Of a DNA stretch of 53,608 bases, positions 1-53,608 are shown piece after piece. Position 1 is the stretch's first letter; each line of letters opens with the position of its first letter. The DNA is taken from the IMG/VR virus record IMGVR_UViG_3300025646_000055, positions 1 to 53,608 of that record. One strand, given 5' to 3'. Below the pieces are notes generated by a model. That model was not told where the DNA came from. It searched no databases and saw nothing but the letters and a program-made list of their open reading frames with translations. The translations under genes were made by a program, and so were the position numbers. The stretch is from a virus.

Positions 1-36
1 ATCAAAGTGGTGACAGCTTGGAAAGACGAGCAACTT

Positions 37-161
37 AGTCAGGTGGCGGAATGGTAGACGCTGTATAGGAGACGGAGGTCTGGTATCTCTTGGGAAAACT
101 AAAGTACCCCTATATGATATTGGTAGCTAGAATAATACAGGTTCGAATCCTGTCCTGACTA
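37..161 (+). tRNA. tRNA-Leu-like gene with expanded middle
   Basis: The acceptor AGTCAGG (37-43) pairs with CCTGACT (154-160), and the T arm is ACAGG-TTCGAAT-CCTGT. The acceptor and Leu-type D arm match those of the Leu-like genes at 412, 9832, 10000 and 10281. At 125 nt it is about 35 nt longer than a class II tRNA. The extra sequence lies between the D arm and T arm, where TATAGG/CCTATA can close a large loop. No convincing anticodon loop is visible, so the isotype rests on the body only. Confidence 0.6.
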
Positions 162-184
162 CAAATTAACTTAAATAAAATAAT

Positions 185-406
185 ATGATGAAATTGTTCA
201 ATGGTGATGTTTATGATGTTGGTCAGACAGTTAATGGTATTTCAAAATTCATTTATTTTAACGATAGATGGCACTATTATGCAGAACATATTACAAGAGA
301 ATATGAATACTCTCAAGAAGATTTAACTAAATTAATTCACGATGATAAAATGAATGGATGGGACGAAGTTACTTTTTTAGGAAATATATTTTCACATATT
401 GAATAG
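185..406 (+). CDS. Hypothetical small protein between two tRNAs
   Basis: 73 aa, starting at the first of two tandem ATG codons 23 nt after the first Leu-like tRNA and ending 5 nt before the next. It is rich in aromatic and acidic residues (WHYYAEHI, YEYSQEDL), with no membrane segment or signal peptide. I recognise no family. It is probably co-transcribed with the flanking tRNAs, since no promoter of either class seen in this genome lies directly upstream. Codon use is AT-rich like the protein-coding parts of the window and unlike the tRNA array, which supports a real gene. Confidence 0.6.
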   Translation: MMKLFNGDVYDVGQTVNGISKFIYFNDRWHYYAEHITREYEYSQEDLTKLIHDDKMNGWDEVTFLGNIFSHIE

Positions 407-411
407 AATTT

Positions 412-505
412 AGTCAGGTGGCGGAATTGGTAGACGCACAGAGGAGGCGTATGTACTCTCTGGTTCTGGAATAATTGAATGCTGGTTCGAGTCCAGCTCT
501 GACTA
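412..505 (+). tRNA. tRNA-Leu-like, 14-nt anticodon loop
   Basis: Acceptor AGTCAGG/TCTGACT, D arm GCGGAATTGGTAGACGC, T arm GCTGG-TTCGAGT-CCAGC. The anticodon stem CAGAG/CTCTG closes a 14-nt loop instead of 7. Leu identity is inferred from the body shared with other AGTCAGG genes; the anticodon cannot be read with confidence. Confidence 0.65.
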
Positions 506-520
506 CTTTTAAAAAAAGAC

Positions 521-551
521 TTGGCTACCCGAGATATTGTTCGTATATTTA
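521..551 (+). promoter_or_regulatory. Early-type promoter
   Basis: TTGGCTACCCGAGATATTG followed by TTCGTATATTTA. It matches the repeated TTTGG...TTCGTATATTTA consensus of nine sites in this window and resembles the Bacteroidota -33/-7 pattern. It reads into the DUF932-like gene. Confidence 0.75.
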
Positions 552-580
552 TGGAATAGAAATAAATAAAAATAAAAGTT

Positions 581-1381
581 ATGTTAAATTATCAAGCAAC
601 AGAGTTTAAAACCAACAGTGAAATTAGAACAATGGCCCCATCAGTATTTACTGATAAGCCTTCAAGTAATGTTTCTCAACACTATACCCACATTCCTACC
701 TCACGTGTAATTGAGGATATGAGGTCATTAGGATGGGATGTTGTTGATGCTAAGGAAGTTAAAGCAAGGAAAGGTCAGGGTACCCAAAAACACCTAGTAA
801 TATTCAGAAACCCAAATGTGGTTATTGATGGTGAGGATGGAGATACAGTATGGCCTCAGATTTTGCTTACCAATTCACATGATGGTAAGAATGCATTCCA
901 ATTCCAAGCTGGTTTGTTCCGTTTGGTTTGTGAGAATGGATTGGTTATTTCAACTCAAGATTTTGAGAAAGTAAAGATGCGTCACATGGGTTACACATTT
1001 GAGGAATTGCAAGAGCAAATCCGTTTCATGGTTGCTCGCCTACCTTTAACTGTTGAGTCAATGAATAAGATGAAGCAGATAGAATTGAATGAGGATCAAA
1101 TGGTAGAATTTGCTAACCGTGCCTTACAAACCCGCTTCAATGAAGAGGAAATGAACCGTATCCAAATTGATGTAAACCAATTACTGGAAGCAGACCGAAA
1201 CGAGGATAAAGGCAATGATGTATGGGTGGTATTTAATCGTATCCAGGAAAAATTATTAAACGGTGGATTCAATTATACCTCAGGTAATAAAACCCGTAAA
1301 GCCCGTAAAATCAAGAATTTCCAACAAGATACTAAAGTAAATGCTGAATTGTTTAATTTGGCACTTGAATATGTTGGTTAG
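581..1381 (+). CDS. DUF932-like phage/plasmid protein
   Basis: 266 aa. The NSHDG motif (98-102) followed by GLFRLVCENGL (111-121) is the signature I know from DUF932/DUF945, a family common on phages and plasmids whose biochemical role is unsettled. The C-terminal half is helical and charged, ending in a basic TRKARKIKN stretch that could touch nucleic acid. It is expressed from its own early-type promoter, with the start codon about 30 nt after the -7 box, and is followed by a GC-rich hairpin, so it is probably monocistronic. The family call is by motif only; the function is unknown. Confidence 0.8.
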   Translation: MLNYQATEFKTNSEIRTMAPSVFTDKPSSNVSQHYTHIPTSRVIEDMRSLGWDVVDAKEVKARKGQGTQKHLVIFRNPNVVIDGEDGDTVWPQILLTNSHDGKNAFQFQAGLFRLVCENGLVISTQDFEKVKMRHMGYTFEELQEQIRFMVARLPLTVESMNKMKQIELNEDQMVEFANRALQTRFNEEEMNRIQIDVNQLLEADRNEDKGNDVWVVFNRIQEKLLNGGFNYTSGNKTRKARKIKNFQQDTKVNAELFNLALEYVG

Positions 1382-1401
1382 TAAATAATCATAACCTATA
1401 T

Positions 1402-1427
1402 GGGGGTCCTGCGGTTGGCGGGCCCCC
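1402..1427 (+). terminator. Strong hairpin after DUF932-like gene
   Basis: GGGGGTCC (1402-1409) pairs with GGGCCCCC (1420-1427), an 8-bp stem, 20 nt after the stop codon. It lacks a clean T run, so it may act as an RNA-stabilising 3' end rather than a full intrinsic terminator. Confidence 0.5.
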
Positions 1428-1494
1428 GTATTATATTATGGTGGGGGGTATATGTACGTATTATATTATTATTACCCACGTATGCTGATATCCG

Positions 1495-1566
1495 TCGATG
1501 TGGGGGTGGCGGGAAAAAGGGCCTATGGTAATGGAGAGCACTCGTACACCTTTCCACCCCCGACAA
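1495..1566 (+). ncRNA. GC-rich structured intergenic RNA (possible leader)
   Basis: GGGGGTGG near 1501 pairs with CCACCCCC near 1554 (8 bp), with short complementary GTCG/GAC outside it. The enclosed 45 nt is GC-richer than surrounding genes. It lies just upstream of the 44-aa ORF at 1589, so it could be a structured 5' leader or an independent RNA. The role is unknown. Confidence 0.4.
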
Positions 1567-1588
1567 ATATATACTTATATTTTAAAAA

Positions 1589-1723
1589 ATGAAAAAAATA
1601 GCAGAACAAATCCTTGAATTAGATAAGCGCCTAAAAGACCATCCTTATGATCTTACCGCTAGAACAAAACGTAATGAATTAGTTGAGGAACTATGTCATT
1701 TAATCTTGAAATCTCACCGTTAA
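1589..1723 (+). CDS. Hypothetical 44-aa helical protein
   Basis: A short ORF encoding 44 aa, beginning MKKIAEQILELDKRLKDHP and ending LILKSHR. The pattern of Leu/Ile with Lys/Glu predicts one or two amphipathic helices separated by the HPYDLTART turn. It sits alone between a GC-rich hairpin and the next early promoter. The composition is protein-like and AT-rich, which is why I accept it despite its size. No family recognised. Confidence 0.5.
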   Translation: MKKIAEQILELDKRLKDHPYDLTARTKRNELVEELCHLILKSHR

Positions 1724-1815
1724 ATCAATTATACCCCCCACAATGCGATACGTTTTACATTTTGGTCCTTTTGGTAAAGATTTCAAAATATCTTAAAGAT
1801 TTCTCTTAAAAAAGA

Positions 1816-1848
1816 TTTGGATATATGAAGGTATATTCGTATATTTAT
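1816..1848 (+). promoter_or_regulatory. Early-type promoter
   Basis: TTTGGATATATGAAGG then TATTCGTATATTTATA. It matches the early consensus and lies 20 nt upstream of the start of a four-gene overlapping operon (1868-3620). Confidence 0.75.
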
Positions 1849-1867
1849 ATGTATAATTAAAAAAGTT

Positions 1868-2125
1868 ATGAATAAAAAAACATGGTACTTGACACCAAAA
1901 AGTCAAGAAGAAACACAAGACGTGCCTTTCGTTGTAGGAGGGTTGTATAAAAACTCTGATAATGTATTCCACATCTTAATAAGAGTTGTCGATGACAAAT
2001 ACTTTTTAGTTAATGTTTCTGATGGCGAAACAATTCATAGTTGTTATTTATCAAAAACAGACATGAAAGCCATGTTAAACGACCATTACACCCTAGTAGC
2101 AGAACAAATAGAAGCGAAGCCATGA
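1868..2125 (+). CDS. Hypothetical protein, first gene of a 4-gene operon
   Basis: 85 aa, with an AAAAAAGTT purine-rich stretch before the ATG. The sequence looks like a small beta-rich domain (VPFVVGGLYKN, FHILIRVVDDKYFLVNV) followed by a helix. No signal peptide or known motif. Its stop overlaps the next start as ATGA, which indicates translational coupling with the 181-aa protein downstream. No family recognised. Confidence 0.65.
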   Translation: MNKKTWYLTPKSQEETQDVPFVVGGLYKNSDNVFHILIRVVDDKYFLVNVSDGETIHSCYLSKTDMKAMLNDHYTLVAEQIEAKP

Positions 2126-2667
2126 AAAAGTACACAAAAGGAGAGCTAAACAACATCCCTGATGAGTTGGTTGAAATCATGCTTGACAGGCAAGAGCAGC
2201 AGGGGAATAAACGCGATGCGAGTGTTTTTGAGAAAGATTTAGATAATGATATAAGTGCAGGAGGTTTCAATTGGGGTAAAACTGTTGAAGATGCCAATGC
2301 TTGGCATAACGCTTTGTATTATAAAAACTTCGATGTAATTTTAAAACACCCTGCTAACCTAAAAAACAAGTACCCGATGCTTATGTGGGTTGGTAATAGT
2401 GAGGCAGCGGTTAAGAATAAAGAACGAAAACGTGTTGTTTTCATGGAGAAGTGTGGTAAATATATAACTTGGATGCACGCAGAATCTTTTGAGGAGGCAG
2501 AAAAGCATATAGATACTTGCGATTGGAAATACGCAGAACCAGTAATCGAAGAACAAGAACAGCCAGTCGAGTTTCCCACTTCATCTATACCTGAATTTGG
2601 TACAGATGAATGGATTGATGCTTGCGAGAGATTGTTTAGTGGGATGCGTAAAACCAAGTCAAATTAA
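2122..2667 (+). CDS. Hypothetical 181-aa phage protein
   Basis: I chose ATG 2122 because it forms an ATGA overlap with the previous stop; the frame is open further upstream to 2041, which gives a longer but less likely form. The protein is mixed alpha/beta, with a GGFNWGKTVEDANAWHNAL segment near residues 52-70 and an acidic C-terminal third. It sits in an early operon with an Imm5-like protein. No family recognised, no transmembrane segment seen. Confidence 0.65.
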   Translation: MKKYTKGELNNIPDELVEIMLDRQEQQGNKRDASVFEKDLDNDISAGGFNWGKTVEDANAWHNALYYKNFDVILKHPANLKNKYPMLMWVGNSEAAVKNKERKRVVFMEKCGKYITWMHAESFEEAEKHIDTCDWKYAEPVIEEQEQPVEFPTSSIPEFGTDEWIDACERLFSGMRKTKSN

Positions 2668-2679
2668 AATCAAGAAGGG

Positions 2680-3087
2680 ATGAAAAAATCAGATTTACAA
2701 CAGCGACTTGAAGACGTAGAAAAAGAACTTGCAGAAGCAAAGGCATTGCTTGCAAAAGTAGAAACTAAGTCAAGGGTCGTGGACTCGGTGAAGGATATAC
2801 CTAATAGAGATTGGTTTATAACTTCTGGAGGAGAGGTAGAAGATGTTAGTAGCGACGACCTTAACCAACTGTCAACCAAAGAACGAGCAGAGGCAGTACT
2901 TGCGCTTATTCAGCTAATTGAAATCCATGCAGCTATTGAGCAGGAACTTAATGCGGACTATAATATTCTGATAGTAAGTTCTTGTGAAAATAAATACATT
3001 CACTTCTATTTTGAATCAGATGAACTTGCAGAAGAGTTTCAATCCAAGCACAAGGACTTAATCGAAACCGTAAGAAAAGGGTTATGA
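2680..3087 (+). CDS. Hypothetical protein with N-terminal coiled coil
   Basis: 135 aa. Residues 1-35 are heptad-like (QQRLEDVEKELAEAKALLAK), predicting a coiled coil; a short compact domain follows. The stop overlaps the next start (ATGA at 3084), so it is coupled to the Imm5-like gene. An AAGAAGGGATG-type site precedes the start. No known domain recognised; it may be an oligomerising adaptor, but that is speculation. Confidence 0.65.
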   Translation: MKKSDLQQRLEDVEKELAEAKALLAKVETKSRVVDSVKDIPNRDWFITSGGEVEDVSSDDLNQLSTKERAEAVLALIQLIEIHAAIEQELNADYNILIVSSCENKYIHFYFESDELAEEFQSKHKDLIETVRKGL

Positions 3088-3620
3088 AAACAACACTAAA
3101 CCTAATTAGGCTTTGTCAACCGTGTGAGGAATCATGGAAAACCTTACTAACCTTTCTCAACAAGACAGAGGCAGACCATGAAGAATTAAGCATCAGAACG
3201 ATTCTTGATGCTTGCGGCGTATCAGATGCTATTTGGGCGCTAAGAGCAGTCGATGGTCATGATAAAGAGATACGTCTATTTGCTTGTGATTGTGCAGAAT
3301 CTGTACTTCATATCTTCGAATCCGAATATCCTAACGACAACAGACCAAAAATGGTTATTGAAACAGCTAGACGATACGCTAATGGACAAGCCACAAAACA
3401 AGAGTTAAATGTTGATGGTTCTGCTGCTTGGAATGCTGCTTGGAATGCTGCTTGGTCTGCTGCTAAGGATGCTGCTAGTTCTGCTGCTTGGTCTGCTAGT
3501 GATGCTGCTTGGTCTGCTGCTGGGAATGCTGCTAGGGTTGCTGCTTGGGGTGCTGTTTCCGCTGCTGATAGTGATGTCGAACTAGAAAAACAAAAAGAGT
3601 TTTTACTTAAGTACATTTAA
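3084..3620 (+). CDS. Imm5-like protein with Ala/Trp repeats
   Basis: 178 aa. The central segment FACDCAESVLHIFESEYP followed by NDNRPKMVIETARRYANG (about 66-101) matches the pattern I know from the Imm5 'putative immunity protein' family (FE..yP.D.RP..aIe.aR). It is followed by a striking repeat of AAW/NAAW/SAAW units (about 114-160), which should form an Ala-rich helical bundle. It is last in a coupled four-gene operon. Imm5 proteins were named from toxin-immunity loci; the role in phages is unknown and inhibition of a host factor is only a possibility. The repeat is encoded by near-identical GCTGCTTGG codons, so its length could vary by slippage. Confidence 0.7.
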   Translation: MKTTLNLIRLCQPCEESWKTLLTFLNKTEADHEELSIRTILDACGVSDAIWALRAVDGHDKEIRLFACDCAESVLHIFESEYPNDNRPKMVIETARRYANGQATKQELNVDGSAAWNAAWNAAWSAAKDAASSAAWSASDAAWSAAGNAARVAAWGAVSAADSDVELEKQKEFLLKYI

Positions 3621-3639
3621 CCAATGAGCCCACAACTCA

Positions 3640-3996
3640 TTACACAATCTCACAACCAATATTTCCAGTTGCTTTAATTCTTACTTTAGTAGAATCAATT
3701 ATACTTGCTGGGGTGAGATCAAATGTGGTTGATCCTTCTTTAAAGATAACAATTCCCATTTTATAATCCTCTATAATTTCACCCCCAGCATTGGTTTTAT
3801 TGTCTACTACCATTCCTTGGAAAGATGCGGTAACAGCATTTCCTTGTAGATGTGGGGTGGTTTCTAAAAATAAATAACATGAACCTGATAGATTTGATTT
3901 TCCGGAAATCGTTACTGTATATGTTGTTGAGGTATTAAGGTTTTCTTTTAATAAAATACCATTACCATCTAATTCTGCTGAGCTATAAGTTGCCAT
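3640..3996 (-). CDS. Putative late virion protein (minus strand)
   Basis: 118 aa, rich in Thr, Ser and Gly, with a beta-strand pattern (TTYTVTISGKSNLSGSCYLFL) typical of small virion decoration or fibre-associated proteins. No signal peptide. Reading the minus strand, ATATTTATAAACAAA lies just upstream of the ATG, matching the late promoter element used by the structural genes, so late expression is likely. It converges with the early operon ending at 3620. It is one of only two minus-strand genes in the window. Function inferred only from composition and promoter. Confidence 0.6.
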   Translation of the reverse strand: MATYSSAELDGNGILLKENLNTSTTYTVTISGKSNLSGSCYLFLETTPHLQGNAVTASFQGMVVDNKTNAGGEIIEDYKMGIVIFKEGSTTFDLTPASIIDSTKVRIKATGNIGCEIV

Positions 3997-4004
3997 TTAT
4001 TTTT

Positions 4005-4019
4005 TGTTTATAAATATGT
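4005..4019 (-). promoter_or_regulatory. Late-type promoter (minus strand)
   Basis: On the minus strand the sequence is ATATTTATAAACAAA, about 10 nt upstream of the ATG at 3996. It is one base from the TATAAATA-containing element seen before the late genes. Confidence 0.5.
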
Positions 4020-4092
4020 TAAAATTTAAGGTAGGTTTGTATATAAGTATAGGGGTAGGGATGGAGGGGGGGATTAAGTATTTGTGAGGAGA

Positions 4093-4124
4093 TTTGGCTC
4101 CCTAAAAAATTGTTCGTATATTTA
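4093..4124 (+). promoter_or_regulatory. Early-type promoter
   Basis: TTTGGCTCCCTAAAAAATTG then TTCGTATATTTATG, 18 nt upstream of the gene at 4142. It heads an operon of seven tightly packed small genes to 6015. Confidence 0.75.
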
Positions 4125-4141
4125 TGTAAATTAAAAAAGTT

Positions 4142-4513
4142 ATGAAATTAGGTCCTATCGCCCAAGAGTGGGTAAAAATTAAAGAGATGTATGATGTTAA
4201 CACTAATGGAAATTCTGAGTATGGGAAGAATTTTGAAATTGGTGGTGAATTAGATCAAATGATTTCTAGTTTTATAGATAAGTTAGGGAAACTTACTGAA
4301 CATTTTGGATATCGATGTATTATTGATGGTGTAAAAATGGATTTATGGAAAGATAGAATTTGGAATTTGTGTGAAAATGCAGGTTTACTTCCTCCTCTTC
4401 CTAGATCTATTGAAGAATTTATTGATGATGAAATTAATGATGATTGGGAAAATCATATATATGAAGATACTTTTAGTGAAGATGAATTTGATAAACAAAT
4501 TTATAATGGCTAA
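4142..4513 (+). CDS. Hypothetical acidic protein
   Basis: 123 aa, first gene behind the early promoter. The C-terminal third is strongly acidic (EEFIDDEINDDWENHIYEDT), which recalls small DNA-mimic or host-modulating early proteins, but nothing specific supports that. It overlaps the next gene by 8 nt. No motif or membrane segment recognised. Confidence 0.6.
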   Translation: MKLGPIAQEWVKIKEMYDVNTNGNSEYGKNFEIGGELDQMISSFIDKLGKLTEHFGYRCIIDGVKMDLWKDRIWNLCENAGLLPPLPRSIEEFIDDEINDDWENHIYEDTFSEDEFDKQIYNG

Positions 4514-4673
4514 AAAAAAGTTAAAGGTATTTGAAGAGTATTATGAGGCTGTTTTATATTGTGTATTGAATAATATAAGTTATAATACAATTTCTAAATA
4601 TCATACTCGTTTAAACACCTCAAGAGATTGGTTTGTTATCCAACATAATAAAAAAGTTTTGAAAAATGGCTGA
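4506..4673 (+). CDS. Hypothetical 55-aa basic protein
   Basis: 55 aa starting at ATG 4506 (MAKKKLKVFEEYYEAV), which overlaps the previous stop; the same frame is open upstream but that part overlaps the preceding gene and is unlikely to be translated. It ends in an 8-nt overlap with the next start. It is basic, with a Tyr/Ser/Thr-rich middle. No family recognised; accepted because of the overlapping start/stop chain. Confidence 0.55.
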   Translation: MAKKKLKVFEEYYEAVLYCVLNNISYNTISKYHTRLNTSRDWFVIQHNKKVLKNG

Positions 4674-4980
4674 GAAAAAAGGTTTTACAGGAAAAATGTT
4701 TTATGATTTTGATACTTCTAAATGTTGTGAGGTTGAATATAAACCCGGAAAATGGGGAAGAGTAACATCTCGTGAGTTTAGAAGTTTTAACGGTAAAAGA
4801 AGAATTTTAAACGTAGATGACCCTTCAAATTTATTTTATGAATTATATGAAGGTCCAGTATATTTTTATGGTACTAATACCAGAGTTAAGGATACTGAAT
4901 TATGTCCAGGATATAATTATCCGGGAGGAATTGATCCTAGAGAGGAATTCAGAGTAACAGGTAAAAGAGGAAGAATATGA
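4666..4980 (+). CDS. Hypothetical protein
   Basis: 104 aa, mixed alpha/beta, with a Cys pair at KCCEVEY (about 19-20) and aromatic-rich YELYEGPVYFYG. It overlaps both neighbours (8 nt upstream, ATGA downstream), so it is part of a translationally coupled run. No known domain recognised and no export signal. Confidence 0.6.
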   Translation: MAEKKGFTGKMFYDFDTSKCCEVEYKPGKWGRVTSREFRSFNGKRRILNVDDPSNLFYELYEGPVYFYGTNTRVKDTELCPGYNYPGGIDPREEFRVTGKRGRI

Positions 4981-5318
4981 GATCTTTATTTTTAGGTATT
5001 TTATTATTTACTTTAGGACAGATAGCGGTGTGGTTTCAAACTAATGGTCAGTTTATATCTCCTTGGATTAAAAAAAATCCTATTATAATGTCCTTTATAG
5101 GGGTTCCTATTAGTTTTGTTTATATTTGGGCTACTACCTATATTGTAGAATATTATGGGGGAGAATTATGGCCCTCAAGACTTATAGGATTTGCAACAGG
5201 GATATTAAGTTTTAGTTTTCTTACCTATATTTATCTGGGAGAGGGATTATCTCTAAAAACATTAATAACTTTAATATTAGCTATTATAATTGTGTTAATA
5301 CAAGTGTTTTATAAATAA
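4977..5318 (+). CDS. Small integral membrane protein (4 helices)
   Basis: 113 aa with four hydrophobic segments at about residues 3-20, 34-56, 68-86 and 92-111, separated by short polar loops, one containing GGELWPSRLIGF. It should sit in the host inner membrane. Its start overlaps the preceding stop by ATGA. Early expression of a membrane protein could alter envelope or exclusion functions, but no specific family is recognised. It is too large for a typical single-helix holin and lacks a charged C-terminal tail. Confidence 0.65.
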   Translation: MRSLFLGILLFTLGQIAVWFQTNGQFISPWIKKNPIIMSFIGVPISFVYIWATTYIVEYYGGELWPSRLIGFATGILSFSFLTYIYLGEGLSLKTLITLILAIIIVLIQVFYK

Positions 5319-5321
5319 ATT

Positions 5322-5543
5322 ATGGGTTATCGAGAATTATTTAAACATAATGATAAATTATATATCATTAAAGCTAAATCCCCTATTTCATCTTTTATAG
5401 ATAAACAAGGTCAACTCCATTTAAATTTTGTTAAAGAAATGCAAGATTTTTTTAAATGTAACCATACTTTAAAAACTGAATCCCATTTCTTATTTGTTGA
5501 AACAATTGAAGAAATTGAATTTGAAGAACTATGCCACGAGTAG
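5322..5543 (+). CDS. Hypothetical 73-aa protein
   Basis: 73 aa beginning 3 nt after the membrane protein stop. Two short beta hairpins are suggested (KLYIIKAKSP, SHFLFVETIEE), with an acidic end. The last 13 nt overlap the zinc-ribbon gene. No family recognised. Confidence 0.55.
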   Translation: MGYRELFKHNDKLYIIKAKSPISSFIDKQGQLHLNFVKEMQDFFKCNHTLKTESHFLFVETIEEIEFEELCHE

Positions 5544-5719
5544 ATTATGATGAGGTTATTATGGATGAAGCCTTTCATCCTTGTATCCATTGCGGTGAAA
5601 TTGAGTTTTATTGGGATGTTGATATTTATAAATGTTGTGGGTGTGGTGAAATATTAGAAGCACCCAAAACTTATAAACCCAAAGAAAAGAAAAAATTAAA
5701 AAAATTCAAAGACGAATGA
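5531..5719 (+). CDS. Small zinc-ribbon protein
   Basis: 62 aa. C18-x2-C21 and C35-x2-C38 form a zinc-ribbon pair (CIHCGEIEFYWDV ... CCGCGEI), followed by a Lys-rich tail (KPKEKKKLKKFKDE). Such small ribbons commonly bind nucleic acid or a protein partner. It overlaps the previous gene by 13 nt and the next by ATGA. Zinc binding is inferred from the cysteines; partner unknown. Confidence 0.65.
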   Translation: MPRVDYDEVIMDEAFHPCIHCGEIEFYWDVDIYKCCGCGEILEAPKTYKPKEKKKLKKFKDE

Positions 5720-6015
5720 AAGATTTTTTAAAAAAACTATGGCAGTGGTTATTAGACCAAACTGATATTGATGAAATGATTGAAGCTGAAGTTGAAGAAG
5801 TAAAAAAAGAATACAAAGAAACTAAAGCTAAAATTAAAGAAGTTAAAGATGAGGTTGAACACCGAGTTGAAAGAGTAAAAGAAGAAGTTAAGGATGTAGT
5901 TGAAACTGCTCAAAAAGTAAAATCACAAATTGATGATATTAAAGGTGCAGTTAAAGGTGAGGTTAGAAAAGGTAGAAAACCTTCTACAAAAAAACCAAAA
6001 GTAAAAAAGAATTAA
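5716..6015 (+). CDS. Charged coiled-coil / amphipathic repeat protein
   Basis: 99 aa. An N-terminal hydrophobic-aromatic patch (FLKKLWQWLLDQ, 4-15) is followed by an 11-residue-like amphipathic repeat of Glu/Lys with Val/Ile (about 20-78), then a basic tail rich in Lys and Pro. The repeat resembles apolipoprotein/LEA-type amphipathic helices that lie on membranes or form long coiled coils. It is last in the operon that starts at 4142, before the next early promoter. Function unknown. Confidence 0.6.
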   Translation: MKDFLKKLWQWLLDQTDIDEMIEAEVEEVKKEYKETKAKIKEVKDEVEHRVERVKEEVKDVVETAQKVKSQIDDIKGAVKGEVRKGRKPSTKKPKVKKN

Positions 6016-6021
6016 AAAAAA

Positions 6022-6054
6022 TTTGGCTACCCGAGATATTGTTCGTACATTTAC
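6022..6054 (+). promoter_or_regulatory. Early-type promoter
   Basis: TTTGGCTACCCGAGATATTG then TTCGTACATTTAC, 20 nt before the SWIM-type gene at 6075. It is nearly identical to the promoter at 521. Confidence 0.75.
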
Positions 6055-6074
6055 AATGTTAAAAAATAAAGGTT

Positions 6075-6521
6075 ATGCCACTATTCATATTTGCTAATTT
6101 AAATAAACATGGGAATTTAAGAAAACGATTGATATATCGTCCTTCTTCCCAATTTTCATATTCACCTAAAGGTTTAGGTAAATTTGTTTCTACCCGCTCA
6201 TTTAAATATACTTATGAGCATGATTTTTTACCCCCAGGTTTATATACTAATTTTGAAGGAAAAAAATATATTACTCCAACTTGGCAAGAAGTTCACCCCC
6301 AAACTACCTTAGAGGATATTAATTGGATTAAACCTAAAAAAATAGAGCGTGAAATCCCTAAAGATACATGGGAATTCAAATCATCCTCTAGTGAATCAGT
6401 GTATACCGTGAAACAAACAGGACATAATAAATTTCAATGTAATTGTCCAGGATATTGGAGAAGTGCTGAGCGAAAATGTAAGCATGTAAAAGAAGTAGAA
6501 AAATGTGTGAGTGTAAAGTAA
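6075..6521 (+). CDS. SWIM-type zinc-finger protein
   Basis: 148 aa. The C-terminus carries C122-x-C124 ... C135-x-H137, with a 10-residue spacer: the CxC...CxH signature of SWIM zinc fingers, which bind DNA or proteins. The preceding segment (about 90-118, WEFKSSSSESVYTV) is the usual beta-rich lead-in. The N-terminal half is unrecognised and aromatic-rich. It overlaps the HNH gene by 19 nt, so the two are likely translated together. The motif is clear; the partner is unknown. Confidence 0.7.
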   Translation: MPLFIFANLNKHGNLRKRLIYRPSSQFSYSPKGLGKFVSTRSFKYTYEHDFLPPGLYTNFEGKKYITPTWQEVHPQTTLEDINWIKPKKIEREIPKDTWEFKSSSSESVYTVKQTGHNKFQCNCPGYWRSAERKCKHVKEVEKCVSVK

Positions 6522-6883
6522 ATTGGTGTAATAATAAAACTGAGTATTATAATAAAACTCAAAAATATATTTATTGTTCTACTCATATTAAATATAAACA
6601 ATACGCTAGTAATGCTTCTTCCCGTCCCTGGTTAATGTATAAAGTAGAAAAAATAGTTAATAATGATTTGATTTGTGAACATTGTGGGTTAGATATGATA
6701 AAACAATATGGTCAAGAAAATTTTAAATCTATTATTACAGCAATGGATGTTGATCATATTAATCCTAGTATTAAAGGTACCCCTGAAGGTGAACAACCCA
6801 ATAATTATCAGTTACTTTGTAAAATGTGTCATGTAATCAAATCTCATAAAGAAGGAGATTTTAAACCTAAAAAATATAGATAA
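6503..6883 (+). CDS. HNH endonuclease
   Basis: 126 aa. An HNH core is visible: C58-x2-C61, D84-H85 in MDVDHINP, an N100/N101 pair in PNNYQLLC, and C106-x2-C109-H110. It fits the zinc-supported HNH family that nicks or cuts DNA. The N-terminus has an additional CECKVNWC / CSTH cysteine set that may bind a second zinc. It could be a free-standing homing enzyme or serve host DNA breakdown; neither neighbour looks interrupted. It overlaps the 72-aa gene by one base. Confidence 0.8.
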   Translation: MCECKVNWCNNKTEYYNKTQKYIYCSTHIKYKQYASNASSRPWLMYKVEKIVNNDLICEHCGLDMIKQYGQENFKSIITAMDVDHINPSIKGTPEGEQPNNYQLLCKMCHVIKSHKEGDFKPKKYR

Positions 6884-7101
6884 TGGCTAGAGAAAAAGCA
6901 TACCCTCAATCATCAGTAGTAATGGTATTTAAAACTTCTAATCGTTCAAATGCTAAACTAAAGATAAAAACTTGGAAAAATAAAACCATAGACCAAGTTT
7001 TAGAAGAAGATCTTATAGGTGTTCCTAAAAATGCAGAAATTGTGGAATTAGGATTAGGGGAAAAATTTATTAATATTTGGAAAAAGAAATATAAATTATA
7101 A
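6883..7101 (+). CDS. Hypothetical 72-aa protein
   Basis: 72 aa, basic, starting on the last base of the HNH stop codon (TAATG). It has a beta start (SSVVMVFKTS) and a helical middle. No family recognised. It ends at the hairpin shared with the opposing lipoprotein gene. Confidence 0.55.
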   Translation: MAREKAYPQSSVVMVFKTSNRSNAKLKIKTWKNKTIDQVLEEDLIGVPKNAEIVELGLGEKFINIWKKKYKL

Positions 7102-7123
7102 AAGGAGGTTTTATCCTCCCTTT
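7101..7123. terminator. Bidirectional terminator hairpin
   Basis: GGAGG (7104-7108) pairs with CCTCC (7115-7119), flanked by A and T runs on both sides, between two convergent genes. It should terminate both strands. Confidence 0.7.
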
Positions 7124-7125
7124 AC

Positions 7126-7344
7126 TTATGGATTGCTCCAAATTTCTCTATTAATTTTAGTTTTTAATTTTAAATCATTATATTGATCTAAAGTTAAAGA
7201 AGTACGAGTAACAATAACAACTTCTTTGTTATCATAAATAATAGCATCTCTATCAATGTCTATTTTTTCAACAGTTACAGCTTTTGGGGTTGAGCATGAA
7301 ACCAAACCAACCAACCCCAAAACTAAAATAAGTATTTTTTTCAT
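7126..7344 (-). CDS. Small outer-membrane lipoprotein
   Basis: 72 aa with a textbook lipoprotein signal: MKKILILVLGLVGLVSC, lipobox LVSC with the acylated Cys at 17. The mature part is about 55 aa and polar. Encoded on the minus strand and convergent with the early operon. Size and topology would suit an outer-membrane spanin subunit, but no inner-membrane partner is embedded or adjacent, so it could equally be a superinfection-exclusion or host-derived lipoprotein. Lipidation is well supported; the role is not. Confidence 0.7.
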   Translation of the reverse strand: MKKILILVLGLVGLVSCSTPKAVTVEKIDIDRDAIIYDNKEVVIVTRTSLTLDQYNDLKLKTKINREIWSNP

Positions 7345-7430
7345 TATATATTGATTTTAGGGGTTATTACAATTATAAATATTACAGTCATATTAGAGTA
7401 ATATATTTAGTAAAAAACGTCATATTAAAA

Positions 7431-7463
7431 TTTGGATATTCGAAATATTATTTGTATATTTAC
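7431..7463 (+). promoter_or_regulatory. Early-type promoter
   Basis: TTTGGATATTCGAAATATT then ATTTGTATATTTACAT, with ATTTG replacing GTTCG. It lies 22 nt before ATG 7485. Confidence 0.7.
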
Positions 7464-7484
7464 ATATTAATAAAGATAAAGGTT

Positions 7485-7904
7485 ATGGAAAAAGAAAAAT
7501 CATTTTACGATACTTACCGCGAAAGGGTAAAAGAAGGAGCTCTTAAATTACCTAAAGCACCTACAGAAGTTGAACAAAACATTTTGTGGTTGAAATCAAT
7601 GGCTATTGAACGTATTGAAGAGATTGATAAGTTACTTGATGATAAAATTAATACATTCAGAGTCCATAACCGTAAAGAGATTACACTTTCTGAGGCTATG
7701 AAGTTAGATAAATCTGAAGGTGATTATAAATTCGGTTTTACAGAACAATATGTAAACCTTTTAATGCACTATGCTTATGAAGCAGGTAAGAAGTCAAGAG
7801 AGGATGATTTCAAAATGGCTACTGAAAGAATGAATAAAGCTCTCGAGGCTATTACCGAAATAGTTGATGAAGCTGGTTACATTGAATATCCTGAAAGTTA
7901 TTAA
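7485..7904 (+). CDS. Hypothetical helical protein
   Basis: 139 aa from ATG 7485; the frame stays open to 7452 but that longer form would begin inside the promoter -7 region, so I reject it. Mostly helical and charged, with AIERIEEIDKLLDDKI near 37-52 and a helical C-terminus. No domain recognised. Followed by an 82-aa coiled-coil protein 2 nt downstream, probably an interacting pair from one transcript. Confidence 0.6.
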   Translation: MEKEKSFYDTYRERVKEGALKLPKAPTEVEQNILWLKSMAIERIEEIDKLLDDKINTFRVHNRKEITLSEAMKLDKSEGDYKFGFTEQYVNLLMHYAYEAGKKSREDDFKMATERMNKALEAITEIVDEAGYIEYPESY

Positions 7905-7906
7905 TT

Positions 7907-8155
7907 ATGGATATAGAAGTTTTAGCGGATAAATACGAAGAATTAGAAAATCTAAAAAATCAAATAAACCAAGAAGAAATGGAAAAAGAAAATTTAATTA
8001 ATGAATTAGTTTTTTTAACTCAAAAACGTGATGAATTATGGGAATACCATCCAAACAATCCTGAGGGGAAAAACTTAATTAAAGTTGTAAAAGAATTAAG
8101 TGAACGAATTGATCAAATAAATGATCAATTAATTAAAAAAGAAAGTCAAAAATAA
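7907..8155 (+). CDS. Coiled-coil protein
   Basis: 82 aa, almost entirely heptad-like (YEELENLKNQINQEEMEK; ELSERIDQINDQLIKK), interrupted by a short HPNNPEG turn near 49-55. It should form an antiparallel helical hairpin. Second gene of a two-gene operon. No family recognised. Confidence 0.6.
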   Translation: MDIEVLADKYEELENLKNQINQEEMEKENLINELVFLTQKRDELWEYHPNNPEGKNLIKVVKELSERIDQINDQLIKKESQK

Positions 8156-8192
8156 TTTGGATATTAGTTAACTTTTTTGTATATTCACATAT
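8156..8192 (+). promoter_or_regulatory. Early-type promoter
   Basis: TTTGGATATTAGTTAAC then TTTTTTGTATATTCACAT, a weaker match to the early consensus. It reads into a leader RNA or small ORF that ends at the terminator 8367-8396. Confidence 0.6.
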
Positions 8193-8214
8193 GTATAATT
8201 AAATAAATTAAAAG

Positions 8215-8337
8215 GTGAAACATTTACTCAACATATCAATTCAAGAACGTTTAGCAGTAACCGCTGTTATGACAACGTCATGGGATTATAGCAGAGGGTT
8301 TAATCCGAAGCAATTTCCCGGGTTTAATATAAGTTGA
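8215..8337 (+). CDS. Possible 40-aa leader peptide (GTG start)
   Basis: GTG 8215, preceded by AAAAG, opens a 40-codon frame ending at TGA 8335-8337; the peptide runs MKHLLNISIQERLAVTAVMT to GFNPKQFPGFNIS. It could be a real small protein, or the transcript (about 8195-8396) could be a non-coding RNA: CCCGGGTTT repeats before the terminator could compete with the terminator stem in an attenuator-like way. Low confidence. Confidence 0.35.
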   Translation: MKHLLNISIQERLAVTAVMTTSWDYSRGFNPKQFPGFNIS

Positions 8338-8366
8338 GTATTTTTAAAATATAAAAACTAAAATTT

Positions 8367-8396
8367 AAACCCGGTCCTAAAAAACCGGGTTTTTTT
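8367..8396 (+). terminator. Intrinsic terminator
   Basis: AAACCCGG (8367-8374) pairs with CCGGGTTT (8385-8392), followed by a T run. It lies between an early promoter and the first array tRNAs. Confidence 0.85.
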
Positions 8397-8411
8397 GTTC
8401 TTTAATATAAA
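8397..8411 (+). promoter_or_regulatory. boxA-like element
   Basis: GTTCTTTAATATAAA directly after the terminator and directly before tRNA-Pro. It resembles rRNA-leader boxA (E. coli TGCTCTTTAACA) and three other copies in this window. Confidence 0.4.
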
Positions 8412-8412
8412 A

Positions 8413-8488
8413 TCTAGATGCGATCCATTGGTGTGGTTACCTCACTTGGACTGAGGGTTATTGAGAGTTCGAGTCTCTCCATCTAGAC
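8413..8488 (+). tRNA. tRNA-Pro(TGG)
   Basis: Acceptor TCTAGAT/ATCTAGA, anticodon stem CCTCA/TGAGG with loop CTTGGAC, anticodon TGG. T arm GAGAG-TTCGAGT-CTCTC. Canonical geometry; 3' CCA is not encoded. Confidence 0.93.
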
Positions 8489-8492
8489 ATAT

Positions 8493-8565
8493 GCCTTCGT
8501 AGCTCAGTTGGTAGAGCTCCTGATTTGTAATCAGATGGTCATCGGTTCGAATCCGGTCGAAGGCT
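8493..8565 (+). tRNA. tRNA-Thr(TGT)
   Basis: Acceptor GCCTTCG/CGAAGGC; loop TTTGTAA with anticodon TGT; T arm ATCGG-TTCGAAT-CCGGT. The outermost anticodon-stem pair is C-A, otherwise canonical. It starts 4 nt after tRNA-Pro. Confidence 0.93.
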
Positions 8566-8598
8566 CAAATGTTGAGTCATATCAACGTCATACCAGAT

Positions 8599-8633
8599 AT
8601 TTGGTTATATAAATATATATTCGTATATTTACC
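8599..8633 (+). promoter_or_regulatory. Early-type promoter of main tRNA array
   Basis: TTTGGTTATATAAATATA then TATTCGTATATTTACC. It is followed by a boxA-like site and the long run of tRNAs from 8694. Confidence 0.7.
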
Positions 8634-8667
8634 AAGTTGAAAAATGATAAGATAATTCAACAAAAAA

Positions 8668-8689
8668 GTTCCTTGACATCTTGAAAAAC
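8668..8689 (+). promoter_or_regulatory. boxA-like antitermination element
   Basis: GTTCCTTGACATCTTGAAAA lies between the array promoter and its first tRNA. The same GTTCTTTgAcATcTTgAAAA motif recurs at 13311 and 14783, each just after an early promoter region and just before stable RNAs. Confidence 0.55.
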
Positions 8690-8693
8690 CTGA

Positions 8694-8780
8694 GGAGGCG
8701 TGGCAGAGTGGTCGATTGCACCGGTCTTGAAAACCGGAGGTCGCGAAAGCGGCCCGTAGGTTCGAATCCTACCGCCTCCG
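8694..8780 (+). tRNA. tRNA-Ser(TGA)
   Basis: Acceptor GGAGGCG/CGCCTCC; anticodon stem CCGGT/ACCGG, loop CTTGAAA; class II variable arm GTCGCGAAAGCGGC; T arm GTAGG-TTCGAAT-CCTAC. Fully canonical. Confidence 0.95.
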
Positions 8781-8788
8781 CAATGAAA

Positions 8789-8878
8789 TGAATGTGCCGA
8801 CATAATGGCGGTATTGGTGCAACTCCAATTAGTCAGTGAAAAAACGAGCCACAAGTAGTTCAAACCTACCACATTCAT
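8789..8878 (+). tRNA. Aberrant tRNA-like gene
   Basis: Acceptor TGAATGT/ACATTCA and a T-arm hairpin GTAG-TTCAAAC-CTAC. The middle hairpin ATTGG-TGCAACT-CCAAT would give CAA, but with G at position 33; reading it as a 9-nt loop gives GCA (Cys). The variable region is about 26 nt, and its GCCA can pair with TGGC of the D region. Tertiary D-loop GG is missing. Isotype uncertain; may not be charged. Confidence 0.5.
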
Positions 8879-8885
8879 TAATTAT

Positions 8886-8959
8886 TGTCCTGTCGTATAA
8901 TGGGAGTACATCTGATTTTGGTTCAGAGAATGGAGGTTCGAATCCTTCCGGGACAACCA
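8886..8959 (+). tRNA. tRNA-Gln(TTG) with encoded CCA
   Basis: Acceptor TGTCCTG/CGGGACA, anticodon stem TCTGA/TCAGA, loop TTTTGGT (anticodon TTG), T arm GGAGG-TTCGAAT-CCTTC. Discriminator A is followed by CCA; most other tRNAs here lack an encoded CCA. Confidence 0.92.
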
Positions 8960-9180
8960 ATTCTTAAACTGATGGAGCCCGAAAGGGAACGTAGAAGCGG
9001 TAGGATAAATTTGCAAAGAGGCCTACAACGTTTGCAACTCAAATTTGGTTTAAGACTTCTAAAAGTTACTTGTAACGATAGAAACCCGCGAGATGAGTTC
9101 ATCTCTCCTAACTCTCACTTAATTGTGATTAAAACACGCGAGATAATGGTTAGGATTTCAGAACTCCGTTACATTTAACC
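8960..9180 (+). ncRNA. Structured spacer RNA with pseudoknot
   Basis: No protein or tRNA. GTAGG (9000-9004) pairs with CCTAC (9022-9026), while GCAAA (9013-9017) pairs with TTTGC (9031-9035): an a-b-a'-b' pseudoknot. AAATTT (9007-9012) can also pair with AAATTT (9041-9046). A second domain is closed by TGTAACG (9071-9077)/CGTTACA (9167-9173), with CCTAAC/GTTAGG inside and a hairpin GAGATGA/TCATCTC. From 9181 to 9267 I see nothing clear. Confidence 0.55.
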
Positions 9181-9267
9181 AGGCTAGACTGATTAACTGC
9201 AGTAAAGGTTTAGAATGATGCCCTCGGATGCTGCCGCACCTATGGGTAGTTTTAGAAGTAAAATATA

Positions 9268-9345
9268 TTGCGATGGCGGTACAGAGACGTTCTCATGAGA
9301 CGTATTGGGTAGCTCCCCTCCGAGGTTCGATTCCTCAATCGCAAC
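9268..9345 (+). tRNA. tRNA with CAT anticodon and long variable arm
   Basis: Acceptor TTGCGAT/ATCGCAA; anticodon stem ACGTT/GACGT with loop CTCATGA (CAT). The D arm is short and irregular (GGCGGTACAGAG). The variable region folds as GGG-TAGCT-CCC, a class II arm, which no ordinary Met or Ile2 tRNA has. T arm GAGG-TTCGATT-CCTC with a C-A base pair position. Confidence 0.6.
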
Positions 9346-9374
9346 AAATCTTGCAAGACTAGGTTGATAACCTT

Positions 9375-9444
9375 GTATAAGTCGTCTAAATATGTAGGAC
9401 ACCGGCGGGGTCGGAGATTTGGGTTCGAGTCCCATTCTTATACA
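9375..9444 (+). tRNA. Aberrant tRNA-like gene (Pro GGG?)
   Basis: Acceptor GTATAAG/CTTATAC, D arm GTCT/GGAC, T arm GGG-TTCGAGT-CCC. The anticodon hairpin is only CCG-GCGGGGT-CGG: a 3-bp stem, and C instead of U at 33; positions 34-36 would read GGG. Likely degenerate or non-canonical. Confidence 0.45.
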
Positions 9445-9458
9445 AAACAATCAAATTT

Positions 9459-9531
9459 GACTTCGTAGCTTAGCAGGTAGAGCACTCCGCTTTTAACGGA
9501 GGGGTCGTGAGTTCGAGTCTCACCGGGGTCA
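9459..9531 (+). tRNA. tRNA-Lys(TTT)
   Basis: Acceptor GACTTCG/CGGGGTC, anticodon stem CTCCG/CGGAG with loop CTTTTAA, T arm GTGAG-TTCGAGT-CTCAC. Canonical. Confidence 0.94.
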
Positions 9532-9534
9532 CAA

Positions 9535-9642
9535 GCTGTTCTGCATCAGAAGTGCTGGTTAGTGAAACACCTAATCGATGAGCCCATCAAAATGTGAGTG
9601 GTTTTTTACTGTGGCGGTTTCCACTCAAATTAAAAACACAGC
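9535..9642 (+). ncRNA. Closed structured spacer RNA
   Basis: GCTGT (9535-9539) pairs with ACAGC (9638-9642), so the whole spacer between tRNA-Lys and tRNA-Leu is closed. Inside are hairpins TTCT/AGAA, GGTTAG/CTAATC, GATG/CATC and GAGTGG/CCACTC. No ORF of note and no tRNA arms. Confidence 0.5.
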
Positions 9643-9648
9643 CCACCT

Positions 9649-9731
9649 GCCCGAGTGTTGGAATTGGTAGACAAAGCGGTCTTAGAAACCGTGGCCTTAA
9701 TGGCTTGAGAGTTCGAGTCTCTCCTTGGGTA
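9649..9731 (+). tRNA. tRNA-Leu(TAG)
   Basis: Acceptor GCCCGAG/CTTGGGT, anticodon stem GCGGT/ACCGT, loop CTTAGAA (TAG), class II variable arm, T arm GAGAG-TTCGAGT-CTCTC. Canonical Leu. Confidence 0.92.
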
Positions 9732-9741
9732 CAATTGTTAA

Positions 9742-9807
9742 AGCAGTTATAGTAAAGAACACGTGATAACTTTACTATAAGCGGTACATATGTAAAAGAA
9801 AACTGCT
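9742..9807 (+). ncRNA. Closed structured spacer RNA
   Basis: Outer helix AGCAGTT (9742-9748)/AACTGCT (9801-9807); inner 9-bp helix ATAGTAAAG (9749-9757)/CTTTACTAT (9770-9778) stacked directly on it. A palindromic TACATATGTA fills the 3' side. No tRNA arms. Confidence 0.5.
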
Positions 9808-9831
9808 GGATGTGCCGAACAGTTAGAATTT

Positions 9832-9919
9832 AGTCAGGTGGCGTAATTGGTAACGTAGGTGGTTCAATTCCACAATACCCATGGTTAGAGTGTTACAGGT
9901 TCGAATCCTGTCCTGACTA
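9832..9919 (+). tRNA. tRNA-Leu(CAA)
   Basis: Acceptor AGTCAGG/CCTGACT, anticodon loop TTCAATT (CAA, with U33) on stem GGTGG/CCACA, class II variable arm, T arm ACAGG-TTCGAAT-CCTGT. It is the most regular member of the AGTCAGG Leu family here. Confidence 0.88.
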
Positions 9920-9999
9920 CCTAGCCTTTGTTTGGGGCAAGCGCTCGTACACGTTGCGGGCAAGTCAATACTAAACACACACAGCTGGGAAGACAGCGG

Positions 10000-10108
10000 A
10001 GTCAGGTGGTGGAATTGGCAGACACAAACCCTTTAAGGCGCCAGGGGTTGTAACAGATGAGTTCTCATCCAATAGTGCAGATTACAGGTTCGAATCCTGT
10101 CCTGACTA
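10000..10108 (+). tRNA. tRNA-Leu(TAA)-like with 13-nt anticodon loop
   Basis: Acceptor AGTCAGG/CCTGACT, D arm GTG/CAC, anticodon stem AACCC/GGGTT enclosing TTTAAGGCGCCAG (13 nt). Removing the palindrome GGCGCC would leave TTTAAAG, a normal Leu(TAA) loop. The variable region is also long and holds GATGA-GTTC-TCATC. 109 nt in total. Confidence 0.65.
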
Positions 10109-10114
10109 CAAAAT

Positions 10115-10271
10115 GTTGGTATCCAAGTGGGTGAAGTAGGGGATATACATTTAAATAAAACACGAACGGTGAAAATATGGAATCGGCCGATAAACATAGA
10201 AGTAACAACGAAGCCCGTGACACCAAGTAGATGCCTCCACGTGGCGGTGTTGGATAACCAACCAAATCTAC
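10115..10271 (+). ncRNA. Closed spacer RNA with crossing helix
   Basis: GTTGGTATCC (10115-10124) pairs with GGATA-A-CCAAC (10252-10262), ten pairs with one bulge. Inside, ACACC/GGTGT. GTAGAT (10227-10232) can pair with ATCTAC (10266-10271) outside the closing helix, which would make a pseudoknot. Confidence 0.5.
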
Positions 10272-10280
10272 GATTAAAAT

Positions 10281-10377
10281 AGTCAGGTGGCGGAATTGGT
10301 AGACGCTTTTAGGGATTAACTCACCAGAGGGTTGTATCTGTTATGGATACGTACAGGTTCAAATCCTGTCCTGACTA
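10281..10377 (+). tRNA. tRNA-Leu(CAG)-like, insertion before anticodon stem
   Basis: Acceptor AGTCAGG/CCTGACT and the standard Leu D arm. About 10 extra nt follow the D stem; then AACTC/GGGTT encloses ACCAGAG, giving CAG but with C at position 33. Variable arm GTATC/GATAC; T arm ACAGG-TTCAAAT-CCTGT. Confidence 0.6.
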
Positions 10378-10381
10378 CAAT

Positions 10382-10456
10382 GCACCTTTAGCTCAGTTGG
10401 TTCAGAGCGTTACCCTTACAAGGTAGATGTCGGTGGTTCGAATCCATCAAGGTGCA
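10382..10456 (+). tRNA. tRNA-Val(TAC)
   Basis: Acceptor GCACCTT/AAGGTGC, anticodon stem TTACC/GGTAG, loop CTTACAA, T arm GGTGG-TTCGAAT-CCATC. Canonical. Confidence 0.92.
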
Positions 10457-10467
10457 CAATTTATTCA

Positions 10468-10536
10468 ACCTTTAGTCGAAGTGGCTTAAGACAATCGGCG
10501 GGAGCCGATAAAACATGGGTTCGAATCCCATAAGGT
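10468..10536 (+). tRNA. Aberrant tRNA-like gene with 5-bp acceptor
   Basis: Acceptor only ACCTT/AAGGT; D arm GTC/GAC; T arm ATGGG-TTCGAAT-CCCAT. The anticodon hairpin is ATCGG-CGGGAG-CCGAT with a 6-nt loop and no U33. GGG or GGA could be the anticodon. Probably not a normal elongator tRNA. Confidence 0.45.
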
Positions 10537-10585
10537 AAAAAGCACAACCTGTTTCCGGTTAATGTGAAATAGAATAAAGGTAAAA

Positions 10586-10607
10586 CAACCAGAGTCGACG
10601 CTGGTTG
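10586..10607 (+). other. Spacer hairpin
   Basis: CAACCAG pairs with CTGGTTG around AGTCGACG, ending exactly one base before the next tRNA. It may set processing of the tRNA 5' end. Confidence 0.45.
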
Positions 10608-10706
10608 GACCGAGTGGTGAAATTGGTAAACACAAAGGGTGCAGAGCCCTTGGAAGTGGAATGACGTCTGAAGCTTCTGTTGTAGGTTCGAGTCCTACCT
10701 TGGTCA
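10608..10706 (+). tRNA. tRNA-Leu(CAG)-like with long variable arm
   Basis: Acceptor GACCGAG/CTTGGTC, D stem GTG/CAC, anticodon stem AAGGG/CCCTT with loop TGCAGAG: CAG anticodon but G at 33. The variable region is about 28 nt, closed by GAAG/CTTC. T arm GTAGG-TTCGAGT-CCTAC. Confidence 0.65.
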
Positions 10707-10713
10707 CTATTAT

Positions 10714-10796
10714 TGGAGTGTTGAGCAATTGGTTGGCTCGGCAGACTGTAAATCTGTTGCCTTACGGCCTTGGGGGTTCGAGTCCCTCCGCTCCAA
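10714..10796 (+). tRNA. tRNA-Tyr(GTA)
   Basis: Acceptor TGGAGTG/CGCTCCA, anticodon stem GCAGA/TCTGT, loop CTGTAAA, class II variable arm, T arm GGGGG-TTCGAGT-CCCTC. Canonical. Confidence 0.93.
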
Positions 10797-10798
10797 CA

Positions 10799-10847
10799 AA
10801 TCTTAGGAGTAATTAACCTAAGACTGACAGGTTCGAAACTGTCGATT
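10799..10847 (+). other. tRNA-like fragment (two hairpins)
   Basis: CTTAGG (10802-10807)/CCTAAG (10817-10822), then a T-arm-like hairpin GACAG/CTGTC with loop GTTCGAAA (10831-10838), flanked by short AATC/GATT complementarity. It could be a remnant or a minimal tRNA-like decoy. Confidence 0.35.
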
Positions 10848-10942
10848 GATAGTAGTGTAGTGGGCACACTGCTCCCGGGGCGCTCGGTAAAATGAGGCTG
10901 TCCAGGAGCGGGGGTAAAGAGGTTCGAATCCTCCCATATCAA
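10847..10942 (+). tRNA. tRNA-Asp(GTC) with 22-nt internal insertion
   Basis: D stem GTGT/ACAC, one linker base, anticodon stem GCTCC (10871-10875)/GGAGC (10905-10909), and a perfect loop CTGTCCA (10898-10904, anticodon GTC, U33 present) adjoining the 3' strand. The 22 nt at 10876-10897 separate positions 31 and 32. Acceptor TGATA/TATCA plus two mismatches; T arm GAGG-TTCGAAT-CCTC. A normal tRNA-Asp is at 13832. Confidence 0.7.
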
Positions 10943-10946
10943 CTAA

Positions 10947-11100
10947 GGCTTTAGTCTATCCGAGACGCTAGTAAGGTTGGAGGATAAAGGTGGACGGCAA
11001 TCCACACACTTTTGAATTTGATACACTAGAAGTAGACTCGCCTCTTTGCCGAGAGGTGTTAAAAAATGGTTTCGTGGGCGAGTTTCCATCACAAAAAGCC
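10947..11100 (+). ncRNA. Closed structured spacer RNA
   Basis: Closing helix GGCTTT (10947-10952)/AAAGCC (11095-11100). Inside: AGTCTA/TAGACT, CTAGT/ACTAG, hairpin GTGGA/TCCAC, and CTCGCC/GGCGAG around a CCTCT/AGAGG hairpin. TATCC (10957-10961) can alternatively pair with GGATA (10982-10986). It fills the whole gap between tRNA-Asp and tRNA-Arg. Confidence 0.55.
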
Positions 11101-11110
11101 GGCCCACCAT

Positions 11111-11184
11111 ACATTGGTAGCTCAATTGGATAGAGCACTTCACTACGGATGAAGGGGTTGAGGGTTCGAGTCCTTCCCAATGTA
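11111..11184 (+). tRNA. tRNA-Arg(ACG)
   Basis: Acceptor ACATTGG/CCAATGT, anticodon stem CTTCA/TGAAG, loop CTACGGA, T arm GAGGG-TTCGAGT-CCTTC. A34 would need editing to inosine by the host deaminase to read all CGN codons. Confidence 0.93.
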
Positions 11185-11188
11185 CAAA

Positions 11189-11292
11189 GTTCTATTTGGT
11201 GTAATTAGGCAACACTTCGGTTCGAATCCGAATGCTTTATACAATAAAGTAACAGAGAGGTTGGATGTGGGTTCGAGTCCCACAATAGAACG
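11189..11292 (+). tRNA. tRNA-Ser(CGA), T-loop-like anticodon loop
   Basis: Acceptor GTTCTAT/ATAGAAC, D stem GTG/CAC, anticodon stem TTCGG/CCGAA with loop TTCGAAT: anticodon CGA, and identical to a T-loop sequence. The variable region is about 34 nt, with CTTTAT/ATAAAG plus about 15 extra nt. T arm GTGGG-TTCGAGT-CCCAC. Confidence 0.75.
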
Positions 11293-11297
11293 AGTTT

Positions 11298-11370
11298 GGT
11301 ACTGTAGCTCAGTTGGTAGAGCACCTGATTGAAGCTCAGGGTGTCAGCAGTTCGAATCTGTTCAGTACCA
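11298..11370 (+). tRNA. tRNA-Phe(GAA)
   Basis: Acceptor GGTACTG/CAGTACC, anticodon stem CCTGA/TCAGG, loop TTGAAGC, T arm AGCAG-TTCGAAT-CTGTT. Canonical. Confidence 0.93.
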
Positions 11371-11377
11371 CTTTTAT

Positions 11378-11450
11378 ACATCTATGGTGTTAACGGTTAG
11401 CATGATGGTCTCCAAAACCAGAGGTAAGGGTTCGAATCCTTTTAGATGTG
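11378..11450 (+). tRNA. tRNA-Trp(CCA)
   Basis: Acceptor ACATCTA/TAGATGT, loop CTCCAAA on stem TGGT/ACCA, T arm AAGGG-TTCGAAT-CCTTT. Discriminator G, as in bacterial tRNA-Trp. Confidence 0.93.
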
Positions 11451-11456
11451 CAATAT

Positions 11457-11528
11457 TCCCCTTTAGCTCAGCGGTAGAGCAGAGAGCTGTTAACTCTAAG
11501 GTCGTTGGTTCGAATCCAGCAAGGGGAG
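11457..11528 (+). tRNA. tRNA-Asn(GTT)
   Basis: Acceptor TCCCCTT/AAGGGGA, anticodon loop CTGTTAA on stem AGAG/CTCT, T arm GTTGG-TTCGAAT-CCAGC. Canonical. Confidence 0.93.
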
Positions 11529-11530
11529 CA

Positions 11531-11613
11531 AATACTTTTGGAAAAGTTGGCACTAGCACCACAGTTGCAAATGTAGGACTAGGTGTAGGTTCGAATCCTA
11601 CTATGAAGTGTTT
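11531..11613 (+). tRNA. Degenerate tRNA-Cys(GCA)-like gene
   Basis: AATACTT pairs with AAGTGTT, but TATG intervenes between T stem and acceptor. The T arm is perfect (GTAGG-TTCGAAT-CCTAC). The middle hairpin CCACA/TGT-A-GG closes GTTGCAAA, reading GCA. A normal tRNA-Cys is at 12481, so this copy may be decaying or specialised. Confidence 0.4.
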
Positions 11614-11647
11614 ACCACCGAGATGCTGCCGAGCTGAGGAGGTGGTT
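11614..11647 (+). other. Spacer hairpin
   Basis: ACCACC pairs with GGTGGT across a 21-nt loop rich in purines. It sits between the Cys-like gene and tRNA-Ile; no T run follows. Confidence 0.45.
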
Positions 11648-11672
11648 AAGAAATATCCCTAAATACGGACCA

Positions 11673-11746
11673 CGGTGTGTGGCCAAGATGGTTAAGGCAC
11701 CTCGCTGATAACGAGGAAATCGGAGGTTCAAATCCTCCCTCACCGA
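11673..11746 (+). tRNA. tRNA-Ile(GAT)
   Basis: Acceptor CGGTGTG/CTCACCG with one T-T mismatch, anticodon stem CCTCG/CGAGG, loop CTGATAA, T arm GGAGG-TTCAAAT-CCTCC. Canonical. Confidence 0.92.
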
Positions 11747-11779
11747 CTCGTGTAAGAGCACTGTGCTCTAACATAACCT

Positions 11780-11853
11780 GGCGAGGTAGCTCAGTTGGTT
11801 AGAGCGTTGGAGTCATAACCCAAAGGTCATAGGTTCGATTCCTATTCTCGCTA
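11780..11853 (+). tRNA. tRNA-Met(CAT), elongator type
   Basis: Acceptor GGCGAGG/TCTCGCT, anticodon loop GTCATAA on stem TTGG/CCAA, T arm ATAGG-TTCGATT-CCTAT. Pair 1-72 is G-T, not the C-A of initiators. Confidence 0.88.
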
Positions 11854-11865
11854 CAAATAACTTTC

Positions 11866-12045
11866 CGCGACATGGAGAAGTGGGCAAGTTTTGATTTAAG
11901 TAATCAGAGTACTTTGGTTTCTTAAGAAAGGATTAGATTTTAAATGGTGGTGGAGTACTACACCTAATGGAAGTTACTAATCTTAGAAACGTATCTCGCC
12001 GGGGGCATGACCCGGAGATCGTAGGTTCGAATCCTACTGTCGCAA
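11866..12045 (+). tRNA. tRNA-fMet(CAT) interrupted in the D loop
   Basis: Acceptor CGCGACA/TGTCGCA has the C1-A72 mismatch of bacterial initiators, and the anticodon stem CCGGG/CCCGG has the three G-C pairs typical of them. D stem GAGA pairs with TCTC 120 nt downstream: about 104 nt (near 11888-11991) are inserted in the D loop. The anticodon loop is GGCATGA (CAT, G at 33). T arm GTAGG-TTCGAAT-CCTAC. I see no second initiator candidate with both hallmarks. Confidence 0.7.
11888..11991 (+). ncRNA. Structured insertion inside tRNA-fMet
   Basis: About 104 nt. AGGATTAG pairs with CTAATCTT (near 11928 and 11977), enclosing a GGTG/CACC hairpin; TTTCTTAAGAAA is self-complementary; two AGTACT copies can pair. 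Too short for a group I or II intron and no conserved catalytic motif seen. Whether it is excised is unknown. Confidence 0.45.
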
Positions 12046-12047
12046 CT

Positions 12048-12264
12048 AAAAGAACAACCTATCGCTCTACGGAGAGGAAACTCAGGACGGCACTGCTTAA
12101 GGTAGGAGATTCAAATTATAGGACCTGGATGTTGCCTATAATCCCTGAATCTCTTATACTACCGAGGCCGCAACACAAAACAGTCTATAAGGGTGAGCAG
12201 CTTGGATAAGGTAGTGGCAACAAGGTAAATGATAGGATAAACAGAATCCTGGTTATGTTCTTTT
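12048..12264 (+). ncRNA. Large closed spacer RNA (217 nt)
   Basis: AAAAGAACA (12048-12056) pairs with TGTTCTTTT (12256-12264), extended by ACC/GGT. A long interior hairpin has GGTAG/CTACC, GAGATTCA/TGAATCTC and ATTATAGG (12115-12122)/CCTATAAT (12135-12142). It fills the gap between tRNA-fMet and tRNA-His. No convincing ORF. Confidence 0.6.
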
Positions 12265-12271
12265 AAATATG

Positions 12272-12346
12272 GTGTCTGTAGTGTTAGTGGAATAAGCACG
12301 TCAGTTTGTGGTTCTGATAGGATGAGTTCGAATCTCATCAGACACA
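12272..12346 (+). tRNA. tRNA-His(GTG)
   Basis: Acceptor GTGTCTG/CAGACAC with a further G just 5', as expected for G-1. Anticodon loop TTGTGGT on stem TCAG/CTGA. T arm GATGA-TTCGAAT-type, with loop sequence GTTCGAATC. Canonical apart from a T-T pair at the top of the anticodon stem. Confidence 0.88.
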
Positions 12347-12351
12347 CTAAG

Positions 12352-12478
12352 AAGAGGCAGTTCAAGCTGTAGTTGAGAGGTAGAGTGTATTAATGTCTGA
12401 AAAAGGGTTTATAGTAGGATGGCGTCACTCATTGCACTCAACCAGAAACCCTGCAACACACGGAGCCTCTTTTTTTTT
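12352..12478 (+). ncRNA. Pseudoknotted RNA ending in a terminator
   Basis: Outer helix AAGAGGC (12352-12358)/GCCTCTT (12465-12471) runs into T8, so it doubles as an intrinsic terminator. Inside is an H-type pseudoknot: GTTGAG (12372-12377)/CTCAAC (12437-12442) crossed by GGGTTT (12405-12410)/AAACCC (12446-12451). CAG/CTG makes a small 5' hairpin. No ORF or tRNA arms. Confidence 0.65.
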
Positions 12479-12480
12479 AT

Positions 12481-12551
12481 GGTTCTTTGACCGAGTGGTT
12501 AGGTGAAGGTCTGCAAAACCTTTTACATTGGTTCGAATCCAATAAGAACCT
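12481..12551 (+). tRNA. tRNA-Cys(GCA)
   Basis: Acceptor GGTTCTT/AAGAACC, anticodon stem AAGGT/ACCTT, loop CTGCAAA, T arm ATTGG-TTCGAAT-CCAAT, discriminator T. Canonical. Its first 11 bases resemble boxA by chance. Confidence 0.93.
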
Positions 12552-12564
12552 CAATTATTAATTT

Positions 12565-12648
12565 GGAGAGTAACCCTTGATGGTGATAGGGCTTGCCTGC
12601 TAAGCAATGTGTACATTCGTGTATATGGTTCGAATCCATTGCTCTCCG
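12565..12648 (+). tRNA. tRNA-Ser(GCT)
   Basis: Acceptor GGAGAGT/GCTCTCC, anticodon stem CTTGC/GCAAT, loop CTGCTAA, class II variable arm GTACATTCGTGTAT, T arm ATGG-TTCGAAT-CCAT. Canonical. Confidence 0.92.
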
Positions 12649-12664
12649 CTAAAAAGGATAAGTC

Positions 12665-13120
12665 ATGAAAATATTTAAACGAGTTAACGGACAAAAGGTT
12701 ACGGATATTGTTGAATATACAATTGATATTATCCGTAAAGACCCATATGTAGAAATACATATAGGAACAGATTCTCAAAGTGAAGGTGAATGGACAACTT
12801 ATGTTACAGCTATTGCATATAGATTTGGTACAAGAGGTGTTCATTATATTTACCACAAAGAACGAGTTCCAAGAATACGTGATAGATACACTAAACTATT
12901 TAAAGAAGCTGAATTAACAATTGAATTAGCTGAATGGTTTACTAAGCGTGTTAAGAGTGTAAGAATAGAATTAGATTTTGATTACAATAAAGATGAAAGA
13001 TATTGGTCTCAAAAATTAATTAGTTCTACAGTAGGTTGGGCACAGGCTTTAGGATACAAAGTTAATGTGAAACCAGTTAAACAAATTGCTACAAGAGCAG
13101 CAGATTATCATTGTAGATAA
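12665..13120 (+). CDS. DUF458/YkuK-like RNase H-fold protein
   Basis: 151 aa. HIGTDSQSEG (about 32-41) is the signature of the DUF458 (YkuK) family, whose RNase H-like fold uses the Asp of GTDSQ as a metal ligand; further acidic residues (ELDFDYNKDE, about 101-110) fit. It begins 17 nt after tRNA-Ser and lies inside the tRNA array, so it must share the tRNA transcript. A nuclease acting in RNA processing or turnover is an attractive guess; activity of this family is not established to my knowledge. Host spore or DNA-repair links known for YkuK do not help here. Confidence 0.75.
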   Translation: MKIFKRVNGQKVTDIVEYTIDIIRKDPYVEIHIGTDSQSEGEWTTYVTAIAYRFGTRGVHYIYHKERVPRIRDRYTKLFKEAELTIELAEWFTKRVKSVRIELDFDYNKDERYWSQKLISSTVGWAQALGYKVNVKPVKQIATRAADYHCR

Positions 13121-13131
13121 TTTAAAAAAAA

Positions 13132-13165
13132 CTTGGATATTTAAGATATTGTTCGTATATTTACA
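13132..13165 (+). promoter_or_regulatory. Early-type promoter
   Basis: TTGGATATTTAAGATATTG then TTCGTATATTTACAT, ending 5 nt before ATG 13170, so the transcript has almost no leader before the 43-aa gene. It also feeds the second half of the tRNA array. Confidence 0.75.
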
Positions 13166-13169
13166 TATA

Positions 13170-13301
13170 ATGAAAAACAAAGAAAAAACTAAAGAAAAAA
13201 AAGAAGATTTTGGATATTTTGATAGGTATAAAAATCAAAATAACCCCAAAACTAAAAAAGAAACATTAGAAATTAGTTTATTTTCTAGATATAAAGATTA
13301 A
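13170..13301 (+). CDS. Hypothetical 43-aa charged peptide
   Basis: 43 aa, MKNKEKTKEKKEDFGYFDRY to SLFSRYKD. The open frame extends upstream to 13086, but that part overlaps the promoter and the DUF458 gene, so I place the start at 13170. It is very rich in Lys/Glu and carries FGYFDRYK and LFSRYKD repeats at each half. The mRNA would be near-leaderless. No family recognised. Confidence 0.5.
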   Translation: MKNKEKTKEKKEDFGYFDRYKNQNNPKTKKETLEISLFSRYKD

Positions 13302-13310
13302 TTTATCTAG

Positions 13311-13331
13311 GTTCTTTGAAATCTTGAAAAA
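13311..13331 (+). promoter_or_regulatory. boxA-like antitermination element
   Basis: GTTCTTTGAAATCTTGAAAA, 10 nt after the 43-aa gene and just before tRNA-Arg. Second of the three strong copies. Confidence 0.55.
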
Positions 13332-13337
13332 ACCAAT

Positions 13338-13410
13338 GCTTCCATGGTGTAACGGATGAGCACAAGGCCCTTCTAAGGCTTTAGTTTAGGTTCGAATCCT
13401 AATGGAAGTA
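13338..13410 (+). tRNA. tRNA-Arg(TCT)
   Basis: Acceptor GCTTCCA/TGGAAGT, anticodon stem AGGCC/GGCTT, loop CTTCTAA, T arm TTAGG-TTCGAAT-CCTAA. Canonical; reads AGA, a common codon in this genome. Confidence 0.93.
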
Positions 13411-13415
13411 CAGCT

Positions 13416-13556
13416 GTTATCTGAACTAGCACTAGGACGATAACTACCATCAGAGGAAGCTAGTCTCATGGATGGTCCTGTGGGTTGTGACCAGTACACA
13501 TAAAAAGACTCCCACCAAATAGAGTAGGTGACTGCGTTTTTGCATAAAGCTCTATT
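13416..13556 (+). ncRNA. Pseudoknotted spacer RNA
   Basis: H-type pseudoknot: GTTATC (13416-13421)/GATAAC (13439-13444) crossed by ACTAGC (13425-13430)/GCTAGT (13459-13464). CCATC/GATGG and GTGGG/CCCAC hairpins follow; the 3' end is AATAGAG (13518-13524)/CTCTATT (13550-13556). It spans the gap between tRNA-Arg and tRNA-Glu. Confidence 0.6.
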
Positions 13557-13562
13557 ATTTAT

Positions 13563-13636
13563 CGCCCGTTCGTCTAGCGGTCTAGGACATCGCCCTTTCA
13601 CGGCGAAGATCACGAGTTCGAATCTCGTACGGGTGA
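13563..13636 (+). tRNA. tRNA-Glu(TTC)
   Basis: Acceptor CGCCCGT/ACGGGTG, anticodon stem TCGCC/GGCGA, loop CTTTCAC, T arm ACGAG-TTCGAAT-CTCGT. Canonical. Confidence 0.93.
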
Positions 13637-13645
13637 CTATAACAT

Positions 13646-13733
13646 AGCAAGGATGAAGGCTGGTGGTGATGCCTCAGTAGTCTCATAAGCTACTACCTCA
13701 ATGAGGGTGCGGGTTCGATTCCCGCCCATGCAA
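13646..13733 (+). tRNA. tRNA with CAT anticodon and class II-like arm
   Basis: Anticodon stem GTAGT/GCTAC with normal loop CTCATAA, T arm GCGGG-TTCGATT-CCCGC. The acceptor AGCAAGG/CCATGCA has two A-A mismatches, including 1-72. The variable region CCTC-AAT-GAGG forms an extra arm not found in ordinary Met or Ile2 tRNAs. The D stem has a bulged A. Confidence 0.65.
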
Positions 13734-13738
13734 CTAAT

Positions 13739-13823
13739 GCACTTGTGGTGAAATTGGTAGACACGCGGGACTTAAAATCCCGTCTCTATTGCAGAGGTGC
13801 CAGTTCGAGTCTGGCCAGGTGCA
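13739..13823 (+). tRNA. tRNA-Leu(TAA)
   Basis: Acceptor GCACTTG/CAGGTGC, loop CTTAAAA on stem CGGGA/TCCCG, class II variable arm, T arm GCCAG-TTCGAGT-CTGGC. Canonical, unlike the AGTCAGG Leu family. Confidence 0.93.
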
Positions 13824-13831
13824 CATATATT

Positions 13832-13904
13832 GGTCCTATGGTTGAATGGCTACAATGCCACCCTGTCACGGTGCGCGGTACGGGTTCGAATCCCGTTAGG
13901 ACCG
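13832..13904 (+). tRNA. tRNA-Asp(GTC)
   Basis: Acceptor GGTCCTA/TAGGACC, loop CTGTCAC on stem CACC/GGTG, T arm ACGGG-TTCGAAT-CCCGT, discriminator G. Canonical and uninterrupted. Confidence 0.92.
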
Positions 13905-14030
13905 CAACTTAATACCGAATCGCGTTAAAGGTGAAGTAGATAACGTGTGGTGAGTTTGGAAGGTCTCACATAAAACAAAACCAAAACCTTAAGTCTACCA
14001 CGAAGAGGTGTTATCGGTGACCTCTTCATT
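13905..14030 (+). ncRNA. Spacer RNA with loop-loop pseudoknot
   Basis: GAAGAGGT (14002-14009)/ACCTCTTC (14020-14027) is an 8-bp hairpin whose loop GTTATCGGTG can pair with upstream GATAAC (13939-13944) and ACCGA (13914-13918). A second hairpin GTGAG/CTCAC lies between. It occupies the tRNA-Asp to tRNA-Ala gap. Confidence 0.55.
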
Positions 14031-14033
14031 TAT

Positions 14034-14107
14034 GGGCTGGAATGTTCCAAGGCTGGCGAATCTCCCTTGCACGGAGATTGTGGTGAGTTCGATTCTCACC
14101 TGGTCCA
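14034..14107 (+). tRNA. tRNA-Ala(TGC)
   Basis: Acceptor GGGCTGG/CTGGTCC (several G-T pairs), anticodon stem TCTCC/GGAGA, loop CTTGCAC, T arm GTGAG-TTCGATT-CTCAC. The G3-T70 wobble needed for Ala charging is present. The D arm is irregular. Confidence 0.85.
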
Positions 14108-14108
14108 C

Positions 14109-14198
14109 ATAAAAGTTGCGCAGTACGCGATTGACCGGAGTGTTTGAGACGTCCTTCCTCCAAGGCATCGATGGGTAACCAATCCCTTCCACTTTTAT
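14109..14198 (+). ncRNA. Closed spacer RNA exactly between two tRNAs
   Basis: ATAAAAGT (14109-14116)/ACTTTTAT (14191-14198) closes the entire spacer, leaving 1-2 nt to tRNA-Ala (ends 14107) and tRNA-Gly (starts 14201). GATTG/CAATC and GGAG/CTCC pair inside. tRNA end-processing alone would release it. Confidence 0.6.
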
Positions 14199-14200
14199 AC

Positions 14201-14272
14201 GCGGATGTAGTATAGTGGCTATTATGCCTGATTTCCAATCAGGAGATGTGAGTTCGATTCTCTCTATCCGCT
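14201..14272 (+). tRNA. tRNA-Gly(TCC)
   Basis: Acceptor GCGGATG/TATCCGC, anticodon stem CCTGA/TCAGG, loop TTTCCAA, T arm GTGAG-TTCGATT-CTCTC. Canonical. Confidence 0.93.
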
Positions 14273-14277
14273 CAAAA

Positions 14278-14350
14278 GCGAGATTAGCTCATTTGGTAGA
14301 GCGTCTGCTTGCCAAGCAGAAGGTGGTCGGTTCGAATCCGATATCTCGCT
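14278..14350 (+). tRNA. tRNA-Gly(GCC)
   Basis: Acceptor GCGAGAT/ATCTCGC, anticodon stem TCTGC/GCAGA, loop TTGCCAA, T arm GTCGG-TTCGAAT-CCGAT. Canonical. Confidence 0.94.
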
Positions 14351-14352
14351 CA

Positions 14353-14457
14353 AAAAGGTAATAAACTCAAAACCGAGCGATGCTTTAAAAAAGATTCACA
14401 ACTTTAGAGGTCGTTGAGTTGGGTGGTAGTAAATGTGAATACCACCTATTACCTTTT
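14353..14457 (+). ncRNA. Best-supported pseudoknotted RNA
   Basis: An 11-bp perfect closing helix AAAAGGTAATA (14353-14363)/TATTACCTTTT (14447-14457). Inside, AACTCAA (14364-14370)/TTGAGTT (14414-14420) is crossed by ATTCACA (14394-14400)/TGTGAAT (14434-14440), two 7-bp helices, and the second strand sits in the loop of hairpin GGTGG (14422-14426)/CCACC (14442-14446). It lies between tRNA-Gly and tRNA-Pro with 2 and 6 nt of flank. Confidence 0.7.
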
Positions 14458-14463
14458 ATTTAT

Positions 14464-14539
14464 AGGGTAGTAGAGGAGTCAGGTTTATCTCGCTACATTT
14501 GGGATGTAGAGCACGCTGGTTCGAATCCAGTTTACCCTA
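14464..14539 (+). tRNA. tRNA-Pro(TGG), second copy
   Basis: Acceptor AGGGTAG/TTACCCT, D stem GAG/CTC, anticodon stem CTACA/TGTAG with loop TTTGGGA, T arm GCTGG-TTCGAAT-CCAGT. Different body from the Pro tRNA at 8413. Confidence 0.9.
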
Positions 14540-14547
14540 CCATAGTA

Positions 14548-14613
14548 TGGTCTAACAAATGCCTGTGCCAGAATGTCGACCAAAATGCAGGGATATGTAG
14601 GTAATGACTTACC
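14548..14613 (+). ncRNA. Small spacer RNA, possible pseudoknot
   Basis: TGGTC (14548-14552)/GACCA (14578-14582) crossed by a short CCTG/CAGG, followed by hairpin GGTAA (14600-14604)/TTACC (14609-14613). Weaker than the other elements. Confidence 0.4.
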
Positions 14614-14621
14614 ATTTCACA

Positions 14622-14695
14622 GGTCCTTTAGCTCAGATGGTTAGAGCAACTGACTCATAATCAGTAGGTCGTAGGTTCAAATCCTACAAGGACCA
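14622..14695 (+). tRNA. tRNA-Ile2 or Met (CAT)
   Basis: Acceptor GGTCCTT/AAGGACC, anticodon stem ACTGA/TCAGT, loop CTCATAA, T arm GTAGG-TTCAAAT-CCTAC. The body looks like Ile2(CAT), which needs lysidine from the host TilS, but Met cannot be excluded. Confidence 0.9.
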
Positions 14696-14724
14696 CTAAA
14701 AAATTAAAGGTTTTTTCAAGATAA

Positions 14725-14757
14725 TTTGGATGTTTGAAATTTTGTTTGTATATTTAT
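14725..14757 (+). promoter_or_regulatory. Early-type promoter of the giant RNA
   Basis: TTTGGATGTTTGAAATTTTG then TTTGTATATTTATG, followed within 30 nt by a boxA-like site and then no protein gene for about 1 kb. Confidence 0.7.
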
Positions 14758-14782
14758 GTATAATAAAGATTTAAAACAAAAC

Positions 14783-14800
14783 GTTCTTTAACATATTAAA
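14783..14800 (+). promoter_or_regulatory. boxA-like antitermination element
   Basis: GTTCTTTAACATATTAAA; GTTCTTTAACA is the closest match in the window to rRNA boxA. It begins the leader of the giant structured RNA. Confidence 0.6.
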
Positions 14801-14804
14801 AAAT

Positions 14805-15756
14805 TTAGGGTTGCTTGAAATCCTTTCAGATTATTATTGACGCGTAACAGTCCGGCTGACGATTATGTAATAGTTTGATAAAGAGTAATGAGCCGTAAGG
14901 CTACGAAAGGGGATAGTCTCACACTACCTCGCTTGGCAACAAGTTCATTCAAGCAAGCAACGTTCTAAGCTCTACCTAAGAGCGCTGTCGGACCAACCGG
15001 CAGATAAGGAGAAAGTTAGTGGAATAAGTCCCTTAGGAAAGGATAAAACCAGAGCCGATCGGTGAGGTTAAAATGGGTAGCTCCATGCTTATCCATGCTA
15101 AACTAACAAAACCTGAACAGAATAAGTTGTAGAATATGAGTTTGAGTCTCGCTAAGACAAAGGCAAGTATTCATTATAAGAGGTGAAAGGGTAATATATA
15201 TAACTCCCGGAGTAATCTTGAAGTAAGGCACAGTAGGATTAGCAGTCCGAAACGCAGTTGGCGTGTCATATTTTGTAGCTCAAAAGGTTATGAAGTGACT
15301 GTTGGGGCACGTCAAAGTGAGTTAAATAACTTGTAAGTTAGCTCAGTTGGTAGAGCATCTGTCTCTTAAACAGAATGTCGAAGGTTCAACTCCTTCACTT
15401 ACTATATGAATAATATAGAATAAAAAACGCAAAGCCCCCAACGATAGTGAAAAACAAATCACCTAATTCCGTACTCAAAAGAGAATACGGAGCTTTCAAA
15501 ACTCGCAAGGTAGAGAAAGTTTGATTGGATTTCGCACCTAATTTCTTAGCGGAAATGAATGGCTCGCAAGGTCAGGGGAAGAAAAAAAATCGAGTAGTTT
15601 CACTATGACATGAGAAATGCCACTCATTAAAAAAGGCGGTGATGTTGCTAGACTTCCTTGGTGGGAGTGGATAAGTTTTTAACAAGTAGGTTTGCCCCTA
15701 TTTGGTACGAAAATGAAGGTAGTAATATATAACGTATAATCTCAGCGTTTTTTTTA
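14805..15756 (+). ncRNA. Giant structured RNA with embedded tRNA-Lys
   Basis: About 950 nt with no plausible ORF, between an early promoter/boxA and a T8 run. Helices seen: ATCCTTTC (near 14819)/GAAAGGGGAT (near 14905); GNRA-type hairpin AGCC-GTAA-GGCT; GCTCT/AGAGC; GTCGG/CCGGC; GTTGGGG (15301-15307)/CCCCAAC (15436-15442), which encloses exactly tRNA-Lys(CTT); ATAGTGAAA (near 15443)/TTTCACTAT (near 15598); TCCGTA/TACGGA. AAAAAACGC (15422-15430) can pair with GCGTTTTTT (15747-15755) to form the 3' end. Size, phage tRNA-array setting and embedded tRNA recall the ornate GOLLD/ROOL class, but I cannot align it to either. Confidence 0.6.
15332..15404 (+). tRNA. tRNA-Lys(CTT) inside the giant RNA
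   Basis: Anticodon stem TCTGT/ACAGA, loop CTCTTAA, D stem GCTC/GAGC, T arm GAAGG-TTCAACT-CCTTC. Acceptor TGTAAGT/ACTTACT has a T-T mismatch at 1-72. It is enclosed by a 7-bp helix of the host RNA. Confidence 0.85.
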
Positions 15757-15828
15757 ATTATTCTTCTATAAAACCATTTATACTCAATTTCCTACGAGTT
15801 ATATTTGGTTTATTTTTTTTTCTCTAGT

Positions 15829-15840
15829 TATATTTATAGC
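15829..15840 (+). promoter_or_regulatory. Possible late promoter
   Basis: TATATTTATAGC abuts ATG 15842. It resembles the late element but lacks the TTTGG box of early promoters. Confidence 0.4.
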
Positions 15841-15841
15841 T

Positions 15842-16282
15842 ATGGATTTAAATAAATTTTTTAGCCACTTTATAGACAACCCTTCATCTACTTCTAAAGA
15901 TGAATTAATTACATCTTATTCAGATTTTTACAATAATCCTATTTTTAAATTAGGTATGTTTAAAAAACTAGTGTTTAATCACGTAAATTTCAATAAAAAA
16001 ATGTTATTTTCTTTATTAGACAGTGTCTCCGGTGAGAATGATAAAGAATCGCTGAAAATAAAAGAAATTAGCGAGATTATGATATATAATAAAGCATATT
16101 CTCATTTAGAAGAAGTTGATTTGAAAGCTGAAGATAATCAAAATTATATAAGACAAGCCTCAGATGAAGAACTTTTAACAGCTTGTAAATTAGCAATTAG
16201 GTTTTTTGAGGAAAGAGAGGAATATGAAAAATGTGCTAAAATTAAAATTTTAGAAGACTTAGTAACTTCTTTTATAAAATAG
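15842..16282 (+). CDS. Hypothetical helical protein
   Basis: 146 aa, all helical by composition. The C-terminal RFFEEREEYEKCAKIKILED (about 118-137) resembles the UvrB/UvrC-interaction style helix found in adaptor proteins, but this is a weak similarity. First protein gene after the giant RNA. No enzyme motif. Probably cytoplasmic; the role is not deducible. Confidence 0.6.
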   Translation: MDLNKFFSHFIDNPSSTSKDELITSYSDFYNNPIFKLGMFKKLVFNHVNFNKKMLFSLLDSVSGENDKESLKIKEISEIMIYNKAYSHLEEVDLKAEDNQNYIRQASDEELLTACKLAIRFFEEREEYEKCAKIKILEDLVTSFIK

Positions 16283-16336
16283 TTTGGCCTCCCAGATTTC
16301 TCTTGATATCTTATTATTACAGGGAAAATAAGAAAC

Positions 16337-16348
16337 ATATAAATAAAT
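16337..16348 (+). promoter_or_regulatory. Late-type promoter
   Basis: ATATAAATAAAT contains TATAAATA, the T4 late promoter octamer, 60 nt upstream of the gene at 16409. Confidence 0.5.
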
Positions 16349-16408
16349 AGGGGTAATGAGGGGGGAAGAATAACCCGGGGTACCACGATATTAAATAAAC
16401 TAATTATT

Positions 16409-16606
16409 ATGAGACAAAGAGACATTATTATTAACAGGATTGAAATGTTAGAAGCAAGGTTTAAAACCTTAGAATTTATAGTAAGGAGAGGATCTCCTGT
16501 AGAAGAATTTTATAGTACACTTAATCAATCAACCGAAATTTTAAGTAACATTAAAGATATGATAGAAAGAGAAGAACATTCTCCATCAGAAATTAACAAA
16601 CAATAG
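16409..16606 (+). CDS. Hypothetical 65-aa helical protein
   Basis: 65 aa: IEMLEARFKTLEFIVRRG and a second helix (LNQSTEILSNIKDMIE) suggest a helical hairpin. It precedes the HD phosphohydrolase by 14 nt and is probably in the same transcript. No family recognised. Confidence 0.55.
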   Translation: MRQRDIIINRIEMLEARFKTLEFIVRRGSPVEEFYSTLNQSTEILSNIKDMIEREEHSPSEINKQ

Positions 16607-16620
16607 ATTAAATATAAGTT

Positions 16621-17415
16621 ATGAGTTTAACAGCAGAACAAATCCAATTAAATTGGAATACTTTAATGGATGATATTAAAAATCATATCTCATCCCCACG
16701 CAAAGAAAAACTTTTAGAATTTTATGAAAAATATGCTGAGCGTATTATGCTTATGCCTGCTTCGCATAAAAAGGAATACCATAATGCTTTTCCTGGAGGT
16801 TATGTAGATCATGTTTTACGAGTTATAAGATGTGCTGTTAAACAATCCAGATTATGGGAAAGTGAGGGAGCAGATATGTCTACTTTTACAAAAGAAGAAT
16901 TAATATTCTCAGCATTAAATCATGATTTAGGTAAAATTGGAGATGAAGAACATGAATCTTATATCCCTCAAACTGATACTTGGAGAAAAGAAAAACTTGG
17001 AGAAGATTATACTCACAATACCCAGATTCCATTTGCCTCAGTTCCAGATAGAGGACTTTATTTACTCCAATCACATGGTATCCCTTATACATTTAATGAA
17101 ATGTTAGCTATTCAGACTCATGATGGTTTATATGATGATGCTAATAAAAAATACCTTATGGGGTATATGCCAGAACAAAAACCACGTACTTCTCTTCCTT
17201 TTATTATACATCAAGCAGATTTAATGGCAGCTCGTATTGAATTTGAAAAAGAATGGTTGCCTAAATTAAAAAAAGAAAAGAAAAACTTGGAGAATAGTAA
17301 AAAGAATTTTACGTTAGGTGGGAATAAGACAGAAAAAAAATCTATACCTACTAAATCTAAAGCTTTAAGTTCAATTAAAAGTGAAGGATTAAAAAACATG
17401 TTAGATAATTTATGA
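16621..17415 (+). CDS. HD-domain phosphohydrolase
   Basis: 264 aa. HD metal site: H64 in GGYVDH, H101-D102 in NHDLGKIG, H167 in QTHDG and D200 in HQADL, in the usual order. The YHNAFPGGYVDHVLRV segment is close to the HD domain of YhaM-type 3'-5' exonucleases and to HD proteins of marine T4-like phages. Likely substrates are nucleotides or RNA ends. The C-terminal 50 aa are Lys-rich and disordered. It overlaps the next gene by ATGA-type coupling (17412). The fold is confident; the substrate is not. Confidence 0.8.
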   Translation: MSLTAEQIQLNWNTLMDDIKNHISSPRKEKLLEFYEKYAERIMLMPASHKKEYHNAFPGGYVDHVLRVIRCAVKQSRLWESEGADMSTFTKEELIFSALNHDLGKIGDEEHESYIPQTDTWRKEKLGEDYTHNTQIPFASVPDRGLYLLQSHGIPYTFNEMLAIQTHDGLYDDANKKYLMGYMPEQKPRTSLPFIIHQADLMAARIEFEKEWLPKLKKEKKNLENSKKNFTLGGNKTEKKSIPTKSKALSSIKSEGLKNMLDNL

Positions 17416-17693
17416 TATTAGAAGTAATTATTTCAATATTAGTTATTTTGGTCGTAATCTTAGGGTATACGACCTTTAACTTACTACGCAAGAATGAAAA
17501 ACAAGAAGATATTTTATCTTCTTATATGCAATATCTATCTAGAATAGATACTGCTATAAAAGAATCAGATAAAAGAATTAAAGAAATTGATGAAAGAGGA
17601 TCTTTTAAATCTGATGATGAAATTGGTTGGTTCTTTCTTGAAATTAAAAAAATTCAAATGATATTAAATGAATTTACTATAAAGGAATATTAA
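17412..17693 (+). CDS. Membrane-anchored helical protein
   Basis: 93 aa. One N-terminal membrane helix (ILEVIISILVILVVILGYTT, about 2-21), then a charged coiled-coil region (EKQEDILSSYMQYLSRIDTAIK). It overlaps the HD gene and ends one base before the sigma factor. N-in or N-out topology cannot be decided. Might be a spanin-like or anchor protein; no lipoprotein partner nearby. Confidence 0.6.
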   Translation: MILEVIISILVILVVILGYTTFNLLRKNEKQEDILSSYMQYLSRIDTAIKESDKRIKEIDERGSFKSDDEIGWFFLEIKKIQMILNEFTIKEY

Positions 17694-17694
17694 A

Positions 17695-18396
17695 GTGACC
17701 CCCAAAATAAAAAAATCCAATAATTATTTTACCTCAGAAACTGAGGAAGCTATTGTTTTATATAACAATACTTATGATAATGAAATTAAAAGTAAAATAT
17801 ATGAACAATTCATTCATTATCCATTTTTTAAGCTTACAGAAAATATAATACATACCTTTAAGTTTTATTATACTGAAGTAGATGAAATTGAACATCTACA
17901 ACATGAAGTGATTACTTTTTTGTTATCTAAAATCCATTTATTTGATCCTTCTAAAGGAGCTAAAGCTTATTCTTATTTTGGAACTATAGCTAAACGTTAT
18001 TTGATAATCTCTAATCAAAACAATTATAAAAAAAGAGTAGATAAAGCACCATTAGAGGTATTATATGATGATGAAAATCATTCATACAGTATTGATGATA
18101 AAAAAAGTGAAGATTTTCTATCTAATTTTATAGATCAGTATATTAATTATGTAACTGAAAATATTTACAAGTTATTTCCTAAAGAAGATGATGCTAAAGT
18201 AGCAGATGCTATTATAGAATTATTCCGCAAGAGAGAAGATATAGATATTTTTAATAAAAAAGCTTTATACATTTATATTAGAGAAATGGTTGATGTTAAA
18301 ACTCCAAAAATAACAAAAATAGCTAATCAACTACATGATATATTTAAGAATAACTATGTTTTTTATTTAGAATATGGTTATGTTAAGTTTTCTTAA
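17695..18396 (+). CDS. gp55: Late sigma factor, gp55-like
   Basis: 233 aa, GTG start preceded by AAAGGAAT. The segment HLQHEVITFLLSKIHLFD followed by PSKGAKAYSYFGTIAKRYLI (about 68-104) matches sigma-70 region 2 as it appears in T4 gp55 relatives, which direct RNA polymerase to late promoters together with the sliding clamp. Region 4 is absent or reduced, as in gp55. The structural genes that follow carry TATTTATAAATA elements, consistent with this factor. The similarity is in pattern and length, not in a computed alignment. Confidence 0.75.
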   Translation: MTPKIKKSNNYFTSETEEAIVLYNNTYDNEIKSKIYEQFIHYPFFKLTENIIHTFKFYYTEVDEIEHLQHEVITFLLSKIHLFDPSKGAKAYSYFGTIAKRYLIISNQNNYKKRVDKAPLEVLYDDENHSYSIDDKKSEDFLSNFIDQYINYVTENIYKLFPKEDDAKVADAIIELFRKREDIDIFNKKALYIYIREMVDVKTPKITKIANQLHDIFKNNYVFYLEYGYVKFS

Positions 18397-18400
18397 ATCA

Positions 18401-18416
18401 TATATTTATAAATAAA
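18401..18416 (+). promoter_or_regulatory. Late promoter
   Basis: TATATTTATAAATAAA includes TATAAATA and lies just 5 nt before ATG 18422. It probably starts the baseplate operon. Confidence 0.65.
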
Positions 18417-18421
18417 GCATT

Positions 18422-18763
18422 ATGAGTAAATTAGATTCAGTAATCTTTGGAAAAAAGAAATTTTCTGATTTATTAGAAGAAATTTACAAAAACCAAAAAA
18501 GAAGAGAAGATCAAGTATCATCCTTAATTTCTGAATTAAAACCTTTAGTTCAAGAGATTGGTGATGCTACTCTTATTGTTCCTTTGATAAAAGAATATTT
18601 AGAAATTGGAGTTAAAAATGATGAGCAATTAATTAAAATGGCTACAATTGTTCAAAGAGCAATCCAAAATCAAAGTGATGATGGTAGTTTTGGAATTTCT
18701 GAAGAAGAAAAAGCTCAATTACTCCAAGAAATAGATAAACTTAATAATAAGGATAATAAGTAA
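18422..18763 (+). CDS. Putative tail/baseplate-associated protein
   Basis: 113 aa, helical, charged at both ends (KLDSVIFGKKKFSDLLEEIY; EEEKAQLLQEIDKLNNKDNK). It starts right after a late promoter and overlaps the hub gene by one base (TAATG), so it is made with the baseplate proteins and may be a chaperone or minor subunit. No known family recognised. Confidence 0.55.
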   Translation: MSKLDSVIFGKKKFSDLLEEIYKNQKRREDQVSSLISELKPLVQEIGDATLIVPLIKEYLEIGVKNDEQLIKMATIVQRAIQNQSDDGSFGISEEEKAQLLQEIDKLNNKDNK

Positions 18764-20016
18764 TGGCCTCTAGGTTTGGTTTTTCAGGTTTAAATTCTAA
18801 TTTAAATCGTAGTAAAGATAATAATTTTAATACCCTTCAAGCTTTATCAATTAATCAAATTAAAGCTGTTAGGGTAAAGAATATTGTCTTAGATGAAACT
18901 AACCCAAAATGGAAAACTTATGGTGAATGGAATGGTTTAGGTACTGTAGAATTTATAGATATTAAAACACCTAAATCTATTAATAGTAATACTTTTGATG
19001 GTGTTGCTCAACCTTTCTTCCCTTATTTAAAAAATTATCCTTTAATTAATGAAATAATATATGTTATTTTATTACCATCTTCTAACATAGGAGAAAAAGT
19101 AACAGCTACTAAATTATACTATATCACTCCTATTAATTTATGGAATTCACCTCACCATAATGCCTCTCCTTTTATAGTAGATGCTTTACCTGAAAATCAA
19201 CAAAGAGATTACCAACAAACAGAAGGAGGTTCAGTTAGAAGATCTACAGACCAATCAACAGAAATTACTTTAGGGGAATATTTTCAAGAAAAATTAAATA
19301 TTCATCCTTTATTACCTTTTGAAGGAGATATTATATATGAGGGTAGATGGGGTAATTCTATACGTTTTGGGAGTACAGTAATAGAAAAAGAAAATACATG
19401 GTCTTCTAGTGGTGAAAATGGAGATCCTATTACTATAATTAGAAACGGTCAAGACCCTGATAGCTCAGATGAGGGGTGGGTTCCTGTAAAAGAAGACATA
19501 AATAAAGATTTATCTTCAATTTATTTAACATCAACCCAAAATATCCCTTTAATCCCTTCTACAGTTAACTATGATAGTTATACTTCACCCCCAGAAAAAG
19601 TAAATACATTTTCAGGTAAACAGATTATACTCAATTCAGGTAGATTAGTTTTAAATGCTAATTCAAACCATTTATTATTAAGTGCTGAAAAATCTATAGG
19701 TTTAAATACTTTGGGTTCAATTAATATTGATTCTAAAAGTGATACAATATTTAAAGTAGGTGATAATAGTAGAATATTATTGGGAAGTAAAGAAGCTAAA
19801 GAATCAGTTATTTTAGGAGATAAATTTTTAACTGATTTACAAGTATTTTTACAGGAAATGGTTAAATTAAGTACAGCATTGGTGGCATCAGGTATTCCTG
19901 TACCCTTTACTCCTAATGCTGGAACTGCAACTACTGCTCCTACAATGGCTACTGCTGCTCAAAATATAATTAATAAAATTGAAAATTATAAATCTAAAGT
20001 AAGTAAAACAGTATAA
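18763..20016 (+). CDS. gp5: Baseplate hub/spike protein, gp5-like
   Basis: 417 aa. FEGDIIYEGRWGNSIRFGST (about 184-203) is the OB-fold signature of gp5/VgrG-type central spike proteins. The C-terminal IILNSGRLVLNANSNHLLL and AEKSIGLNTLGSINIDSKSD repeats (about 290-330) give the triple-stranded beta-helix needle. No lysozyme domain lies between, unlike T4 gp5, so wall digestion must be done elsewhere. It forms the membrane-piercing tip of the tail. It overlaps the next gene by one base. Confidence 0.8.
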   Translation: MASRFGFSGLNSNLNRSKDNNFNTLQALSINQIKAVRVKNIVLDETNPKWKTYGEWNGLGTVEFIDIKTPKSINSNTFDGVAQPFFPYLKNYPLINEIIYVILLPSSNIGEKVTATKLYYITPINLWNSPHHNASPFIVDALPENQQRDYQQTEGGSVRRSTDQSTEITLGEYFQEKLNIHPLLPFEGDIIYEGRWGNSIRFGSTVIEKENTWSSSGENGDPITIIRNGQDPDSSDEGWVPVKEDINKDLSSIYLTSTQNIPLIPSTVNYDSYTSPPEKVNTFSGKQIILNSGRLVLNANSNHLLLSAEKSIGLNTLGSINIDSKSDTIFKVGDNSRILLGSKEAKESVILGDKFLTDLQVFLQEMVKLSTALVASGIPVPFTPNAGTATTAPTMATAAQNIINKIENYKSKVSKTV

Positions 20017-22448
20017 TGCCTACAATTGATACTAAATTAAAAACAGCTTTAATGGGTGTAGCTACTAAATTACTAGTAGCTCAATCCACTAAATTTCAAT
20101 CTATGTTATTGAAATTAAAGGATGATTATTTAGTTAAATTACAAGAAGATGGTATAAATCAAATTAATGAAAAAGGTCCTACAGTAGTATGTCCTGTTAT
20201 TATACCTGAAATAGAAAGAATACTACCTAAATTAAATACTTTAAGAGGTGTACTTTCTAATATATATAAATTAGCAGGAACTCTTAATAATATATCTACT
20301 CAAATTGAAAAACCACTCCCAGCAATTAATACTGCTACTTTAACCTTAGAATTTTTACCAGCCCCAATTCCCCCTGGATTACCTGTAAGTGTAATTTTAG
20401 GGATAAGTAAAGCTATAGATGTTTTAAAAAAACTTACAGATGGGTTAGAAACAGGATCAAAATCTCTGTCTACAACCTCGGGTATTATAATTGAATATGT
20501 TCAAATTTTAGATAATCTATTGCAAACTGTAGAAGATACTCTTTTAGAAATAGTAAATTTATGTGCTAGTAATTTTAATGATACCCAAGAAGCAGAACTT
20601 ATAAGAAATATACAAAATGCTCTTTTATTTAATCCTGAAAATGCTAATTCAACATTAGAAGAAGATACACAAGTAGAAAATGAATTAGAGGAACAATTAA
20701 TTAATGGGGATTTAACCTATCAAGGTTTTCAATTAACTATAGAATATGATCCTACTCCTACTACTCTTTTACCTAGTAAGAGAATTGTAGCTACAGGCTT
20801 GGCAAATACCGCTGTAGAAATTTTAGTAGAAGGAGGAGAAGCTAATATCCCTATAGAGGGGATAAAATTATATTATCCAACCCCATTACCTTTGACTGAG
20901 GAAGAAATCCAAGAATTACAATCTCAGGGTAATTTTTATGATTCTTCATATACTTATAGTTCTAATAATTCAACTTTAATTACCTTAATTAAAAATAAAA
21001 TTGATAATTACCTAAATGGTAAAACTGAAGAATTTGTTAGATATAAAATAACTTTTAATTATGAACAACCTGATTTTAGATCTGAAATTCAATCTCAAAT
21101 TGACTGGTTAATAAATTGGCAAAATCAATATCCCATATTAGATCTATCAGAAATAATACAAAAAGGACAAAATCTATTAGGAGAAATACCTGATACCTAT
21201 TTTACTTTTTCTTATAATAATATTCCTATAACACTTAGATCAGTTTTAGAATTACCATTAGGAGAAGTTATATTAGATGTTGAGGAAGATTTAAATTTTA
21301 AAGAAAAATATGAAGATTTTTTATTTGATAAGAAAATCTCAACTAGAAATATTGAAGTAATATCTGGTAATAGTACTTTATTATTTCCAGGAGAAGGAAA
21401 TGTAGAGGGAGCTAAAGGTAATTTTACGGGAGGTGTATTTACTAGAACAACTCCTACAAGAGGTCAATATAGATTAAATGTTATTAATGCTTCAATTATT
21501 GATATTATAATAGAAACCATAGGTACTACACGAGGAGAAGATTATTATAATTTTGATAATTTTCCCAATACAGGAGCAATTCCATTTGAAGAAATTCCTG
21601 AAAATGTAGATTTTTCTAAACCTCCTCAACCTAGATATTATGATGGAGATGAATATACTAAAGGTTGGTATATTTGGGATGGTTATGAAAGAAAGTGGAT
21701 ATTTATAGATTTACAACCTTTTGGTTATATAGAAGGTGTTAAAGATGGAGATTGGAAGATTAAAAGAGATGGAAATTCTAACTCTTATTATGAATGGATA
21801 TCCGGATTTTATGAAAATGCTGGATCACTTATAGGTAAAATAGGTGGAATTCCCACATGGATTAAAAAAAATTCAGATGATTGGAAAGTTCATGTAGGGG
21901 CTTTTTGGCGAATTTGTGGGAATTGGGGGGCATTATATAATGTTCCAAAACCACCAATTGGGGTAGATTATACTTGTGTTGTATATTATATTTCAAATGA
22001 AGAAGAGAAACCTGATAAAGATAATCCTATTGATACTTTAAGAGGAGTTATATGGAAATGGGATGAAGAACTTGTACAATGGCTTCCTCAAAATCTAGGT
22101 ACTGCTTTAACTTATACAGATCCTAGTAAAAATTCTACTTGGAATAATGGACTTTTTGGGTTTGAATATATTACTGCTAATGATATTCCTGATGGGGGTA
22201 AATGGGCTACTATTTTACAAGCAGATGTAGATAATGCCTATATAAGTGCTTGGACAAATGATTATTCTTCTGATCCTAGACCTGGTATAACATATTATAA
22301 TATAATTGTCCCAACATTAAAGAAAATTAGAGATGAGATAGTGAATGTAGGTCCCCTTGATCAGTTTAGAATTTATAATAATTTAAATGAAAACAACTTT
22401 ATAGAAGAACAATTAAGATTAGCTAAAAAACTTTTTGAAGCAAGATAA
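20016..22448 (+). CDS. Large baseplate/tail structural protein
   Basis: 810 aa. The N-terminal 200 aa are helical, with Pro-rich turns (LPAPIPPGLPVSVILGISKA); the middle is beta-rich; residues about 535-720 carry Trp/Gly-rich repeats (GWYIWDGYERKWIFI, DGDWKIKRDGNSN) like carbohydrate- or wall-binding modules. Placed between the hub and gp25 genes, it is likely a baseplate component. I do not recognise an exact T4 counterpart. Its start overlaps the gp5-like stop. Confidence 0.6.
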   Translation: MPTIDTKLKTALMGVATKLLVAQSTKFQSMLLKLKDDYLVKLQEDGINQINEKGPTVVCPVIIPEIERILPKLNTLRGVLSNIYKLAGTLNNISTQIEKPLPAINTATLTLEFLPAPIPPGLPVSVILGISKAIDVLKKLTDGLETGSKSLSTTSGIIIEYVQILDNLLQTVEDTLLEIVNLCASNFNDTQEAELIRNIQNALLFNPENANSTLEEDTQVENELEEQLINGDLTYQGFQLTIEYDPTPTTLLPSKRIVATGLANTAVEILVEGGEANIPIEGIKLYYPTPLPLTEEEIQELQSQGNFYDSSYTYSSNNSTLITLIKNKIDNYLNGKTEEFVRYKITFNYEQPDFRSEIQSQIDWLINWQNQYPILDLSEIIQKGQNLLGEIPDTYFTFSYNNIPITLRSVLELPLGEVILDVEEDLNFKEKYEDFLFDKKISTRNIEVISGNSTLLFPGEGNVEGAKGNFTGGVFTRTTPTRGQYRLNVINASIIDIIIETIGTTRGEDYYNFDNFPNTGAIPFEEIPENVDFSKPPQPRYYDGDEYTKGWYIWDGYERKWIFIDLQPFGYIEGVKDGDWKIKRDGNSNSYYEWISGFYENAGSLIGKIGGIPTWIKKNSDDWKVHVGAFWRICGNWGALYNVPKPPIGVDYTCVVYYISNEEEKPDKDNPIDTLRGVIWKWDEELVQWLPQNLGTALTYTDPSKNSTWNNGLFGFEYITANDIPDGGKWATILQADVDNAYISAWTNDYSSDPRPGITYYNIIVPTLKKIRDEIVNVGPLDQFRIYNNLNENNFIEEQLRLAKKLFEAR

Positions 22449-22463
22449 AAAAAATAATTTTTA

Positions 22464-22478
22464 ATATTTATAAATAAA
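22464..22478 (+). promoter_or_regulatory. Late promoter
   Basis: ATATTTATAAATAAA, with TATAAATA, 7 nt before ATG 22485. Confidence 0.65.
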
Positions 22479-22484
22479 ATAGCA

Positions 22485-22811
22485 ATGAAACTTAACGAAT
22501 TAAAAAAAATAGTTAAAGAATCAGTAAAAGAAGCCATTCAAGAAGAATTGAAAGATATTCTACTTGAAGCAGTTCGTTCTCCTAAACAATACATACAAGA
22601 AAGTGTTTCTATACCTACCCCACAACTTTCATCAAAACCTATAATTGATGCTAAAAAATCATATATGGATGTAATGAATGAAACAGCTTTAAGTTTTAAT
22701 TCTTCAAATGCACAAACATTTAATCCTAGACAACCTGGAGTTGATCCTATAAATGGAAATTTACCATCAGGTGAATTAAGTTTAGAGCAAATTTCAAGTT
22801 TAATGAAATAA
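22485..22811 (+). CDS. Small virion protein with capsid-targeting-like leader
   Basis: 108 aa. The N-terminus LNELKKIVKESVKEAIQEEL continues to KDILLE at residues 23-28, then AVRSP. This amphipathic helix ending in L-L-E before Ala resembles a T4 capsid-targeting sequence with its prohead-protease site. The rest is Ser/Pro-rich and disordered. It has its own late promoter inside the baseplate cluster. Packaging inside the head is inferred, not shown. Confidence 0.5.
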   Translation: MKLNELKKIVKESVKEAIQEELKDILLEAVRSPKQYIQESVSIPTPQLSSKPIIDAKKSYMDVMNETALSFNSSNAQTFNPRQPGVDPINGNLPSGELSLEQISSLMK

Positions 22812-22814
22812 GAA

Positions 22815-23228
22815 ATGGCTTTTAGTCCTAGAAAAATATCACCTTTAGATTTAAAACCTAGTGTAGGTATTGGGGTATCTTTACCTTTTTCTTCACCTAC
22901 AGCTTTTAAAACTACTTATACTACAAAAGATGCTATTAAATCTAATTTAATTAATTTCTTTTTAACTAATAAGGGTGAAAGATATTTAAACCCTTCATTT
23001 GGAGGTGATTTACGTAGATTTATTTTTACACAAATAACAGATGGGAATTTAGATTTTTTAAAAGAAGATATTCAATCTCAAGTTTCTCAATATTTTCCTA
23101 ATGTTATAGTTAAAGAATTATCTATATTTCAAGGTCAAGGTACCCAAGAACAACAAGTTACAATAAAAATGGTTTATAATGTAGCAAATACTAACACAAC
23201 AGATTCTTTAGAAATACTTTTTAATTAA
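22815..23228 (+). CDS. gp25: Baseplate wedge protein, gp25-like
   Basis: 137 aa, the usual gp25 length. AIKSNLINFFLTNKGERYLN followed by PSFGGDLRRFIF (about 41-75) is the conserved gp25/W core (lysozyme-like fold without catalysis). gp25 proteins join wedge to sheath initiation. Followed at once by the gp6-like gene, the same order as in many contractile systems. Confidence 0.85.
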   Translation: MAFSPRKISPLDLKPSVGIGVSLPFSSPTAFKTTYTTKDAIKSNLINFFLTNKGERYLNPSFGGDLRRFIFTQITDGNLDFLKEDIQSQVSQYFPNVIVKELSIFQGQGTQEQQVTIKMVYNVANTNTTDSLEILFN

Positions 23229-25090
23229 TGGCTAAGAATAGAGATATAAAATATATAAACAGAGATTTTGGTTCTTTCAGACAAAGTCTTATTGATTATG
23301 CTAGGACCTATTTCCCAACATCATATAATGATTTTTCCCCTGCTTCTCCAGGTATGATGTTTATAGAAATGGGTTCTTATGTAGGTGATGTTCTTTCATT
23401 TTATTTGGATAACCAATTACAAGAAACATATTTACAATTTGCTCGTCAAGAAAACAATTTATTTGAATTAGCTTACATGTTTGGTTATAAACCTCGAGTA
23501 ACTGGGGTTGCAACTACTAATATTGATTTCTATCAACAAGTACCAGCTATAGAAAGTGGTTCTGGGGATTATATTCCTGATTATTCTTATGCTTTATTTG
23601 TAAATCAAAATGCTTCTATTAAATCTACAAGTAACAGTGCTGTAAGATTTTTAGTTCAAGATGATTTGAATTTTGCATCTTCAGGGTCTTTAGACCCAAC
23701 TGAAGTAACTGTTTATTCAGTTGATGGAAGTGGTAACCCAACATTTTTCTTATTAAAAAAATCAAGAAAATCTATTTCAGCTACCATTAATACTACTACA
23801 GTTTCTGTAGGTGCTCCTCAATCATTTTTTACAACTACTATTAATGATTCTAATATTGTAGAAATTTTAGATATTGTTGATTCTGATGGTAATGAATGGT
23901 ATGAAGTAGATACTTTAGGACAAGAAACCGTTTTTGATACTGTAAGAAATTCTAATGCTTTTGATCCTAATTTTACTTCAGATTCAGGGGATGTTCCTTA
24001 TCTTTTAAGATTAAGAAAAGTACAAAGAAGATTTGCTACTAAATTTTTAAATTCAGGATCTATTCAACTTCAATTTGGTGCAGGTAAAACTACAGATGAT
24101 GATGAAAGTATAATTCCTAATCCTGATAATGTAGGTATAGGGTTACCTTTTGAAAAGGTAAAATTAACTACAGCTTTTTCACCAACTAATTTTATATTTA
24201 CTAATACTTATGGTATTGCTCCTTCTAATACTACTTTAACTATTAGATATTTAACTGGAGGGGGTATTGAAGCTAATATTCCTTCTAATGATTTAACTAC
24301 TTTAACTGCTAATATTGAGTTTTTAAACAGTAATTTAGACCCAACTACAGCACAAACTGTTTTTAATTCAATAGCTGTAACTAATCCAACTGCTTCAAGT
24401 GGAGGTGGTGATGGTGATTCTATAGCAGAAATTAGGCAAAATGCTATTTCAAATTTTTCTACTCAACAAAGAACAGTAACTGCTGATGATTACTTAATTA
24501 GAGCTTTAAGTATGCCTTCTAATTATGGTTCAGTTTCTAAAGCTCATATTACTCCTGTTTCTTTAAAAGATTCACCTAATGCTGAAAATACCCCAATTTT
24601 AGATTTATATGTTTTAACATATGATCAAAATAAAAATTTAGCAATCCCTACACAAGCTTTAAAGCAAAACCTTAGAACTTATCTTTCTCAATATAGAATG
24701 GTAGGTGATACTGTTAATATAAAAGAAGCTTTTATAGTTAATATAGGTATTAATTTTGAGATAATAGTATTACCTGATTATAATAGTAGTGAAGTAATTT
24801 TGAATTGTATTAATTCCTTAATAGATTATTTTAATATTGATAATTGGCAGATTAATCAACCTATTATTTTAAAAGAATTAAATGTATTATTAGATAGAGT
24901 AGAAGGAGTTCAAACTGTTAAAAATATAGAAATAATAAATAAAACAGGTGAAAATTTAGGATATTCAAGATTTGGATATGATATATTAGGTGCTACTGCA
25001 GGTAATGTTATTTATCCTTCCTTAGACCCTATGATTTTTGAAGTTAAATATCCTACAACCGATATTCAAGGTAAAGTTGTATCATTTTAA
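23228..25090 (+). CDS. gp6: Baseplate wedge protein, gp6/J-like
   Basis: 620 aa. The N-terminal INRDFGSFRQSLIDYARTYF and SPGMMFIEMGSYVGDVLSFY (about 11-61), and IAEIRQNAISNFSTQQRTVT plus ADDYLIRAL (about 399-428), are hallmarks of the gp6/J baseplate wedge family. Two gp6 copies and gp25/gp53 partners form the wedge clamp around the hub. It starts on the last base of the gp25-like stop. The next gene has its own late promoter. Confidence 0.85.
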   Translation: MAKNRDIKYINRDFGSFRQSLIDYARTYFPTSYNDFSPASPGMMFIEMGSYVGDVLSFYLDNQLQETYLQFARQENNLFELAYMFGYKPRVTGVATTNIDFYQQVPAIESGSGDYIPDYSYALFVNQNASIKSTSNSAVRFLVQDDLNFASSGSLDPTEVTVYSVDGSGNPTFFLLKKSRKSISATINTTTVSVGAPQSFFTTTINDSNIVEILDIVDSDGNEWYEVDTLGQETVFDTVRNSNAFDPNFTSDSGDVPYLLRLRKVQRRFATKFLNSGSIQLQFGAGKTTDDDESIIPNPDNVGIGLPFEKVKLTTAFSPTNFIFTNTYGIAPSNTTLTIRYLTGGGIEANIPSNDLTTLTANIEFLNSNLDPTTAQTVFNSIAVTNPTASSGGGDGDSIAEIRQNAISNFSTQQRTVTADDYLIRALSMPSNYGSVSKAHITPVSLKDSPNAENTPILDLYVLTYDQNKNLAIPTQALKQNLRTYLSQYRMVGDTVNIKEAFIVNIGINFEIIVLPDYNSSEVILNCINSLIDYFNIDNWQINQPIILKELNVLLDRVEGVQTVKNIEIINKTGENLGYSRFGYDILGATAGNVIYPSLDPMIFEVKYPTTDIQGKVVSF

Positions 25091-25104
25091 TATTTATAAA
25101 TAAA
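25089..25104 (+). promoter_or_regulatory. Late promoter
   Basis: AATATTTATAAATAAA directly before ATG 25107; contains TATAAATA. Confidence 0.65.
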
Positions 25105-25106
25105 AA

Positions 25107-26279
25107 ATGGCTGTATATAAATTATTTCCTAGTAAAGATACAACTATATACTCTTTATTTCCTTCAATGAACACAGGGTTAGATGAAATCCTTGAAGCTA
25201 CTACTACAACTTTTGGTGCTAATAATACTATAAACCCTCAAGTAAGTAGATTTTTAATCCAATTTGATCAAACAGAAATTAACAATATTATAAATAGTAA
25301 AATCTCAGGATCTAATTTTGATGTTTATTTAAATTGTTTAGTTTCCACAGTAACAGGATTAACATTAAGTTCTTCAATTGTAGCTCACCCTTTAGCTAAA
25401 GAATGGCAGAATGGAACAGGTAAGTATTTAGATAATCCTTTAACAGAAGATGGAGCCAGTTGGAGATTCTCAGATTATTCTGGAAGCACAGTTTGGACAA
25501 CTGGAATCTTTGATTCTAATACTACAGCTTCATATAACACAACTTACTCTGTTATAGGAGGAGGTTTATGGTATATAACAGGAAGTAGTTTTAATCCTGT
25601 TATTTCAGCCTCACAAGAATTTTCTTTATATGAAAGTAAAGATATAAGTTTAAATGTGTCTTCTGCTGTTAAAGAATGGTATAGTGGTAGTTTAAATAAT
25701 TATGGATTTATTTTAAAACAACCTAATAGTCATGAATTTGTAAATAATAGTGAGTATCAAGTAGAATTAAAATATTTTTCTAGGGATACTCATACCATAT
25801 ACCCACCATATTTAGAATTTAGATGGAATGATTATAATTTTGATACTGGATCTTCCACATCTACTATAATTACTTCATCACAGGCTTATTTCTCACTACA
25901 AGAAAACCCAGGTGTTTTTAATGAAAATTCAGTAAATAGATTTAGGATTTATTCTAGGCCTAAATACCCTGCAAGAGTTTATCAAACATCTTCATTAACT
26001 GCTACTAACTATTATTTACCAGAATCTTCATCTTTTGCTTTAAAAGATTTGGATACTAATGAGTATGTTATTAATTTTGATTCTACTTATACTAAAATAA
26101 GTGCTGATTCTGAATCTAGTTATTTTGATATATACATGAATGGTTTAGAACCTGAAAGATATTATAAAGTTTTAATATCGTGTAGTTTAGGGGGAAATCA
26201 ATTAATAGTTGATGATGGTATGTATTTTAAAGTAAATAGAGAAGGATCAAATTTTGGTAGCTATGGTAACCAATATTAA
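25107..26279 (+). CDS. Tail/baseplate protein, DNRLRE-like beta domain
   Basis: 390 aa. The opening FPSKDTTIYSLFPSMNTGLDE and a following jelly-roll-like strand pattern resemble DNRLRE-type domains (KDTTIY...N.G....L), used in cell-wall and virion surface proteins. Ser/Thr/Gly-rich throughout. It lies between the gp6-like gene and the giant tail protein and is likely exposed on the baseplate periphery. No T4 homologue recognised. Confidence 0.55.
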   Translation: MAVYKLFPSKDTTIYSLFPSMNTGLDEILEATTTTFGANNTINPQVSRFLIQFDQTEINNIINSKISGSNFDVYLNCLVSTVTGLTLSSSIVAHPLAKEWQNGTGKYLDNPLTEDGASWRFSDYSGSTVWTTGIFDSNTTASYNTTYSVIGGGLWYITGSSFNPVISASQEFSLYESKDISLNVSSAVKEWYSGSLNNYGFILKQPNSHEFVNNSEYQVELKYFSRDTHTIYPPYLEFRWNDYNFDTGSSTSTIITSSQAYFSLQENPGVFNENSVNRFRIYSRPKYPARVYQTSSLTATNYYLPESSSFALKDLDTNEYVINFDSTYTKISADSESSYFDIYMNGLEPERYYKVLISCSLGGNQLIVDDGMYFKVNREGSNFGSYGNQY

Positions 26280-26281
26280 AA

Positions 26282-26734
26282 ATGGAAAAAAATATAAAAT
26301 TAAAGGCTAGTGTTTTTGAAAAAAATCAATATAAACAAAATATTGATACGACTTTTTCTCAATTAACTAGTTCTTTATCAATTCCTCCTGTTACCTCTTC
26401 ACTAACTATCCCTGAATTTTTTGATAAATATAATAGTTTATTTTTTGACATTCCTAGGACTGGTAGTACTAGTTTATCAGTTTTACCTTCAGGTTCTCAT
26501 GCTTTAATAGCTGCAACTTTTAATCCAGTAAATGATCCTGTGATTCAAGATTTATTACAACAAATTAATGACATTAGAGAAGAAATATCAAGTATAAACT
26601 TACAAATTCTACAAATTTCAGACCCTGAATTTGTTGAATTAAATCCGGATGCTGCTGAAACAGGTTCTGTAAGTAGTGCTTTTAATACTTTAGGTCAAAG
26701 TAATAGTAATCTTGAAAATTTTGCAACTCCTTAA
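26282..26734 (+). CDS. Baseplate-associated protein, paralogue A
   Basis: 150 aa. The N-terminal pattern IKLKASVFEKNQYKQNIDTTFSQL is repeated in the next gene (IQLNDQVFNRDQYLKTINTKFSEF), followed in both by a Phe-Phe-Asp/Lys-Tyr motif. A helical segment (QDLLQQINDIREEISSINLQ) suggests oligomerisation. The two genes are tandem duplicates and may form a heteromeric collar on the tail protein that follows. Confidence 0.6.
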   Translation: MEKNIKLKASVFEKNQYKQNIDTTFSQLTSSLSIPPVTSSLTIPEFFDKYNSLFFDIPRTGSTSLSVLPSGSHALIAATFNPVNDPVIQDLLQQINDIREEISSINLQILQISDPEFVELNPDAAETGSVSSAFNTLGQSNSNLENFATP

Positions 26735-26744
26735 ATAAAAAATT

Positions 26745-27107
26745 ATGGCCGAAAAAATTCAATTAAATGACCAAGTTTTTAATAGAGATCAATATTTAAA
26801 AACTATTAATACTAAATTTTCTGAGTTTGGAATAGCCCCTACAGCCACTCCAATTGACCCAGGTTATACTGTTTATGATTTTTTTAAAGATTATAGTAGA
26901 TTATTACCTTCTATACCTGATGAAGGTGAATTTAACTCTAAACAATATTTAATACAAAGAAGCGGAAATTATGTTTATGAAGAAGATATTAATAATACTA
27001 TAAGTGAATTATTATTAGAATTAACAGAATTAATAAATGAACTTATTAATAAACAACAAGAATTAGCCCAAGTTCAGATTGATGCTGCAACTAGAAATTT
27101 AAGTTAA
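26745..27107 (+). CDS. Baseplate-associated protein, paralogue B
   Basis: 120 aa, tandem paralogue of the preceding gene (shared VFxxxQYxxxIxTxFSxF core at residues 11-27 and DFFKDYSRLLPSIP at about 45-58). The C-terminal half is a coiled coil (ISELLLELTELINELINKQQ). It lies 45 nt upstream of the giant tail gene. Confidence 0.6.
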   Translation: MAEKIQLNDQVFNRDQYLKTINTKFSEFGIAPTATPIDPGYTVYDFFKDYSRLLPSIPDEGEFNSKQYLIQRSGNYVYEEDINNTISELLLELTELINELINKQQELAQVQIDAATRNLS

Positions 27108-27151
27108 TAAATTTTAATAGACATTTTTAAAAAGCTAATATTTAGAACCAT

Positions 27152-30100
27152 ATGGCTATAGTACAAAATATTCAATCATTAGACCCAATTACATTAGAAT
27201 ATCAAGATTATTCTACAGATGATATTTCATTAATTTCTAGTTCTATTTTTACCTCAACTTGGTTAGATAATAGAGATTATATAGAATATTATGTTTATAA
27301 TCTTAATGGAGATATTATTGAATCTGATTCTAATTTACAGAATTATTTAAGTACAAATGAAGGTTTAATAATAAATCCTGACCAAGATATTCAAAATTTA
27401 GGATTTGTTGAAGGTACTTTTAATGTTTTATATCACTTCTTTAACCCTTTATTATCATCAAGTATTGATGTAAATTATTACATCTCTCAAATATCATCTG
27501 ATAGAACTGAGTTAAAAATTAACACTAATCAGTTAACAGGAAATGAAATTTCTGCAGGTTACAACTCCTTAAAGCAAATTTTATCTACTGCTACTTATTA
27601 TAAAGACTTCTTCTTAAATTTTGGTGATAATAAATTAGTTATAGCTAATAATGCTTTAATTGATACCTCAGATCCTACTAATATTGGGGTTTTTATTAAA
27701 TTATATGAACCTTTACCTGCTGAGTTTAGTTTAAAAAACAAATTATGGGTAGTAGATAAAGTAGCAGATTCTGTAGCATATCAAATAGAATTACAGGATG
27801 ATACAGTTTTTTCAACAACTACCCCTTTCTTACAGGGTCCTAATTTTAATTTAAAAATTCAAGATGAGGTAAATAATTCTTCTGATTTTTTAAATTTATC
27901 TCAATTAAGAAATTCTCCTAGTGCTAGTTTATATAACCAATTAGGTAATATCCTAAATAAAAAAGGGATTGAACCTAATATCGATTATACAAATTATTCT
28001 GAATTTGTATATTTCTCTTCAGTTGAAACTCGTATTGAAAATTTTTATTATAAATTACAATTATTAGAAGATTATCAAATTAGTAGTAGTTTAGCAACTT
28101 CTACCCCTACTACTCCTATTTCAGCAAGTTCTGCTGTTTATCAAAATTTAATTTCTGGTATTATAGAAAATTTTGATGGGTTTGAACGTTATATGTATTT
28201 TGAATCTGGTAGTAAAACTTGGCCTAAATCTAATTCTACAAAACCCTATACATTATATAATACTACTTCTTCAGAAGCACAAACTTGGTTAGCTGAAAAT
28301 TTAACAAGCGGTTCTGATTATGATAGAGAAAATGTTAATAATTTAGTTTATACTATACCTGATTTTATTAGAGAAGATTCAGATAATTCTAATTATGAGT
28401 TATTTGTTGAAATGATGGGTCAACATTTTGATAGTATTTGGGTTTATATTAAAGATATTAGCAATAAATACGATAGAGATAATAGAGTAAATTATGGTGC
28501 CTCTAGGGATTTAATTGCAGATATTTTACGAGATTTTGGTATTAAAATTTATCAAAATAATTTTAGTAATCAAGATTTATATAATGCGTTTTTAGGTATA
28601 GGAGCTAGTGGTAGTCTTTTACCTCCAACAGGTTCTGAATTAATTACAAATTATATAACTGCTTCTTCTGATGTAATTCCTTTAAGTGAAGTAAATGAAG
28701 AAATCTATAGTAGATTATATCATAACTTACCTACTATTTTAAAGAAAAAAGGTACAATAGATGCCCTAAGAATTATTATCAATTGTTATGGTGTTCCTAA
28801 TACTATTTTAAGAATATCTGAATTTGGGGGTAAAGATAGAGATAATTCAAATGATTGGGATTATTGGTATAATAAAGCTAATTATGCTTTTACCCCTTCA
28901 GGATCTGGGGGATGGGTAGAAATCCCTTGGACATCTTCAGCTAATTCATCTGAATATCCAAAAACTGTAGAATTTCGTTTTAAATCACCTAATCTAGCTA
29001 CAGTTACATCATATAGTCAATCATTAGCAGTAACAAAAAATTCAACGGATTTTGCCGTAGTTATTGAATATACTGGTTCATTATTTACATCTGGTTCATA
29101 CTCAGGTTCAATAGTAAACCCTGAAAATACTTTTGCTACTATTAAATATATAAATGCTACTAATAATACTTCAGCTAGTGTTTATATGCCTGTATTTAAT
29201 AATACTTGGGTATCTTTAATGGTTACTGAAATTGCTTCAGGAAGTGAATATGTTTATAATTTATATACAGCTAATAAACTTTATACAGGTAATGATGGGT
29301 CACAAATAGGATTTTATCAATCAGCTTCTTGTTCAGGAAGTACAGCCTGGTCTGATGAAGGTACTTTACTATTACCTTACAGTAGTTCTTATACTTACGG
29401 AGGTAAAACTTACCAACCATTTACAGGCTCACTTCAAGAAGTTAGATATTATGATATAGCTTTAAATACTCAATCTTTTGAAGATTATGTAATGAACCCA
29501 TTATCTATAGAAGGTAATGCTTTAGAAGGTTCAAATTCATCTTTAAATTCTTTATTTTTTAGAGCTCCTTTAGGTGCTGTTTTAGATAATTCAGGAACAG
29601 GAAACCAATCTAGAACTTCAGTCCATCCTTCAGTAACAGGTTCTTATACTCCTACTTCTTCATTTGATAATGGAAGTTCTTATAGTATAAGTGGTTCTTA
29701 TGTTTTTTCTACAAATGAAGAATATATTTTCCTAGACCAAGTAGTTAGTGGTGTAAAAAATAGAATAAATGATAAGATTAGAATTGATGTTCAAACAACA
29801 GCATCAGGAGATACTTTATCACCCTTAGTTAAAATAGAAACTAATCCTCCACAAAATCAAACATATACTAGAGATTTAACTACTTTAGAAATTGCTTTTT
29901 CTCCTCAAAATGAGATTAATGATGATATTATAAACCAATTAGGTTTCTTTAATATAGGAGAATATCTAGGTAATCCTTCTTTACTATCTACTACAGGTTC
30001 TAATCAATATCCTGATTTAGAAAAATTTAGAAATAATTTTTTTGAAAAATATACACATAATTACAACTTAAAAGATTATACAAGATTAATTAAATATTTT

Positions 30101-33100
30101 GATAATTCTTTATTTAAGTTACTTAAAGATTTTGTTCCTGCTAGAGTAGAAGCCTCTACAGGTTTAGTTATAAAACAACATTTATTAGAAAGAAACAGAG
30201 TACCAATTTTATTACCAACTTTTATAGACCTTTCATACTCAGGTTCTGTTAATATTGGTAGTATTAAAGGAGGTACTTTAGGTTCTTTTGAACAGTATAA
30301 TCAATTTTCATATAGTCCTGAAGGTCAGTCTGAAGGAGTTAATCCTTCTGCAGGTTCTTTTATAATGGATTTAACACAATCTTTTAGTGAAAGCATTTCA
30401 ACTGTAAGTGGTAGTGTGGTAGAAATTAATAGCACACAAGCAGAATTTTACACAGGTGAATTTAGTGGTTCTATAATTACAGTAACAACTCAATCGTTAA
30501 ACCCTCAATGTGCTATATTTTTAGATGCTATTGATGAAGCTCTACAATATTCTCCTATAGTATTTTCTTCTACTTTTGGAAATACTATTGAACAATTTAA
30601 TACTTTAACCCCTAAATCAGGTCAAATATTAATCCTATATTCAGGAGAAACTTATCAAAATGGTTTCCAAGGAGTTCAATATGTTAAAATCCATAAAGAA
30701 GATATTAATGGAGATGATCAATCTCAATTTATACAAGATATTAATAATTTAAGGTTATTATTTGAAAGTAATAATTTATTTGAATTACCTGTAGAAACAA
30801 TTTCTGAAGCCTCTACTCATTATACTTATCAGATTTCAGAAAATGGAGTTGTAGATATTATAAATGATACTACTTACAGAAAACCAAGTAATTTTATAAC
30901 GGGTAGTGTTACTTATAGTTTATCCTCAGTTCCTGGTCCTTTTACATCATCTTTTACTGTTTTAAATGATGCTTATTATGCTACTGGAAGTGAAGCAAGA
31001 ACTTTAAATGATACAGCAGTAGGAGCTGATGGTGAATGGTATACAGATAACTTAACTCCTTCAAGTGGGTCTTCATATCTTATTACAATTTCGACCACAG
31101 GTTCAGGGGGTGAAATTTTTATAGGAGATAAACTTAAAAATGTTATTACAGGTTCAAATTGGATTTTATCTGCTATAGATTATTCTGGAGATAATAGTTC
31201 ATTTTCATATATTATAGACTCAAATAATGGTGCTGGTGGTTCTCCTGAAGCAGTGGAATTTAGTGTAACATTCTTTTCAGGTTCGGGTCCTTCTTCAAAT
31301 TTAAATAATGGTAGTCCTTATAACCTTATTTTTGAAAACATTACAACTAATGAAATCATAGTAACAGGTTTTATGCCTTCAGGTTTAAATGGTCAAAACC
31401 CAACTGTCCCTGTTAATTTCAATAATGTTGGAAATTCAACTATAAGTGGAGATAAAATAGGACAAAATATATTATTTTTTGATTTTCCTATCTCATCTGA
31501 TAGTTCATGGAATAGAACAGGTTCAGTAACAGCTTCTATAGATACTGATTTTACTCAAAGTATTGTAGATACTGCTGATGATGAAACTAGTACTTTATTT
31601 ACTGCTTACAAATATACTACAGCTATAACTGAGTCAGGTGAAGCTAATGATTTTGCTATATTTAATTTTAACTTTAAAGTAAACTTTTCAGGATCTGTAA
31701 CTTATAACAATACAGGAATGGATCCTTCTACGGGTTATAATTTTAATTTTGGTATAGCTAAAAATACTACTCCTTTATTCTTCTCAGATGTAATTAATTT
31801 ACCCGTTAATGCTTCTTCAGGTTCTCAATTATCTTCATCTTTTAGTGAAGATGTTATATTTAATTATTCAATTTCAGCCTCTAACATTACACCTTTTAAC
31901 CCATTTGAAAATTTAACTTTCTTTATACAAGATAAAGTAGGAGTGGGACAGGTTATAGGTGGGGATTTAGGTGATATATCTTCTTCATTAGACCAATATT
32001 TCCAAGAAATTAAAGTAACATTAACAGCCTCAGATGCCTCTGGTAATTTAATAGCTACTCAATCTTTTAGTACTGCTTCTACAATTGTAGAACCTTACTT
32101 AACTCAGCCTTTTTATAATACAAGTTGTGATGTATTATCAGGATTAGTAGATCAATATGAAAAGAATAAAATTTACTTAGAATCAAGATATCCTGCTATA
32201 GGACCCCAATTTACAACATCACCTTCTAGTTCTTTTATACCACAAAATTTTAATAGGATATTAAATAATACTGCTATAAGATCAAATGTAAAACCTTATA
32301 ATTATAGTCATACTCCTCATATTAGAGCAAGATACAATGGTACAAAAATAATATCACCTGATGTTAACCAAGTATCAGGAGGAATTATTTCTGCTATTAA
32401 AAATACTAAAGATCTATTTTTTGATAAAAATTTATTAAATATAAATGGTTCTACTATAACTCCTAAACCTATTAATACAATGGTAGTTAGTGATAGAATT
32501 CCTATCAAATCACTAAAATCTATTGCTGTTAGTTTTAAAAATATAAATGATGCTGCTCCCGAAATAAAAAATGCATCTATAGTACAAGTTGATAAAATTT
32601 TAACTCCTTCTGTAGCTAGTATAACATCTCTTAATGCTACTGCTCTTAGAGAAAACGCAGAAGATGTATCTTTAAGATTAAACCAATCAGGAATACTGGA
32701 TGTAAGTAATTATCCTCAGTTAGATGGTTTCTCATTTGCCCAACCAGACATTGAAAATAATTTCAGTACTAATGATTTTGTAAATGTTGAAGTATTTGAT
32801 ATCCAAGAATTTGAATCAGATCAAAGAAATCTAGTAGGTCAAAAACAAGTACTTAAAGGAGGTAAAAGAGTAGATCCTGTATTATATAATGAGATTTATA
32901 ACCCTTTAACTAGAACTAGTACTTTTACTTCATCAATTCCATTCCAGATAGATGTTCCTGCAAGTGTAGATTATGAATTTATAGCTAGAAACACAGGAAG
33001 TTATACATTTGTTCCAACTGCTTCCTCTCAAGTTACTTATAACTGGACAACTCAGAGTAATTCTACAAGTGGTGTTAATGCAAGTTTTAATCTTACTACA

Positions 33101-33937
33101 GATACTTATACTTTTACTAGTGCATCTATAACTGATATCAAATTTTCTACTAAAGTAACATTATCTTCACCTACTTCATCTTTACTAGATGGTTTATTTA
33201 CAGTTAGATTATTGAAAAATAATAATATAACTTTAGAAGAAGGTTTATTAAATTTAGCTGCAGGTGGGGCTACAAGTAGTATTACCTTAGAACAAGAAGA
33301 TTTTGCTTCTTTTGAAGCTGGTGATACTGTAAAAGTAGTAATTATTCCACAAGAAGTTAAAGCTGTAGGAACTATAAGAGTTAATGCATTTAATAATGAT
33401 TATTTTAAATCTACTCAATTAGGATTTAATGAATCATCAATTACAACTTCTTCTATATGGACAACAGGTTCAGTTGATAGTACATGGTTAACAGGATCTA
33501 CATCTTTAGCTAGATCTTATGGTAGAACCCCAATAAACATTCCTGATTCAGGATTTAGTCCTTTAGTTATTCCTTTTGAAATTAAAATTGGGGATGAGAT
33601 TAGGTTTGAGGGTAATGAAAGTAGTACTAGAATTATTTTAGATGTTGTTCAAAGTGATGGTTCTTCATTAAGAGGAAGTTTTATAGGAGCTGAAACAGGA
33701 TATCAAGTATCTTATGCACCTAATCTTCAAATTCAACTTAATGCTCCACCCCCAAGTGGTAGTAATATAAATCAATTTATGATTAGAAGGTATACTGATG
33801 ATGCTAAATTTATTTTATTAAAAGGTCAAAAACCTAACATAGGAACTACTTCCCAAGGTTATTTAACTCCTAAATATCAATCCCCAGCTTTATCTGATTT
33901 TTTAGGAAGTCCTAATAGTCTTAACCAAGTAAATTAA
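27152..33937 (+). CDS. Giant 2261-aa baseplate/tail protein
   Basis: Residues about 390-560 (VEMMGQHFDSIWVYIKDIS; SRDLIADILRDFGIKIYQ; LPTILKKKGTIDALRIIINC YGVP) resemble tail protein I / wedge gp7-type connectors. About 575-800 look like a concanavalin/LamG jelly roll (TVEFRFKSPN, WVSLMVTE, LQEVRYYDIAL). About 850-1080 hold another connector region, and the rest is Ser/Thr/Gly-rich beta sandwiches. The length is comparable to or larger than T4 gp7 plus gp10-gp12. It probably links the wedge to receptor-binding fibres. All one frame with no internal stop. Confidence 0.6.
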   Translation: MAIVQNIQSLDPITLEYQDYSTDDISLISSSIFTSTWLDNRDYIEYYVYNLNGDIIESDSNLQNYLSTNEGLIINPDQDIQNLGFVEGTFNVLYHFFNPLLSSSIDVNYYISQISSDRTELKINTNQLTGNEISAGYNSLKQILSTATYYKDFFLNFGDNKLVIANNALIDTSDPTNIGVFIKLYEPLPAEFSLKNKLWVVDKVADSVAYQIELQDDTVFSTTTPFLQGPNFNLKIQDEVNNSSDFLNLSQLRNSPSASLYNQLGNILNKKGIEPNIDYTNYSEFVYFSSVETRIENFYYKLQLLEDYQISSSLATSTPTTPISASSAVYQNLISGIIENFDGFERYMYFESGSKTWPKSNSTKPYTLYNTTSSEAQTWLAENLTSGSDYDRENVNNLVYTIPDFIREDSDNSNYELFVEMMGQHFDSIWVYIKDISNKYDRDNRVNYGASRDLIADILRDFGIKIYQNNFSNQDLYNAFLGIGASGSLLPPTGSELITNYITASSDVIPLSEVNEEIYSRLYHNLPTILKKKGTIDALRIIINCYGVPNTILRISEFGGKDRDNSNDWDYWYNKANYAFTPSGSGGWVEIPWTSSANSSEYPKTVEFRFKSPNLATVTSYSQSLAVTKNSTDFAVVIEYTGSLFTSGSYSGSIVNPENTFATIKYINATNNTSASVYMPVFNNTWVSLMVTEIASGSEYVYNLYTANKLYTGNDGSQIGFYQSASCSGSTAWSDEGTLLLPYSSSYTYGGKTYQPFTGSLQEVRYYDIALNTQSFEDYVMNPLSIEGNALEGSNSSLNSLFFRAPLGAVLDNSGTGNQSRTSVHPSVTGSYTPTSSFDNGSSYSISGSYVFSTNEEYIFLDQVVSGVKNRINDKIRIDVQTTASGDTLSPLVKIETNPPQNQTYTRDLTTLEIAFSPQNEINDDIINQLGFFNIGEYLGNPSLLSTTGSNQYPDLEKFRNNFFEKYTHNYNLKDYTRLIKYFDNSLFKLLKDFVPARVEASTGLVIKQHLLERNRVPILLPTFIDLSYSGSVNIGSIKGGTLGSFEQYNQFSYSPEGQSEGVNPSAGSFIMDLTQSFSESISTVSGSVVEINSTQAEFYTGEFSGSIITVTTQSLNPQCAIFLDAIDEALQYSPIVFSSTFGNTIEQFNTLTPKSGQILILYSGETYQNGFQGVQYVKIHKEDINGDDQSQFIQDINNLRLLFESNNLFELPVETISEASTHYTYQISENGVVDIINDTTYRKPSNFITGSVTYSLSSVPGPFTSSFTVLNDAYYATGSEARTLNDTAVGADGEWYTDNLTPSSGSSYLITISTTGSGGEIFIGDKLKNVITGSNWILSAIDYSGDNSSFSYIIDSNNGAGGSPEAVEFSVTFFSGSGPSSNLNNGSPYNLIFENITTNEIIVTGFMPSGLNGQNPTVPVNFNNVGNSTISGDKIGQNILFFDFPISSDSSWNRTGSVTASIDTDFTQSIVDTADDETSTLFTAYKYTTAITESGEANDFAIFNFNFKVNFSGSVTYNNTGMDPSTGYNFNFGIAKNTTPLFFSDVINLPVNASSGSQLSSSFSEDVIFNYSISASNITPFNPFENLTFFIQDKVGVGQVIGGDLGDISSSLDQYFQEIKVTLTASDASGNLIATQSFSTASTIVEPYLTQPFYNTSCDVLSGLVDQYEKNKIYLESRYPAIGPQFTTSPSSSFIPQNFNRILNNTAIRSNVKPYNYSHTPHIRARYNGTKIISPDVNQVSGGIISAIKNTKDLFFDKNLLNINGSTITPKPINTMVVSDRIPIKSLKSIAVSFKNINDAAPEIKNASIVQVDKILTPSVASITSLNATALRENAEDVSLRLNQSGILDVSNYPQLDGFSFAQPDIENNFSTNDFVNVEVFDIQEFESDQRNLVGQKQVLKGGKRVDPVLYNEIYNPLTRTSTFTSSIPFQIDVPASVDYEFIARNTGSYTFVPTASSQVTYNWTTQSNSTSGVNASFNLTTDTYTFTSASITDIKFSTKVTLSSPTSSLLDGLFTVRLLKNNNITLEEGLLNLAAGGATSSITLEQEDFASFEAGDTVKVVIIPQEVKAVGTIRVNAFNNDYFKSTQLGFNESSITTSSIWTTGSVDSTWLTGSTSLARSYGRTPINIPDSGFSPLVIPFEIKIGDEIRFEGNESSTRIILDVVQSDGSSLRGSFIGAETGYQVSYAPNLQIQLNAPPPSGSNINQFMIRRYTDDAKFILLKGQKPNIGTTSQGYLTPKYQSPALSDFLGSPNSLNQVN

Positions 33938-33975
33938 AAATAATTGGAGATAAATTTTAAAATATTTAAATTAAC

Positions 33976-33995
33976 GATATTTATACGAGATAAAA
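33976..33995 (+). promoter_or_regulatory. Possible late promoter
   Basis: GATATTTATACGAGATAAAA before ATG 34006; the ATATTTATA half of the late element is kept, TATAAATA is not. Confidence 0.45.
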
Positions 33996-34005
33996 TTAAT
34001 AAAAA

Positions 34006-34668
34006 ATGGCATATTTAAACAATACTATTGTAACCGTTGATGCAATTATAACCAAAAAAGGAAGAGAATTGCTAGCTCAAGGTAATGGAGCTTATAATAT
34101 TACTAAGTTTGCTTTATCTGACGATGAAATTGATTACACATTATATAATCCTTCTCACCCATCAGGTTCAGCATATTATGGAGAGGCAATTGAAAACATG
34201 CCTCTATTAGAAGCTTTTCCTGATGAAACTCAAATTATGAAGTATAAATTAACTACTGCAACCCGTGGTACTTATGTTATACCTTTTATAACCGGTGTAG
34301 CTGGAAGTTATTCTATCGTACAAGCTAGTGCTCAAACTATTACACCTTTAACTTCAAGAGGAGGAAGCTTAGGCAATGTAACTGAAACTTATTCTTTTAC
34401 TTTATCTGATGTTAGATTATATTCTACTATTAATATTGCAGGGGTTCCAAACAATCAACCAAGTACTATTAATGTAACTCAAGATATAGCTTCATCTTTA
34501 GGAACTAATGTTTCTAGAACATACACAGGAACTGGTATTACTATAACTGCTACTTCTACTAATGTGTTATTTGGTAATTCTACTTCAATTAACTCATTAT
34601 TAATAATTCAGGGAAATACTTCGGGTGCTCGTTTACAAGTACCTATTACTATAACAAGATCAGCTTAA
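34006..34668 (+). CDS. Tail structural protein
   Basis: 220 aa. The N-terminus IITKKGRELLAQGNGAYNIT KFALSDDEIDY (about 14-44) is a pattern I know from contractile-tail and baseplate periphery proteins (KKGRELLA...F.L.DDEIDY), where it forms an attachment domain. The rest is a Thr/Ser-rich beta domain. It lies behind a late-type element and heads a run of fibre genes. Confidence 0.55.
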   Translation: MAYLNNTIVTVDAIITKKGRELLAQGNGAYNITKFALSDDEIDYTLYNPSHPSGSAYYGEAIENMPLLEAFPDETQIMKYKLTTATRGTYVIPFITGVAGSYSIVQASAQTITPLTSRGGSLGNVTETYSFTLSDVRLYSTINIAGVPNNQPSTINVTQDIASSLGTNVSRTYTGTGITITATSTNVLFGNSTSINSLLIIQGNTSGARLQVPITITRSA

Positions 34669-34685
34669 TATAAAATTATATAACA

Positions 34686-35708
34686 ATGTCATTTTTACCA
34701 TTAAATCCAGGAACAGATTTTATAACTAATTCAGAAGCTATTACTGCTACTTTATGGTCAGGAACAGTTCCAATATTAGCAACATTTTTTACTTCTTCTA
34801 CTCAAGAAGCAAGTTCAGCAGGTAATTTTTATTTGAATATATATCAAACAGCATCAAGTGAAGCTACTTCTGAAGTTCAATTTGCTATTGCATATGCTAA
34901 CAAATTTGGTAGTGGTAGTGCTCTTTATAATAGTGCTGTAAATGGTAATTCATATACAAGAACTATTTATGGTCAATATAGAACTCTTGTTTTAGGAGAT
35001 GAAAATGCTGATTTTAATTTTGGAGGAGTTACCCAATCTGATTTTTATGTATTATCAATAGATAGAACTAGATATAAAGAAAAAATCCTCCCAGGCACTT
35101 TTAATATTCAACTTTCAGGTTCAGGAGGAACTTTATATTTAACTGATAATAGTAAAGATGTTAGTGTTGTTAGTTTTAATGATGCTGGAAGAGTTTTCCA
35201 AATAGTTTCAGGTTCAAATGGGGCTGCATATACAGGTAATGGTTATACTGATACCTCAGGATCTTATGGTTATTTCTTACCAGATATTGGAACTATTATT
35301 TTAAATGCTCCTGCCTTAGATTTATCTTTTTCTGATGGAGGTATAAGTTTAAATACTGATAGAACTAGTAATGCTAACACAGGTTTAAATAATTCTAAAC
35401 TATTTACAGCTATTTCAGGAGCTGCATCATTCCAATTAAATTCAGAAGAAACAATTTCTTCAAATTATGCTTTTATAAGGGTTCCTAATAGTGAAATGAA
35501 TTACTCAGAAAACCCTTCATTTATTTCAGCTTCTACAGGTGAAATTATTTATTTAGATCAAGGATTTAACTTTAATCCAAGAACATATGCTACTACTATA
35601 GGTTTATATAATGATAACAATGATTTATTAGCTGTAGCTAAATTATCAAGACCAATACCTAAAGACTTTACTAAAGAATTAGCAATTAGAGTTAAATTAG
35701 ATTTTTAA
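34686..35708 (+). CDS. Fibre-type protein A
   Basis: 340 aa, Ser/Thr/Gly-rich. The C-terminal ATTIGLYNDNNDLLAVAKLS RP motif (about 304-325) is shared with the next gene, marking them as related. YKEKILPGTFNIQLSG (about 131-146) looks like a beta-sandwich interface. Probably a virion surface or fibre-network subunit. Confidence 0.55.
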   Translation: MSFLPLNPGTDFITNSEAITATLWSGTVPILATFFTSSTQEASSAGNFYLNIYQTASSEATSEVQFAIAYANKFGSGSALYNSAVNGNSYTRTIYGQYRTLVLGDENADFNFGGVTQSDFYVLSIDRTRYKEKILPGTFNIQLSGSGGTLYLTDNSKDVSVVSFNDAGRVFQIVSGSNGAAYTGNGYTDTSGSYGYFLPDIGTIILNAPALDLSFSDGGISLNTDRTSNANTGLNNSKLFTAISGAASFQLNSEETISSNYAFIRVPNSEMNYSENPSFISASTGEIIYLDQGFNFNPRTYATTIGLYNDNNDLLAVAKLSRPIPKDFTKELAIRVKLDF

Positions 35709-35718
35709 GGGATAATGA

Positions 35719-36654
35719 ATGAGTGCTTACAAACAATTTACACCCGGAGATGCTATAATTACTCCCTTTACAGTTAATAAACAATTTACTTTAGAGGGAG
35801 CAGCCAACATTACAGGTTCTGGGATTGATAGATATTATGGGAAAAATAATACTAATTTAGATTTTATCCCTTCCAATGAAGAAACTACAGGAGACAATAC
35901 TACTAGGTATAAAAAATCAGTATATGATTCTGTAAAACATTTATACTATTCTAATTTTTTATCAAGTAGTTATGGAGATAATGTAACTACAGCAAGTTTA
36001 ATTTTAGGTGTACCTGGTGCTAACAGTGATGTTAAAGTAGGACCTCATTTAGGACCTACTAGATATAATTACCCTCAAACAACTTTATCTTTCCCTAAAC
36101 ATTTTCCTACATCTTCAGATGCAATTATAGGAGTATTTACTATACCTTCTACATTATTTGGAGAGTTTATTCAACCTGAAAGTTTTTCTTATATTATAGA
36201 TGGAACTCATACCTTAACTGATGATGGAGAAGGAAATCTAATATCTGGAAGTGAAATAGTAGGGAATATTATCTATCCTCATGGGTTAGTTATCCTTACA
36301 GGAATGATAGGAGAAACTTCTTCAAGTTTAGTTGATGGGTTTGTAACAAGTTCTAATGTTACTTGTTCATTTAAAAGTTCCTATGAAATACTTGAAACCC
36401 AATATAGATGTGTTATCAGAGAAAATGAATTTAATTTATCTTTAAATCCTTCTCTTATATCAGGAAGTACCCCTTTAACAGGAAGTGAACATAGAATATA
36501 TGATTTTGCTACAGGTTCATTATTTGCTCCTTATATTACAACTATAGGTTTATATGATGATAATAACAATTTAATAGCTGTAGGAAAATTATCTCAACCT
36601 TTAGAAAGTTCCCCTACTACAGATACTGTTATTTATGTAAACTTGGATAGGTAA
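35719..36654 (+). CDS. Fibre-type protein B, paralogue of A
   Basis: 311 aa. It ends with TTIGLYDDNNNLIAVGKLSQ, matching the C-terminal motif of the previous protein. N-terminal FTPGDAIITPFTVNKQF (about 7-23) is typical of peripheral tail proteins. The two genes may be divergent duplicates that assemble side by side. No enzymatic motif seen. Confidence 0.55.
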   Translation: MSAYKQFTPGDAIITPFTVNKQFTLEGAANITGSGIDRYYGKNNTNLDFIPSNEETTGDNTTRYKKSVYDSVKHLYYSNFLSSSYGDNVTTASLILGVPGANSDVKVGPHLGPTRYNYPQTTLSFPKHFPTSSDAIIGVFTIPSTLFGEFIQPESFSYIIDGTHTLTDDGEGNLISGSEIVGNIIYPHGLVILTGMIGETSSSLVDGFVTSSNVTCSFKSSYEILETQYRCVIRENEFNLSLNPSLISGSTPLTGSEHRIYDFATGSLFAPYITTIGLYDDNNNLIAVGKLSQPLESSPTTDTVIYVNLDR

Positions 36655-36655
36655 A

Positions 36656-37879
36656 ATGGCTGAAACTAAAAAATTCTCAGTAAGAACAGATGGGTCAGGA
36701 CAAAATGTTTTTGTTTCTGATGTTTTTTTACTTTCTGTTCCTGAAGAAGAAAGAACAAAAGTTTTATCTATAAACGATGATGGTAGAGTAGTTTTAACTT
36801 CAGTTAGTGGTAGTGGTGGAGGAGGAACTGTAGATACTGGTTCATTACTAAATAATGCTTCTGTTTCTCTTAATACTATAACATTTACAAGAGGAGATAG
36901 TACTACTTTTAATATAACTGTAGATACAGGTTCTGCTGCTACAGTAGATACTGGATCTTTACTTACTACAGCATCAGTTTCTCTTAATACTATAACATTT
37001 ACAAAAGGTGATGCTTCAACTTTTAATATAATAGTTGATACCGGTTCAGATGCTGTAACTTCTTATACTAATGCTACTAATAATAGAATTATAACTTCAA
37101 CAGGTGCAGGAGGAATAAATGGGGAAGCTAATTTAACCTTTGATGGTTCTGTTTTAGCTATAACAGGGGGGATAACAGCTACAATAGGAACAGGTACTGA
37201 TAATTCTGTAGTAGTAAAAAATACTTCTAATCAATTAGTAACAGATGAAATTGATCCTAAAGTATGGGCAGGAAACTTAGTTGATAAACAAGGAACACCT
37301 GTACAATATCAAGTAGCTATATTTAATGATTCTGATACACTTGTTGGATCCTCAAATCTTACATTTGATAATTCCACTTTATCAGTAACAGGTAATGTTA
37401 CAGCTACTTCTTTCACAGGTAGTTTATCAGGTTCAGCATTAACTTCAATCACAGCTTCTTATGCTTTAACAGCCTCAGTATTAGATGGAGTTGTAACTAG
37501 TGCTTCTTTTGCTGAAACTGCTTCTTTAGCAAATCAATTAAATCCTACAGGATTTTTTAAACCACTTGGTACTTCTATTACAACTAATAAAAGCACTACT
37601 TCAACCCCTTCCGGTTATTTTTACCCAATGGATTCAAGTGGGGGTACTATTACTTTTACTTTAGATGCTGGTGGAGCAAGCCTCTCAGGAGGAGAAGAAT
37701 GGGAGTTTTTTGTATTAGATTTAACTAATCAAATTAATTTTGCAGCAACAGGAGGTGAAAGTGTTATTTCTGAAAATGGGTTAAAAGCAAATTCTACTGG
37801 TTCTGCAATAGTAGCCAAATTTTTAGGTAGTATAGGAGGAACAAATACTTGGGCATTAGTAGGAAGTTTACAACCTTAA
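36656..37879 (+). CDS. Tail fibre protein with tandem repeats
   Basis: 407 aa. Two near-identical repeats begin TVDTGSLLNNASVSLNTITF and TVDTGSLLTTASVSLNTITF, about 36 aa apart (residues about 59-130), followed by the FDGSVLAITG / FDNSTLSVTG motif of phage trimeric fibres and an Ala/Ser-rich shaft. The C-terminal 100 aa form a compact, Gly-rich tip likely involved in trimerisation or receptor contact. The same IDTGSL motif starts the partial gene at the right edge. Confidence 0.65.
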   Translation: MAETKKFSVRTDGSGQNVFVSDVFLLSVPEEERTKVLSINDDGRVVLTSVSGSGGGGTVDTGSLLNNASVSLNTITFTRGDSTTFNITVDTGSAATVDTGSLLTTASVSLNTITFTKGDASTFNIIVDTGSDAVTSYTNATNNRIITSTGAGGINGEANLTFDGSVLAITGGITATIGTGTDNSVVVKNTSNQLVTDEIDPKVWAGNLVDKQGTPVQYQVAIFNDSDTLVGSSNLTFDNSTLSVTGNVTATSFTGSLSGSALTSITASYALTASVLDGVVTSASFAETASLANQLNPTGFFKPLGTSITTNKSTTSTPSGYFYPMDSSGGTITFTLDAGGASLSGGEEWEFFVLDLTNQINFAATGGESVISENGLKANSTGSAIVAKFLGSIGGTNTWALVGSLQP

Positions 37880-37883
37880 CCAT

Positions 37884-38183
37884 ATGAAATTAGGAATATA
37901 TGCTAGGGCAGGACAAATTGCTAACACCCCTAGTTTTATTGAAATAACAGCAGAATATAATGCAACTCGTTCAGATAGATTATGTGGGGGTGATTCTACA
38001 ACTCAAGTAGTTTATACTGCTACCTCTTCTACTATAGCTGATGCTTTTTTAAATGATGAATCTCTTTATACTGATAGTGCTTTAACTACTTTAGCAACAA
38101 CTGGTTTTTATACAGATACTATTGGGACTACTAATTATGGATGGAATTCATCAACAGGATGGGTAGGTGAATATCCTTGTTAA
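37884..38183 (+). CDS. Small fibre-associated protein
   Basis: 99 aa, beginning 4 nt after the fibre gene. Thr/Ser/Asp-rich, with SLYTDSALTTLATTGFYTD (about 69-87) and a Trp/Tyr-rich end. Short proteins like this often cap or chaperone the fibre encoded upstream. No family recognised. Confidence 0.5.
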   Translation: MKLGIYARAGQIANTPSFIEITAEYNATRSDRLCGGDSTTQVVYTATSSTIADAFLNDESLYTDSALTTLATTGFYTDTIGTTNYGWNSSTGWVGEYPC

Positions 38184-38195
38184 TATGTATGTTAT

Positions 38196-38642
38196 ATGTG
38201 GTTATATAAAGAAAAAGAAATACAAACAGTTGAAGATTTTGGAGAAAATTCCCCATTTGGGTTTATTTACATAGTTACACATCTTCCTACAGGTAAAAAA
38301 TATTTAGGTAAAAAATCTTTATTTCATACCTTAAATAAAAAATTAGGTAAAAAAGAACTTGCACAACAACCTGTTACAAGGGGTAGAACTAAAACAACAA
38401 AACAAATAATAAAAGAATCTGATTGGAAAACATATTATGGTTCAGAAGAATTTATTAAACAAAAAATCAAAGAAGGTAAACAAGAAGAATTTACTCGTGA
38501 AATAATACAATTAGTATATAGTAAAAAATTACTTACATATTTTGAATGTAAATATCAATTTATGTATGGTGTATTAGAAAACACAGACTGGGTAAATAAT
38601 AATATTTTAGGAAAGTTTTTTAGTAAAGACTTTGATATTTAA
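38196..38642 (+). CDS. GIY-YIG-like endonuclease
   Basis: 148 aa. GFIYIVTHLPTGKKYLGKKS (about 22-41) carries the Y...Y-hydrophobic-G arrangement of GIY-YIG nucleases; SDWKTYYGS (about 74-82) and YFECKYQFMYG (about 115-125), with its Glu, fit the later catalytic elements. It precedes the primase by 24 nt. It may be a homing or Seg-like enzyme or a DNA-repair nuclease of marine T4-like phages. The first G of GIY is replaced by F, so this is a divergent member. Confidence 0.6.
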   Translation: MWLYKEKEIQTVEDFGENSPFGFIYIVTHLPTGKKYLGKKSLFHTLNKKLGKKELAQQPVTRGRTKTTKQIIKESDWKTYYGSEEFIKQKIKEGKQEEFTREIIQLVYSKKLLTYFECKYQFMYGVLENTDWVNNNILGKFFSKDFDI

Positions 38643-38666
38643 AATAAATTTCTTATATTAATTGTT

Positions 38667-39596
38667 ATGATAAATGAACTTCTAGTAAATCTAGTAGACT
38701 CGGTTTTAGGTGCTGGTAAAAGAACATCAAGAGGAAATGTAGCATACCATTGTCCTTATTGCAACCATCATAAACCTAAATTAGAAGTTAATTTCTCTCA
38801 AAATAAAAAAGGATATAATCCTTGGCATTGTTGGGTTTGTGATAAGAGGGGTTCTAAAATATCTTTACTATTTAAAAAAATAGGAGCATCTTCTGAAAAA
38901 TTTGAAGAATTAAAAAATTTAATAGGATCTGAAACTGAAGTTAAAGAAGATTTAACTCTTAAAACTGAAGTTAAATTACCATCTGAGTTTAAAGAAATAT
39001 TAAATAATAAAGATCTTCTAGCCCGTCATGCTTTGGTATATTTAAAAAACAGAGGTCTTACAGAAGATGATATTTTAAAATATGGGATAGGGTATTGCGA
39101 CTCAGGGAATTATTCTAAAATGATAATTATTCCTTCATATGATGAAGAAGGAAAATTAAATTATTTCACAGGACGTTCTTTTGAAAAAAATCCTTATGTT
39201 AAGTATAGAAACCCAGATGTTTCCCGAGATATAATACCATTTGGTTTGTTTATTAATTGGGAAATACCGTTAATTCTTTGCGAAGGAGCTTTTGACGCCA
39301 TAGCCATTAAAAGAAATGCTATCCCGTTATTAGGCAAGAATATTCAAGAAAATTTAATGAAAAAAATTGTTACTTCAAAGGTACAAAAAATATACATTGC
39401 TTTAGATTCTGATGCTAAAAAACAAGCTTTAAAGTTTGTTGAAGAGTTTATGAATGAAGGTAAAGAAGTATATTTAGTAGAACTTGAAGGTAAAGATCCA
39501 AGTGAGATGGGTTTTGAACAATTTACTAAACTAATCCAAAATACTTTTCCTCTCACTCAATATGATTTAATGGAAAAGAAACTCGAACTTATATGA
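38667..39596 (+). CDS. gp61: DNA primase (gp61/DnaG-type)
   Basis: 309 aa. N-terminal zinc-binding domain C29-x2-C32 ... C55-x2-C58 with HCWVC; TOPRIM core E206 in LILCEGAFD, then D247-x-D249 in IALDSDAKK. It makes the RNA primers for the lagging strand with a gp41-type helicase (not in this window). Length and domain order fit small phage primases. It overlaps the next gene by ATGA, coupling it to the RecB-type nuclease. Confidence 0.88.
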   Translation: MINELLVNLVDSVLGAGKRTSRGNVAYHCPYCNHHKPKLEVNFSQNKKGYNPWHCWVCDKRGSKISLLFKKIGASSEKFEELKNLIGSETEVKEDLTLKTEVKLPSEFKEILNNKDLLARHALVYLKNRGLTEDDILKYGIGYCDSGNYSKMIIIPSYDEEGKLNYFTGRSFEKNPYVKYRNPDVSRDIIPFGLFINWEIPLILCEGAFDAIAIKRNAIPLLGKNIQENLMKKIVTSKVQKIYIALDSDAKKQALKFVEEFMNEGKEVYLVELEGKDPSEMGFEQFTKLIQNTFPLTQYDLMEKKLELI

Positions 39597-40366
39597 GTAA
39601 AAGAAATATTAAAAAATCCTATGATAGAATTCTAGAAATTTCTGAGGATGCTAAGCAAATCACAATGCCAGACTCACGTTATTACAGACGTAATGGTGAA
39701 TATTATCCCTCAGTAACCTATGTTTTATCATATTATCCTAAGGGTAAATTTTTTGAAGATTGGCTTAAAAAAGTAGGATACTCAGCTGATTATATTGTTA
39801 AAAAATCTGGTGAGGAAGGTACACAAGTACATGAGATGATTGAGGCTTATTTAAATGGTGAAGAATTAAATTTTCTTAATATTCATGGTCGTCCTCAATA
39901 CCATCCTGATGTATGGCAGATGTTTTTAAGATTTGTAGAATGGTGGGAAACTTACAAACCAACTCTAATTGAAACCGAAGTACATTTATTTTCAGATGTA
40001 CTTAAAGTAGCAGGTACTTGTGATATGGTTTGTGAAATTAATGGTGAACTTTGGATTGTAGATTTTAAAACATCTAATCATCTTCAACCTACTTATGATT
40101 TACAAACCGCAGTTTATGGTAAATGTTATGAAGAATGTTATGGTAAAGTTCCTCAACGTTTTGGAATTCTTTGGTTAAAATCAAATAAAAGAAAACATGC
40201 TGTAGGTAAAATGCAAGGTAAAGGGTGGGAAATGTATGAATCTTCTCGCTCATATGAAGAAAATTTAGATATATTTTTAACAGTTAAAAAATTATTTGAT
40301 TTAGAAAACCCTCAACATAAACCTATATTTACAGAATTTCGTACCTCAGCAAAACGTAATTTGTAG
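39593..40366 (+). CDS. PD-(D/E)XK exonuclease, RecB/Cas4-like
   Basis: 257 aa. The motif order of RecB-family nucleases is visible: GTQVH (76-80), ETEV (127-130), AGTCDMV (140-146, D144) and IVDFKTSN (155-162, D157-F-K159), then a QTAVYGK helix (171-177). No Fe-S cysteines of Cas4 type. Likely acts on DNA ends in recombination or host DNA breakdown. It begins in the primase stop (ATGA overlap). Confidence 0.85.
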   Translation: MSKRNIKKSYDRILEISEDAKQITMPDSRYYRRNGEYYPSVTYVLSYYPKGKFFEDWLKKVGYSADYIVKKSGEEGTQVHEMIEAYLNGEELNFLNIHGRPQYHPDVWQMFLRFVEWWETYKPTLIETEVHLFSDVLKVAGTCDMVCEINGELWIVDFKTSNHLQPTYDLQTAVYGKCYEECYGKVPQRFGILWLKSNKRKHAVGKMQGKGWEMYESSRSYEENLDIFLTVKKLFDLENPQHKPIFTEFRTSAKRNL

Positions 40367-40382
40367 ATATTATGTTTTTTTC

Positions 40383-40400
40383 ATATATTTATACATAAAC
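40383..40400 (+). promoter_or_regulatory. Late-type promoter
   Basis: ATATATTTATACATAAAC, 9 nt before ATG 40409; it starts the internal-protein cassette. Confidence 0.5.
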
Positions 40401-40408
40401 GTGTATAA

Positions 40409-41374
40409 ATGATATCATTATTAAAATTAATATTAGAGGATAATGGTAATCCTAAAGGTATTATACTAGCTGGAGGTGCTGGTGTTGGAAAATCATATGT
40501 GGTTAGAAATTTATTAGGAGATTTAAATGAAAAAACTGGAATTTTTACCCCTAAAGGTTCAAATTTAAAATTTAAATATATGAACCCTGATGATATTGTA
40601 GAAAAAGAAGGAACTTCTTTGGGGGTAGCTATGGGGAAATTTAAAGAAATATTCCAGGATGCTCAAAATAAAAAAGAAAATATCATTTGGGATACTACCG
40701 CAGCTAATATCAAAAATACAATGGCTCAAATGCCGGGGTATGATAAATTTATGGTTATGGTTTATACTCACCCTATAATTTCGTTGTATCAAAATGCAAA
40801 AAGGGAAAGAACATTACCTATGGAAGCTGCTATTAAAACTTGGGATGGTGTTTACAGTAATATAGAGGAATATAAAAAATTATTTGGAGATAAATTTGTT
40901 TTAATTAAAAATGTTATCCCTGGATATGAAAAACAGGTTCAAGAATTTGATAAAGCTGTAGCTGGTGGTAAGGATAGTTTAAAACAATACTTAGAAAATT
41001 TAATAGCTAACAATCAAGAACAATTTAAATCTTCATTTTCAAAAGAATTTGAATTTGAAAATAAAGAAATTGAACAGGCGTTTAATGATGCTTTACCTGA
41101 AACCTCTTACGATGAGAAAAAAGATAAGAGTATTTTAAAAGGAGTGAAAAAAGAATTTCAAAAAGATTATTTAAAAAAGAATGAAGATCCTGGTTCTAAA
41201 GTATTAGAAAAAAAACTCCAGTCAGCTCGTAATACAAAAGAAAAAAATGAACAAAATTACAATGAAGATTTAGAAGGTATTGTTAATAAATTAACATCTT
41301 CTAAATTTAAAGAAATTACCGAACCTAATTCTGAAGAAGATATCAAATCTAAATTTAATTCTTTTTTAAAATGA
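40409..41374 (+). CDS. P-loop kinase (zeta-toxin-like) with leader
   Basis: 321 aa. A short leader LLKLILE (4-10) is followed by Walker A GGAGVGKS (22-29), then NPDDIVEK and IIWDTTAAN (about 91-99), a layout like zeta-toxin and polynucleotide kinases, and RERTLPMEAAIKTWDGVY, a lid-like helix. The C-terminal third is a Lys/Glu coiled region. The leader ends in L-x-E, as in the other proteins of this cassette, so packaging in the head is possible. The substrate may be a nucleotide, a sugar nucleotide or RNA end. It overlaps the next gene by ATGA. Confidence 0.65.
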   Translation: MISLLKLILEDNGNPKGIILAGGAGVGKSYVVRNLLGDLNEKTGIFTPKGSNLKFKYMNPDDIVEKEGTSLGVAMGKFKEIFQDAQNKKENIIWDTTAANIKNTMAQMPGYDKFMVMVYTHPIISLYQNAKRERTLPMEAAIKTWDGVYSNIEEYKKLFGDKFVLIKNVIPGYEKQVQEFDKAVAGGKDSLKQYLENLIANNQEQFKSSFSKEFEFENKEIEQAFNDALPETSYDEKKDKSILKGVKKEFQKDYLKKNEDPGSKVLEKKLQSARNTKEKNEQNYNEDLEGIVNKLTSSKFKEITEPNSEEDIKSKFNSFLK

Positions 41375-43887
41375 ATGAATTGTCTCAATTTTTAGTAGAT
41401 AGCATTTTAAATGAAGCTGAATCTGATGTAATTACTGCTTTATTTGGGGGAGGTTTTAAACCACCTACTAAAGGCCACTTAGAGGTAGTTTTAAAAGCTA
41501 TTCAAGACAACCCAGAAATAGACCAAGTTTATATAATTGTTGGAGCCGGGGTTAGAAATGGCATTTCACAAGAACAATCTGTTAAAATCTGGGAGAAATA
41601 CAAAAAATTAATCCCTAAAACTACAGAAATTATAGAAGCAGGTTCTCCTATATCTTGGATAAAAGATTATTTAAAAGATCATTCTGAAGATAAAACCTAT
41701 ATTTTAATAGGGGCTAGAGAGGGTGATGAAGAAGATGAAAAAGATTTAGAACAAAGATCCAATTTACTCCAGAAATATGGGGGTGAAATAAAACCTATTT
41801 ATACTAAAGGTGGAATTAGTGGTACAAAAGCAAGAGAAGCTGCTAAACAATCTAAAGAAGCATTCTACCAATTTATCCCTGATCAATTTTCAGATTCAGA
41901 TAAAGAAGAAATTTATAATATTATAATACCAACACTAAATGAGGTAGATGAATTAAAAGAAAATTTAAATGAAAATGCTACATATTCTTCAGATATAGAT
42001 TATAAACAACATATTAAAGAATTAACTAAACATATGTTAGAGAAGGGTATGAATATTACCCCATTACCAAAAGTAATATTTAGAAATGGTGATAGTAATA
42101 ATGCACGTAATTTCTTTGGTAAAACAGCATATTATGACCCAAATACTCAAACTATAGTACTTTATACTGAGGGTCGTCATCCTAAAGATATTGTCCGTTC
42201 ATTTTCCCATGAAATGATACACCATATCCAAAATTTAGAAGGCAGATTAGGTAATATACAGGGTACAAATACAATGGAAGATGACCATTTAGATAAATTA
42301 GAACAAGAAGCTAATTTAAATGGTACAATGACATTTAGAAATTGGACTGATAGCTTAAACGAAAAGAAAAATAAAGATCCATTTGGTATAAATCAATATG
42401 CTCGTGAATTAGCTAAAGGTTTAGAAGAAGAATTAGACGAAGGTCGTAAAAAGAAAAAAGACCCTAAAACCGGTACAGGTAAAAAATTAGATATACCTGG
42501 TGGATTAGAAGAAGGTAAACAAGTTGGTCTTTTATATCATTTTACTAGTACAAATTCATTAGATAAAATATTAAAAGATAATAAAATAAATGGTTCTTTT
42601 ATGTATGAAGTAGGTGATAAAGAATTATATGGTGTTTCTACTACTCGTAATAAAAATTTAAATTATGATCTTCAAAGAAATAATGTAAGAATAACTCTTG
42701 ATGGTAATAAATTATCTAATAATTATAAAATAACTCCTAGAGATTATTTTGAAAGACAATATAATATTCCTGATAACCCCCAAACAATTGATGAAGACGA
42801 GGAAGTTATTTTAACACCTAAAGGATACATTAATAATATAAAAAATTATATTTTAGCTGTTGATAAAGTAAAAGATTTAGAAGAAAGTAGAAAAAAGAAA
42901 AAAGACCCTAAAAAAGGAACAGGTAAAAAACCAGAAGGATCTGGTCGTAAAAATTTTAATGTAGAAAACGTAAGACAAGTTCCTATAAATGAAAATGTTC
43001 CTAGTGCCAAAGATGATGGTAAAGCTACCCCTTATGGTTCAGGGTATGAAAAAGTTAAGGAAGAAATGTTCCAATCTTCAAAAATTGAAAACCAACTAAA
43101 ACAAAAATACTTAGAAGTATTAGAAAAACTTTTCTTATTTGAAAAAGGTAATTATATTGAACTTAATTTAATTAAAATTAAACCCGAATATAAAGGTAAA
43201 GGATGGGCTACTAAAATATTAGATGATTTATCCGAATATGCTCAAGAAAATAATAAAATATTAACATTAACTCCCTCAGATACTTTTGGAGCTTCTAAAT
43301 CAAGATTAGAAAAGTTTTATAAACGTTTTGGTTTTGTTCCTAATAAAGGAAAAAATAAGGATTTTACTACTAAAGATACAATGATTAGACCCTTAAGTGA
43401 AGATACAAGTGAATTATTTACTATCTATTTGGATATGGATGGTGTTATTGCTGATTTTGATAAAAGATTTACTGAACTAGCAGGTATGGGTCCTAGAGAA
43501 TATGAAGATTCTTTTGGTACTGAAAAATTTTGGGATTTTATTGATAATAAACACGGTGTTAAGTTTTGGACTGGTATAGAATGGATGCCTGAAGGTCAAA
43601 AACTATACAATTTTGTTAAACAATTTGACCATAAATTACTATCAGCCCCTTCAAGAAATGATGCTTCTAAAATAGGTAAAAGAATGTGGGCTAAGAAAAA
43701 TACCCCAGGAACTCAATTGATATTAGCTGCAGCTGTTAACAAACAAAATTATGCTGATAAATCTAATATATTAATTGATGATAGAGAAAAAAATATCCAA
43801 CAGTGGAAAGATGCTGGTGGAATAGGTATTTTATTTAAATCTACAGATCAGGTTATTGATGAGTTAAAAAAGATTATGAATTTATGA
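41371..43887 (+). CDS. Five-enzyme polyprotein (NTase-peptidase-ART-GNAT-HAD)
   Basis: 838 aa. Modules: leader 1-15 ending SILNE; cytidylyltransferase-type domain (GGGFKPPTKGH, 26-36; ISGTKAR, 149-155); Zn-peptidase HEMIHH (280-285) with E313 as possible third ligand; ADP-ribosyltransferase-like YHFTSTNSLDKIL (389-401), STTR (423-426), DEDEEVIL (474-481); GNAT acetyltransferase YKGKGWATKIL (607-617); HAD phosphatase YLDMDGVIADFD (686-697) with LIDDRE (801-806). L/I-x-E sites at 189-191, 199-201, 329-331, 355-357, 379-381, 503-505, 539-541 and 675-677 fall at the module boundaries. Lys-rich linkers KKKKDPKTGTGKK and KKKKDPKKGTGKK repeat. Likely cut by the prohead protease and injected; this is inference. 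Confidence 0.7.
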   Translation: MNELSQFLVDSILNEAESDVITALFGGGFKPPTKGHLEVVLKAIQDNPEIDQVYIIVGAGVRNGISQEQSVKIWEKYKKLIPKTTEIIEAGSPISWIKDYLKDHSEDKTYILIGAREGDEEDEKDLEQRSNLLQKYGGEIKPIYTKGGISGTKAREAAKQSKEAFYQFIPDQFSDSDKEEIYNIIIPTLNEVDELKENLNENATYSSDIDYKQHIKELTKHMLEKGMNITPLPKVIFRNGDSNNARNFFGKTAYYDPNTQTIVLYTEGRHPKDIVRSFSHEMIHHIQNLEGRLGNIQGTNTMEDDHLDKLEQEANLNGTMTFRNWTDSLNEKKNKDPFGINQYARELAKGLEEELDEGRKKKKDPKTGTGKKLDIPGGLEEGKQVGLLYHFTSTNSLDKILKDNKINGSFMYEVGDKELYGVSTTRNKNLNYDLQRNNVRITLDGNKLSNNYKITPRDYFERQYNIPDNPQTIDEDEEVILTPKGYINNIKNYILAVDKVKDLEESRKKKKDPKKGTGKKPEGSGRKNFNVENVRQVPINENVPSAKDDGKATPYGSGYEKVKEEMFQSSKIENQLKQKYLEVLEKLFLFEKGNYIELNLIKIKPEYKGKGWATKILDDLSEYAQENNKILTLTPSDTFGASKSRLEKFYKRFGFVPNKGKNKDFTTKDTMIRPLSEDTSELFTIYLDMDGVIADFDKRFTELAGMGPREYEDSFGTEKFWDFIDNKHGVKFWTGIEWMPEGQKLYNFVKQFDHKLLSAPSRNDASKIGKRMWAKKNTPGTQLILAAAVNKQNYADKSNILIDDREKNIQQWKDAGGIGILFKSTDQVIDELKKIMNL

Positions 43888-44462
43888 AAAAAGATAATGT
43901 TTTAAAAAAAGAGTTTAGTAAACGAGATGTAGAACGCATGCGTAACCTTGTAAAGGGAAATACAGGGAACAGAACAACTCAAGGTGTAGGTTTTTCTAAA
44001 AAACAAGAATTTCATAAAGAAGGAGATGTATGGGAAGAAGATGGTAGGACTTGGACTATTAAAAATGGTTTAAAACAAAATATAACTAAATTAGATAAAG
44101 CTAAAAAAGCACATTTATTTCCAATGTTTTGTCCTTCTTGTAAGTCTAAAATGACTCCCCATATTGATAAACAATATTATAAAATACATAAAAAATGTTT
44201 AAATTGTGTTATTGATATGGAACATCAAATCCGTGTTGAGGGAAGATGGGAAGAGTATGAAAAAGAAATGAAAAATAAAGAAATTGATTCTATTATAGAA
44301 GATTATACAAAATGGATAAATGATTTTATCCAAGGTAATACTCAATCTTATATTGCTGAAAATGGTGATATAGAGACTTGGAAAGAAAATACTAATAAAG
44401 AAGAATTAGTTAAAAGATTAGAGGAAGGTATTGCTTTTCTTAAAAGTATGAAAGTTTCTTAA
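43884..44462 (+). CDS. Zinc-finger phage protein
   Basis: 192 aa. C83-x2-C86 (FCPSCKSKM) and C105-x2-C108 (KKCLNCV) make a four-Cys zinc knuckle followed by MEHQIRVEGRWEEYEKEM. The N-terminal KKEFSKRDVERMRNLVKG is helical and basic. I have seen this zinc-domain pattern in T4-like marine phages without a known role. It overlaps the polyprotein stop (ATGA) and so is co-translated. Nucleic-acid binding is plausible. Confidence 0.65.
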   Translation: MKKDNVLKKEFSKRDVERMRNLVKGNTGNRTTQGVGFSKKQEFHKEGDVWEEDGRTWTIKNGLKQNITKLDKAKKAHLFPMFCPSCKSKMTPHIDKQYYKIHKKCLNCVIDMEHQIRVEGRWEEYEKEMKNKEIDSIIEDYTKWINDFIQGNTQSYIAENGDIETWKENTNKEELVKRLEEGIAFLKSMKVS

Positions 44463-44466
44463 AATT

Positions 44467-44484
44467 AATATTTATATTTATAAT
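44467..44484 (+). promoter_or_regulatory. Possible late promoter
   Basis: AATATTTATATTTATAAT immediately before ATG 44487; a doubled ATATTTATA half-element. Confidence 0.45.
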
Positions 44485-44486
44485 AT

Positions 44487-44663
44487 ATGGGAATATTTGA
44501 TAAATTAAAATACGGTAACACTTTTGGTAAAACAGTTTCAATTAAAGATACTGTAGTAAAACAATATCCAAAAGAGATAAAACAAGTAGAAGAACCTATA
44601 GTTGAAAAACCTAAATCAAAAAAGAAATCAACCCCATCTTTGGATATCGAAGAAACCCTTTAA
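44487..44663 (+). CDS. Hypothetical 58-aa protein
   Basis: 58 aa, MGIFDKLKYGNTFGKTVSIK then a Pro/Lys/Glu-rich tail ending SLDIEETL. It sits directly after a late-type element and ends at the base before the next ATG. The tail is probably disordered. A small internal head protein is possible given its neighbours; no family recognised. Confidence 0.55.
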   Translation: MGIFDKLKYGNTFGKTVSIKDTVVKQYPKEIKQVEEPIVEKPKSKKKSTPSLDIEETL

Positions 44664-47267
44664 ATGTTTAAAATGAAAGACTTAAAAAAAATACAAGAAT
44701 TCTTTTCTAAACCTATAAACGAAGAAGAAAAATCATTTGCTGATTATTCTAATAATGAGTTAGCAGCATATCTTAAAAATAATCCTACAGATACAAAAGC
44801 ATCATCCGAACTTCATAAACGTTCTCAAAAACTTAAAGCTTTAACTAGAACAGATGAATCAGTAAACGAAGGCATGTATAAAAAAGAAGGATGGCTTGTA
44901 AAATCAAATGATGATGATACTAAATATATTGTTGTCCATACATCTGATGTAGAAAATAAATCAAATAGAATTAGTGATATTTATAAAGATAAAAAACTAG
45001 CTATCAAAAGAGCAGCTTTTCTAAACAAAAAATTAAGAGGATTGGATGAATCTATACTAAGTGAAAAGAAACCAAGTAAAATAGTTTGGGATACTAAAAA
45101 AATTTCTGCTGCAAAAAGAATCAATGTTAGAAAGTGGTACATGAAAACCTATCCTATCGATGAACTTGGCGGTGAAATAAATCAAAAACTTACACTATGG
45201 GATGTTTACACTTACTTATCACAGGGGTATGATGTATATAAAGTTATCGGTGTATCTGATAGTGTTATAAGAGAAAGAGTATTTGAAAAACTATCTAAGG
45301 TTCTTGATGTTGATTACGATACTATTTACAATATGTTTGAATCAGTAAATGAAGCTCAGTTTAAAGACTTACAAATAGGAGATGAATTTTTAAGATTTGG
45401 TAAAAATGGCCAACTTTGGGTAAAAACATCAGACAGGCAAGCCAAATTTGTGAAAAATGTGGGTAAAAAAACAGCTAAATATAACAAAAGTTCGGGTTCA
45501 TTAGAGGTTTTTCCACCAACGATGGATATAACCTTAGAATCAGTAAACGAGGCAACCCCTATTCAAAAGATTTTTCGTAAGATAGGTTGGGGTGGTGATT
45601 GGTGGACTCCACAAGATTATGCAAAACAGATAAAAAATTTACCTGATAACACTTTAAAAATTTGGTATAACTCTGCTAAATCTAATAAAGGTATTCCAAA
45701 TACTCCACTAGCATTTCAACAAAAATTAACAAAGATTGAAATGGAAAAGAGAGGTCTTTTAGAATCAGTATATGAAAATAATCTAGGACATGCTGAAGTA
45801 AGAAAAGTAGAAAAAAATTTATCTCTTGCTCAAAAAGAAGAGTTATCTAAATTAATAAAATCTGGAAAGATTAAAACAAGTGATGATCTTAAAAATTGGC
45901 TACCATCCATAAAAGAATCAATAAATGAACAAGAATACGCTAAACCATCTATCAGTGATTACAAAGTAGGTGATATTCTTAAATTTAAAGATGGAGAAGA
46001 ATGGTTAGTTGTTAAACCTGGAATGAGGGGATCTTCTAATCGAAGAAATTCTGATGAAATTACCATCAAACCTTATAATAAACTAGCAAAAGATAGAAAC
46101 GTTAGTTTAGCTATTGATGCTACTATATCATATCTAAATGATGTAGTTGATAAGATCATTAAAAAATCAGCTGATAATGTTAATGAAGCAATTATAAGTA
46201 ATAATCTAGATAAAATGGTCGACCTAGTTGTAGAAGGTGCTGAACCTAAGAATGTACTAGAAACTAAAGAAGAAGATCTTCAACTAAAAAATCTCCATTC
46301 TAAAATAGAAAAATATTATGGTAGAAAATTAGAACCTAGCCAAATTAATACACTCCAGGGTAAAGATAAGGTAATATCTAATTTATTATCACAATATCGA
46401 AAATTATCTAGAAGTTTAAACGAACAAGAAGAAGATCCAATCGATATCATCACAATGGATGTTCCATTATTTATCCGTGTTTTAGAATATGCTAGAGAAG
46501 ATGCCCAAGCAGATATGGATTTACACGATTTAACTGAAAAAGCAATTGCCGCTACTAAACAACAAGGTATACTCCAGATGGACGATTATGATATGTTAGT
46601 TGGTGAATTAGAGCAATTAAATGAAGAATTTCTTAACCCAGGTAAAAGACCTATTATAACAAATAAACAAGGTGAAAAATTTGTTTTACAAGGATTTACA
46701 ATTGGGGGATATTATTTAATTCCATATGATGGTTATAAATATTGGGAGCATTTTAGAGTACCTAAAGAACAATGGATACCAGAAAAATCAATTAATTGGG
46801 GTGATTATAATTTTACTCAACAACAATTTGAAAAACTTAAGGCTTTTAACAGTGAGAAAGAAAAAGAAGTAAATAAAAAATTTCAAGATATGAATGAAAT
46901 CCAATCTTTAGAAGATCAAGCTAAAGTTTATTGGATGCAACAATTAAAAGCTGGTAAAATTGATAAACTACCTAAAGATCCTAAAGAAGCATTTTTAATC
47001 CAAATGATGAAAGATCAAATAGATCACGATGAAGAAACTTTACGTCGTGAACGTGGTTTAGAAGAAAAAATTCGTGAAATCATTGAAACTATTAAATTAG
47101 GTCAAAATTTAAATGAATCTACACTTTGTAAAAGAGGTCAGGACTACATTAAAGCAAGAAAAGCTGCCGGAGAAAAATCATCAGCTTATCTTTCAGGTCG
47201 TGCAGTAAAAGTATGTAAAGGTGATATTAAATTTAAAGGTAAAAAACAAAAAGATTTTAAAGGATAA
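44664..47267 (+). CDS. Putative internal-head polyprotein with V/I/L-N-E repeats
   Basis: 867 aa. Leader KKIQEFFSKPINE (8-20), then repeated candidate cleavage sites: SVNE (66-69), SVNE (227-230), SVNE (293-296), SINE (419-422), NVNE (505-508), SLNE (584-587), QLNE (651-654) and NLNE (815-818), several followed by Gly or Ala. Pieces between sites have different folds: beta barrels such as YKVGDILKFKDGEEWLVV (about 433-450), helical units, and a C-terminal CKRGQDYIKARKAAG domain seen in marine phage proteins. ATG 44673 is an alternative start. Function: likely several small packaged proteins made as one chain. Confidence 0.6.
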   Translation: MFKMKDLKKIQEFFSKPINEEEKSFADYSNNELAAYLKNNPTDTKASSELHKRSQKLKALTRTDESVNEGMYKKEGWLVKSNDDDTKYIVVHTSDVENKSNRISDIYKDKKLAIKRAAFLNKKLRGLDESILSEKKPSKIVWDTKKISAAKRINVRKWYMKTYPIDELGGEINQKLTLWDVYTYLSQGYDVYKVIGVSDSVIRERVFEKLSKVLDVDYDTIYNMFESVNEAQFKDLQIGDEFLRFGKNGQLWVKTSDRQAKFVKNVGKKTAKYNKSSGSLEVFPPTMDITLESVNEATPIQKIFRKIGWGGDWWTPQDYAKQIKNLPDNTLKIWYNSAKSNKGIPNTPLAFQQKLTKIEMEKRGLLESVYENNLGHAEVRKVEKNLSLAQKEELSKLIKSGKIKTSDDLKNWLPSIKESINEQEYAKPSISDYKVGDILKFKDGEEWLVVKPGMRGSSNRRNSDEITIKPYNKLAKDRNVSLAIDATISYLNDVVDKIIKKSADNVNEAIISNNLDKMVDLVVEGAEPKNVLETKEEDLQLKNLHSKIEKYYGRKLEPSQINTLQGKDKVISNLLSQYRKLSRSLNEQEEDPIDIITMDVPLFIRVLEYAREDAQADMDLHDLTEKAIAATKQQGILQMDDYDMLVGELEQLNEEFLNPGKRPIITNKQGEKFVLQGFTIGGYYLIPYDGYKYWEHFRVPKEQWIPEKSINWGDYNFTQQQFEKLKAFNSEKEKEVNKKFQDMNEIQSLEDQAKVYWMQQLKAGKIDKLPKDPKEAFLIQMMKDQIDHDEETLRRERGLEEKIREIIETIKLGQNLNESTLCKRGQDYIKARKAAGEKSSAYLSGRAVKVCKGDIKFKGKKQKDFKG

Positions 47268-47707
47268 TGAAGGATTTTGATTTAAAAAAATACCTAAAAG
47301 AAGGTAAATTATTTGAAGCTATAATGGCTTGTCCTTTACCTACTCAAGATTTAGAACTTAACACTAAAAATAGAGATTCTGCTATTAAAGCTGACTATAT
47401 TAAATATGGTCCTTTAAATGTTGATGAACCAGGAGATTATTGGGAAGAATTAGCAGAACACTGGGATACAACTGTTGAAGCTGCTAAACAATCACTTTGT
47501 GCCAATTGTGCTGCTTTCGATATTTCTCCTAGAATGGATGATTGTATGCCTGGTCCTTTACAAGATAAAGATGGTAGATTAGGATATTGTTGGATGCATA
47601 GTTTTAAATGCCATTCAGCACGTACTTGTAGAACTTGGGCTAAAGGAGGTCCTATTACTGAAGATAAAATATCTTATGAGTGGCAAGAACGTAAAGGAGA
47701 AGAATAA
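47267..47707 (+). CDS. Cys-rich protein with capsid-targeting-like leader
   Basis: 146 aa. The leader FDLKKYLKEGKLFEA (3-17) resembles T4 capsid-targeting peptides with L-F-E before Ala. The C-terminal half has CANCAAFD, C-x-P-G, GYCWMHSFKCHSARTCRTW: seven or more ordered Cys/His that could hold zinc or an Fe-S cluster. The start overlaps the previous stop by one base. Metal type and function unknown. Confidence 0.6.
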   Translation: MKDFDLKKYLKEGKLFEAIMACPLPTQDLELNTKNRDSAIKADYIKYGPLNVDEPGDYWEELAEHWDTTVEAAKQSLCANCAAFDISPRMDDCMPGPLQDKDGRLGYCWMHSFKCHSARTCRTWAKGGPITEDKISYEWQERKGEE

Positions 47708-47708
47708 A

Positions 47709-47987
47709 ATGACATCTGAAAGACTACAAGAAATAATTCAAGAATCTTTACGTGATTGGTTTAAAAAAGAAAAATGGGTAAAGATTAATACTGCAGGTAC
47801 TATTGAAGGACCTTGTGGCACTATGGATAAAGATGAACCTACTCAACGTTGCCTCCCTAAAGCAAAAGCTCAATCAATGACTAAAGCACAACGTGCTGCT
47901 ACAGCTAAAAAGAAAGTAGCAGGTTCTCGTAAAGGAAAACAATTTGTTAAAAATACCAAAAAAGGTGAATATAAGAAAAAATCATAA
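47709..47987 (+). CDS. DUF6321-like basic protein
   Basis: 92 aa from ATG 47709; the frame opens earlier at 47676 but that overlaps the preceding gene. EKWVKINTAGTIEGPCGT and RCLPKAKAQSMTKAQRAATA match the DUF6321 pattern I know from phages (WV.I...G.I.GPCGt...RCLPk.KA.sl). The C-terminus is very basic (RKGKQFVKNTKKGEYKKKS), so DNA binding in the head is plausible. The N-terminal helix ERLQEIIQESLRDWFKK is leader-like. Confidence 0.65.
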   Translation: MTSERLQEIIQESLRDWFKKEKWVKINTAGTIEGPCGTMDKDEPTQRCLPKAKAQSMTKAQRAATAKKKVAGSRKGKQFVKNTKKGEYKKKS

Positions 47988-48001
47988 TATTTATAAATAA
48001 A
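47986..48001 (+). promoter_or_regulatory. Late promoter
   Basis: AATATTTATAAATAAA, containing TATAAATA, 10 nt before ATG 48012. Confidence 0.65.
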
Positions 48002-48011
48002 ATATTCTATA

Positions 48012-48854
48012 ATGGACAACTTTGATTTTAAAAAATACTTAGCTGAAAGCAAATTGCATGAGAACATGGCTGTAGAAATAACAGCAAAAATTGCTCAAAA
48101 AATAGCAGATGCTTTTACAGCTGATGATGATCTAGACCTTAAATATGTTGTAAATCCTCGTATTGACGCAGGTTCATTCGATCTTGATGTTGAAGCAGGT
48201 CCTAACACCCCTGGTGAAGATTCACTTGGTCAAGATATCGATAACTACCTTGGCGAATTCGCAGGTGGTTCTTTCTATATTAAAGACGGAGTAGTTTATA
48301 ATGCTGCTATGCGTAATGCTCCGGTTGCCAATGTAACCCCAGAAGGTGAAGTTGAAATGATCTCAGCTGCAGATTCAAGAGCAGCCATTGATTCACAAGA
48401 TGATATCCCAGCAATTGATAGAATGTATAACTCTGATGCTTGGGTGCAAGCTCAAAGAGATGCAATGGGAGAATCTAAAGAAGAAAAAAAATCAAATAAA
48501 ATGAAAAAATCCGAATTAAAAGAAATGATCCGCCAAGCAATGCTTGCTGAGACTAATTCTATAAAAGAACAAGAAGAAGAAGTAGCTGATGAAATTGAAA
48601 TTGAAGGTGAAGAAGAAACAACTGAAGAACCTGAAATAAAAGATGGAGAAGATACTCCTGAATTAGGTGGTAGTAACCAAAAAATCTTAAATGATTTAGA
48701 AGCAGCTTTAGAAGGTGCCAAACAAATGGGAGATGAAAAACTTGTAAATCAAATAGGTAATACAATTACATTTTTTACTCGTCAATATATTGTAAAAGAA
48801 GAAGATCTATTTGAAATAAAAAGAATGAAACGATTAGCTGGAATTTTAAAATAA
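48012..48854 (+). CDS. Acidic internal/scaffold-like protein
   Basis: 280 aa. The leader FDFKKYLAESKLHE (4-17) resembles capsid-targeting peptides, and a second one, KKSELKEMIRQAMLAE (about 164-179), lies in the middle, before a long acidic stretch (EEEVADEIEIEGEEETTEE). It ends in basic EIKRMKRLAGILK. This alternation of leader, globular part, leader and acidic tail would suit a prohead-core or internal protein trimmed during maturation. It has its own late promoter. Confidence 0.55.
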   Translation: MDNFDFKKYLAESKLHENMAVEITAKIAQKIADAFTADDDLDLKYVVNPRIDAGSFDLDVEAGPNTPGEDSLGQDIDNYLGEFAGGSFYIKDGVVYNAAMRNAPVANVTPEGEVEMISAADSRAAIDSQDDIPAIDRMYNSDAWVQAQRDAMGESKEEKKSNKMKKSELKEMIRQAMLAETNSIKEQEEEVADEIEIEGEEETTEEPEIKDGEDTPELGGSNQKILNDLEAALEGAKQMGDEKLVNQIGNTITFFTRQYIVKEEDLFEIKRMKRLAGILK

Positions 48855-48856
48855 AA

Positions 48857-48870
48857 TCTATAAATAAATA
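48857..48870 (+). promoter_or_regulatory. Late promoter
   Basis: TCTATAAATAAATA contains TATAAATA (48859-48866), 10 nt before the histone-like gene at 48877. Confidence 0.6.
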
Positions 48871-48876
48871 AAAATT

Positions 48877-49047
48877 ATGAATACACAAGAATTAAAAGAA
48901 AAAATTGATGCTTTATACGAAGTATTTACAATGGAACACGAAGGTAAATCTAAAGCAGCACATGGTAGAGCTCGTAAAGCATTAGGTGAAATTAAAAAAC
49001 TTATAACTGAATACAGAAAAGTATCAGTTGCTGAAGATAAAAAATAA
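48877..49047 (+). CDS. Histone H1-like DNA-binding protein
   Basis: 56 aa. The layout MNTQELKEKIDALYEVFTME, KSKAAHGRARKALGEIKKLI, TEYRKVSVAEDKK matches, by eye, the short histone H1-like proteins encoded by Bacteroidota chromosomes (helix, then basic A-x-RARKA...I.KL...FRKVS). Such proteins bind and compact DNA. Its own late promoter and its place among internal-head genes suggest a role in packaged or newly injected DNA rather than in the host nucleoid early on. It was probably acquired from the host. Confidence 0.7.
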   Translation: MNTQELKEKIDALYEVFTMEHEGKSKAAHGRARKALGEIKKLITEYRKVSVAEDKK

Positions 49048-49051
49048 AAAC

Positions 49052-50596
49052 ATGCTTAACGAACGCAAACTTACCAAAGCTGAACTCAATAAGAGAGAGG
49101 ATATTATTAAAGACATGAAAAAAAACAAAAGTGCCTTAGTTAAACGTTATGGTAAGGATGCAGAAAAAGTAATGTATGGTCGCGCTACTAATATAGCTAA
49201 AAAACAAGCAGAAAACATGGAACAACCCAATTCTAGACTTAAAGAAATGATTAAGGATGCTTTAAAAAATCCTAAAAAAGCTGATTTAAATAAAGATGGT
49301 AAACTTTCAGATTACGAGAAAAAACGTGGTGCTGCTATTGAAAAAGCTATGGGGAAAGAAACTTTAAAAGCAAAAGACAAAATAAAAGAAGCTCGAATTT
49401 CTTCGGATAATAGAGTAGAATATCTTCAACATGTTTTAGATATGGTTTGGAAAAGAGGTAGAGAGAACAATCAAATTGATTTAAAATCATTATCCCAATC
49501 ACTTGTTGATGACATGTTTGATGAGTCCTATGAGGAAAAACGTGATGTTACTATTGAAAAAGCTATGGGGAAAGAAACTTTAAAAGAAGGTATCCCTACA
49601 GATTTATCACCTCTTGCATTTAATATTTTACATCATTCTCTTAGAAGGGGGTATATTACTCTTGAAGAAGCTACAGATGAAAGCGTAATAGGTGTAGCTG
49701 AAGAAGTTGCAGGATATCATGAAGATGATGAAGAAATTGGTTCAAGCGATATGACCTTTATTGTTAAAGAATTTTTAGATGGTATTGGTAAAAAAACTGA
49801 TTTTGAAAATGGGCGCTTAGTAGTAAGTAAAGATGAGGAATCCAAATTAGTAAGAGAAGCATTTTTACTAGATACTGATATTGAAGATATCGCTACCGCT
49901 TTAGGTTATTCTGATATATACAGTTTCTTTGAAGATAACCCGGGTGCTGTTGATGCTATCTATGATTGGGTTAAAACGGTTCCTGAATATAGAGATAAAC
50001 TTAAAGATGCTGATTTAAAAGAAGATTTAGATCTAGGTCATCAGGATAATGAACCAAATATGCTTAAAAAAGATTTATACCATATTGGAAAATATGCTAT
50101 GGAACTATATCAAATGATGGTTGGTTTAGAAGGTATGGGAGAAGTTGATTTTCCACACTGGTGGCAATCCAAAATAATCAAAGCTAAAGAAATGGTTTCT
50201 TCAGCTAAACATTATTTAGAATTTGAAACTAAAGAACCTGAAATTGATGCTATGGTAGATGTTGCTCAAAGTGTTGAAGCTATTGATGAAAATGCAGATA
50301 AATGGAATAAGATGAATGCTGATGAAAGAGAAGAAGCCCTATTAACTGTATTTAAAGACCCAGATGATGCTTTAAAATATATTGATTTTAAATGGAGTGA
50401 TCTTCCAGATATTGCTATTTCAAATTTACGTTTAAAAGAAATAAAAAAAGAAGGTTTAAGAGGGTTAATGCACAGTTCAAGTAAAGAGGCAAGAGCTAGA
50501 GATACTGAAGAAAGTGATAGAGAATATATAAGAACTAGACAACAAAGAGAAAAAGAAATAGCAGCTAAATTAGCTAAACAATTAAAGTCTAAATAA
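49052..50596 (+). CDS. EF-hand-containing internal protein
   Basis: 514 aa from ATG 49052 (an upstream in-frame ATG overlaps the histone-like gene). It begins MLNERKL, a leader-like L-N-E. DLNKDGKLSDYE (78-89) is a complete EF-hand-type calcium loop (D78, N80, D82, S86, E89), followed by KKRGAAIEKAMGKETLK, which is repeated later as KRDVTIEKAMGKETLK. The remainder is helical and acidic. The N-terminal KSALVKRYGKDAEKVMYGRA segment is common in marine phage proteins. Likely a virion internal protein; function unknown. Confidence 0.55.
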   Translation: MLNERKLTKAELNKREDIIKDMKKNKSALVKRYGKDAEKVMYGRATNIAKKQAENMEQPNSRLKEMIKDALKNPKKADLNKDGKLSDYEKKRGAAIEKAMGKETLKAKDKIKEARISSDNRVEYLQHVLDMVWKRGRENNQIDLKSLSQSLVDDMFDESYEEKRDVTIEKAMGKETLKEGIPTDLSPLAFNILHHSLRRGYITLEEATDESVIGVAEEVAGYHEDDEEIGSSDMTFIVKEFLDGIGKKTDFENGRLVVSKDEESKLVREAFLLDTDIEDIATALGYSDIYSFFEDNPGAVDAIYDWVKTVPEYRDKLKDADLKEDLDLGHQDNEPNMLKKDLYHIGKYAMELYQMMVGLEGMGEVDFPHWWQSKIIKAKEMVSSAKHYLEFETKEPEIDAMVDVAQSVEAIDENADKWNKMNADEREEALLTVFKDPDDALKYIDFKWSDLPDIAISNLRLKEIKKEGLRGLMHSSSKEARARDTEESDREYIRTRQQREKEIAAKLAKQLKSK

Positions 50597-51057
50597 TGAC
50601 TAGAGAAGACCTTATTCAAAAGATAAAATTATTAGCTCCTCAAGTACTTTCTTCTGTTAAAAAAGCAGAAGAAACTGCTGTTGAATACGATGAATTAACT
50701 AAATTCCCAGAATTAAAAAATATAATTGTAAATTTATTAACTTCTGATTATGGTAAATTTATAGATTCAATTGATTGGGTAGCTCCAAAACCAACAACTT
50801 TTAGAATAAATCTTTTGAATGATCAATCTTTTTATTTAATTTTCAATAAACGTAGTTGGATTGCTGAAATTGAAGGTAAAAAATATTACCTATTAAATTT
50901 ACCTGAAGAAGAAATGGCAACTAAATCTATAGCTCGTATTTTAAGATATGGAGCTAAAATTGGAAAAGAAGAAGGTGATACTGAAGAAGGTGGAGCTGAT
51001 GTTGAAGGAGCAGAAGAAATAGAAACCCCAGAACCAGAATCAACAGAAGAAGTATAA
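50596..51057 (+). CDS. Hypothetical protein with acidic tail
   Basis: 153 aa, overlapping both neighbours by one base (TAATG junctions). A globular part (about 1-120; FRINLLNDQSFYLIFNKRSW) is followed by an acidic, disordered tail (EEGDTEEGGADVEGAEEIE). Possibly a partner of the nuclease candidate encoded next. No known family. Confidence 0.55.
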   Translation: MTREDLIQKIKLLAPQVLSSVKKAEETAVEYDELTKFPELKNIIVNLLTSDYGKFIDSIDWVAPKPTTFRINLLNDQSFYLIFNKRSWIAEIEGKKYYLLNLPEEEMATKSIARILRYGAKIGKEEGDTEEGGADVEGAEEIETPEPESTEEV

Positions 51058-52298
51058 TGGATCCTATATTAAAATTTTTAAATAGTGTAGCATATAAATT
51101 TCCTAAAGGATACCCTGACATGAATAATGAGCAGGATGTTCTTTTTTTAGAATCTTTATTAAATCAAGTTTTAAAAAAATCTTTTAGTTTTAATATTTTA
51201 AAAGAGGAGTTATTTGTATTTGAAGCTACAGACAGAGAAATTTCATCAAATACTAAAAAAGCTATTGAATATATTATTCAAAATGCTGATTCATCTTTAG
51301 GGTTCAAAACTCAAACAGATAAAAATCGTTTAGGTAATCCTTCTAAAATTGACCCTGAAAAAGTACAACAAATCTTTAAAGATTTAATAGGTGTAGAAGG
51401 AGAAATTACAATTTATAACCCACGTTCAGGTCCTAATCCTTCAGGTAAATTTGATATGTACGAATTTGATTCTGAAAAATTTGGTCCTGTTAGAATTATT
51501 TTAAGTGGAGGTGGAAACGCAGGAGAAAAGTATGAACAAGAATTTGTAGATAAAGCTAAAGCAACAGCTGGAGATACCAAAGATAATCTTCCAACTGATC
51601 TTAAAACATTATATTCTGCTTTAAATATTGATAGTGAAAAATTAACTGCAGATGATATTGAATTTGCAGGAGCTACTGATACAAAAAGATCCTTATCTTT
51701 AGAAGGTCCTAAAAATGTAGGTGCTACTATTTCGGATATGGTTATTAAATATAATGGTAAAGAATATTATATTTCATTAAAAAATAAAGCAGGTTCAGGT
51801 ATTTACTCAGGTAAAAATATACCATTCATTTATGAAAAAGATGGTAAAGTAATATATGATGCTTCTAAAAAAGGAAGTGCCCCTGGAATTGATTTATTAT
51901 TTGATATTTTTAACATTGATAGAGAAAAATTAGCTCAAGGTATTAATAATTTTATCAATCAAGAAGGAGAAGTTGATAATTGGTCTTCAGTAGATATTGA
52001 TAAAAATAAATTTAAAAATTTACTTGCTTCATCTTTAGGATATGGTTATTATTATGTGAGAGAAAAAGGTAAAGGTGATGTTAAAGTTATTCCTTTATTA
52101 ACTGCTGAAGATGCTTTAGATGCCGTAGGTACTATTATAGACACCCAAATTAAATATCCAGGCCCTAATACTAAACAATTAACTATAAAAATTGATACTG
52201 ACAGTCCTATATTTGGAGCTTCACAATATCAAGTAATGGTTAGAAATACTCAAGGAAAAATATTACCATTATCATTAAGAATTTCAAAAATAAAATAA
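51057..52298 (+). CDS. Candidate PD-(D/E)XK-type nuclease
   Basis: 413 aa. The middle has GEKYEQEFV (156-164), then ISDMVIKYNGKEYYISLKNK (225-244): Glu helix, Asp strand (D227) and S-x-K strand (S240, K242), the order seen in restriction-endonuclease folds with a relaxed third motif. The N- and C-terminal thirds are unrecognised. In a cassette of packaged proteins, an injected nuclease could attack host DNA; this is conjecture. If the fold call is wrong, it is an unclassified late protein. Confidence 0.45.
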   Translation: MDPILKFLNSVAYKFPKGYPDMNNEQDVLFLESLLNQVLKKSFSFNILKEELFVFEATDREISSNTKKAIEYIIQNADSSLGFKTQTDKNRLGNPSKIDPEKVQQIFKDLIGVEGEITIYNPRSGPNPSGKFDMYEFDSEKFGPVRIILSGGGNAGEKYEQEFVDKAKATAGDTKDNLPTDLKTLYSALNIDSEKLTADDIEFAGATDTKRSLSLEGPKNVGATISDMVIKYNGKEYYISLKNKAGSGIYSGKNIPFIYEKDGKVIYDASKKGSAPGIDLLFDIFNIDREKLAQGINNFINQEGEVDNWSSVDIDKNKFKNLLASSLGYGYYYVREKGKGDVKVIPLLTAEDALDAVGTIIDTQIKYPGPNTKQLTIKIDTDSPIFGASQYQVMVRNTQGKILPLSLRISKIK

Positions 52299-52299
52299 T

Positions 52300-53145
52300 A
52301 TGTGTAAATGTGGATGTAATACTTGTGATGTTGAAAAATCAACGTTAATACTTAATGAAAGCTTAGCTCCACGGGGTATACTGTCTGAAGGTCTTAAATA
52401 TCATTTAGACCATAAAAAACCGTTAACAGAACATATTTATCGTGCTGGTTCTGAAAATTATTTTAATTTATGGGCTGAAGCCCGTTCTTTATATTCTCGT
52501 AATATTTTAGAGATTACAAATGCAGATGATTTAGCAGTTTTAACTGAAACAGATTTAGGTCATTTTGGTATATTAGAAAATGGAACTAAAGTGCCTTTAG
52601 ATTTTCCTATGGTGAATGAAGAAGAAATAGGTGAATTCCCATTTGAATACAAAGGATTCAAATACAATGTAGAAGATACAGGTGGGATGATTGATGGCTA
52701 TGGTAGAAAAGTATGGCAAGTTTCAATCCAAGATAAAAATGGGGATGTAGAAACTACAAACGTAAGAGGTTCTAGTGATAGAGAAGGTCATCAGGAAGCA
52801 AAAAAATTCATAGAAGATGAATTGTTACCTTACTATGGATTAGACGAGGCAGCTAAGAAGAAGAAAAAAGATCCACCAATTGGAAAACCAATGCGTGATT
52901 CATCAGGTGGTAAAGCATACAAAGTATACGTTCGCGACCCTAAAACTAAAAAAATTAAAACAGTACGTTTTGGTTCAGGTGGGTTAAGGGCAAAGTTAGA
53001 TAACCCTAAAGCTAGAAAAGCTTTTGCGGCTAGACATAAATGCGGTACTGGGGAACCAAAAACAAGTGCGCGATATTGGTCTTGTAGAATTGGTAGATAT
53101 TGGAAATTATTAGGGGGTTCAAAAAACTTTAGTGGTTTTTGGTAG
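52300..53145 (+). CDS. DUF5872-like C-terminal domain protein
   Basis: 281 aa. N-terminal CKCGCNTCDVEKST (2-15), possibly metal-binding, then leader-like ILNES and ILSEG. The middle has a small beta domain (EYKGFKYNVEDTGG, VWQVSIQDKNGD). After a Lys-rich linker LDEAAKKKKKDPP, the last 90 aa (GKPMRDSSGGKAYKVYVRDP; KARKAFAARHKCGT; TSARYWSCRIGRYWK) match a domain widespread in marine T4-like phages that I know as DUF5872. The same KKKKDP linker style occurs in the 838-aa polyprotein. Confidence 0.65.
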   Translation: MCKCGCNTCDVEKSTLILNESLAPRGILSEGLKYHLDHKKPLTEHIYRAGSENYFNLWAEARSLYSRNILEITNADDLAVLTETDLGHFGILENGTKVPLDFPMVNEEEIGEFPFEYKGFKYNVEDTGGMIDGYGRKVWQVSIQDKNGDVETTNVRGSSDREGHQEAKKFIEDELLPYYGLDEAAKKKKKDPPIGKPMRDSSGGKAYKVYVRDPKTKKIKTVRFGSGGLRAKLDNPKARKAFAARHKCGTGEPKTSARYWSCRIGRYWKLLGGSKNFSGFW

Positions 53146-53176
53146 GAAATCGGCATAAAGTACAATATGTATCAAT

Positions 53177-53437
53177 ATGATGGATATATTTAATGAAATA
53201 TCTTGGACTCAATTCCAAAAATTAAAAGATATTGCTAAATTACCACTTAATGAACAAGTTAAAAAGTATAATCAATATCTATATGAGTTAAGTATAGCTC
53301 GATATGAATGGTTATCTTATCAAAATAAAGGACCAAAACAACTAACACTTCAAAACATAGGTGTGCTATTACAAGAAGATTTATTTGATTTAGAACAAGA
53401 AGACGGAAGTAAAATTTTAATAACAGGATATGCCTAA
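53177..53437 (+). CDS. Hypothetical 86-aa protein
   Basis: 86 aa, helical, with WTQFQKLKDIAKLPLNEQVK (about 9-28) and a C-terminal EDLFDLEQEDGSKILITGYA. Its last 8 bases overlap the start of the fibre-type gene at 53430. It may be a small tail or chaperone protein for that fibre. No family recognised. Confidence 0.55.
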   Translation: MMDIFNEISWTQFQKLKDIAKLPLNEQVKKYNQYLYELSIARYEWLSYQNKGPKQLTLQNIGVLLQEDLFDLEQEDGSKILITGYA

Positions 53438-53608
53438 TTTACCAATTTCAGGATTACCAGCAGCTAGTACTTTAGACGGCTCAGAATTATTTGCCGCAGT
53501 ACAAAGTGGTGTAACAACTTATACTACCTTAGAAGATGTTTCTAATTATGTAACTAGTTCAATTTCTACAATTGACACCGGCTCACTTATGGTTACAGGT
53601 TCTATTTC
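53430..53608 (+). CDS. Fibre-type protein, 5' part only
   Basis: At least 59 aa, running off the window. It begins MPNLPISGLPAASTLDGSEL, continues with FAAVQSGVTTYTTLEDV, and has IDTGSLMVTG, the same TGSL-type repeat as the fibre gene at 36656. The LPISGLPAA..LDGSEL..VVQ..VT pattern is a common phage fibre N-terminus. Start overlaps the previous stop. Confidence 0.6.
   Translation, partial: MPNLPISGLPAASTLDGSELFAAVQSGVTTYTTLEDVSNYVTSSISTIDTGSLMVTGSI

Follow-up and report, generated by a model that had tools for sequence, protein, structure and literature searches.

The window analysed here, i.e., the whole stretch of DNA under study, is an IMG/VR record of a virus, 53,608 bp long, that carries, between about 8.4 and 15.7 kb, an array of 29 tRNAs called by ARAGORN, with a GOLLD RNA at its end. 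This work concerns a short part of the plus strand of that array, which holds an intact tRNA-Met with the anticodon CAT (11780..11854, from ARAGORN), then, after 11 nt, a split initiator-tRNA-like element whose two halves and D-loop insertion occupy 11866..12045, then a likely miniature RNase P RNA resembling class A (12046..12270) and finally tRNA-His (12272..12347, found by ARAGORN and Rfam). ARAGORN calls no gene at 11866-12045; the element is recognised by stem pairing in the sequence, with a shuffle test in support.

The split element

The 5′ part of the element (11866..11886, plus strand, placed by gap-free alignment) comprises one acceptor strand, U8 and G9, the D-stem strand GAGA and a complete 8-nt D loop (AGTGGGCA), whilst the 3′ part (11994..12045, plus strand) comprises the D-stem strand TCTC, the anticodon arm, the T arm, the other acceptor strand and A73. 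The insertion (11887..11993, plus strand) lies between them, on the 3′ side of the D loop. An earlier sequence-only reading had reported this split and put the gap at about 120 nt; the D-stem strands (11875-11878 and 11994-11997) are in fact 115 nt apart and, as 8 of these nucleotides are the D loop, the insertion itself is 107 nt long. The acceptor strands, CGCGACA (11866-11872) and TGTCGCA (12038-12044), form a C1×A72 mismatch and six Watson-Crick pairs; the anticodon stem CCGGG/CCCGG has G-C pairs at 29-31:39-41; the T arm is GTAGG-TTCGAAT-CCTAC; and A73 at 12045 is followed by CTA, so CCA is not encoded. The mismatch and the three G-C pairs are the initiator hallmarks that the earlier reading had noticed, and they hold on the plus strand, together with a third initiator feature, A11-U24, seen in the alignment.

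Without 11887-11993 the element is a 73-nt RNA, which is the length of a Chryseobacterium initiator, and it aligns to the latter without gaps. All 20 stem pairs of this form are Watson-Crick, the C1×A72 mismatch coming in addition, and at five of them (5-68, 6-67, 7-66, 13-22 and 27-43) both sides differ from the Chryseobacterium initiator while the pairing is kept. The elbow bases U8, A14, G15, G18, G19, C48 and TTCGAAT are retained as well. In all these respects, and in its CAT, the element is like a bacterial tRNA-fMet; it is unlike one in its 107-nt insertion, where a functional bacterial initiator would have an uninterrupted D arm, and in its anticodon loop.

The earlier reading had named unrelated halves as the finding that would overturn it. 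The halves do belong together: a 5′ half offering six acceptor and four D-stem pairs came up in only 4 of 20000 dinucleotide shuffles, the split-tRNA motif had 0 matches in 100 shuffled windows and every stem pair is intact. Folding energy decides nothing here, since the tRNA-constrained fold (−50.3 kcal/mol) is close to the free minimum (−51.7), and the argument for the tRNA form is one of pairing and homology.

The anticodon loop, GGCATGA, had gone unnoticed. It keeps CAT, but G33 replaces U33, so that the standard loop expected of an initiator is missing, and three of the seven loop bases are changed. The loop is CTCATAA in 152 of the 153 distinct initiator genes examined in the loci, a count that depends both on the fixed search pattern and on a sampling weighted towards Bacteroidota. 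As U33 is a general feature of tRNAs and has been lost here, decoding by the split element seems unlikely, as far as its sequence can tell.

The insertion had been described as structured, which is borne out by two predicted hairpins, but weakly so (z −1.7), since 21 of 500 shuffles fold equally well. The view that it is no known self-splicing intron stands: over 11866-12275, family models matched neither a group I or II intron core (E up to 10) nor a known self-cleaving ribozyme, and the insertion junctions lack a bulge-helix-bulge motif, showing only a 4-nt match without the flanking helices. The insertion also has no Rfam match, and nothing significant by BLAST against 50,697 phage records. 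Its origin by fusion of tandem initiators was considered and rejected, there being no recognisable tRNA pieces and no T-loop motif inside it. The rarity attributed to such insertions is upheld within the sets covered, as a D-loop-split initiator pattern had zero matches in viral_contigs, and no such initiator was found in a bacterial genome scan (genome_contigs) among the matches listed and examined, at least 177 of which resemble tandem intact initiators and at least 2 of which lie in unrelated sequence; for bacteria, the rarity applies to these examined matches. Across these searches the split tRNA is present in one genome only, and the window had no second match to an initiator-like gene.

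A likely RNase P RNA downstream

The sequence at 12046-12270 matches the class A RNase P RNA model RF00010 from end to end (model positions 1-367; 44.1 bits, E 1.3e-12 in a 410-nt search), at a score below the curated cut-off of 100 bits. It is like class A RNase P RNA in this end-to-end match, in having the P1 (12047-12056 with 12256-12265), P2 and P4 helices and in the conserved regions around P4, with regions I and V present; it is unlike it in its length (about 225 as opposed to about 370 nt), in its score (44 against a cut-off of 100), in the absence of several helices and in its location in a phage tRNA array. When 8 kb were searched with Rfam at E<1, what the 410-nt search found had been missed, probably owing to filters that are applied less strictly to short sequences. 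A search of whole records with RF00010 gave zero matches and missed even the window's own copy, which makes it an uninformative negative.

Two patterns built on the spacing of P4 retrieved 13 and 18 viral contigs, in overlapping sets, most with tRNA genes nearby. Two of the 18 are doubtful by eye (L276, which looks coding, and L278, which looks like an RNase P RNA of another build); with these set aside, about 17 viral contigs remain that carry RNase P RNA-like sequence, L140-L152, L275, L277, L279 and L280 among them, some of them near-identical. In a six-member alignment, with two near-identical sequences and the structure drawn on the window's copy, P2, P3, P4 and P7 pair in 6/6, changes on both sides of a pair occur in P2, P4 and P7, and the covariation score exceeds those of all 500 shuffles and of all slid versions. 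P1 is misaligned there (47% of cells paired) and was found by pair search in nearly all members. No RnpA gene was found in the 18 viral records searched, which are possibly incomplete, and the host could supply RnpA. BLAST of the RNase P RNA against the 50,697 phage records returned nothing significant and one weak lead, the 735-kb uncultured phage LR756501.1 (L272), where, judged by eye only, conserved parts of RNase P RNA are present in unannotated sequence. Altogether, 12046-12270 is likely an RNase P RNA by its sequence, with putative catalytic activity. An open-access library, without bioRxiv preprints and with few subscription papers, yielded no phage said to encode an RNase P RNA; priority is not thereby established.

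The joints between this RNA and its neighbours, also unnoticed before, are tight. P1 follows the discriminator base of the split tRNA at a distance of 1 nt, and tRNA-His starts 7 nt after the 3′ strand of P1. The same 1-nt and 7-nt distances occur in L275 and L280, and the 1-nt upstream joint in L279, where in each case an intact tRNA-Met, the counterpart of that at 11780..11854, directly adjoins the RNase P RNA; as the three contigs have one common RNase P RNA sequence, they amount to about one independent comparison for the upstream joint. L275 has an intact initiator-like tRNA elsewhere, too. The downstream joint is found repeatedly: a tRNA begins 2-8 nt after P1 in L144, L141, L145/L151, L152, L149 and L146, the tRNA at this joint being variously one for His, Lys, Arg, Trp or Met, and in about 10 of the some 17 further viral contigs the downstream tRNA abuts the RNase P RNA. 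Close upstream joints are confined to the window, L275/L279/L280 and L140/L150 (7 nt), most other members having none.

Discussion

The combination of kept stems, a changed loop and a position filled by a tRNA in relatives suggests that what is retained in the split element is a tRNA-shaped processing signal. We tentatively favour, at somewhat less than even confidence and from sequence comparison, the interpretation of the element as an initiator-tRNA relic retained as RNA-processing punctuation that frames the phage RNase P RNA. The acceptor/T-arm half and the elbow bases would have been kept, the D loop would carry an extra 107-nt arm, and the decoding loop is apparently unusable. In a polycistronic transcript of the array, a cut at the 3′ end of the split tRNA, by RNase Z or by trimming, would release the RNase P RNA at its 5′ end, and a cut by RNase P before tRNA-His would release it at its 3′ end. 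Next to an RNase P RNA, the element could plausibly have a function without being spliced or taking part in decoding. Of the two possibilities raised in the sequence-only reading, removal of the insertion by some processing step and an unusual tRNA-like molecule, the latter fits better, because U33 was lost while every stem was kept, and removal is less supported.

In favour of this punctuation are the 20 of 20 stem pairs kept, five of them changed on both sides, alongside three changed loop bases out of seven; the RNase P RNA match directly downstream, with covariation in its family; the joints of 1 and 7 nt, as in relatives; the downstream tRNAs at 2-8 nt from other viral RNase P RNAs; the conserved spacers between tRNAs elsewhere; and the comparable gene order in yeast mitochondria. 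Against it, the element occurs in one genome only and its upstream joint has about one independent comparison, a second mark is not obviously needed 11 nt after an intact tRNA-Met, and the insertion itself is left unaccounted for. The single occurrence, the degenerate anticodon loop and the weakly structured insertion would equally suit a young pseudogene, i.e., an initiator gene broken by the insertion and now drifting, with its stems intact by recency and its closeness to RNase P RNA incidental. This is a serious rival and quite possibly correct, the more so as the array has many irregular tRNA-like elements and a relative has an intact initiator elsewhere; the order of events is undatable from one genome. 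Still, the change of three of the seven loop bases without the breaking of a single stem pair, not even in the D stem that spans the insertion, speaks against it, and so does a 1-nt joint to the RNase P RNA identical to that of relatives.

The remaining explanations are a good deal less probable. Removal of the insertion by some nuclease and ligase could in principle yield a working initiator, the insertion being clean, its 73-nt remainder normal and bearing the initiator hallmarks, and no other initiator-like gene having been matched in the window; two other phages with the RNase P RNA even encode an RtcB ligase. None was found, however, in the window, possibly itself a fragment, and G33 in place of U33, the lack of a group I/II core or known ribozyme and the absence of bulge-helix-bulge make this improbable. 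It is just as doubtful, if not slightly more so, that the tRNA shape serves as a scaffold protecting or presenting the 107-nt arm as the working part of a small RNA, e.g., a decoy or regulator: in the constrained fold the arm is predicted to exit from the D loop on its outer side and to fold by itself with the tRNA kept, but it is hardly more stable than shuffles (z −1.7), and relatives on which its conservation could be assessed were not found. That the element is an artefact of assembly, or that unrelated sequences pair here by chance, is very improbable. The element is on a single contig, and relaxed scans of tRNA arrays do yield false long-D-loop pairings between neighbouring tRNAs; unlike in these, no separate D arm belongs to its 3′ part, the pairing arose in so few shuffles, and the downstream joint is the same as in relatives.

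Group I introns in bacterial tRNA genes sit in the anticodon loop. The genes that have them reportedly include that of a cyanobacterial initiator tRNA, and they are like the split element in being interrupted bacterial-type tRNA genes; the insertion differs in being too short and in having no group I match. Archaeal D-loop introns and the permuted genes of the red alga Cyanidioschyzon, which give working tRNAs by way of a bulge-helix-bulge (PMC3978253), resemble the element in being interrupted in the D loop near position 20/21 (PMC3978253), whereas the element is viral and lacks that motif. In yeast mitochondria, RNase P RNA is transcribed between tRNA-fMet and another tRNA, in the fMet-RPM1-Pro unit (PMC3797045), where its gene likewise stands between those of an initiator and another tRNA (PMC3797045); there, however, the initiator tRNA works, and the likeness is one of arrangement, not of descent.

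A broader proposal, possible but on balance unlikely, is that phages of this group carry their own miniature RNase P RNA in their tRNA arrays, which would mature itself by cutting off the tRNA fused to its 3′ side, and that in the window an initiator tRNA became a non-decoding, extra-armed element defining its 5′ end. Phage tRNA arrays are usually read as sets for codon supply; this one also holds what is likely an RNase P RNA, which tRNA structures frame with single-nucleotide precision. If true, a phage would possess a natural ribozyme of very small size for the processing of tRNAs, and its split initiator tRNA would show, as a test provided by nature, which tRNA half persists once decoding is dispensable.

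The array has further peculiarities. Within its GOLLD RNA (15258-15748; 162.8 bits, cut-off 150) lies a tRNA-Lys (15332-15404). Compared by portal protein, the closest relative is L003 (71%), which misses the whole tRNA/GOLLD array, and the flanks at about 8.1 and 15.8 kb (about 8140-15798) are 264 bp apart there (5515-5778), around one tRNA-Leu. A spacer of about 150 nt (13412-13560; L006 7170-7320, and others) has 83-89% identity in several viral contigs and no Rfam match, and it fits exactly between tRNAs which differ from contig to contig; another inter-tRNA spacer (10109-10280) has 88-94% identity over most of its length in L062 and L048. Given such conserved, unannotated spacers fitting between tRNAs, it may be a general rule in these arrays that tRNAs frame non-coding RNAs.

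A conserved tRNA-like element at 9268-9345, also found at 8158-8240 of L006 and in L130-L139, has the anticodon CAT in a loop of ordinary appearance (CTCATGA); it lacks a D arm, an additional hairpin precedes its T arm, and the acceptor pairs of its copies co-vary. Leu-like elements at 37-161, 412-505, 10000-10108 and other places, and in L006 and L010, have in common the acceptor AGTCAGG/CCTGACT and the T arm ACAGG-TTCGAAT-CCTGT, with cores that are replaced or expanded and often miss the standard anticodon arm; in L010 and L018, versions of these carry extra T-arm-like hairpins.

Follow-up and report, generated by a model that had tools for sequence, protein, structure and literature searches.

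A candidate capsid cargo polyprotein with exchangeable enzyme modules and prohead-protease-type sites in a T4-like phage

Why a single phage gene should string together several unrelated enzyme modules, with a short motif of the kind cut by the T4 prohead protease at the junctions, is the question raised by one open reading frame in a 53,608-nucleotide stretch of viral DNA (the window). The frame (41371-43887, + strand) is uninterrupted in the translation of the window, starts with ATG and encodes 838 amino acids; the phage is T4-like and uncultured, and its host probably belongs to Bacteroidota. A sequence-only reading had described an 838-aa frame with several enzyme modules; the ORF is real, and most of its modules are matched by profile and fold searches, several of them weakly. 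In T4, gp21 cleaves after L/I-X-E, and Alt and the internal proteins (IPs) are ejected (PMC9026906). On balance, the 838-aa protein is probably a capsid cargo polyprotein that the prohead protease would split into separate enzymes, probably for injection. We infer its packaging, cleavage, injection and host targets by analogy, and a literature search found no virion proteomics on the polyprotein.

The chain, all of it on the + strand, begins with a leader resembling a capsid-targeting sequence (residues 1-15, 41371..41415; MNELSQFLVDSILNE), ending SILNE/A at Glu 15, where the slash marks, here and below, the putative cut. It is followed by a nucleotidyltransferase module (residues 16-191, 41416..41943, end IPTLNE/) with a PPAT/NadD-like fold, in which the cytidylyltransferase-like domain spans residues 24-156 and has a weak Pfam match (CTP_transf_like, E 0.005). 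The linker VDELKENLNE/ (residues 192-201, 41944..41973), of low pLDDT and with an invariant E201, leads to a metallopeptidase-like module, MP1 (residues 202-331, 41974..42363, end DSLNE/), which has a confident fold, a weak DUF6782 match and the motif HEMIHH at residues 280-285; H280, E281, H284, H285, E311 and E313 are invariant. A linker peptide (residues 332-357, 42364..42441; KKNKDPFGINQYARELAKGLEE/ELDE/) recurs in relatives, being present in 40/44 leader-bearing and 8/9 leaderless members. Its part at 42364-42429, KDPFGxNxYARELAxGLEE, is an amphipathic helix with an [LIV]xE end, repeated between modules, and might serve as an internal targeting peptide. The basic linker beyond it (residues 358-381, 42442..42513, end GGLEE/) holds the first KKKKDPKTGTGKK copy and begins a longer module in relatives.

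The second half of the protein starts with an ART-like module, GKQVGLLYHFT... (residues 382-505, 42514..42885, end KDLEE/), which is matched by Tox-ART-HYD1 in family members. The next linker (residues 506-541, 42886..42993, end PINE/) carries the second copy, KKKKDPKKGTGKK, and, judged against the relative L001, seems to be what is left of a longer module after truncation. The two copies of KKKKDPK(T/K)GTGKK that had been reported were found at residues 360-372 and 508-520. The GNAT module (residues 542-677, 42994..43401, end RPLSE/) matches Acetyltransf_7 at residues 596-656 (E 5e-6, 27.2 bits, with a Pfam cut-off of 27) and phrog_10691, and has 88 relatives among viral contigs. The last module, a HAD 5'-deoxynucleotidase (residues 678-838 and the stop codon, 43402..43887), has a HAD fold and matches phrog_2643 at residues 683-835 (E 3.6e-24, PHROG profile search).

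The sites listed earlier, at Glu 15, 191, 201, 331, 357, 381, 505, 541 and 677, are all present and each is [LI]xE. Further [LI]xE sites occur within folded modules (75, 89, 217, 831), in the ART/GNAT region (475, 591, 622) and in linkers (197, 353). Against residue shuffles, the protein has 21 [LIV]xE where 14.3 are expected (p 0.03) and 5 [LIV]NE where 1.0 is expected (p 0.003). The [LIV]NE excess is restricted to the gene block from 40409 on, where the window's ORFs have 18 against 4.5 expected and the remaining ORFs 8 against 9.4, and for 41371-43887 alone it is modest. Site counts from one sequence were set aside as proof, being weak evidence; the real support is comparative.

Structure prediction places the first sites between folds. 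In the full-length AlphaFold model, confident folds cover residues 21-186, 206-330 and 682-836, with a pLDDT of about 94 for the HAD module; the leader is a predicted helix at residues 2-13, and pLDDT falls below 50 at 14-16 and across 189-205. Burial of sites inside folds had been named as counting against the proposal; sites 15, 191 and 201 fall in linkers of low confidence that separate confident folds. The model carries no information on residues 362-680, for which alignment depth is lacking, and burial of the sites between 381 and 677 is beyond its reach. Sites 75, 89, 217 and 831 lie within predicted folds, either inside secondary-structure elements or at their margins, and are probably not cut; since some [LI]xE sites lie within folds, the motif alone defines no cut. 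In Foldseek searches the first module matched structures of PPAT and NadD, with a TM to target of about 0.7, and the last matched HAD enzymes in the PDB. Modelled alone, the ART-like module reached a pLDDT of 85 and had no significant PDB fold match, the best being Agrobacterium 6b (probability 0.54). A fragment-based alignment was also tried as folding input and discarded because it misplaced HAD segments.

The comparative material came from IMG/VR, where 264 relatives were found and 80 loci retained, giving 57 non-redundant proteins including that of the window. Complete members reach 1322 aa. The nucleotidyltransferase comes first, MP1 is present and HAD is mostly last, while the modules between them vary and recur beside unrelated neighbours across the 57 members. 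Among the profiles matched by other members are Fe/Mn superoxide dismutase, plastocyanin, GIY-YIG, ART-PolyVal and a double zinc ribbon; in one of them (L003:3071-6829), superoxide dismutase-like (Fe/Mn) and plastocyanin-like modules lie inside the polyprotein, which suggests redox functions among the putative cargo. L001 is 91% identical to the window's protein in the first module and 97% identical in the GNAT-HAD part, and the two differ in the middle modules. One module junction of the window looks, from its sequence, like an internal deletion and not an exchange at a site. Of the five injected effectors proposed in the sequence-only reading, the fixed set did not hold, since the window is one state of a mosaic with exchangeable modules. 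In-silico digestion followed by single-linkage clustering was abandoned, as the majority of fragments collapsed into a single family and modules could not usefully be counted.

The site at the module starts is sharply defined. With the starts set by sequence inside the modules, the preceding residue is Glu in all 77 distinct contexts from the 57 members, and position -3 is L in 58, I in 10, V in 7 and M in 2, with positions -4 to -8 variable. The proposed placement of sites at module junctions is therefore borne out in the relatives, with [LIVM]xE directly before the module start in 77/77 contexts, and specific, putative protease sites between modules are what a polyprotein should have. By module, [LIV]xE precedes the start of MP1 in 43/43 cases, of the GRYD zincin in 22/22 and of KKKKDPK in 9/9; before the zinc ribbon it is exact in 9/13 and offset by one residue in the other four. 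In the alignment, column 191 is Glu in 100% of 39 sequences and column 201 in 43/43 aligned, and columns 189 and 199 hold solely I, L or V. BLAST homology breakpoints fall within 3 residues of an [LIV]xE 365 times, against 188 (SD 12) with circularly shifted sites, a gap that must not serve as a probability because breakpoints are not independent. At the level of sequence, the case for protease-type sites where modules begin is strong.

An alternative is that the chain stays uncut as a fused multi-enzyme protein in which [LIV]xE is just a conserved linker or a recombination junction; junction sequences could be inherited together with the modules. This is unlikely, given that positions -1 and -3 are fixed while -2 and everything upstream vary, that [LIV]xD and [LIV]xK show no enrichment in the same breakpoint test, and that ART modules encoded as single genes retain the site after a short leader, where a junction is not needed.

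These ART genes extend the comparison beyond the family. Tox-ART-HYD1 matches 7/17 aligned ART-like members (best E 1e-6), and the window copy (382-505) has no significant profile match on its own, Tox-ART-HYD1 included. Other phages encode the ART-like module either by itself, in a gene whose leader has roughly 8 to 30 residues, or within long proteins. In 21/22 contexts, single-gene or internal, [LIV]xE directly precedes it, and the next residue is almost always A, G or S. A T4-type gp23 is encoded by four large contigs that have single leader-bearing ART genes, and two of these contigs show a tandem array of several leader-bearing genes beside the gp23 gene. On the - strand of the T4-like contigs L200 and L201, ART-like and other genes with leaders adjoin gp23 in tandem, and PF03420 detected no prohead protease there.

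The leaders themselves are compatible with a targeting role. [LIVMF]xE is found at residues 6-22 in 44/44 long leader-bearing members. The earlier description of the leader thus stands as regards SILNE/A and these relatives, and it does not extend to 9/57 non-redundant members, which are leaderless; no cryptic or frameshifted leader was found upstream of those nine, other frames included. Detached HAD genes have short leaders in several relatives and none in L002 or L013. Leaders of the MDNFDLKKYLAE type occur on 25 ORFs, the bodies of which sort into 19 groups with no similarity detected between them at E 0.01; a common leader on unrelated bodies is the picture expected of a targeting signal, and a comparable argument has been made for T4 capsid-targeting sequences (PMC9026906). 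Other leader sequences named in the analysis are MNQLTKFLVDGILNE and MDNFDLKKYLAEGRLLKE, the latter nearly identical on tandem genes with unrelated bodies at L093:5062-8080.

Leaders and sites also mark neighbouring genes of the window. Upstream, a P-loop/Zeta-toxin-like kinase (40409..41374, + strand; Zeta_toxin E 2.6e-6) has the short leader MISLLKLILE/, and its homologue in L030 has a different leader that also ends [LIV]xE/. Downstream, an 867-aa protein (44664..47267, + strand) is rich in sites, including ESVNE/A and ESINE/Q, with 9 [LIV]NE against 0.9 expected and 27 [LIV]xE against 15.4; these motif counts suggest that it is possibly a second processed polyprotein. In the Flavobacterium phage immuto, immuto35A_191 resembles it in site content and position. 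The ORF at 47267..47707 (+ strand) has the leader MKDFDLKKYLKE/GKLFE/A and is among the 25 ORFs mentioned above, and the ORF at 48012..48854 (+ strand) has a leader of the same type, MDNFDFKKYLAE/SKLHE/N, as found by inspecting the translation by eye. Elsewhere in the window, the PHROG label 'NAD synthetase' for 38196-38642 looks doubtful, and homing-endonuclease families match too. Upstream of the terminase in another contig (L090:4494-5448), a stand-alone cytidylyltransferase-like gene adjoins one for a P-loop kinase-like protein, and related pairs occur in L092 and L095.

The protease that would act on these sites was sought through PF03420, the gp21-family profile, which is above cut-off in 6/21 polyprotein contigs, including the complete phage immuto; most of the other polyprotein contigs are fragments. 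In G002 and G003, PF03420 and gp23 (PF07068) are found in the same polyprotein-bearing contig, and gp21 is not in the 53.6-kb window, itself a fragment. PF03420 was rejected as a marker that tells contigs with sites from contigs lacking them, because contigs that encode GNAT in polyvalent-type proteins are often positive too, and three T4-like contigs with leader-bearing ART genes are negative. The gp22 and gp23 of polyprotein contigs bear [LIV]xE as well, gp23 leaders included, and two conserved [LIV]xE sites lie in the gp23 region that aligns close to where mature T4 gp23 begins.

Processing by the MP1 module itself, of the sort proposed for P1 DdrB and occurring either ahead of packaging or within the host, would instead make the chain a polyvalent-type protein. 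Members running from start to stop have MP1 with its HExxH intact, and autoproteolysis has been put forward for polyvalent proteins (PMC5512222). The module-start logo, however, equals the published specificity of T4 gp21, which argues against MP1 as the processing enzyme, and the same sites occur in proteins without MP1, namely gp22, gp23 and single ART genes. MP1 is made less likely in this role by three T4-like contigs with leader-bearing ART genes that have no MP1 match, and also none to PF03420 or Peptidase_S78. Self-processing is thus unlikely.

A third alternative accepts gp21 cleavage and changes the fate of the products: a core or scaffold-like protein could be digested and leave the head as peptides, like T4 gp22, gp67 and gp68. 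The many sites in the chain fit this, and T4 core proteins are cut into several fragments, which mostly exit the head (PMC9026906). It is nevertheless highly improbable, since the modules bear enzyme signatures very different in kind, superoxide dismutase, GIY-YIG and ART-PolyVal among them, and the junction sites separate compact predicted folds of 120-170 residues.

Taken as a capsid cargo polyprotein, the protein can be set beside several known systems. The closest cultured homologue, and the one close cultured relative found by tblastn of phage records, is in Flavobacterium phage vB_FspM_immuto (host strain LMO8), where one gene of the pair immuto35A_182/_183 joins the nucleotidyltransferase to MP1 and a second zincin, and HAD is in the next. 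These adjacent genes are upstream of the terminase, gp20, prohead protease (immuto35A_200) and gp23 genes. They differ in that HAD has a gene and a short leader to itself, and in that a large N-terminal domain ending TLAE/A stands in the leader's place. T4 Alt and IPI-III likewise have a short N-terminal leader ending (L/I)-x-E, of gp21-type specificity, with diverse bodies after the conserved leader and an ART in the cargo, to which the ART-like module here may correspond (PMC9026906, PMC3012670); each T4 ejection protein is a single one trimmed at its ends, whereas here several enzyme modules share a chain with sites between them. The inner-head proteins of phiKZ and SPN3US are another likeness, as gp175/gp245 cut several head and ejection proteins after x-x-E; several sites per propeptide serve there to remove propeptides, and release of multiple retained enzymes from one chain is not described (PMC5694885).

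Polyvalent proteins, including P1 DarB and DdrB, are likewise multidomain phage proteins, with ART, GNAT and metallopeptidase domains to which the ART-like, GNAT and metallopeptidase-like modules here may correspond, but an internal metallopeptidase is proposed as their processor and the part of the source consulted describes no prohead-protease sites at module starts (Iyer et al. 2017, PMC5512222). Profile searches found several unrelated conflict-type domains in one polypeptide here too, as is characteristic of polyvalent proteins, and GNAT relatives were found in giant phage proteins. The protein would act as a polyprotein counterpart of the T4 ejection proteins, and its repertoire of domains recalls that of polyvalent proteins.

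In the proposed mechanism, the short N-terminal helix, acting like a T4 capsid-targeting sequence, would bring the chain into the prohead core, where a gp21-type protease would cut after (L/I/V)-x-E in the linkers and free the nucleotidyltransferase, metallopeptidase, ART-like, GNAT and HAD modules as separate proteins. The freed modules would remain in the head and enter the host along with the DNA, and module exchange at the linkers would alter the cargo between strains. We lean towards regarding the gene as an exchangeable cargo platform of T4-like phages of this group, in which site-bounded modules are recombined in one gene and one capsid-targeting event delivers varying separate enzymes.

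Cleavage of a polyprotein by the virus's own protease is typical of RNA viruses. A search of open-access papers found none on a tailed phage whose prohead protease cuts a cargo polyprotein into several enzymes that are retained; if correct, the present reading would mean that tailed phages can use a polyprotein to supply injected effectors. The cultured phage immuto makes the idea directly testable. [LIV]xE at module starts together with common leaders may provide a simple rule for predicting packaged cargo from sequence, and, if the reading is true, it would explain how many uncharacterised proteins of marine T4-like phages reach the host.

Follow-up and report, generated by a model that had tools for sequence, protein, structure and literature searches.

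The question raised by this locus is whether a run of genes at its right end encodes proteins carried in the phage head, and how such proteins would be addressed and processed. The window, meaning the whole 53.6-kb IMG/VR virus fragment analysed, derives from a T4-like phage that is uncultured and has a relative in Flavobacterium phage immuto, a complete cultured phage genome (NC_055915, 160 kb; host Flavobacterium sp. LMO8), and its gene order of baseplate, fibres, primase, exonuclease and cassette is the same in immuto. There the cassette comprises gp089-gp076 (106.2-118.9 kb) and is followed by the terminase, the portal, three small genes, the prohead protease gp070 (Pfam Peptidase_S77, the gp21 family, E=8.9e-35), further small genes, gp067 in the scaffold position and gp066, the T4-type capsid protein (MCP). 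The original prediction of head-packaged cargo was to fall if the genome had no gp21-like protease; Peptidase_S77 lies downstream of the cassette in immuto and, together with the cassette on one strand, in four other contigs. Since the window stops before the protease region, its own phage would have the enzyme by analogy with these relatives; contig G002 carries two genes matching the right end of the window and then TerL about 8 kb further on. The reading favoured here, at a probability of roughly 0.7, is T4-type capsid targeting combined with prohead-protease processing of multi-enzyme precursors, in which we infer both packaging and cleavage.

The genes concerned, named by their first position and with a slash after each candidate cut site, are as follows.

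40385-40397, + strand: promoter-like element ATATTTATACATA upstream of the gene that opens the cassette, with a further one at 47987-47999 ahead of 48012
40409-41374, + strand: P-loop kinase (zeta-toxin / polynucleotide-kinase-like), 321 aa, Pfam Zeta_toxin 2.6e-6, above cut-off; it starts with the leader MISLLKLILE/ (40409-40438, + strand; LLKLILE/D)
41371-43887, + strand: putative 838-aa multi-enzyme precursor (from domain matches, a structure model and comparison with sibling contig L001), leader VDSILNE/A
43884-44663, + strand: two genes (43884, 44487), no leader recognisable
44664-47267, + strand: putative 867-aa precursor, leader ...KPINE/ at aa 1-20 (FSKPINE/E), further candidate sites at aa 69, 134, 230, 296, 422, 508, 587, 625, 654, 745 and 818
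47267-47707, + strand: 146-aa protein, leader A MKDFDLKKYLKE/GKLFE/ at 47267-47317 (KKYLKE/GKLFE/A)
48012-48854, + strand: 280-aa protein, leader A at 48012-48062 (KKYLAE/SKLHE/N), internal leader C MKKSELKEMIRQAMLAE at 48501-48551, scaffold-like C-terminal tail KRMKRLAGILK at 48819-48851
49028-50596, + strand: protein starting MLNE/RKL, in-frame ATG at 49052
50596-52298, + strand: two genes (50596, 51057), no leader recognisable
52300-53145, + strand: 281-aa protein, sites after aa 20, 30, 44, 83 and 107 (in order LILNE, GILSE, PLTE, VLTE, MVNE)
22485-22811, + strand: gene outside the cassette, surrounded by baseplate genes; [IV]xE is repeated in it, and it has KDILLE/A; immuto counterpart gp114

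The T4 internal proteins IPI, IPII, IPIII and Alt carry capsid targeting sequences that are cut by gp21, and the first ten residues of IPIII, which gp21 removes, suffice for targeting (PMC9026906). All six leaders originally quoted (in genes 40409, 41371, 44664, 47267, 48012 and 22485) are found at the genes named, and gene 52300 adds further sites, LILNE/S and GILSE/G. Their description as amphipathic helices holds for five of the six (helical moment 0.45-0.67) and fails for 48012 (0.23); the property does not discriminate, none of the six clearly exceeding its own shuffles in helical moment. The terminal glutamate motif is more informative, even though [ILV]xE is weak and occurs by chance in the same N-terminal stretch of ~22-24% of unrelated proteins. 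It ends at residues 8-24 in 7 of 11 cassette proteins of the window vs 9 of 41 others (Fisher p=0.013) and in 10 of 13 vs 39 of 166 in immuto (p=0.00016), the [ILV]xD control being flat in both comparisons. Pooled over relatives, observed over expected is 2.00 in the cassette (z 12.6), 2.72 in the head block just upstream of the MCP (z 15.5) and 1.05-1.13 in other gene classes, again with no enrichment of N-terminal [ILV]xD; as the sequences are kin, these z-scores make the evidence look more independent than it is. Counted along entire proteins, [ILV]NE occurs 3.5 times per 1000 aa in the cassette, 3.7 in head genes and 0.5-1.1 elsewhere, against 0.5-0.9 for [ILV]ND in all gene classes. The N-terminal (I/L)xE leader of T4-type internal proteins is thus present, in the leader-bearing genes only. 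The proposal that head cargo bears T4-like targeting leaders stands up to the computational tests run, and packaging of the bodies behind them is what these leaders suggest. The claim that about 13 kb is devoted to such cargo is overstated, because several cassette genes (43884, 44487, 48877, 50596, 51057) have no recognisable leader.

A second part of the original prediction, that most genes follow TATAAATA-type promoters, does not hold: the exact TATAAATA lies at most 60 nt upstream of 2 of 13 cassette genes (48012, 48877), and most cassette genes abut or overlap one another. A longer near-palindromic element, ATATTTATA[AC]ATA, is a candidate late promoter, with five exact + strand copies in the window (18402, 22464, 25090, 40385, 47987), every one of them 12-25 nt ahead of a gene start: two precede cassette genes (40409 and 48012) and three precede genes outside the cassette; with one mismatch allowed there are 15 matches vs 2.6 expected.

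Gene 40409 shows the behaviour of a leader within a single family. Among 51 distinct orthologs the P1 glutamate is invariant (51/51) and sits four residues before a conserved PK; only L or I occurs at P3 and P4, with variable residues at P2 and P1'-P4'. In four orthologs leader A (e.g. MDNFDLVKYMVEGRLLKE) stands in place of MISLxxLLxE, and the replacement ends at the invariant glutamate. The structure model of the kinase has a mean pLDDT of 89.5 and falls below 50 only at residues 6-11, the predicted cut site, and Foldseek with this model returns polynucleotide kinase and zeta toxin.

Such exchangeable tags recur on many proteins. Leader A, of 17 residues with the consensus MDNFDLKKYLAEGKLxE, is found by regular expression on 91 proteins with 42 unrelated body clusters, and one contig has six consecutive genes with leader A on differing bodies. 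Its codons show more synonymous than non-synonymous change (pS 0.61 vs pN 0.16), a comparison that is biased by selection with the regular expression. Leader C (MKKSELKEMI...LxE) occurs at N-termini and also inside six fusion proteins, in four of which, 48012 among them, its methionine is kept. In immuto, gp079 ends in a relative of 50596 that is joined on behind a leader-C-like stretch, as read by eye. Another tag is a tail: R[MWF]xKLAGI and near variants occur 75 times in 704,062 aa (0.72 expected by composition in 886k aa), at 59 C-terminal, 13 near-N-terminal and 3 internal positions. Of the C-terminal cases most belong to the scaffold gene adjoining the MCP, whose tail reads RMxKLAGI, and the rest to cassette proteins, 48012 of the window among them; cargo has the motif at N-termini as well. 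Microcystis phage Mel-JY01, which is more distant, also has the KLAGI tail on its gene in the scaffold position; the tail is not general to T4 scaffolds, T4 gp22 being without it. A short-peptide tblastn of leader A and KLAGI against all phage records returned immuto only, in a search insensitive enough to miss the Mel-JY01 scaffold tail. That cargo bears the tail of the scaffold suggests that the two have a common docking partner.

Outside the head block there are further genes that carry leader A, KLAGI or a MIKLIDLLTES-type start, three of them neighbours (immuto, L213, 1803-2318 and 24569-25774; L081 60009-60353); these are possibly cargo encoded elsewhere.

The two large genes, 41371 and 44664, look like polyproteins with [ILV]NE-type sites in the linkers between domains. 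The chain encoded by 41371 has four assignable enzyme domains and one other module.

aa 1-15: leader
aa ~22-186: nucleotidyltransferase
aa ~202-330: zincin (HEMIHH), weak matches to DUF6782 and Peptidase_M91
aa ~384-506: module without assigned family
aa ~557-673: GNAT
aa ~683-836: 5'(3')-deoxyribonucleotidase
after aa 15, 191, 201, 331, 541 and 677 (nucleotides 41415, 41943, 41973, 42363, 42993 and 43401): candidate cut sites

The match of the zincin to MPTase-PolyVal (E=0.2) is below the family cut-off. An assignment of aa 384-506 as an ADP-ribosyltransferase, made by eye on the analogy of T4 Alt, was rejected, because Pfam lent it no support and the module has just seven distant relatives. 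Six of the seven [NST]E sites in the chain (15, 191, 201, 331, 541, 677) fall in linkers of low model confidence or at their edges, a mapping that covers this one protein and in which low linker pLDDT comes partly from thin alignments; the seventh (aa 622), inside a GNAT helix of the model, is probably not cut. The counterpart of 41371 in sibling L001 has extra modules between PTLNE and ELNE and behind SLNE, and these are flanked by further LNE or LAE motifs. The deoxynucleotidase occurs as its own gene in 14 cases, most with a leader, and fused into a longer chain in 24 cases, usually behind an [ILV]xE-type motif. The candidate sites of 44664 would delimit modules of ~30-125 aa; relatives of this protein align over few modules only, and homology with L001 breaks at aa 20, 586 and 745, on or adjoining sites. 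Module breaks in 49028, counted from 49052, are at aa ~100, 173, 318-323 and 405. A lysine-rich linker, KKKKDPKxGTGKK, is repeated in 41371 (window 42442-42500 and 42890-42945), and L001 has another domain behind one copy, so that this linker may be a further seam of module exchange.

Across the cassette loci, 210 of 1505 breakpoints between relatives lie within 4 aa of [ILVM]NE vs 41.6 expected (~5-fold), and the [ILVM]ND control stands at 0.86 of expectation. Since relatives share breakpoints, repeated contexts were removed; in the 241 breakpoints left, [ILVM]xE is found at 86 vs 37.7 expected (2.3-fold) and the [ILVM]xD control at 37 vs 40.8 (0.91). Modules therefore differ between related phages at [ILV]NE-type sites, with a negative aspartate control. 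These module differences, the internal sites and the tag common to the scaffold are stronger features that the original prediction had missed.

The MCPs listed keep (I/L)(V/I)xE at the T4-type position before a variable stretch, and by eye this corresponds to FLTE/A of T4 gp23. The cassette would encode late precursors destined for the prohead core, many with an address tag, whether an MCP-like helix (MIxLxxLLxE), leader A, leader C or the KLAGI tail, that would draw them along with the scaffold into the growing head. There the S77 prohead protease would remove the leaders, by T4 precedent also cut the capsid protein at (I/L)(V/I)xE, and split the large precursors where their linkers have [ILV]xE sites. 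The predicted nucleotidyltransferase, zincin, GNAT, deoxynucleotidase and kinase would be freed inside the head and delivered with the DNA. Since a module has sites on both sides, it could pass from one phage to another or be set apart as a gene that has a leader to itself. These features suggest a large protein payload, loaded into the phage head and matured there. It is somewhat probable, in our estimate, that the prohead is a processing compartment in which polyproteins, partly addressed by the scaffold tail, are cut into injected enzymes, the sites doubling as seams for module trading.

Cutting of the chain by its own zincin and not by the prohead protease, on the lines of the proposal of Iyer et al. 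for P1 DdrB, would make 41371 a self-processing polyvalent protein. The 838-aa protein does contain a zincin with HExxH, as weak DUF6782 and Peptidase_M91 matches indicate, and embedded peptidases have been suggested as a means of release by Iyer et al. (PMC5512222). However, the 867-aa protein has the same [ILV]xE sites, as do small proteins that bear a leader but no zincin and head genes near the MCP, and the site motif is that of gp21-type proteases (PMC9026906), so that we consider self-processing quite unlikely. The motifs might instead be uncut linkers between domains, or seams of recombination carried along as the modules spread: breakpoints coincide with the motifs on this account too, and exchange at gene starts could preserve short shared leaders. 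Selection on the peptide is nevertheless indicated by the P1 glutamate of 40409, invariant while both of its neighbours vary, by the lack of any [ILV]xD effect and by the excess of synonymous over non-synonymous change in the leaders, biased as that comparison is by the regular expression; the motif is moreover common to head proteins that are cut by T4 precedent. Uncut seams are an improbable explanation, if a shade less so than the zincin.

The leaders could also address some other assembly, such as the tail, the baseplate, the membrane or the early infected cell, as the tagged genes off the head block might imply (immuto 1803 and 24569-25774, L081 60009, and 22485 among baseplate genes of the window). 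Against this, the KLAGI tag is the C-terminus of the scaffold itself, encoded beside the MCP, the sites have the same motif as the MCP, and genes downstream of the MCP show no enrichment; a destination other than the head interior is as doubtful as self-processing. Targeting to the head and cutting by the prohead protease remain the preferred account of tags and sites together.

The cassette resembles the T4 internal proteins in having short N-terminal leaders that end in hydrophobic-x-Glu and are separable from the body, and an S77 protease in the same head gene order. It differs in the many more candidate genes and the several recurrent leader types, and it goes beyond T4, as read from sequence, in the enzyme chain with sites at its joints and in the scaffold-tail tag. 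The multi-domain "polyvalent" proteins of phages and conjugative elements, which Iyer et al. (2017) compared with polyproteins, likewise have many small domains per chain, with metallopeptidase, GNAT and zeta-type kinase in common, rapid domain rearrangement and proposed packaging (PMC5512222); release is attributed there to embedded peptidases, whereas here a prohead-protease-type site is present at most joints and the short address leaders are common to head proteins. Many head-packaged proteins are known also from SPN3US and phiKZ-type phages, whose ejection proteins are cut after Glu (PMC10052503, PMC5694885), with several prohead-protease cuts within one propeptide in SPN3US (PMC10052503); those sites are in discarded propeptides of 111-254 residues, and the sites here are predicted to lie between folded enzyme modules. 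The capsid targeting signal of P1 DarB, also N-terminal, sends a large protein into the capsid, but the N-termini of the P1 Dar proteins have no common consensus (PMC9024508), unlike the leaders here that recur on dozens of unrelated proteins.

No report of enzyme chains processed by a prohead protease was found in the open-access literature searched (subscription papers and preprints were outside its scope), which yielded no arrangement nearer to this one than the four just compared, and such processing would be, within that literature, an unreported strategy of tailed phages. The same literature yielded no virion proteomics, mass spectrometry or packaging data for immuto, a phage in culture (on Flavobacterium sp. 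LMO8) whose virion proteome could put the central claim to the test. The scaffold-tail tag gives a testable prediction on the entry of cargo into a T4-like head. If the reading is correct, tags and sites could reveal the cargo of this phage group in its sequences, and the proteins delivered at the start of infection could be listed.

Other features of these genomes may be recorded. In Mel-JY01 a gene for ribosomal protein S21 lies in the head block between the prohead protease and the scaffold (L222 22183-22410). At 3084-3620 the window encodes a 178-aa protein with an alanine-tryptophan-rich repeat (AAWNAAWSAAKDAA...), and at 8414-15405 it has 29 tRNA genes called within 7 kb, a nearly full set, many with short unassigned stretches between them.
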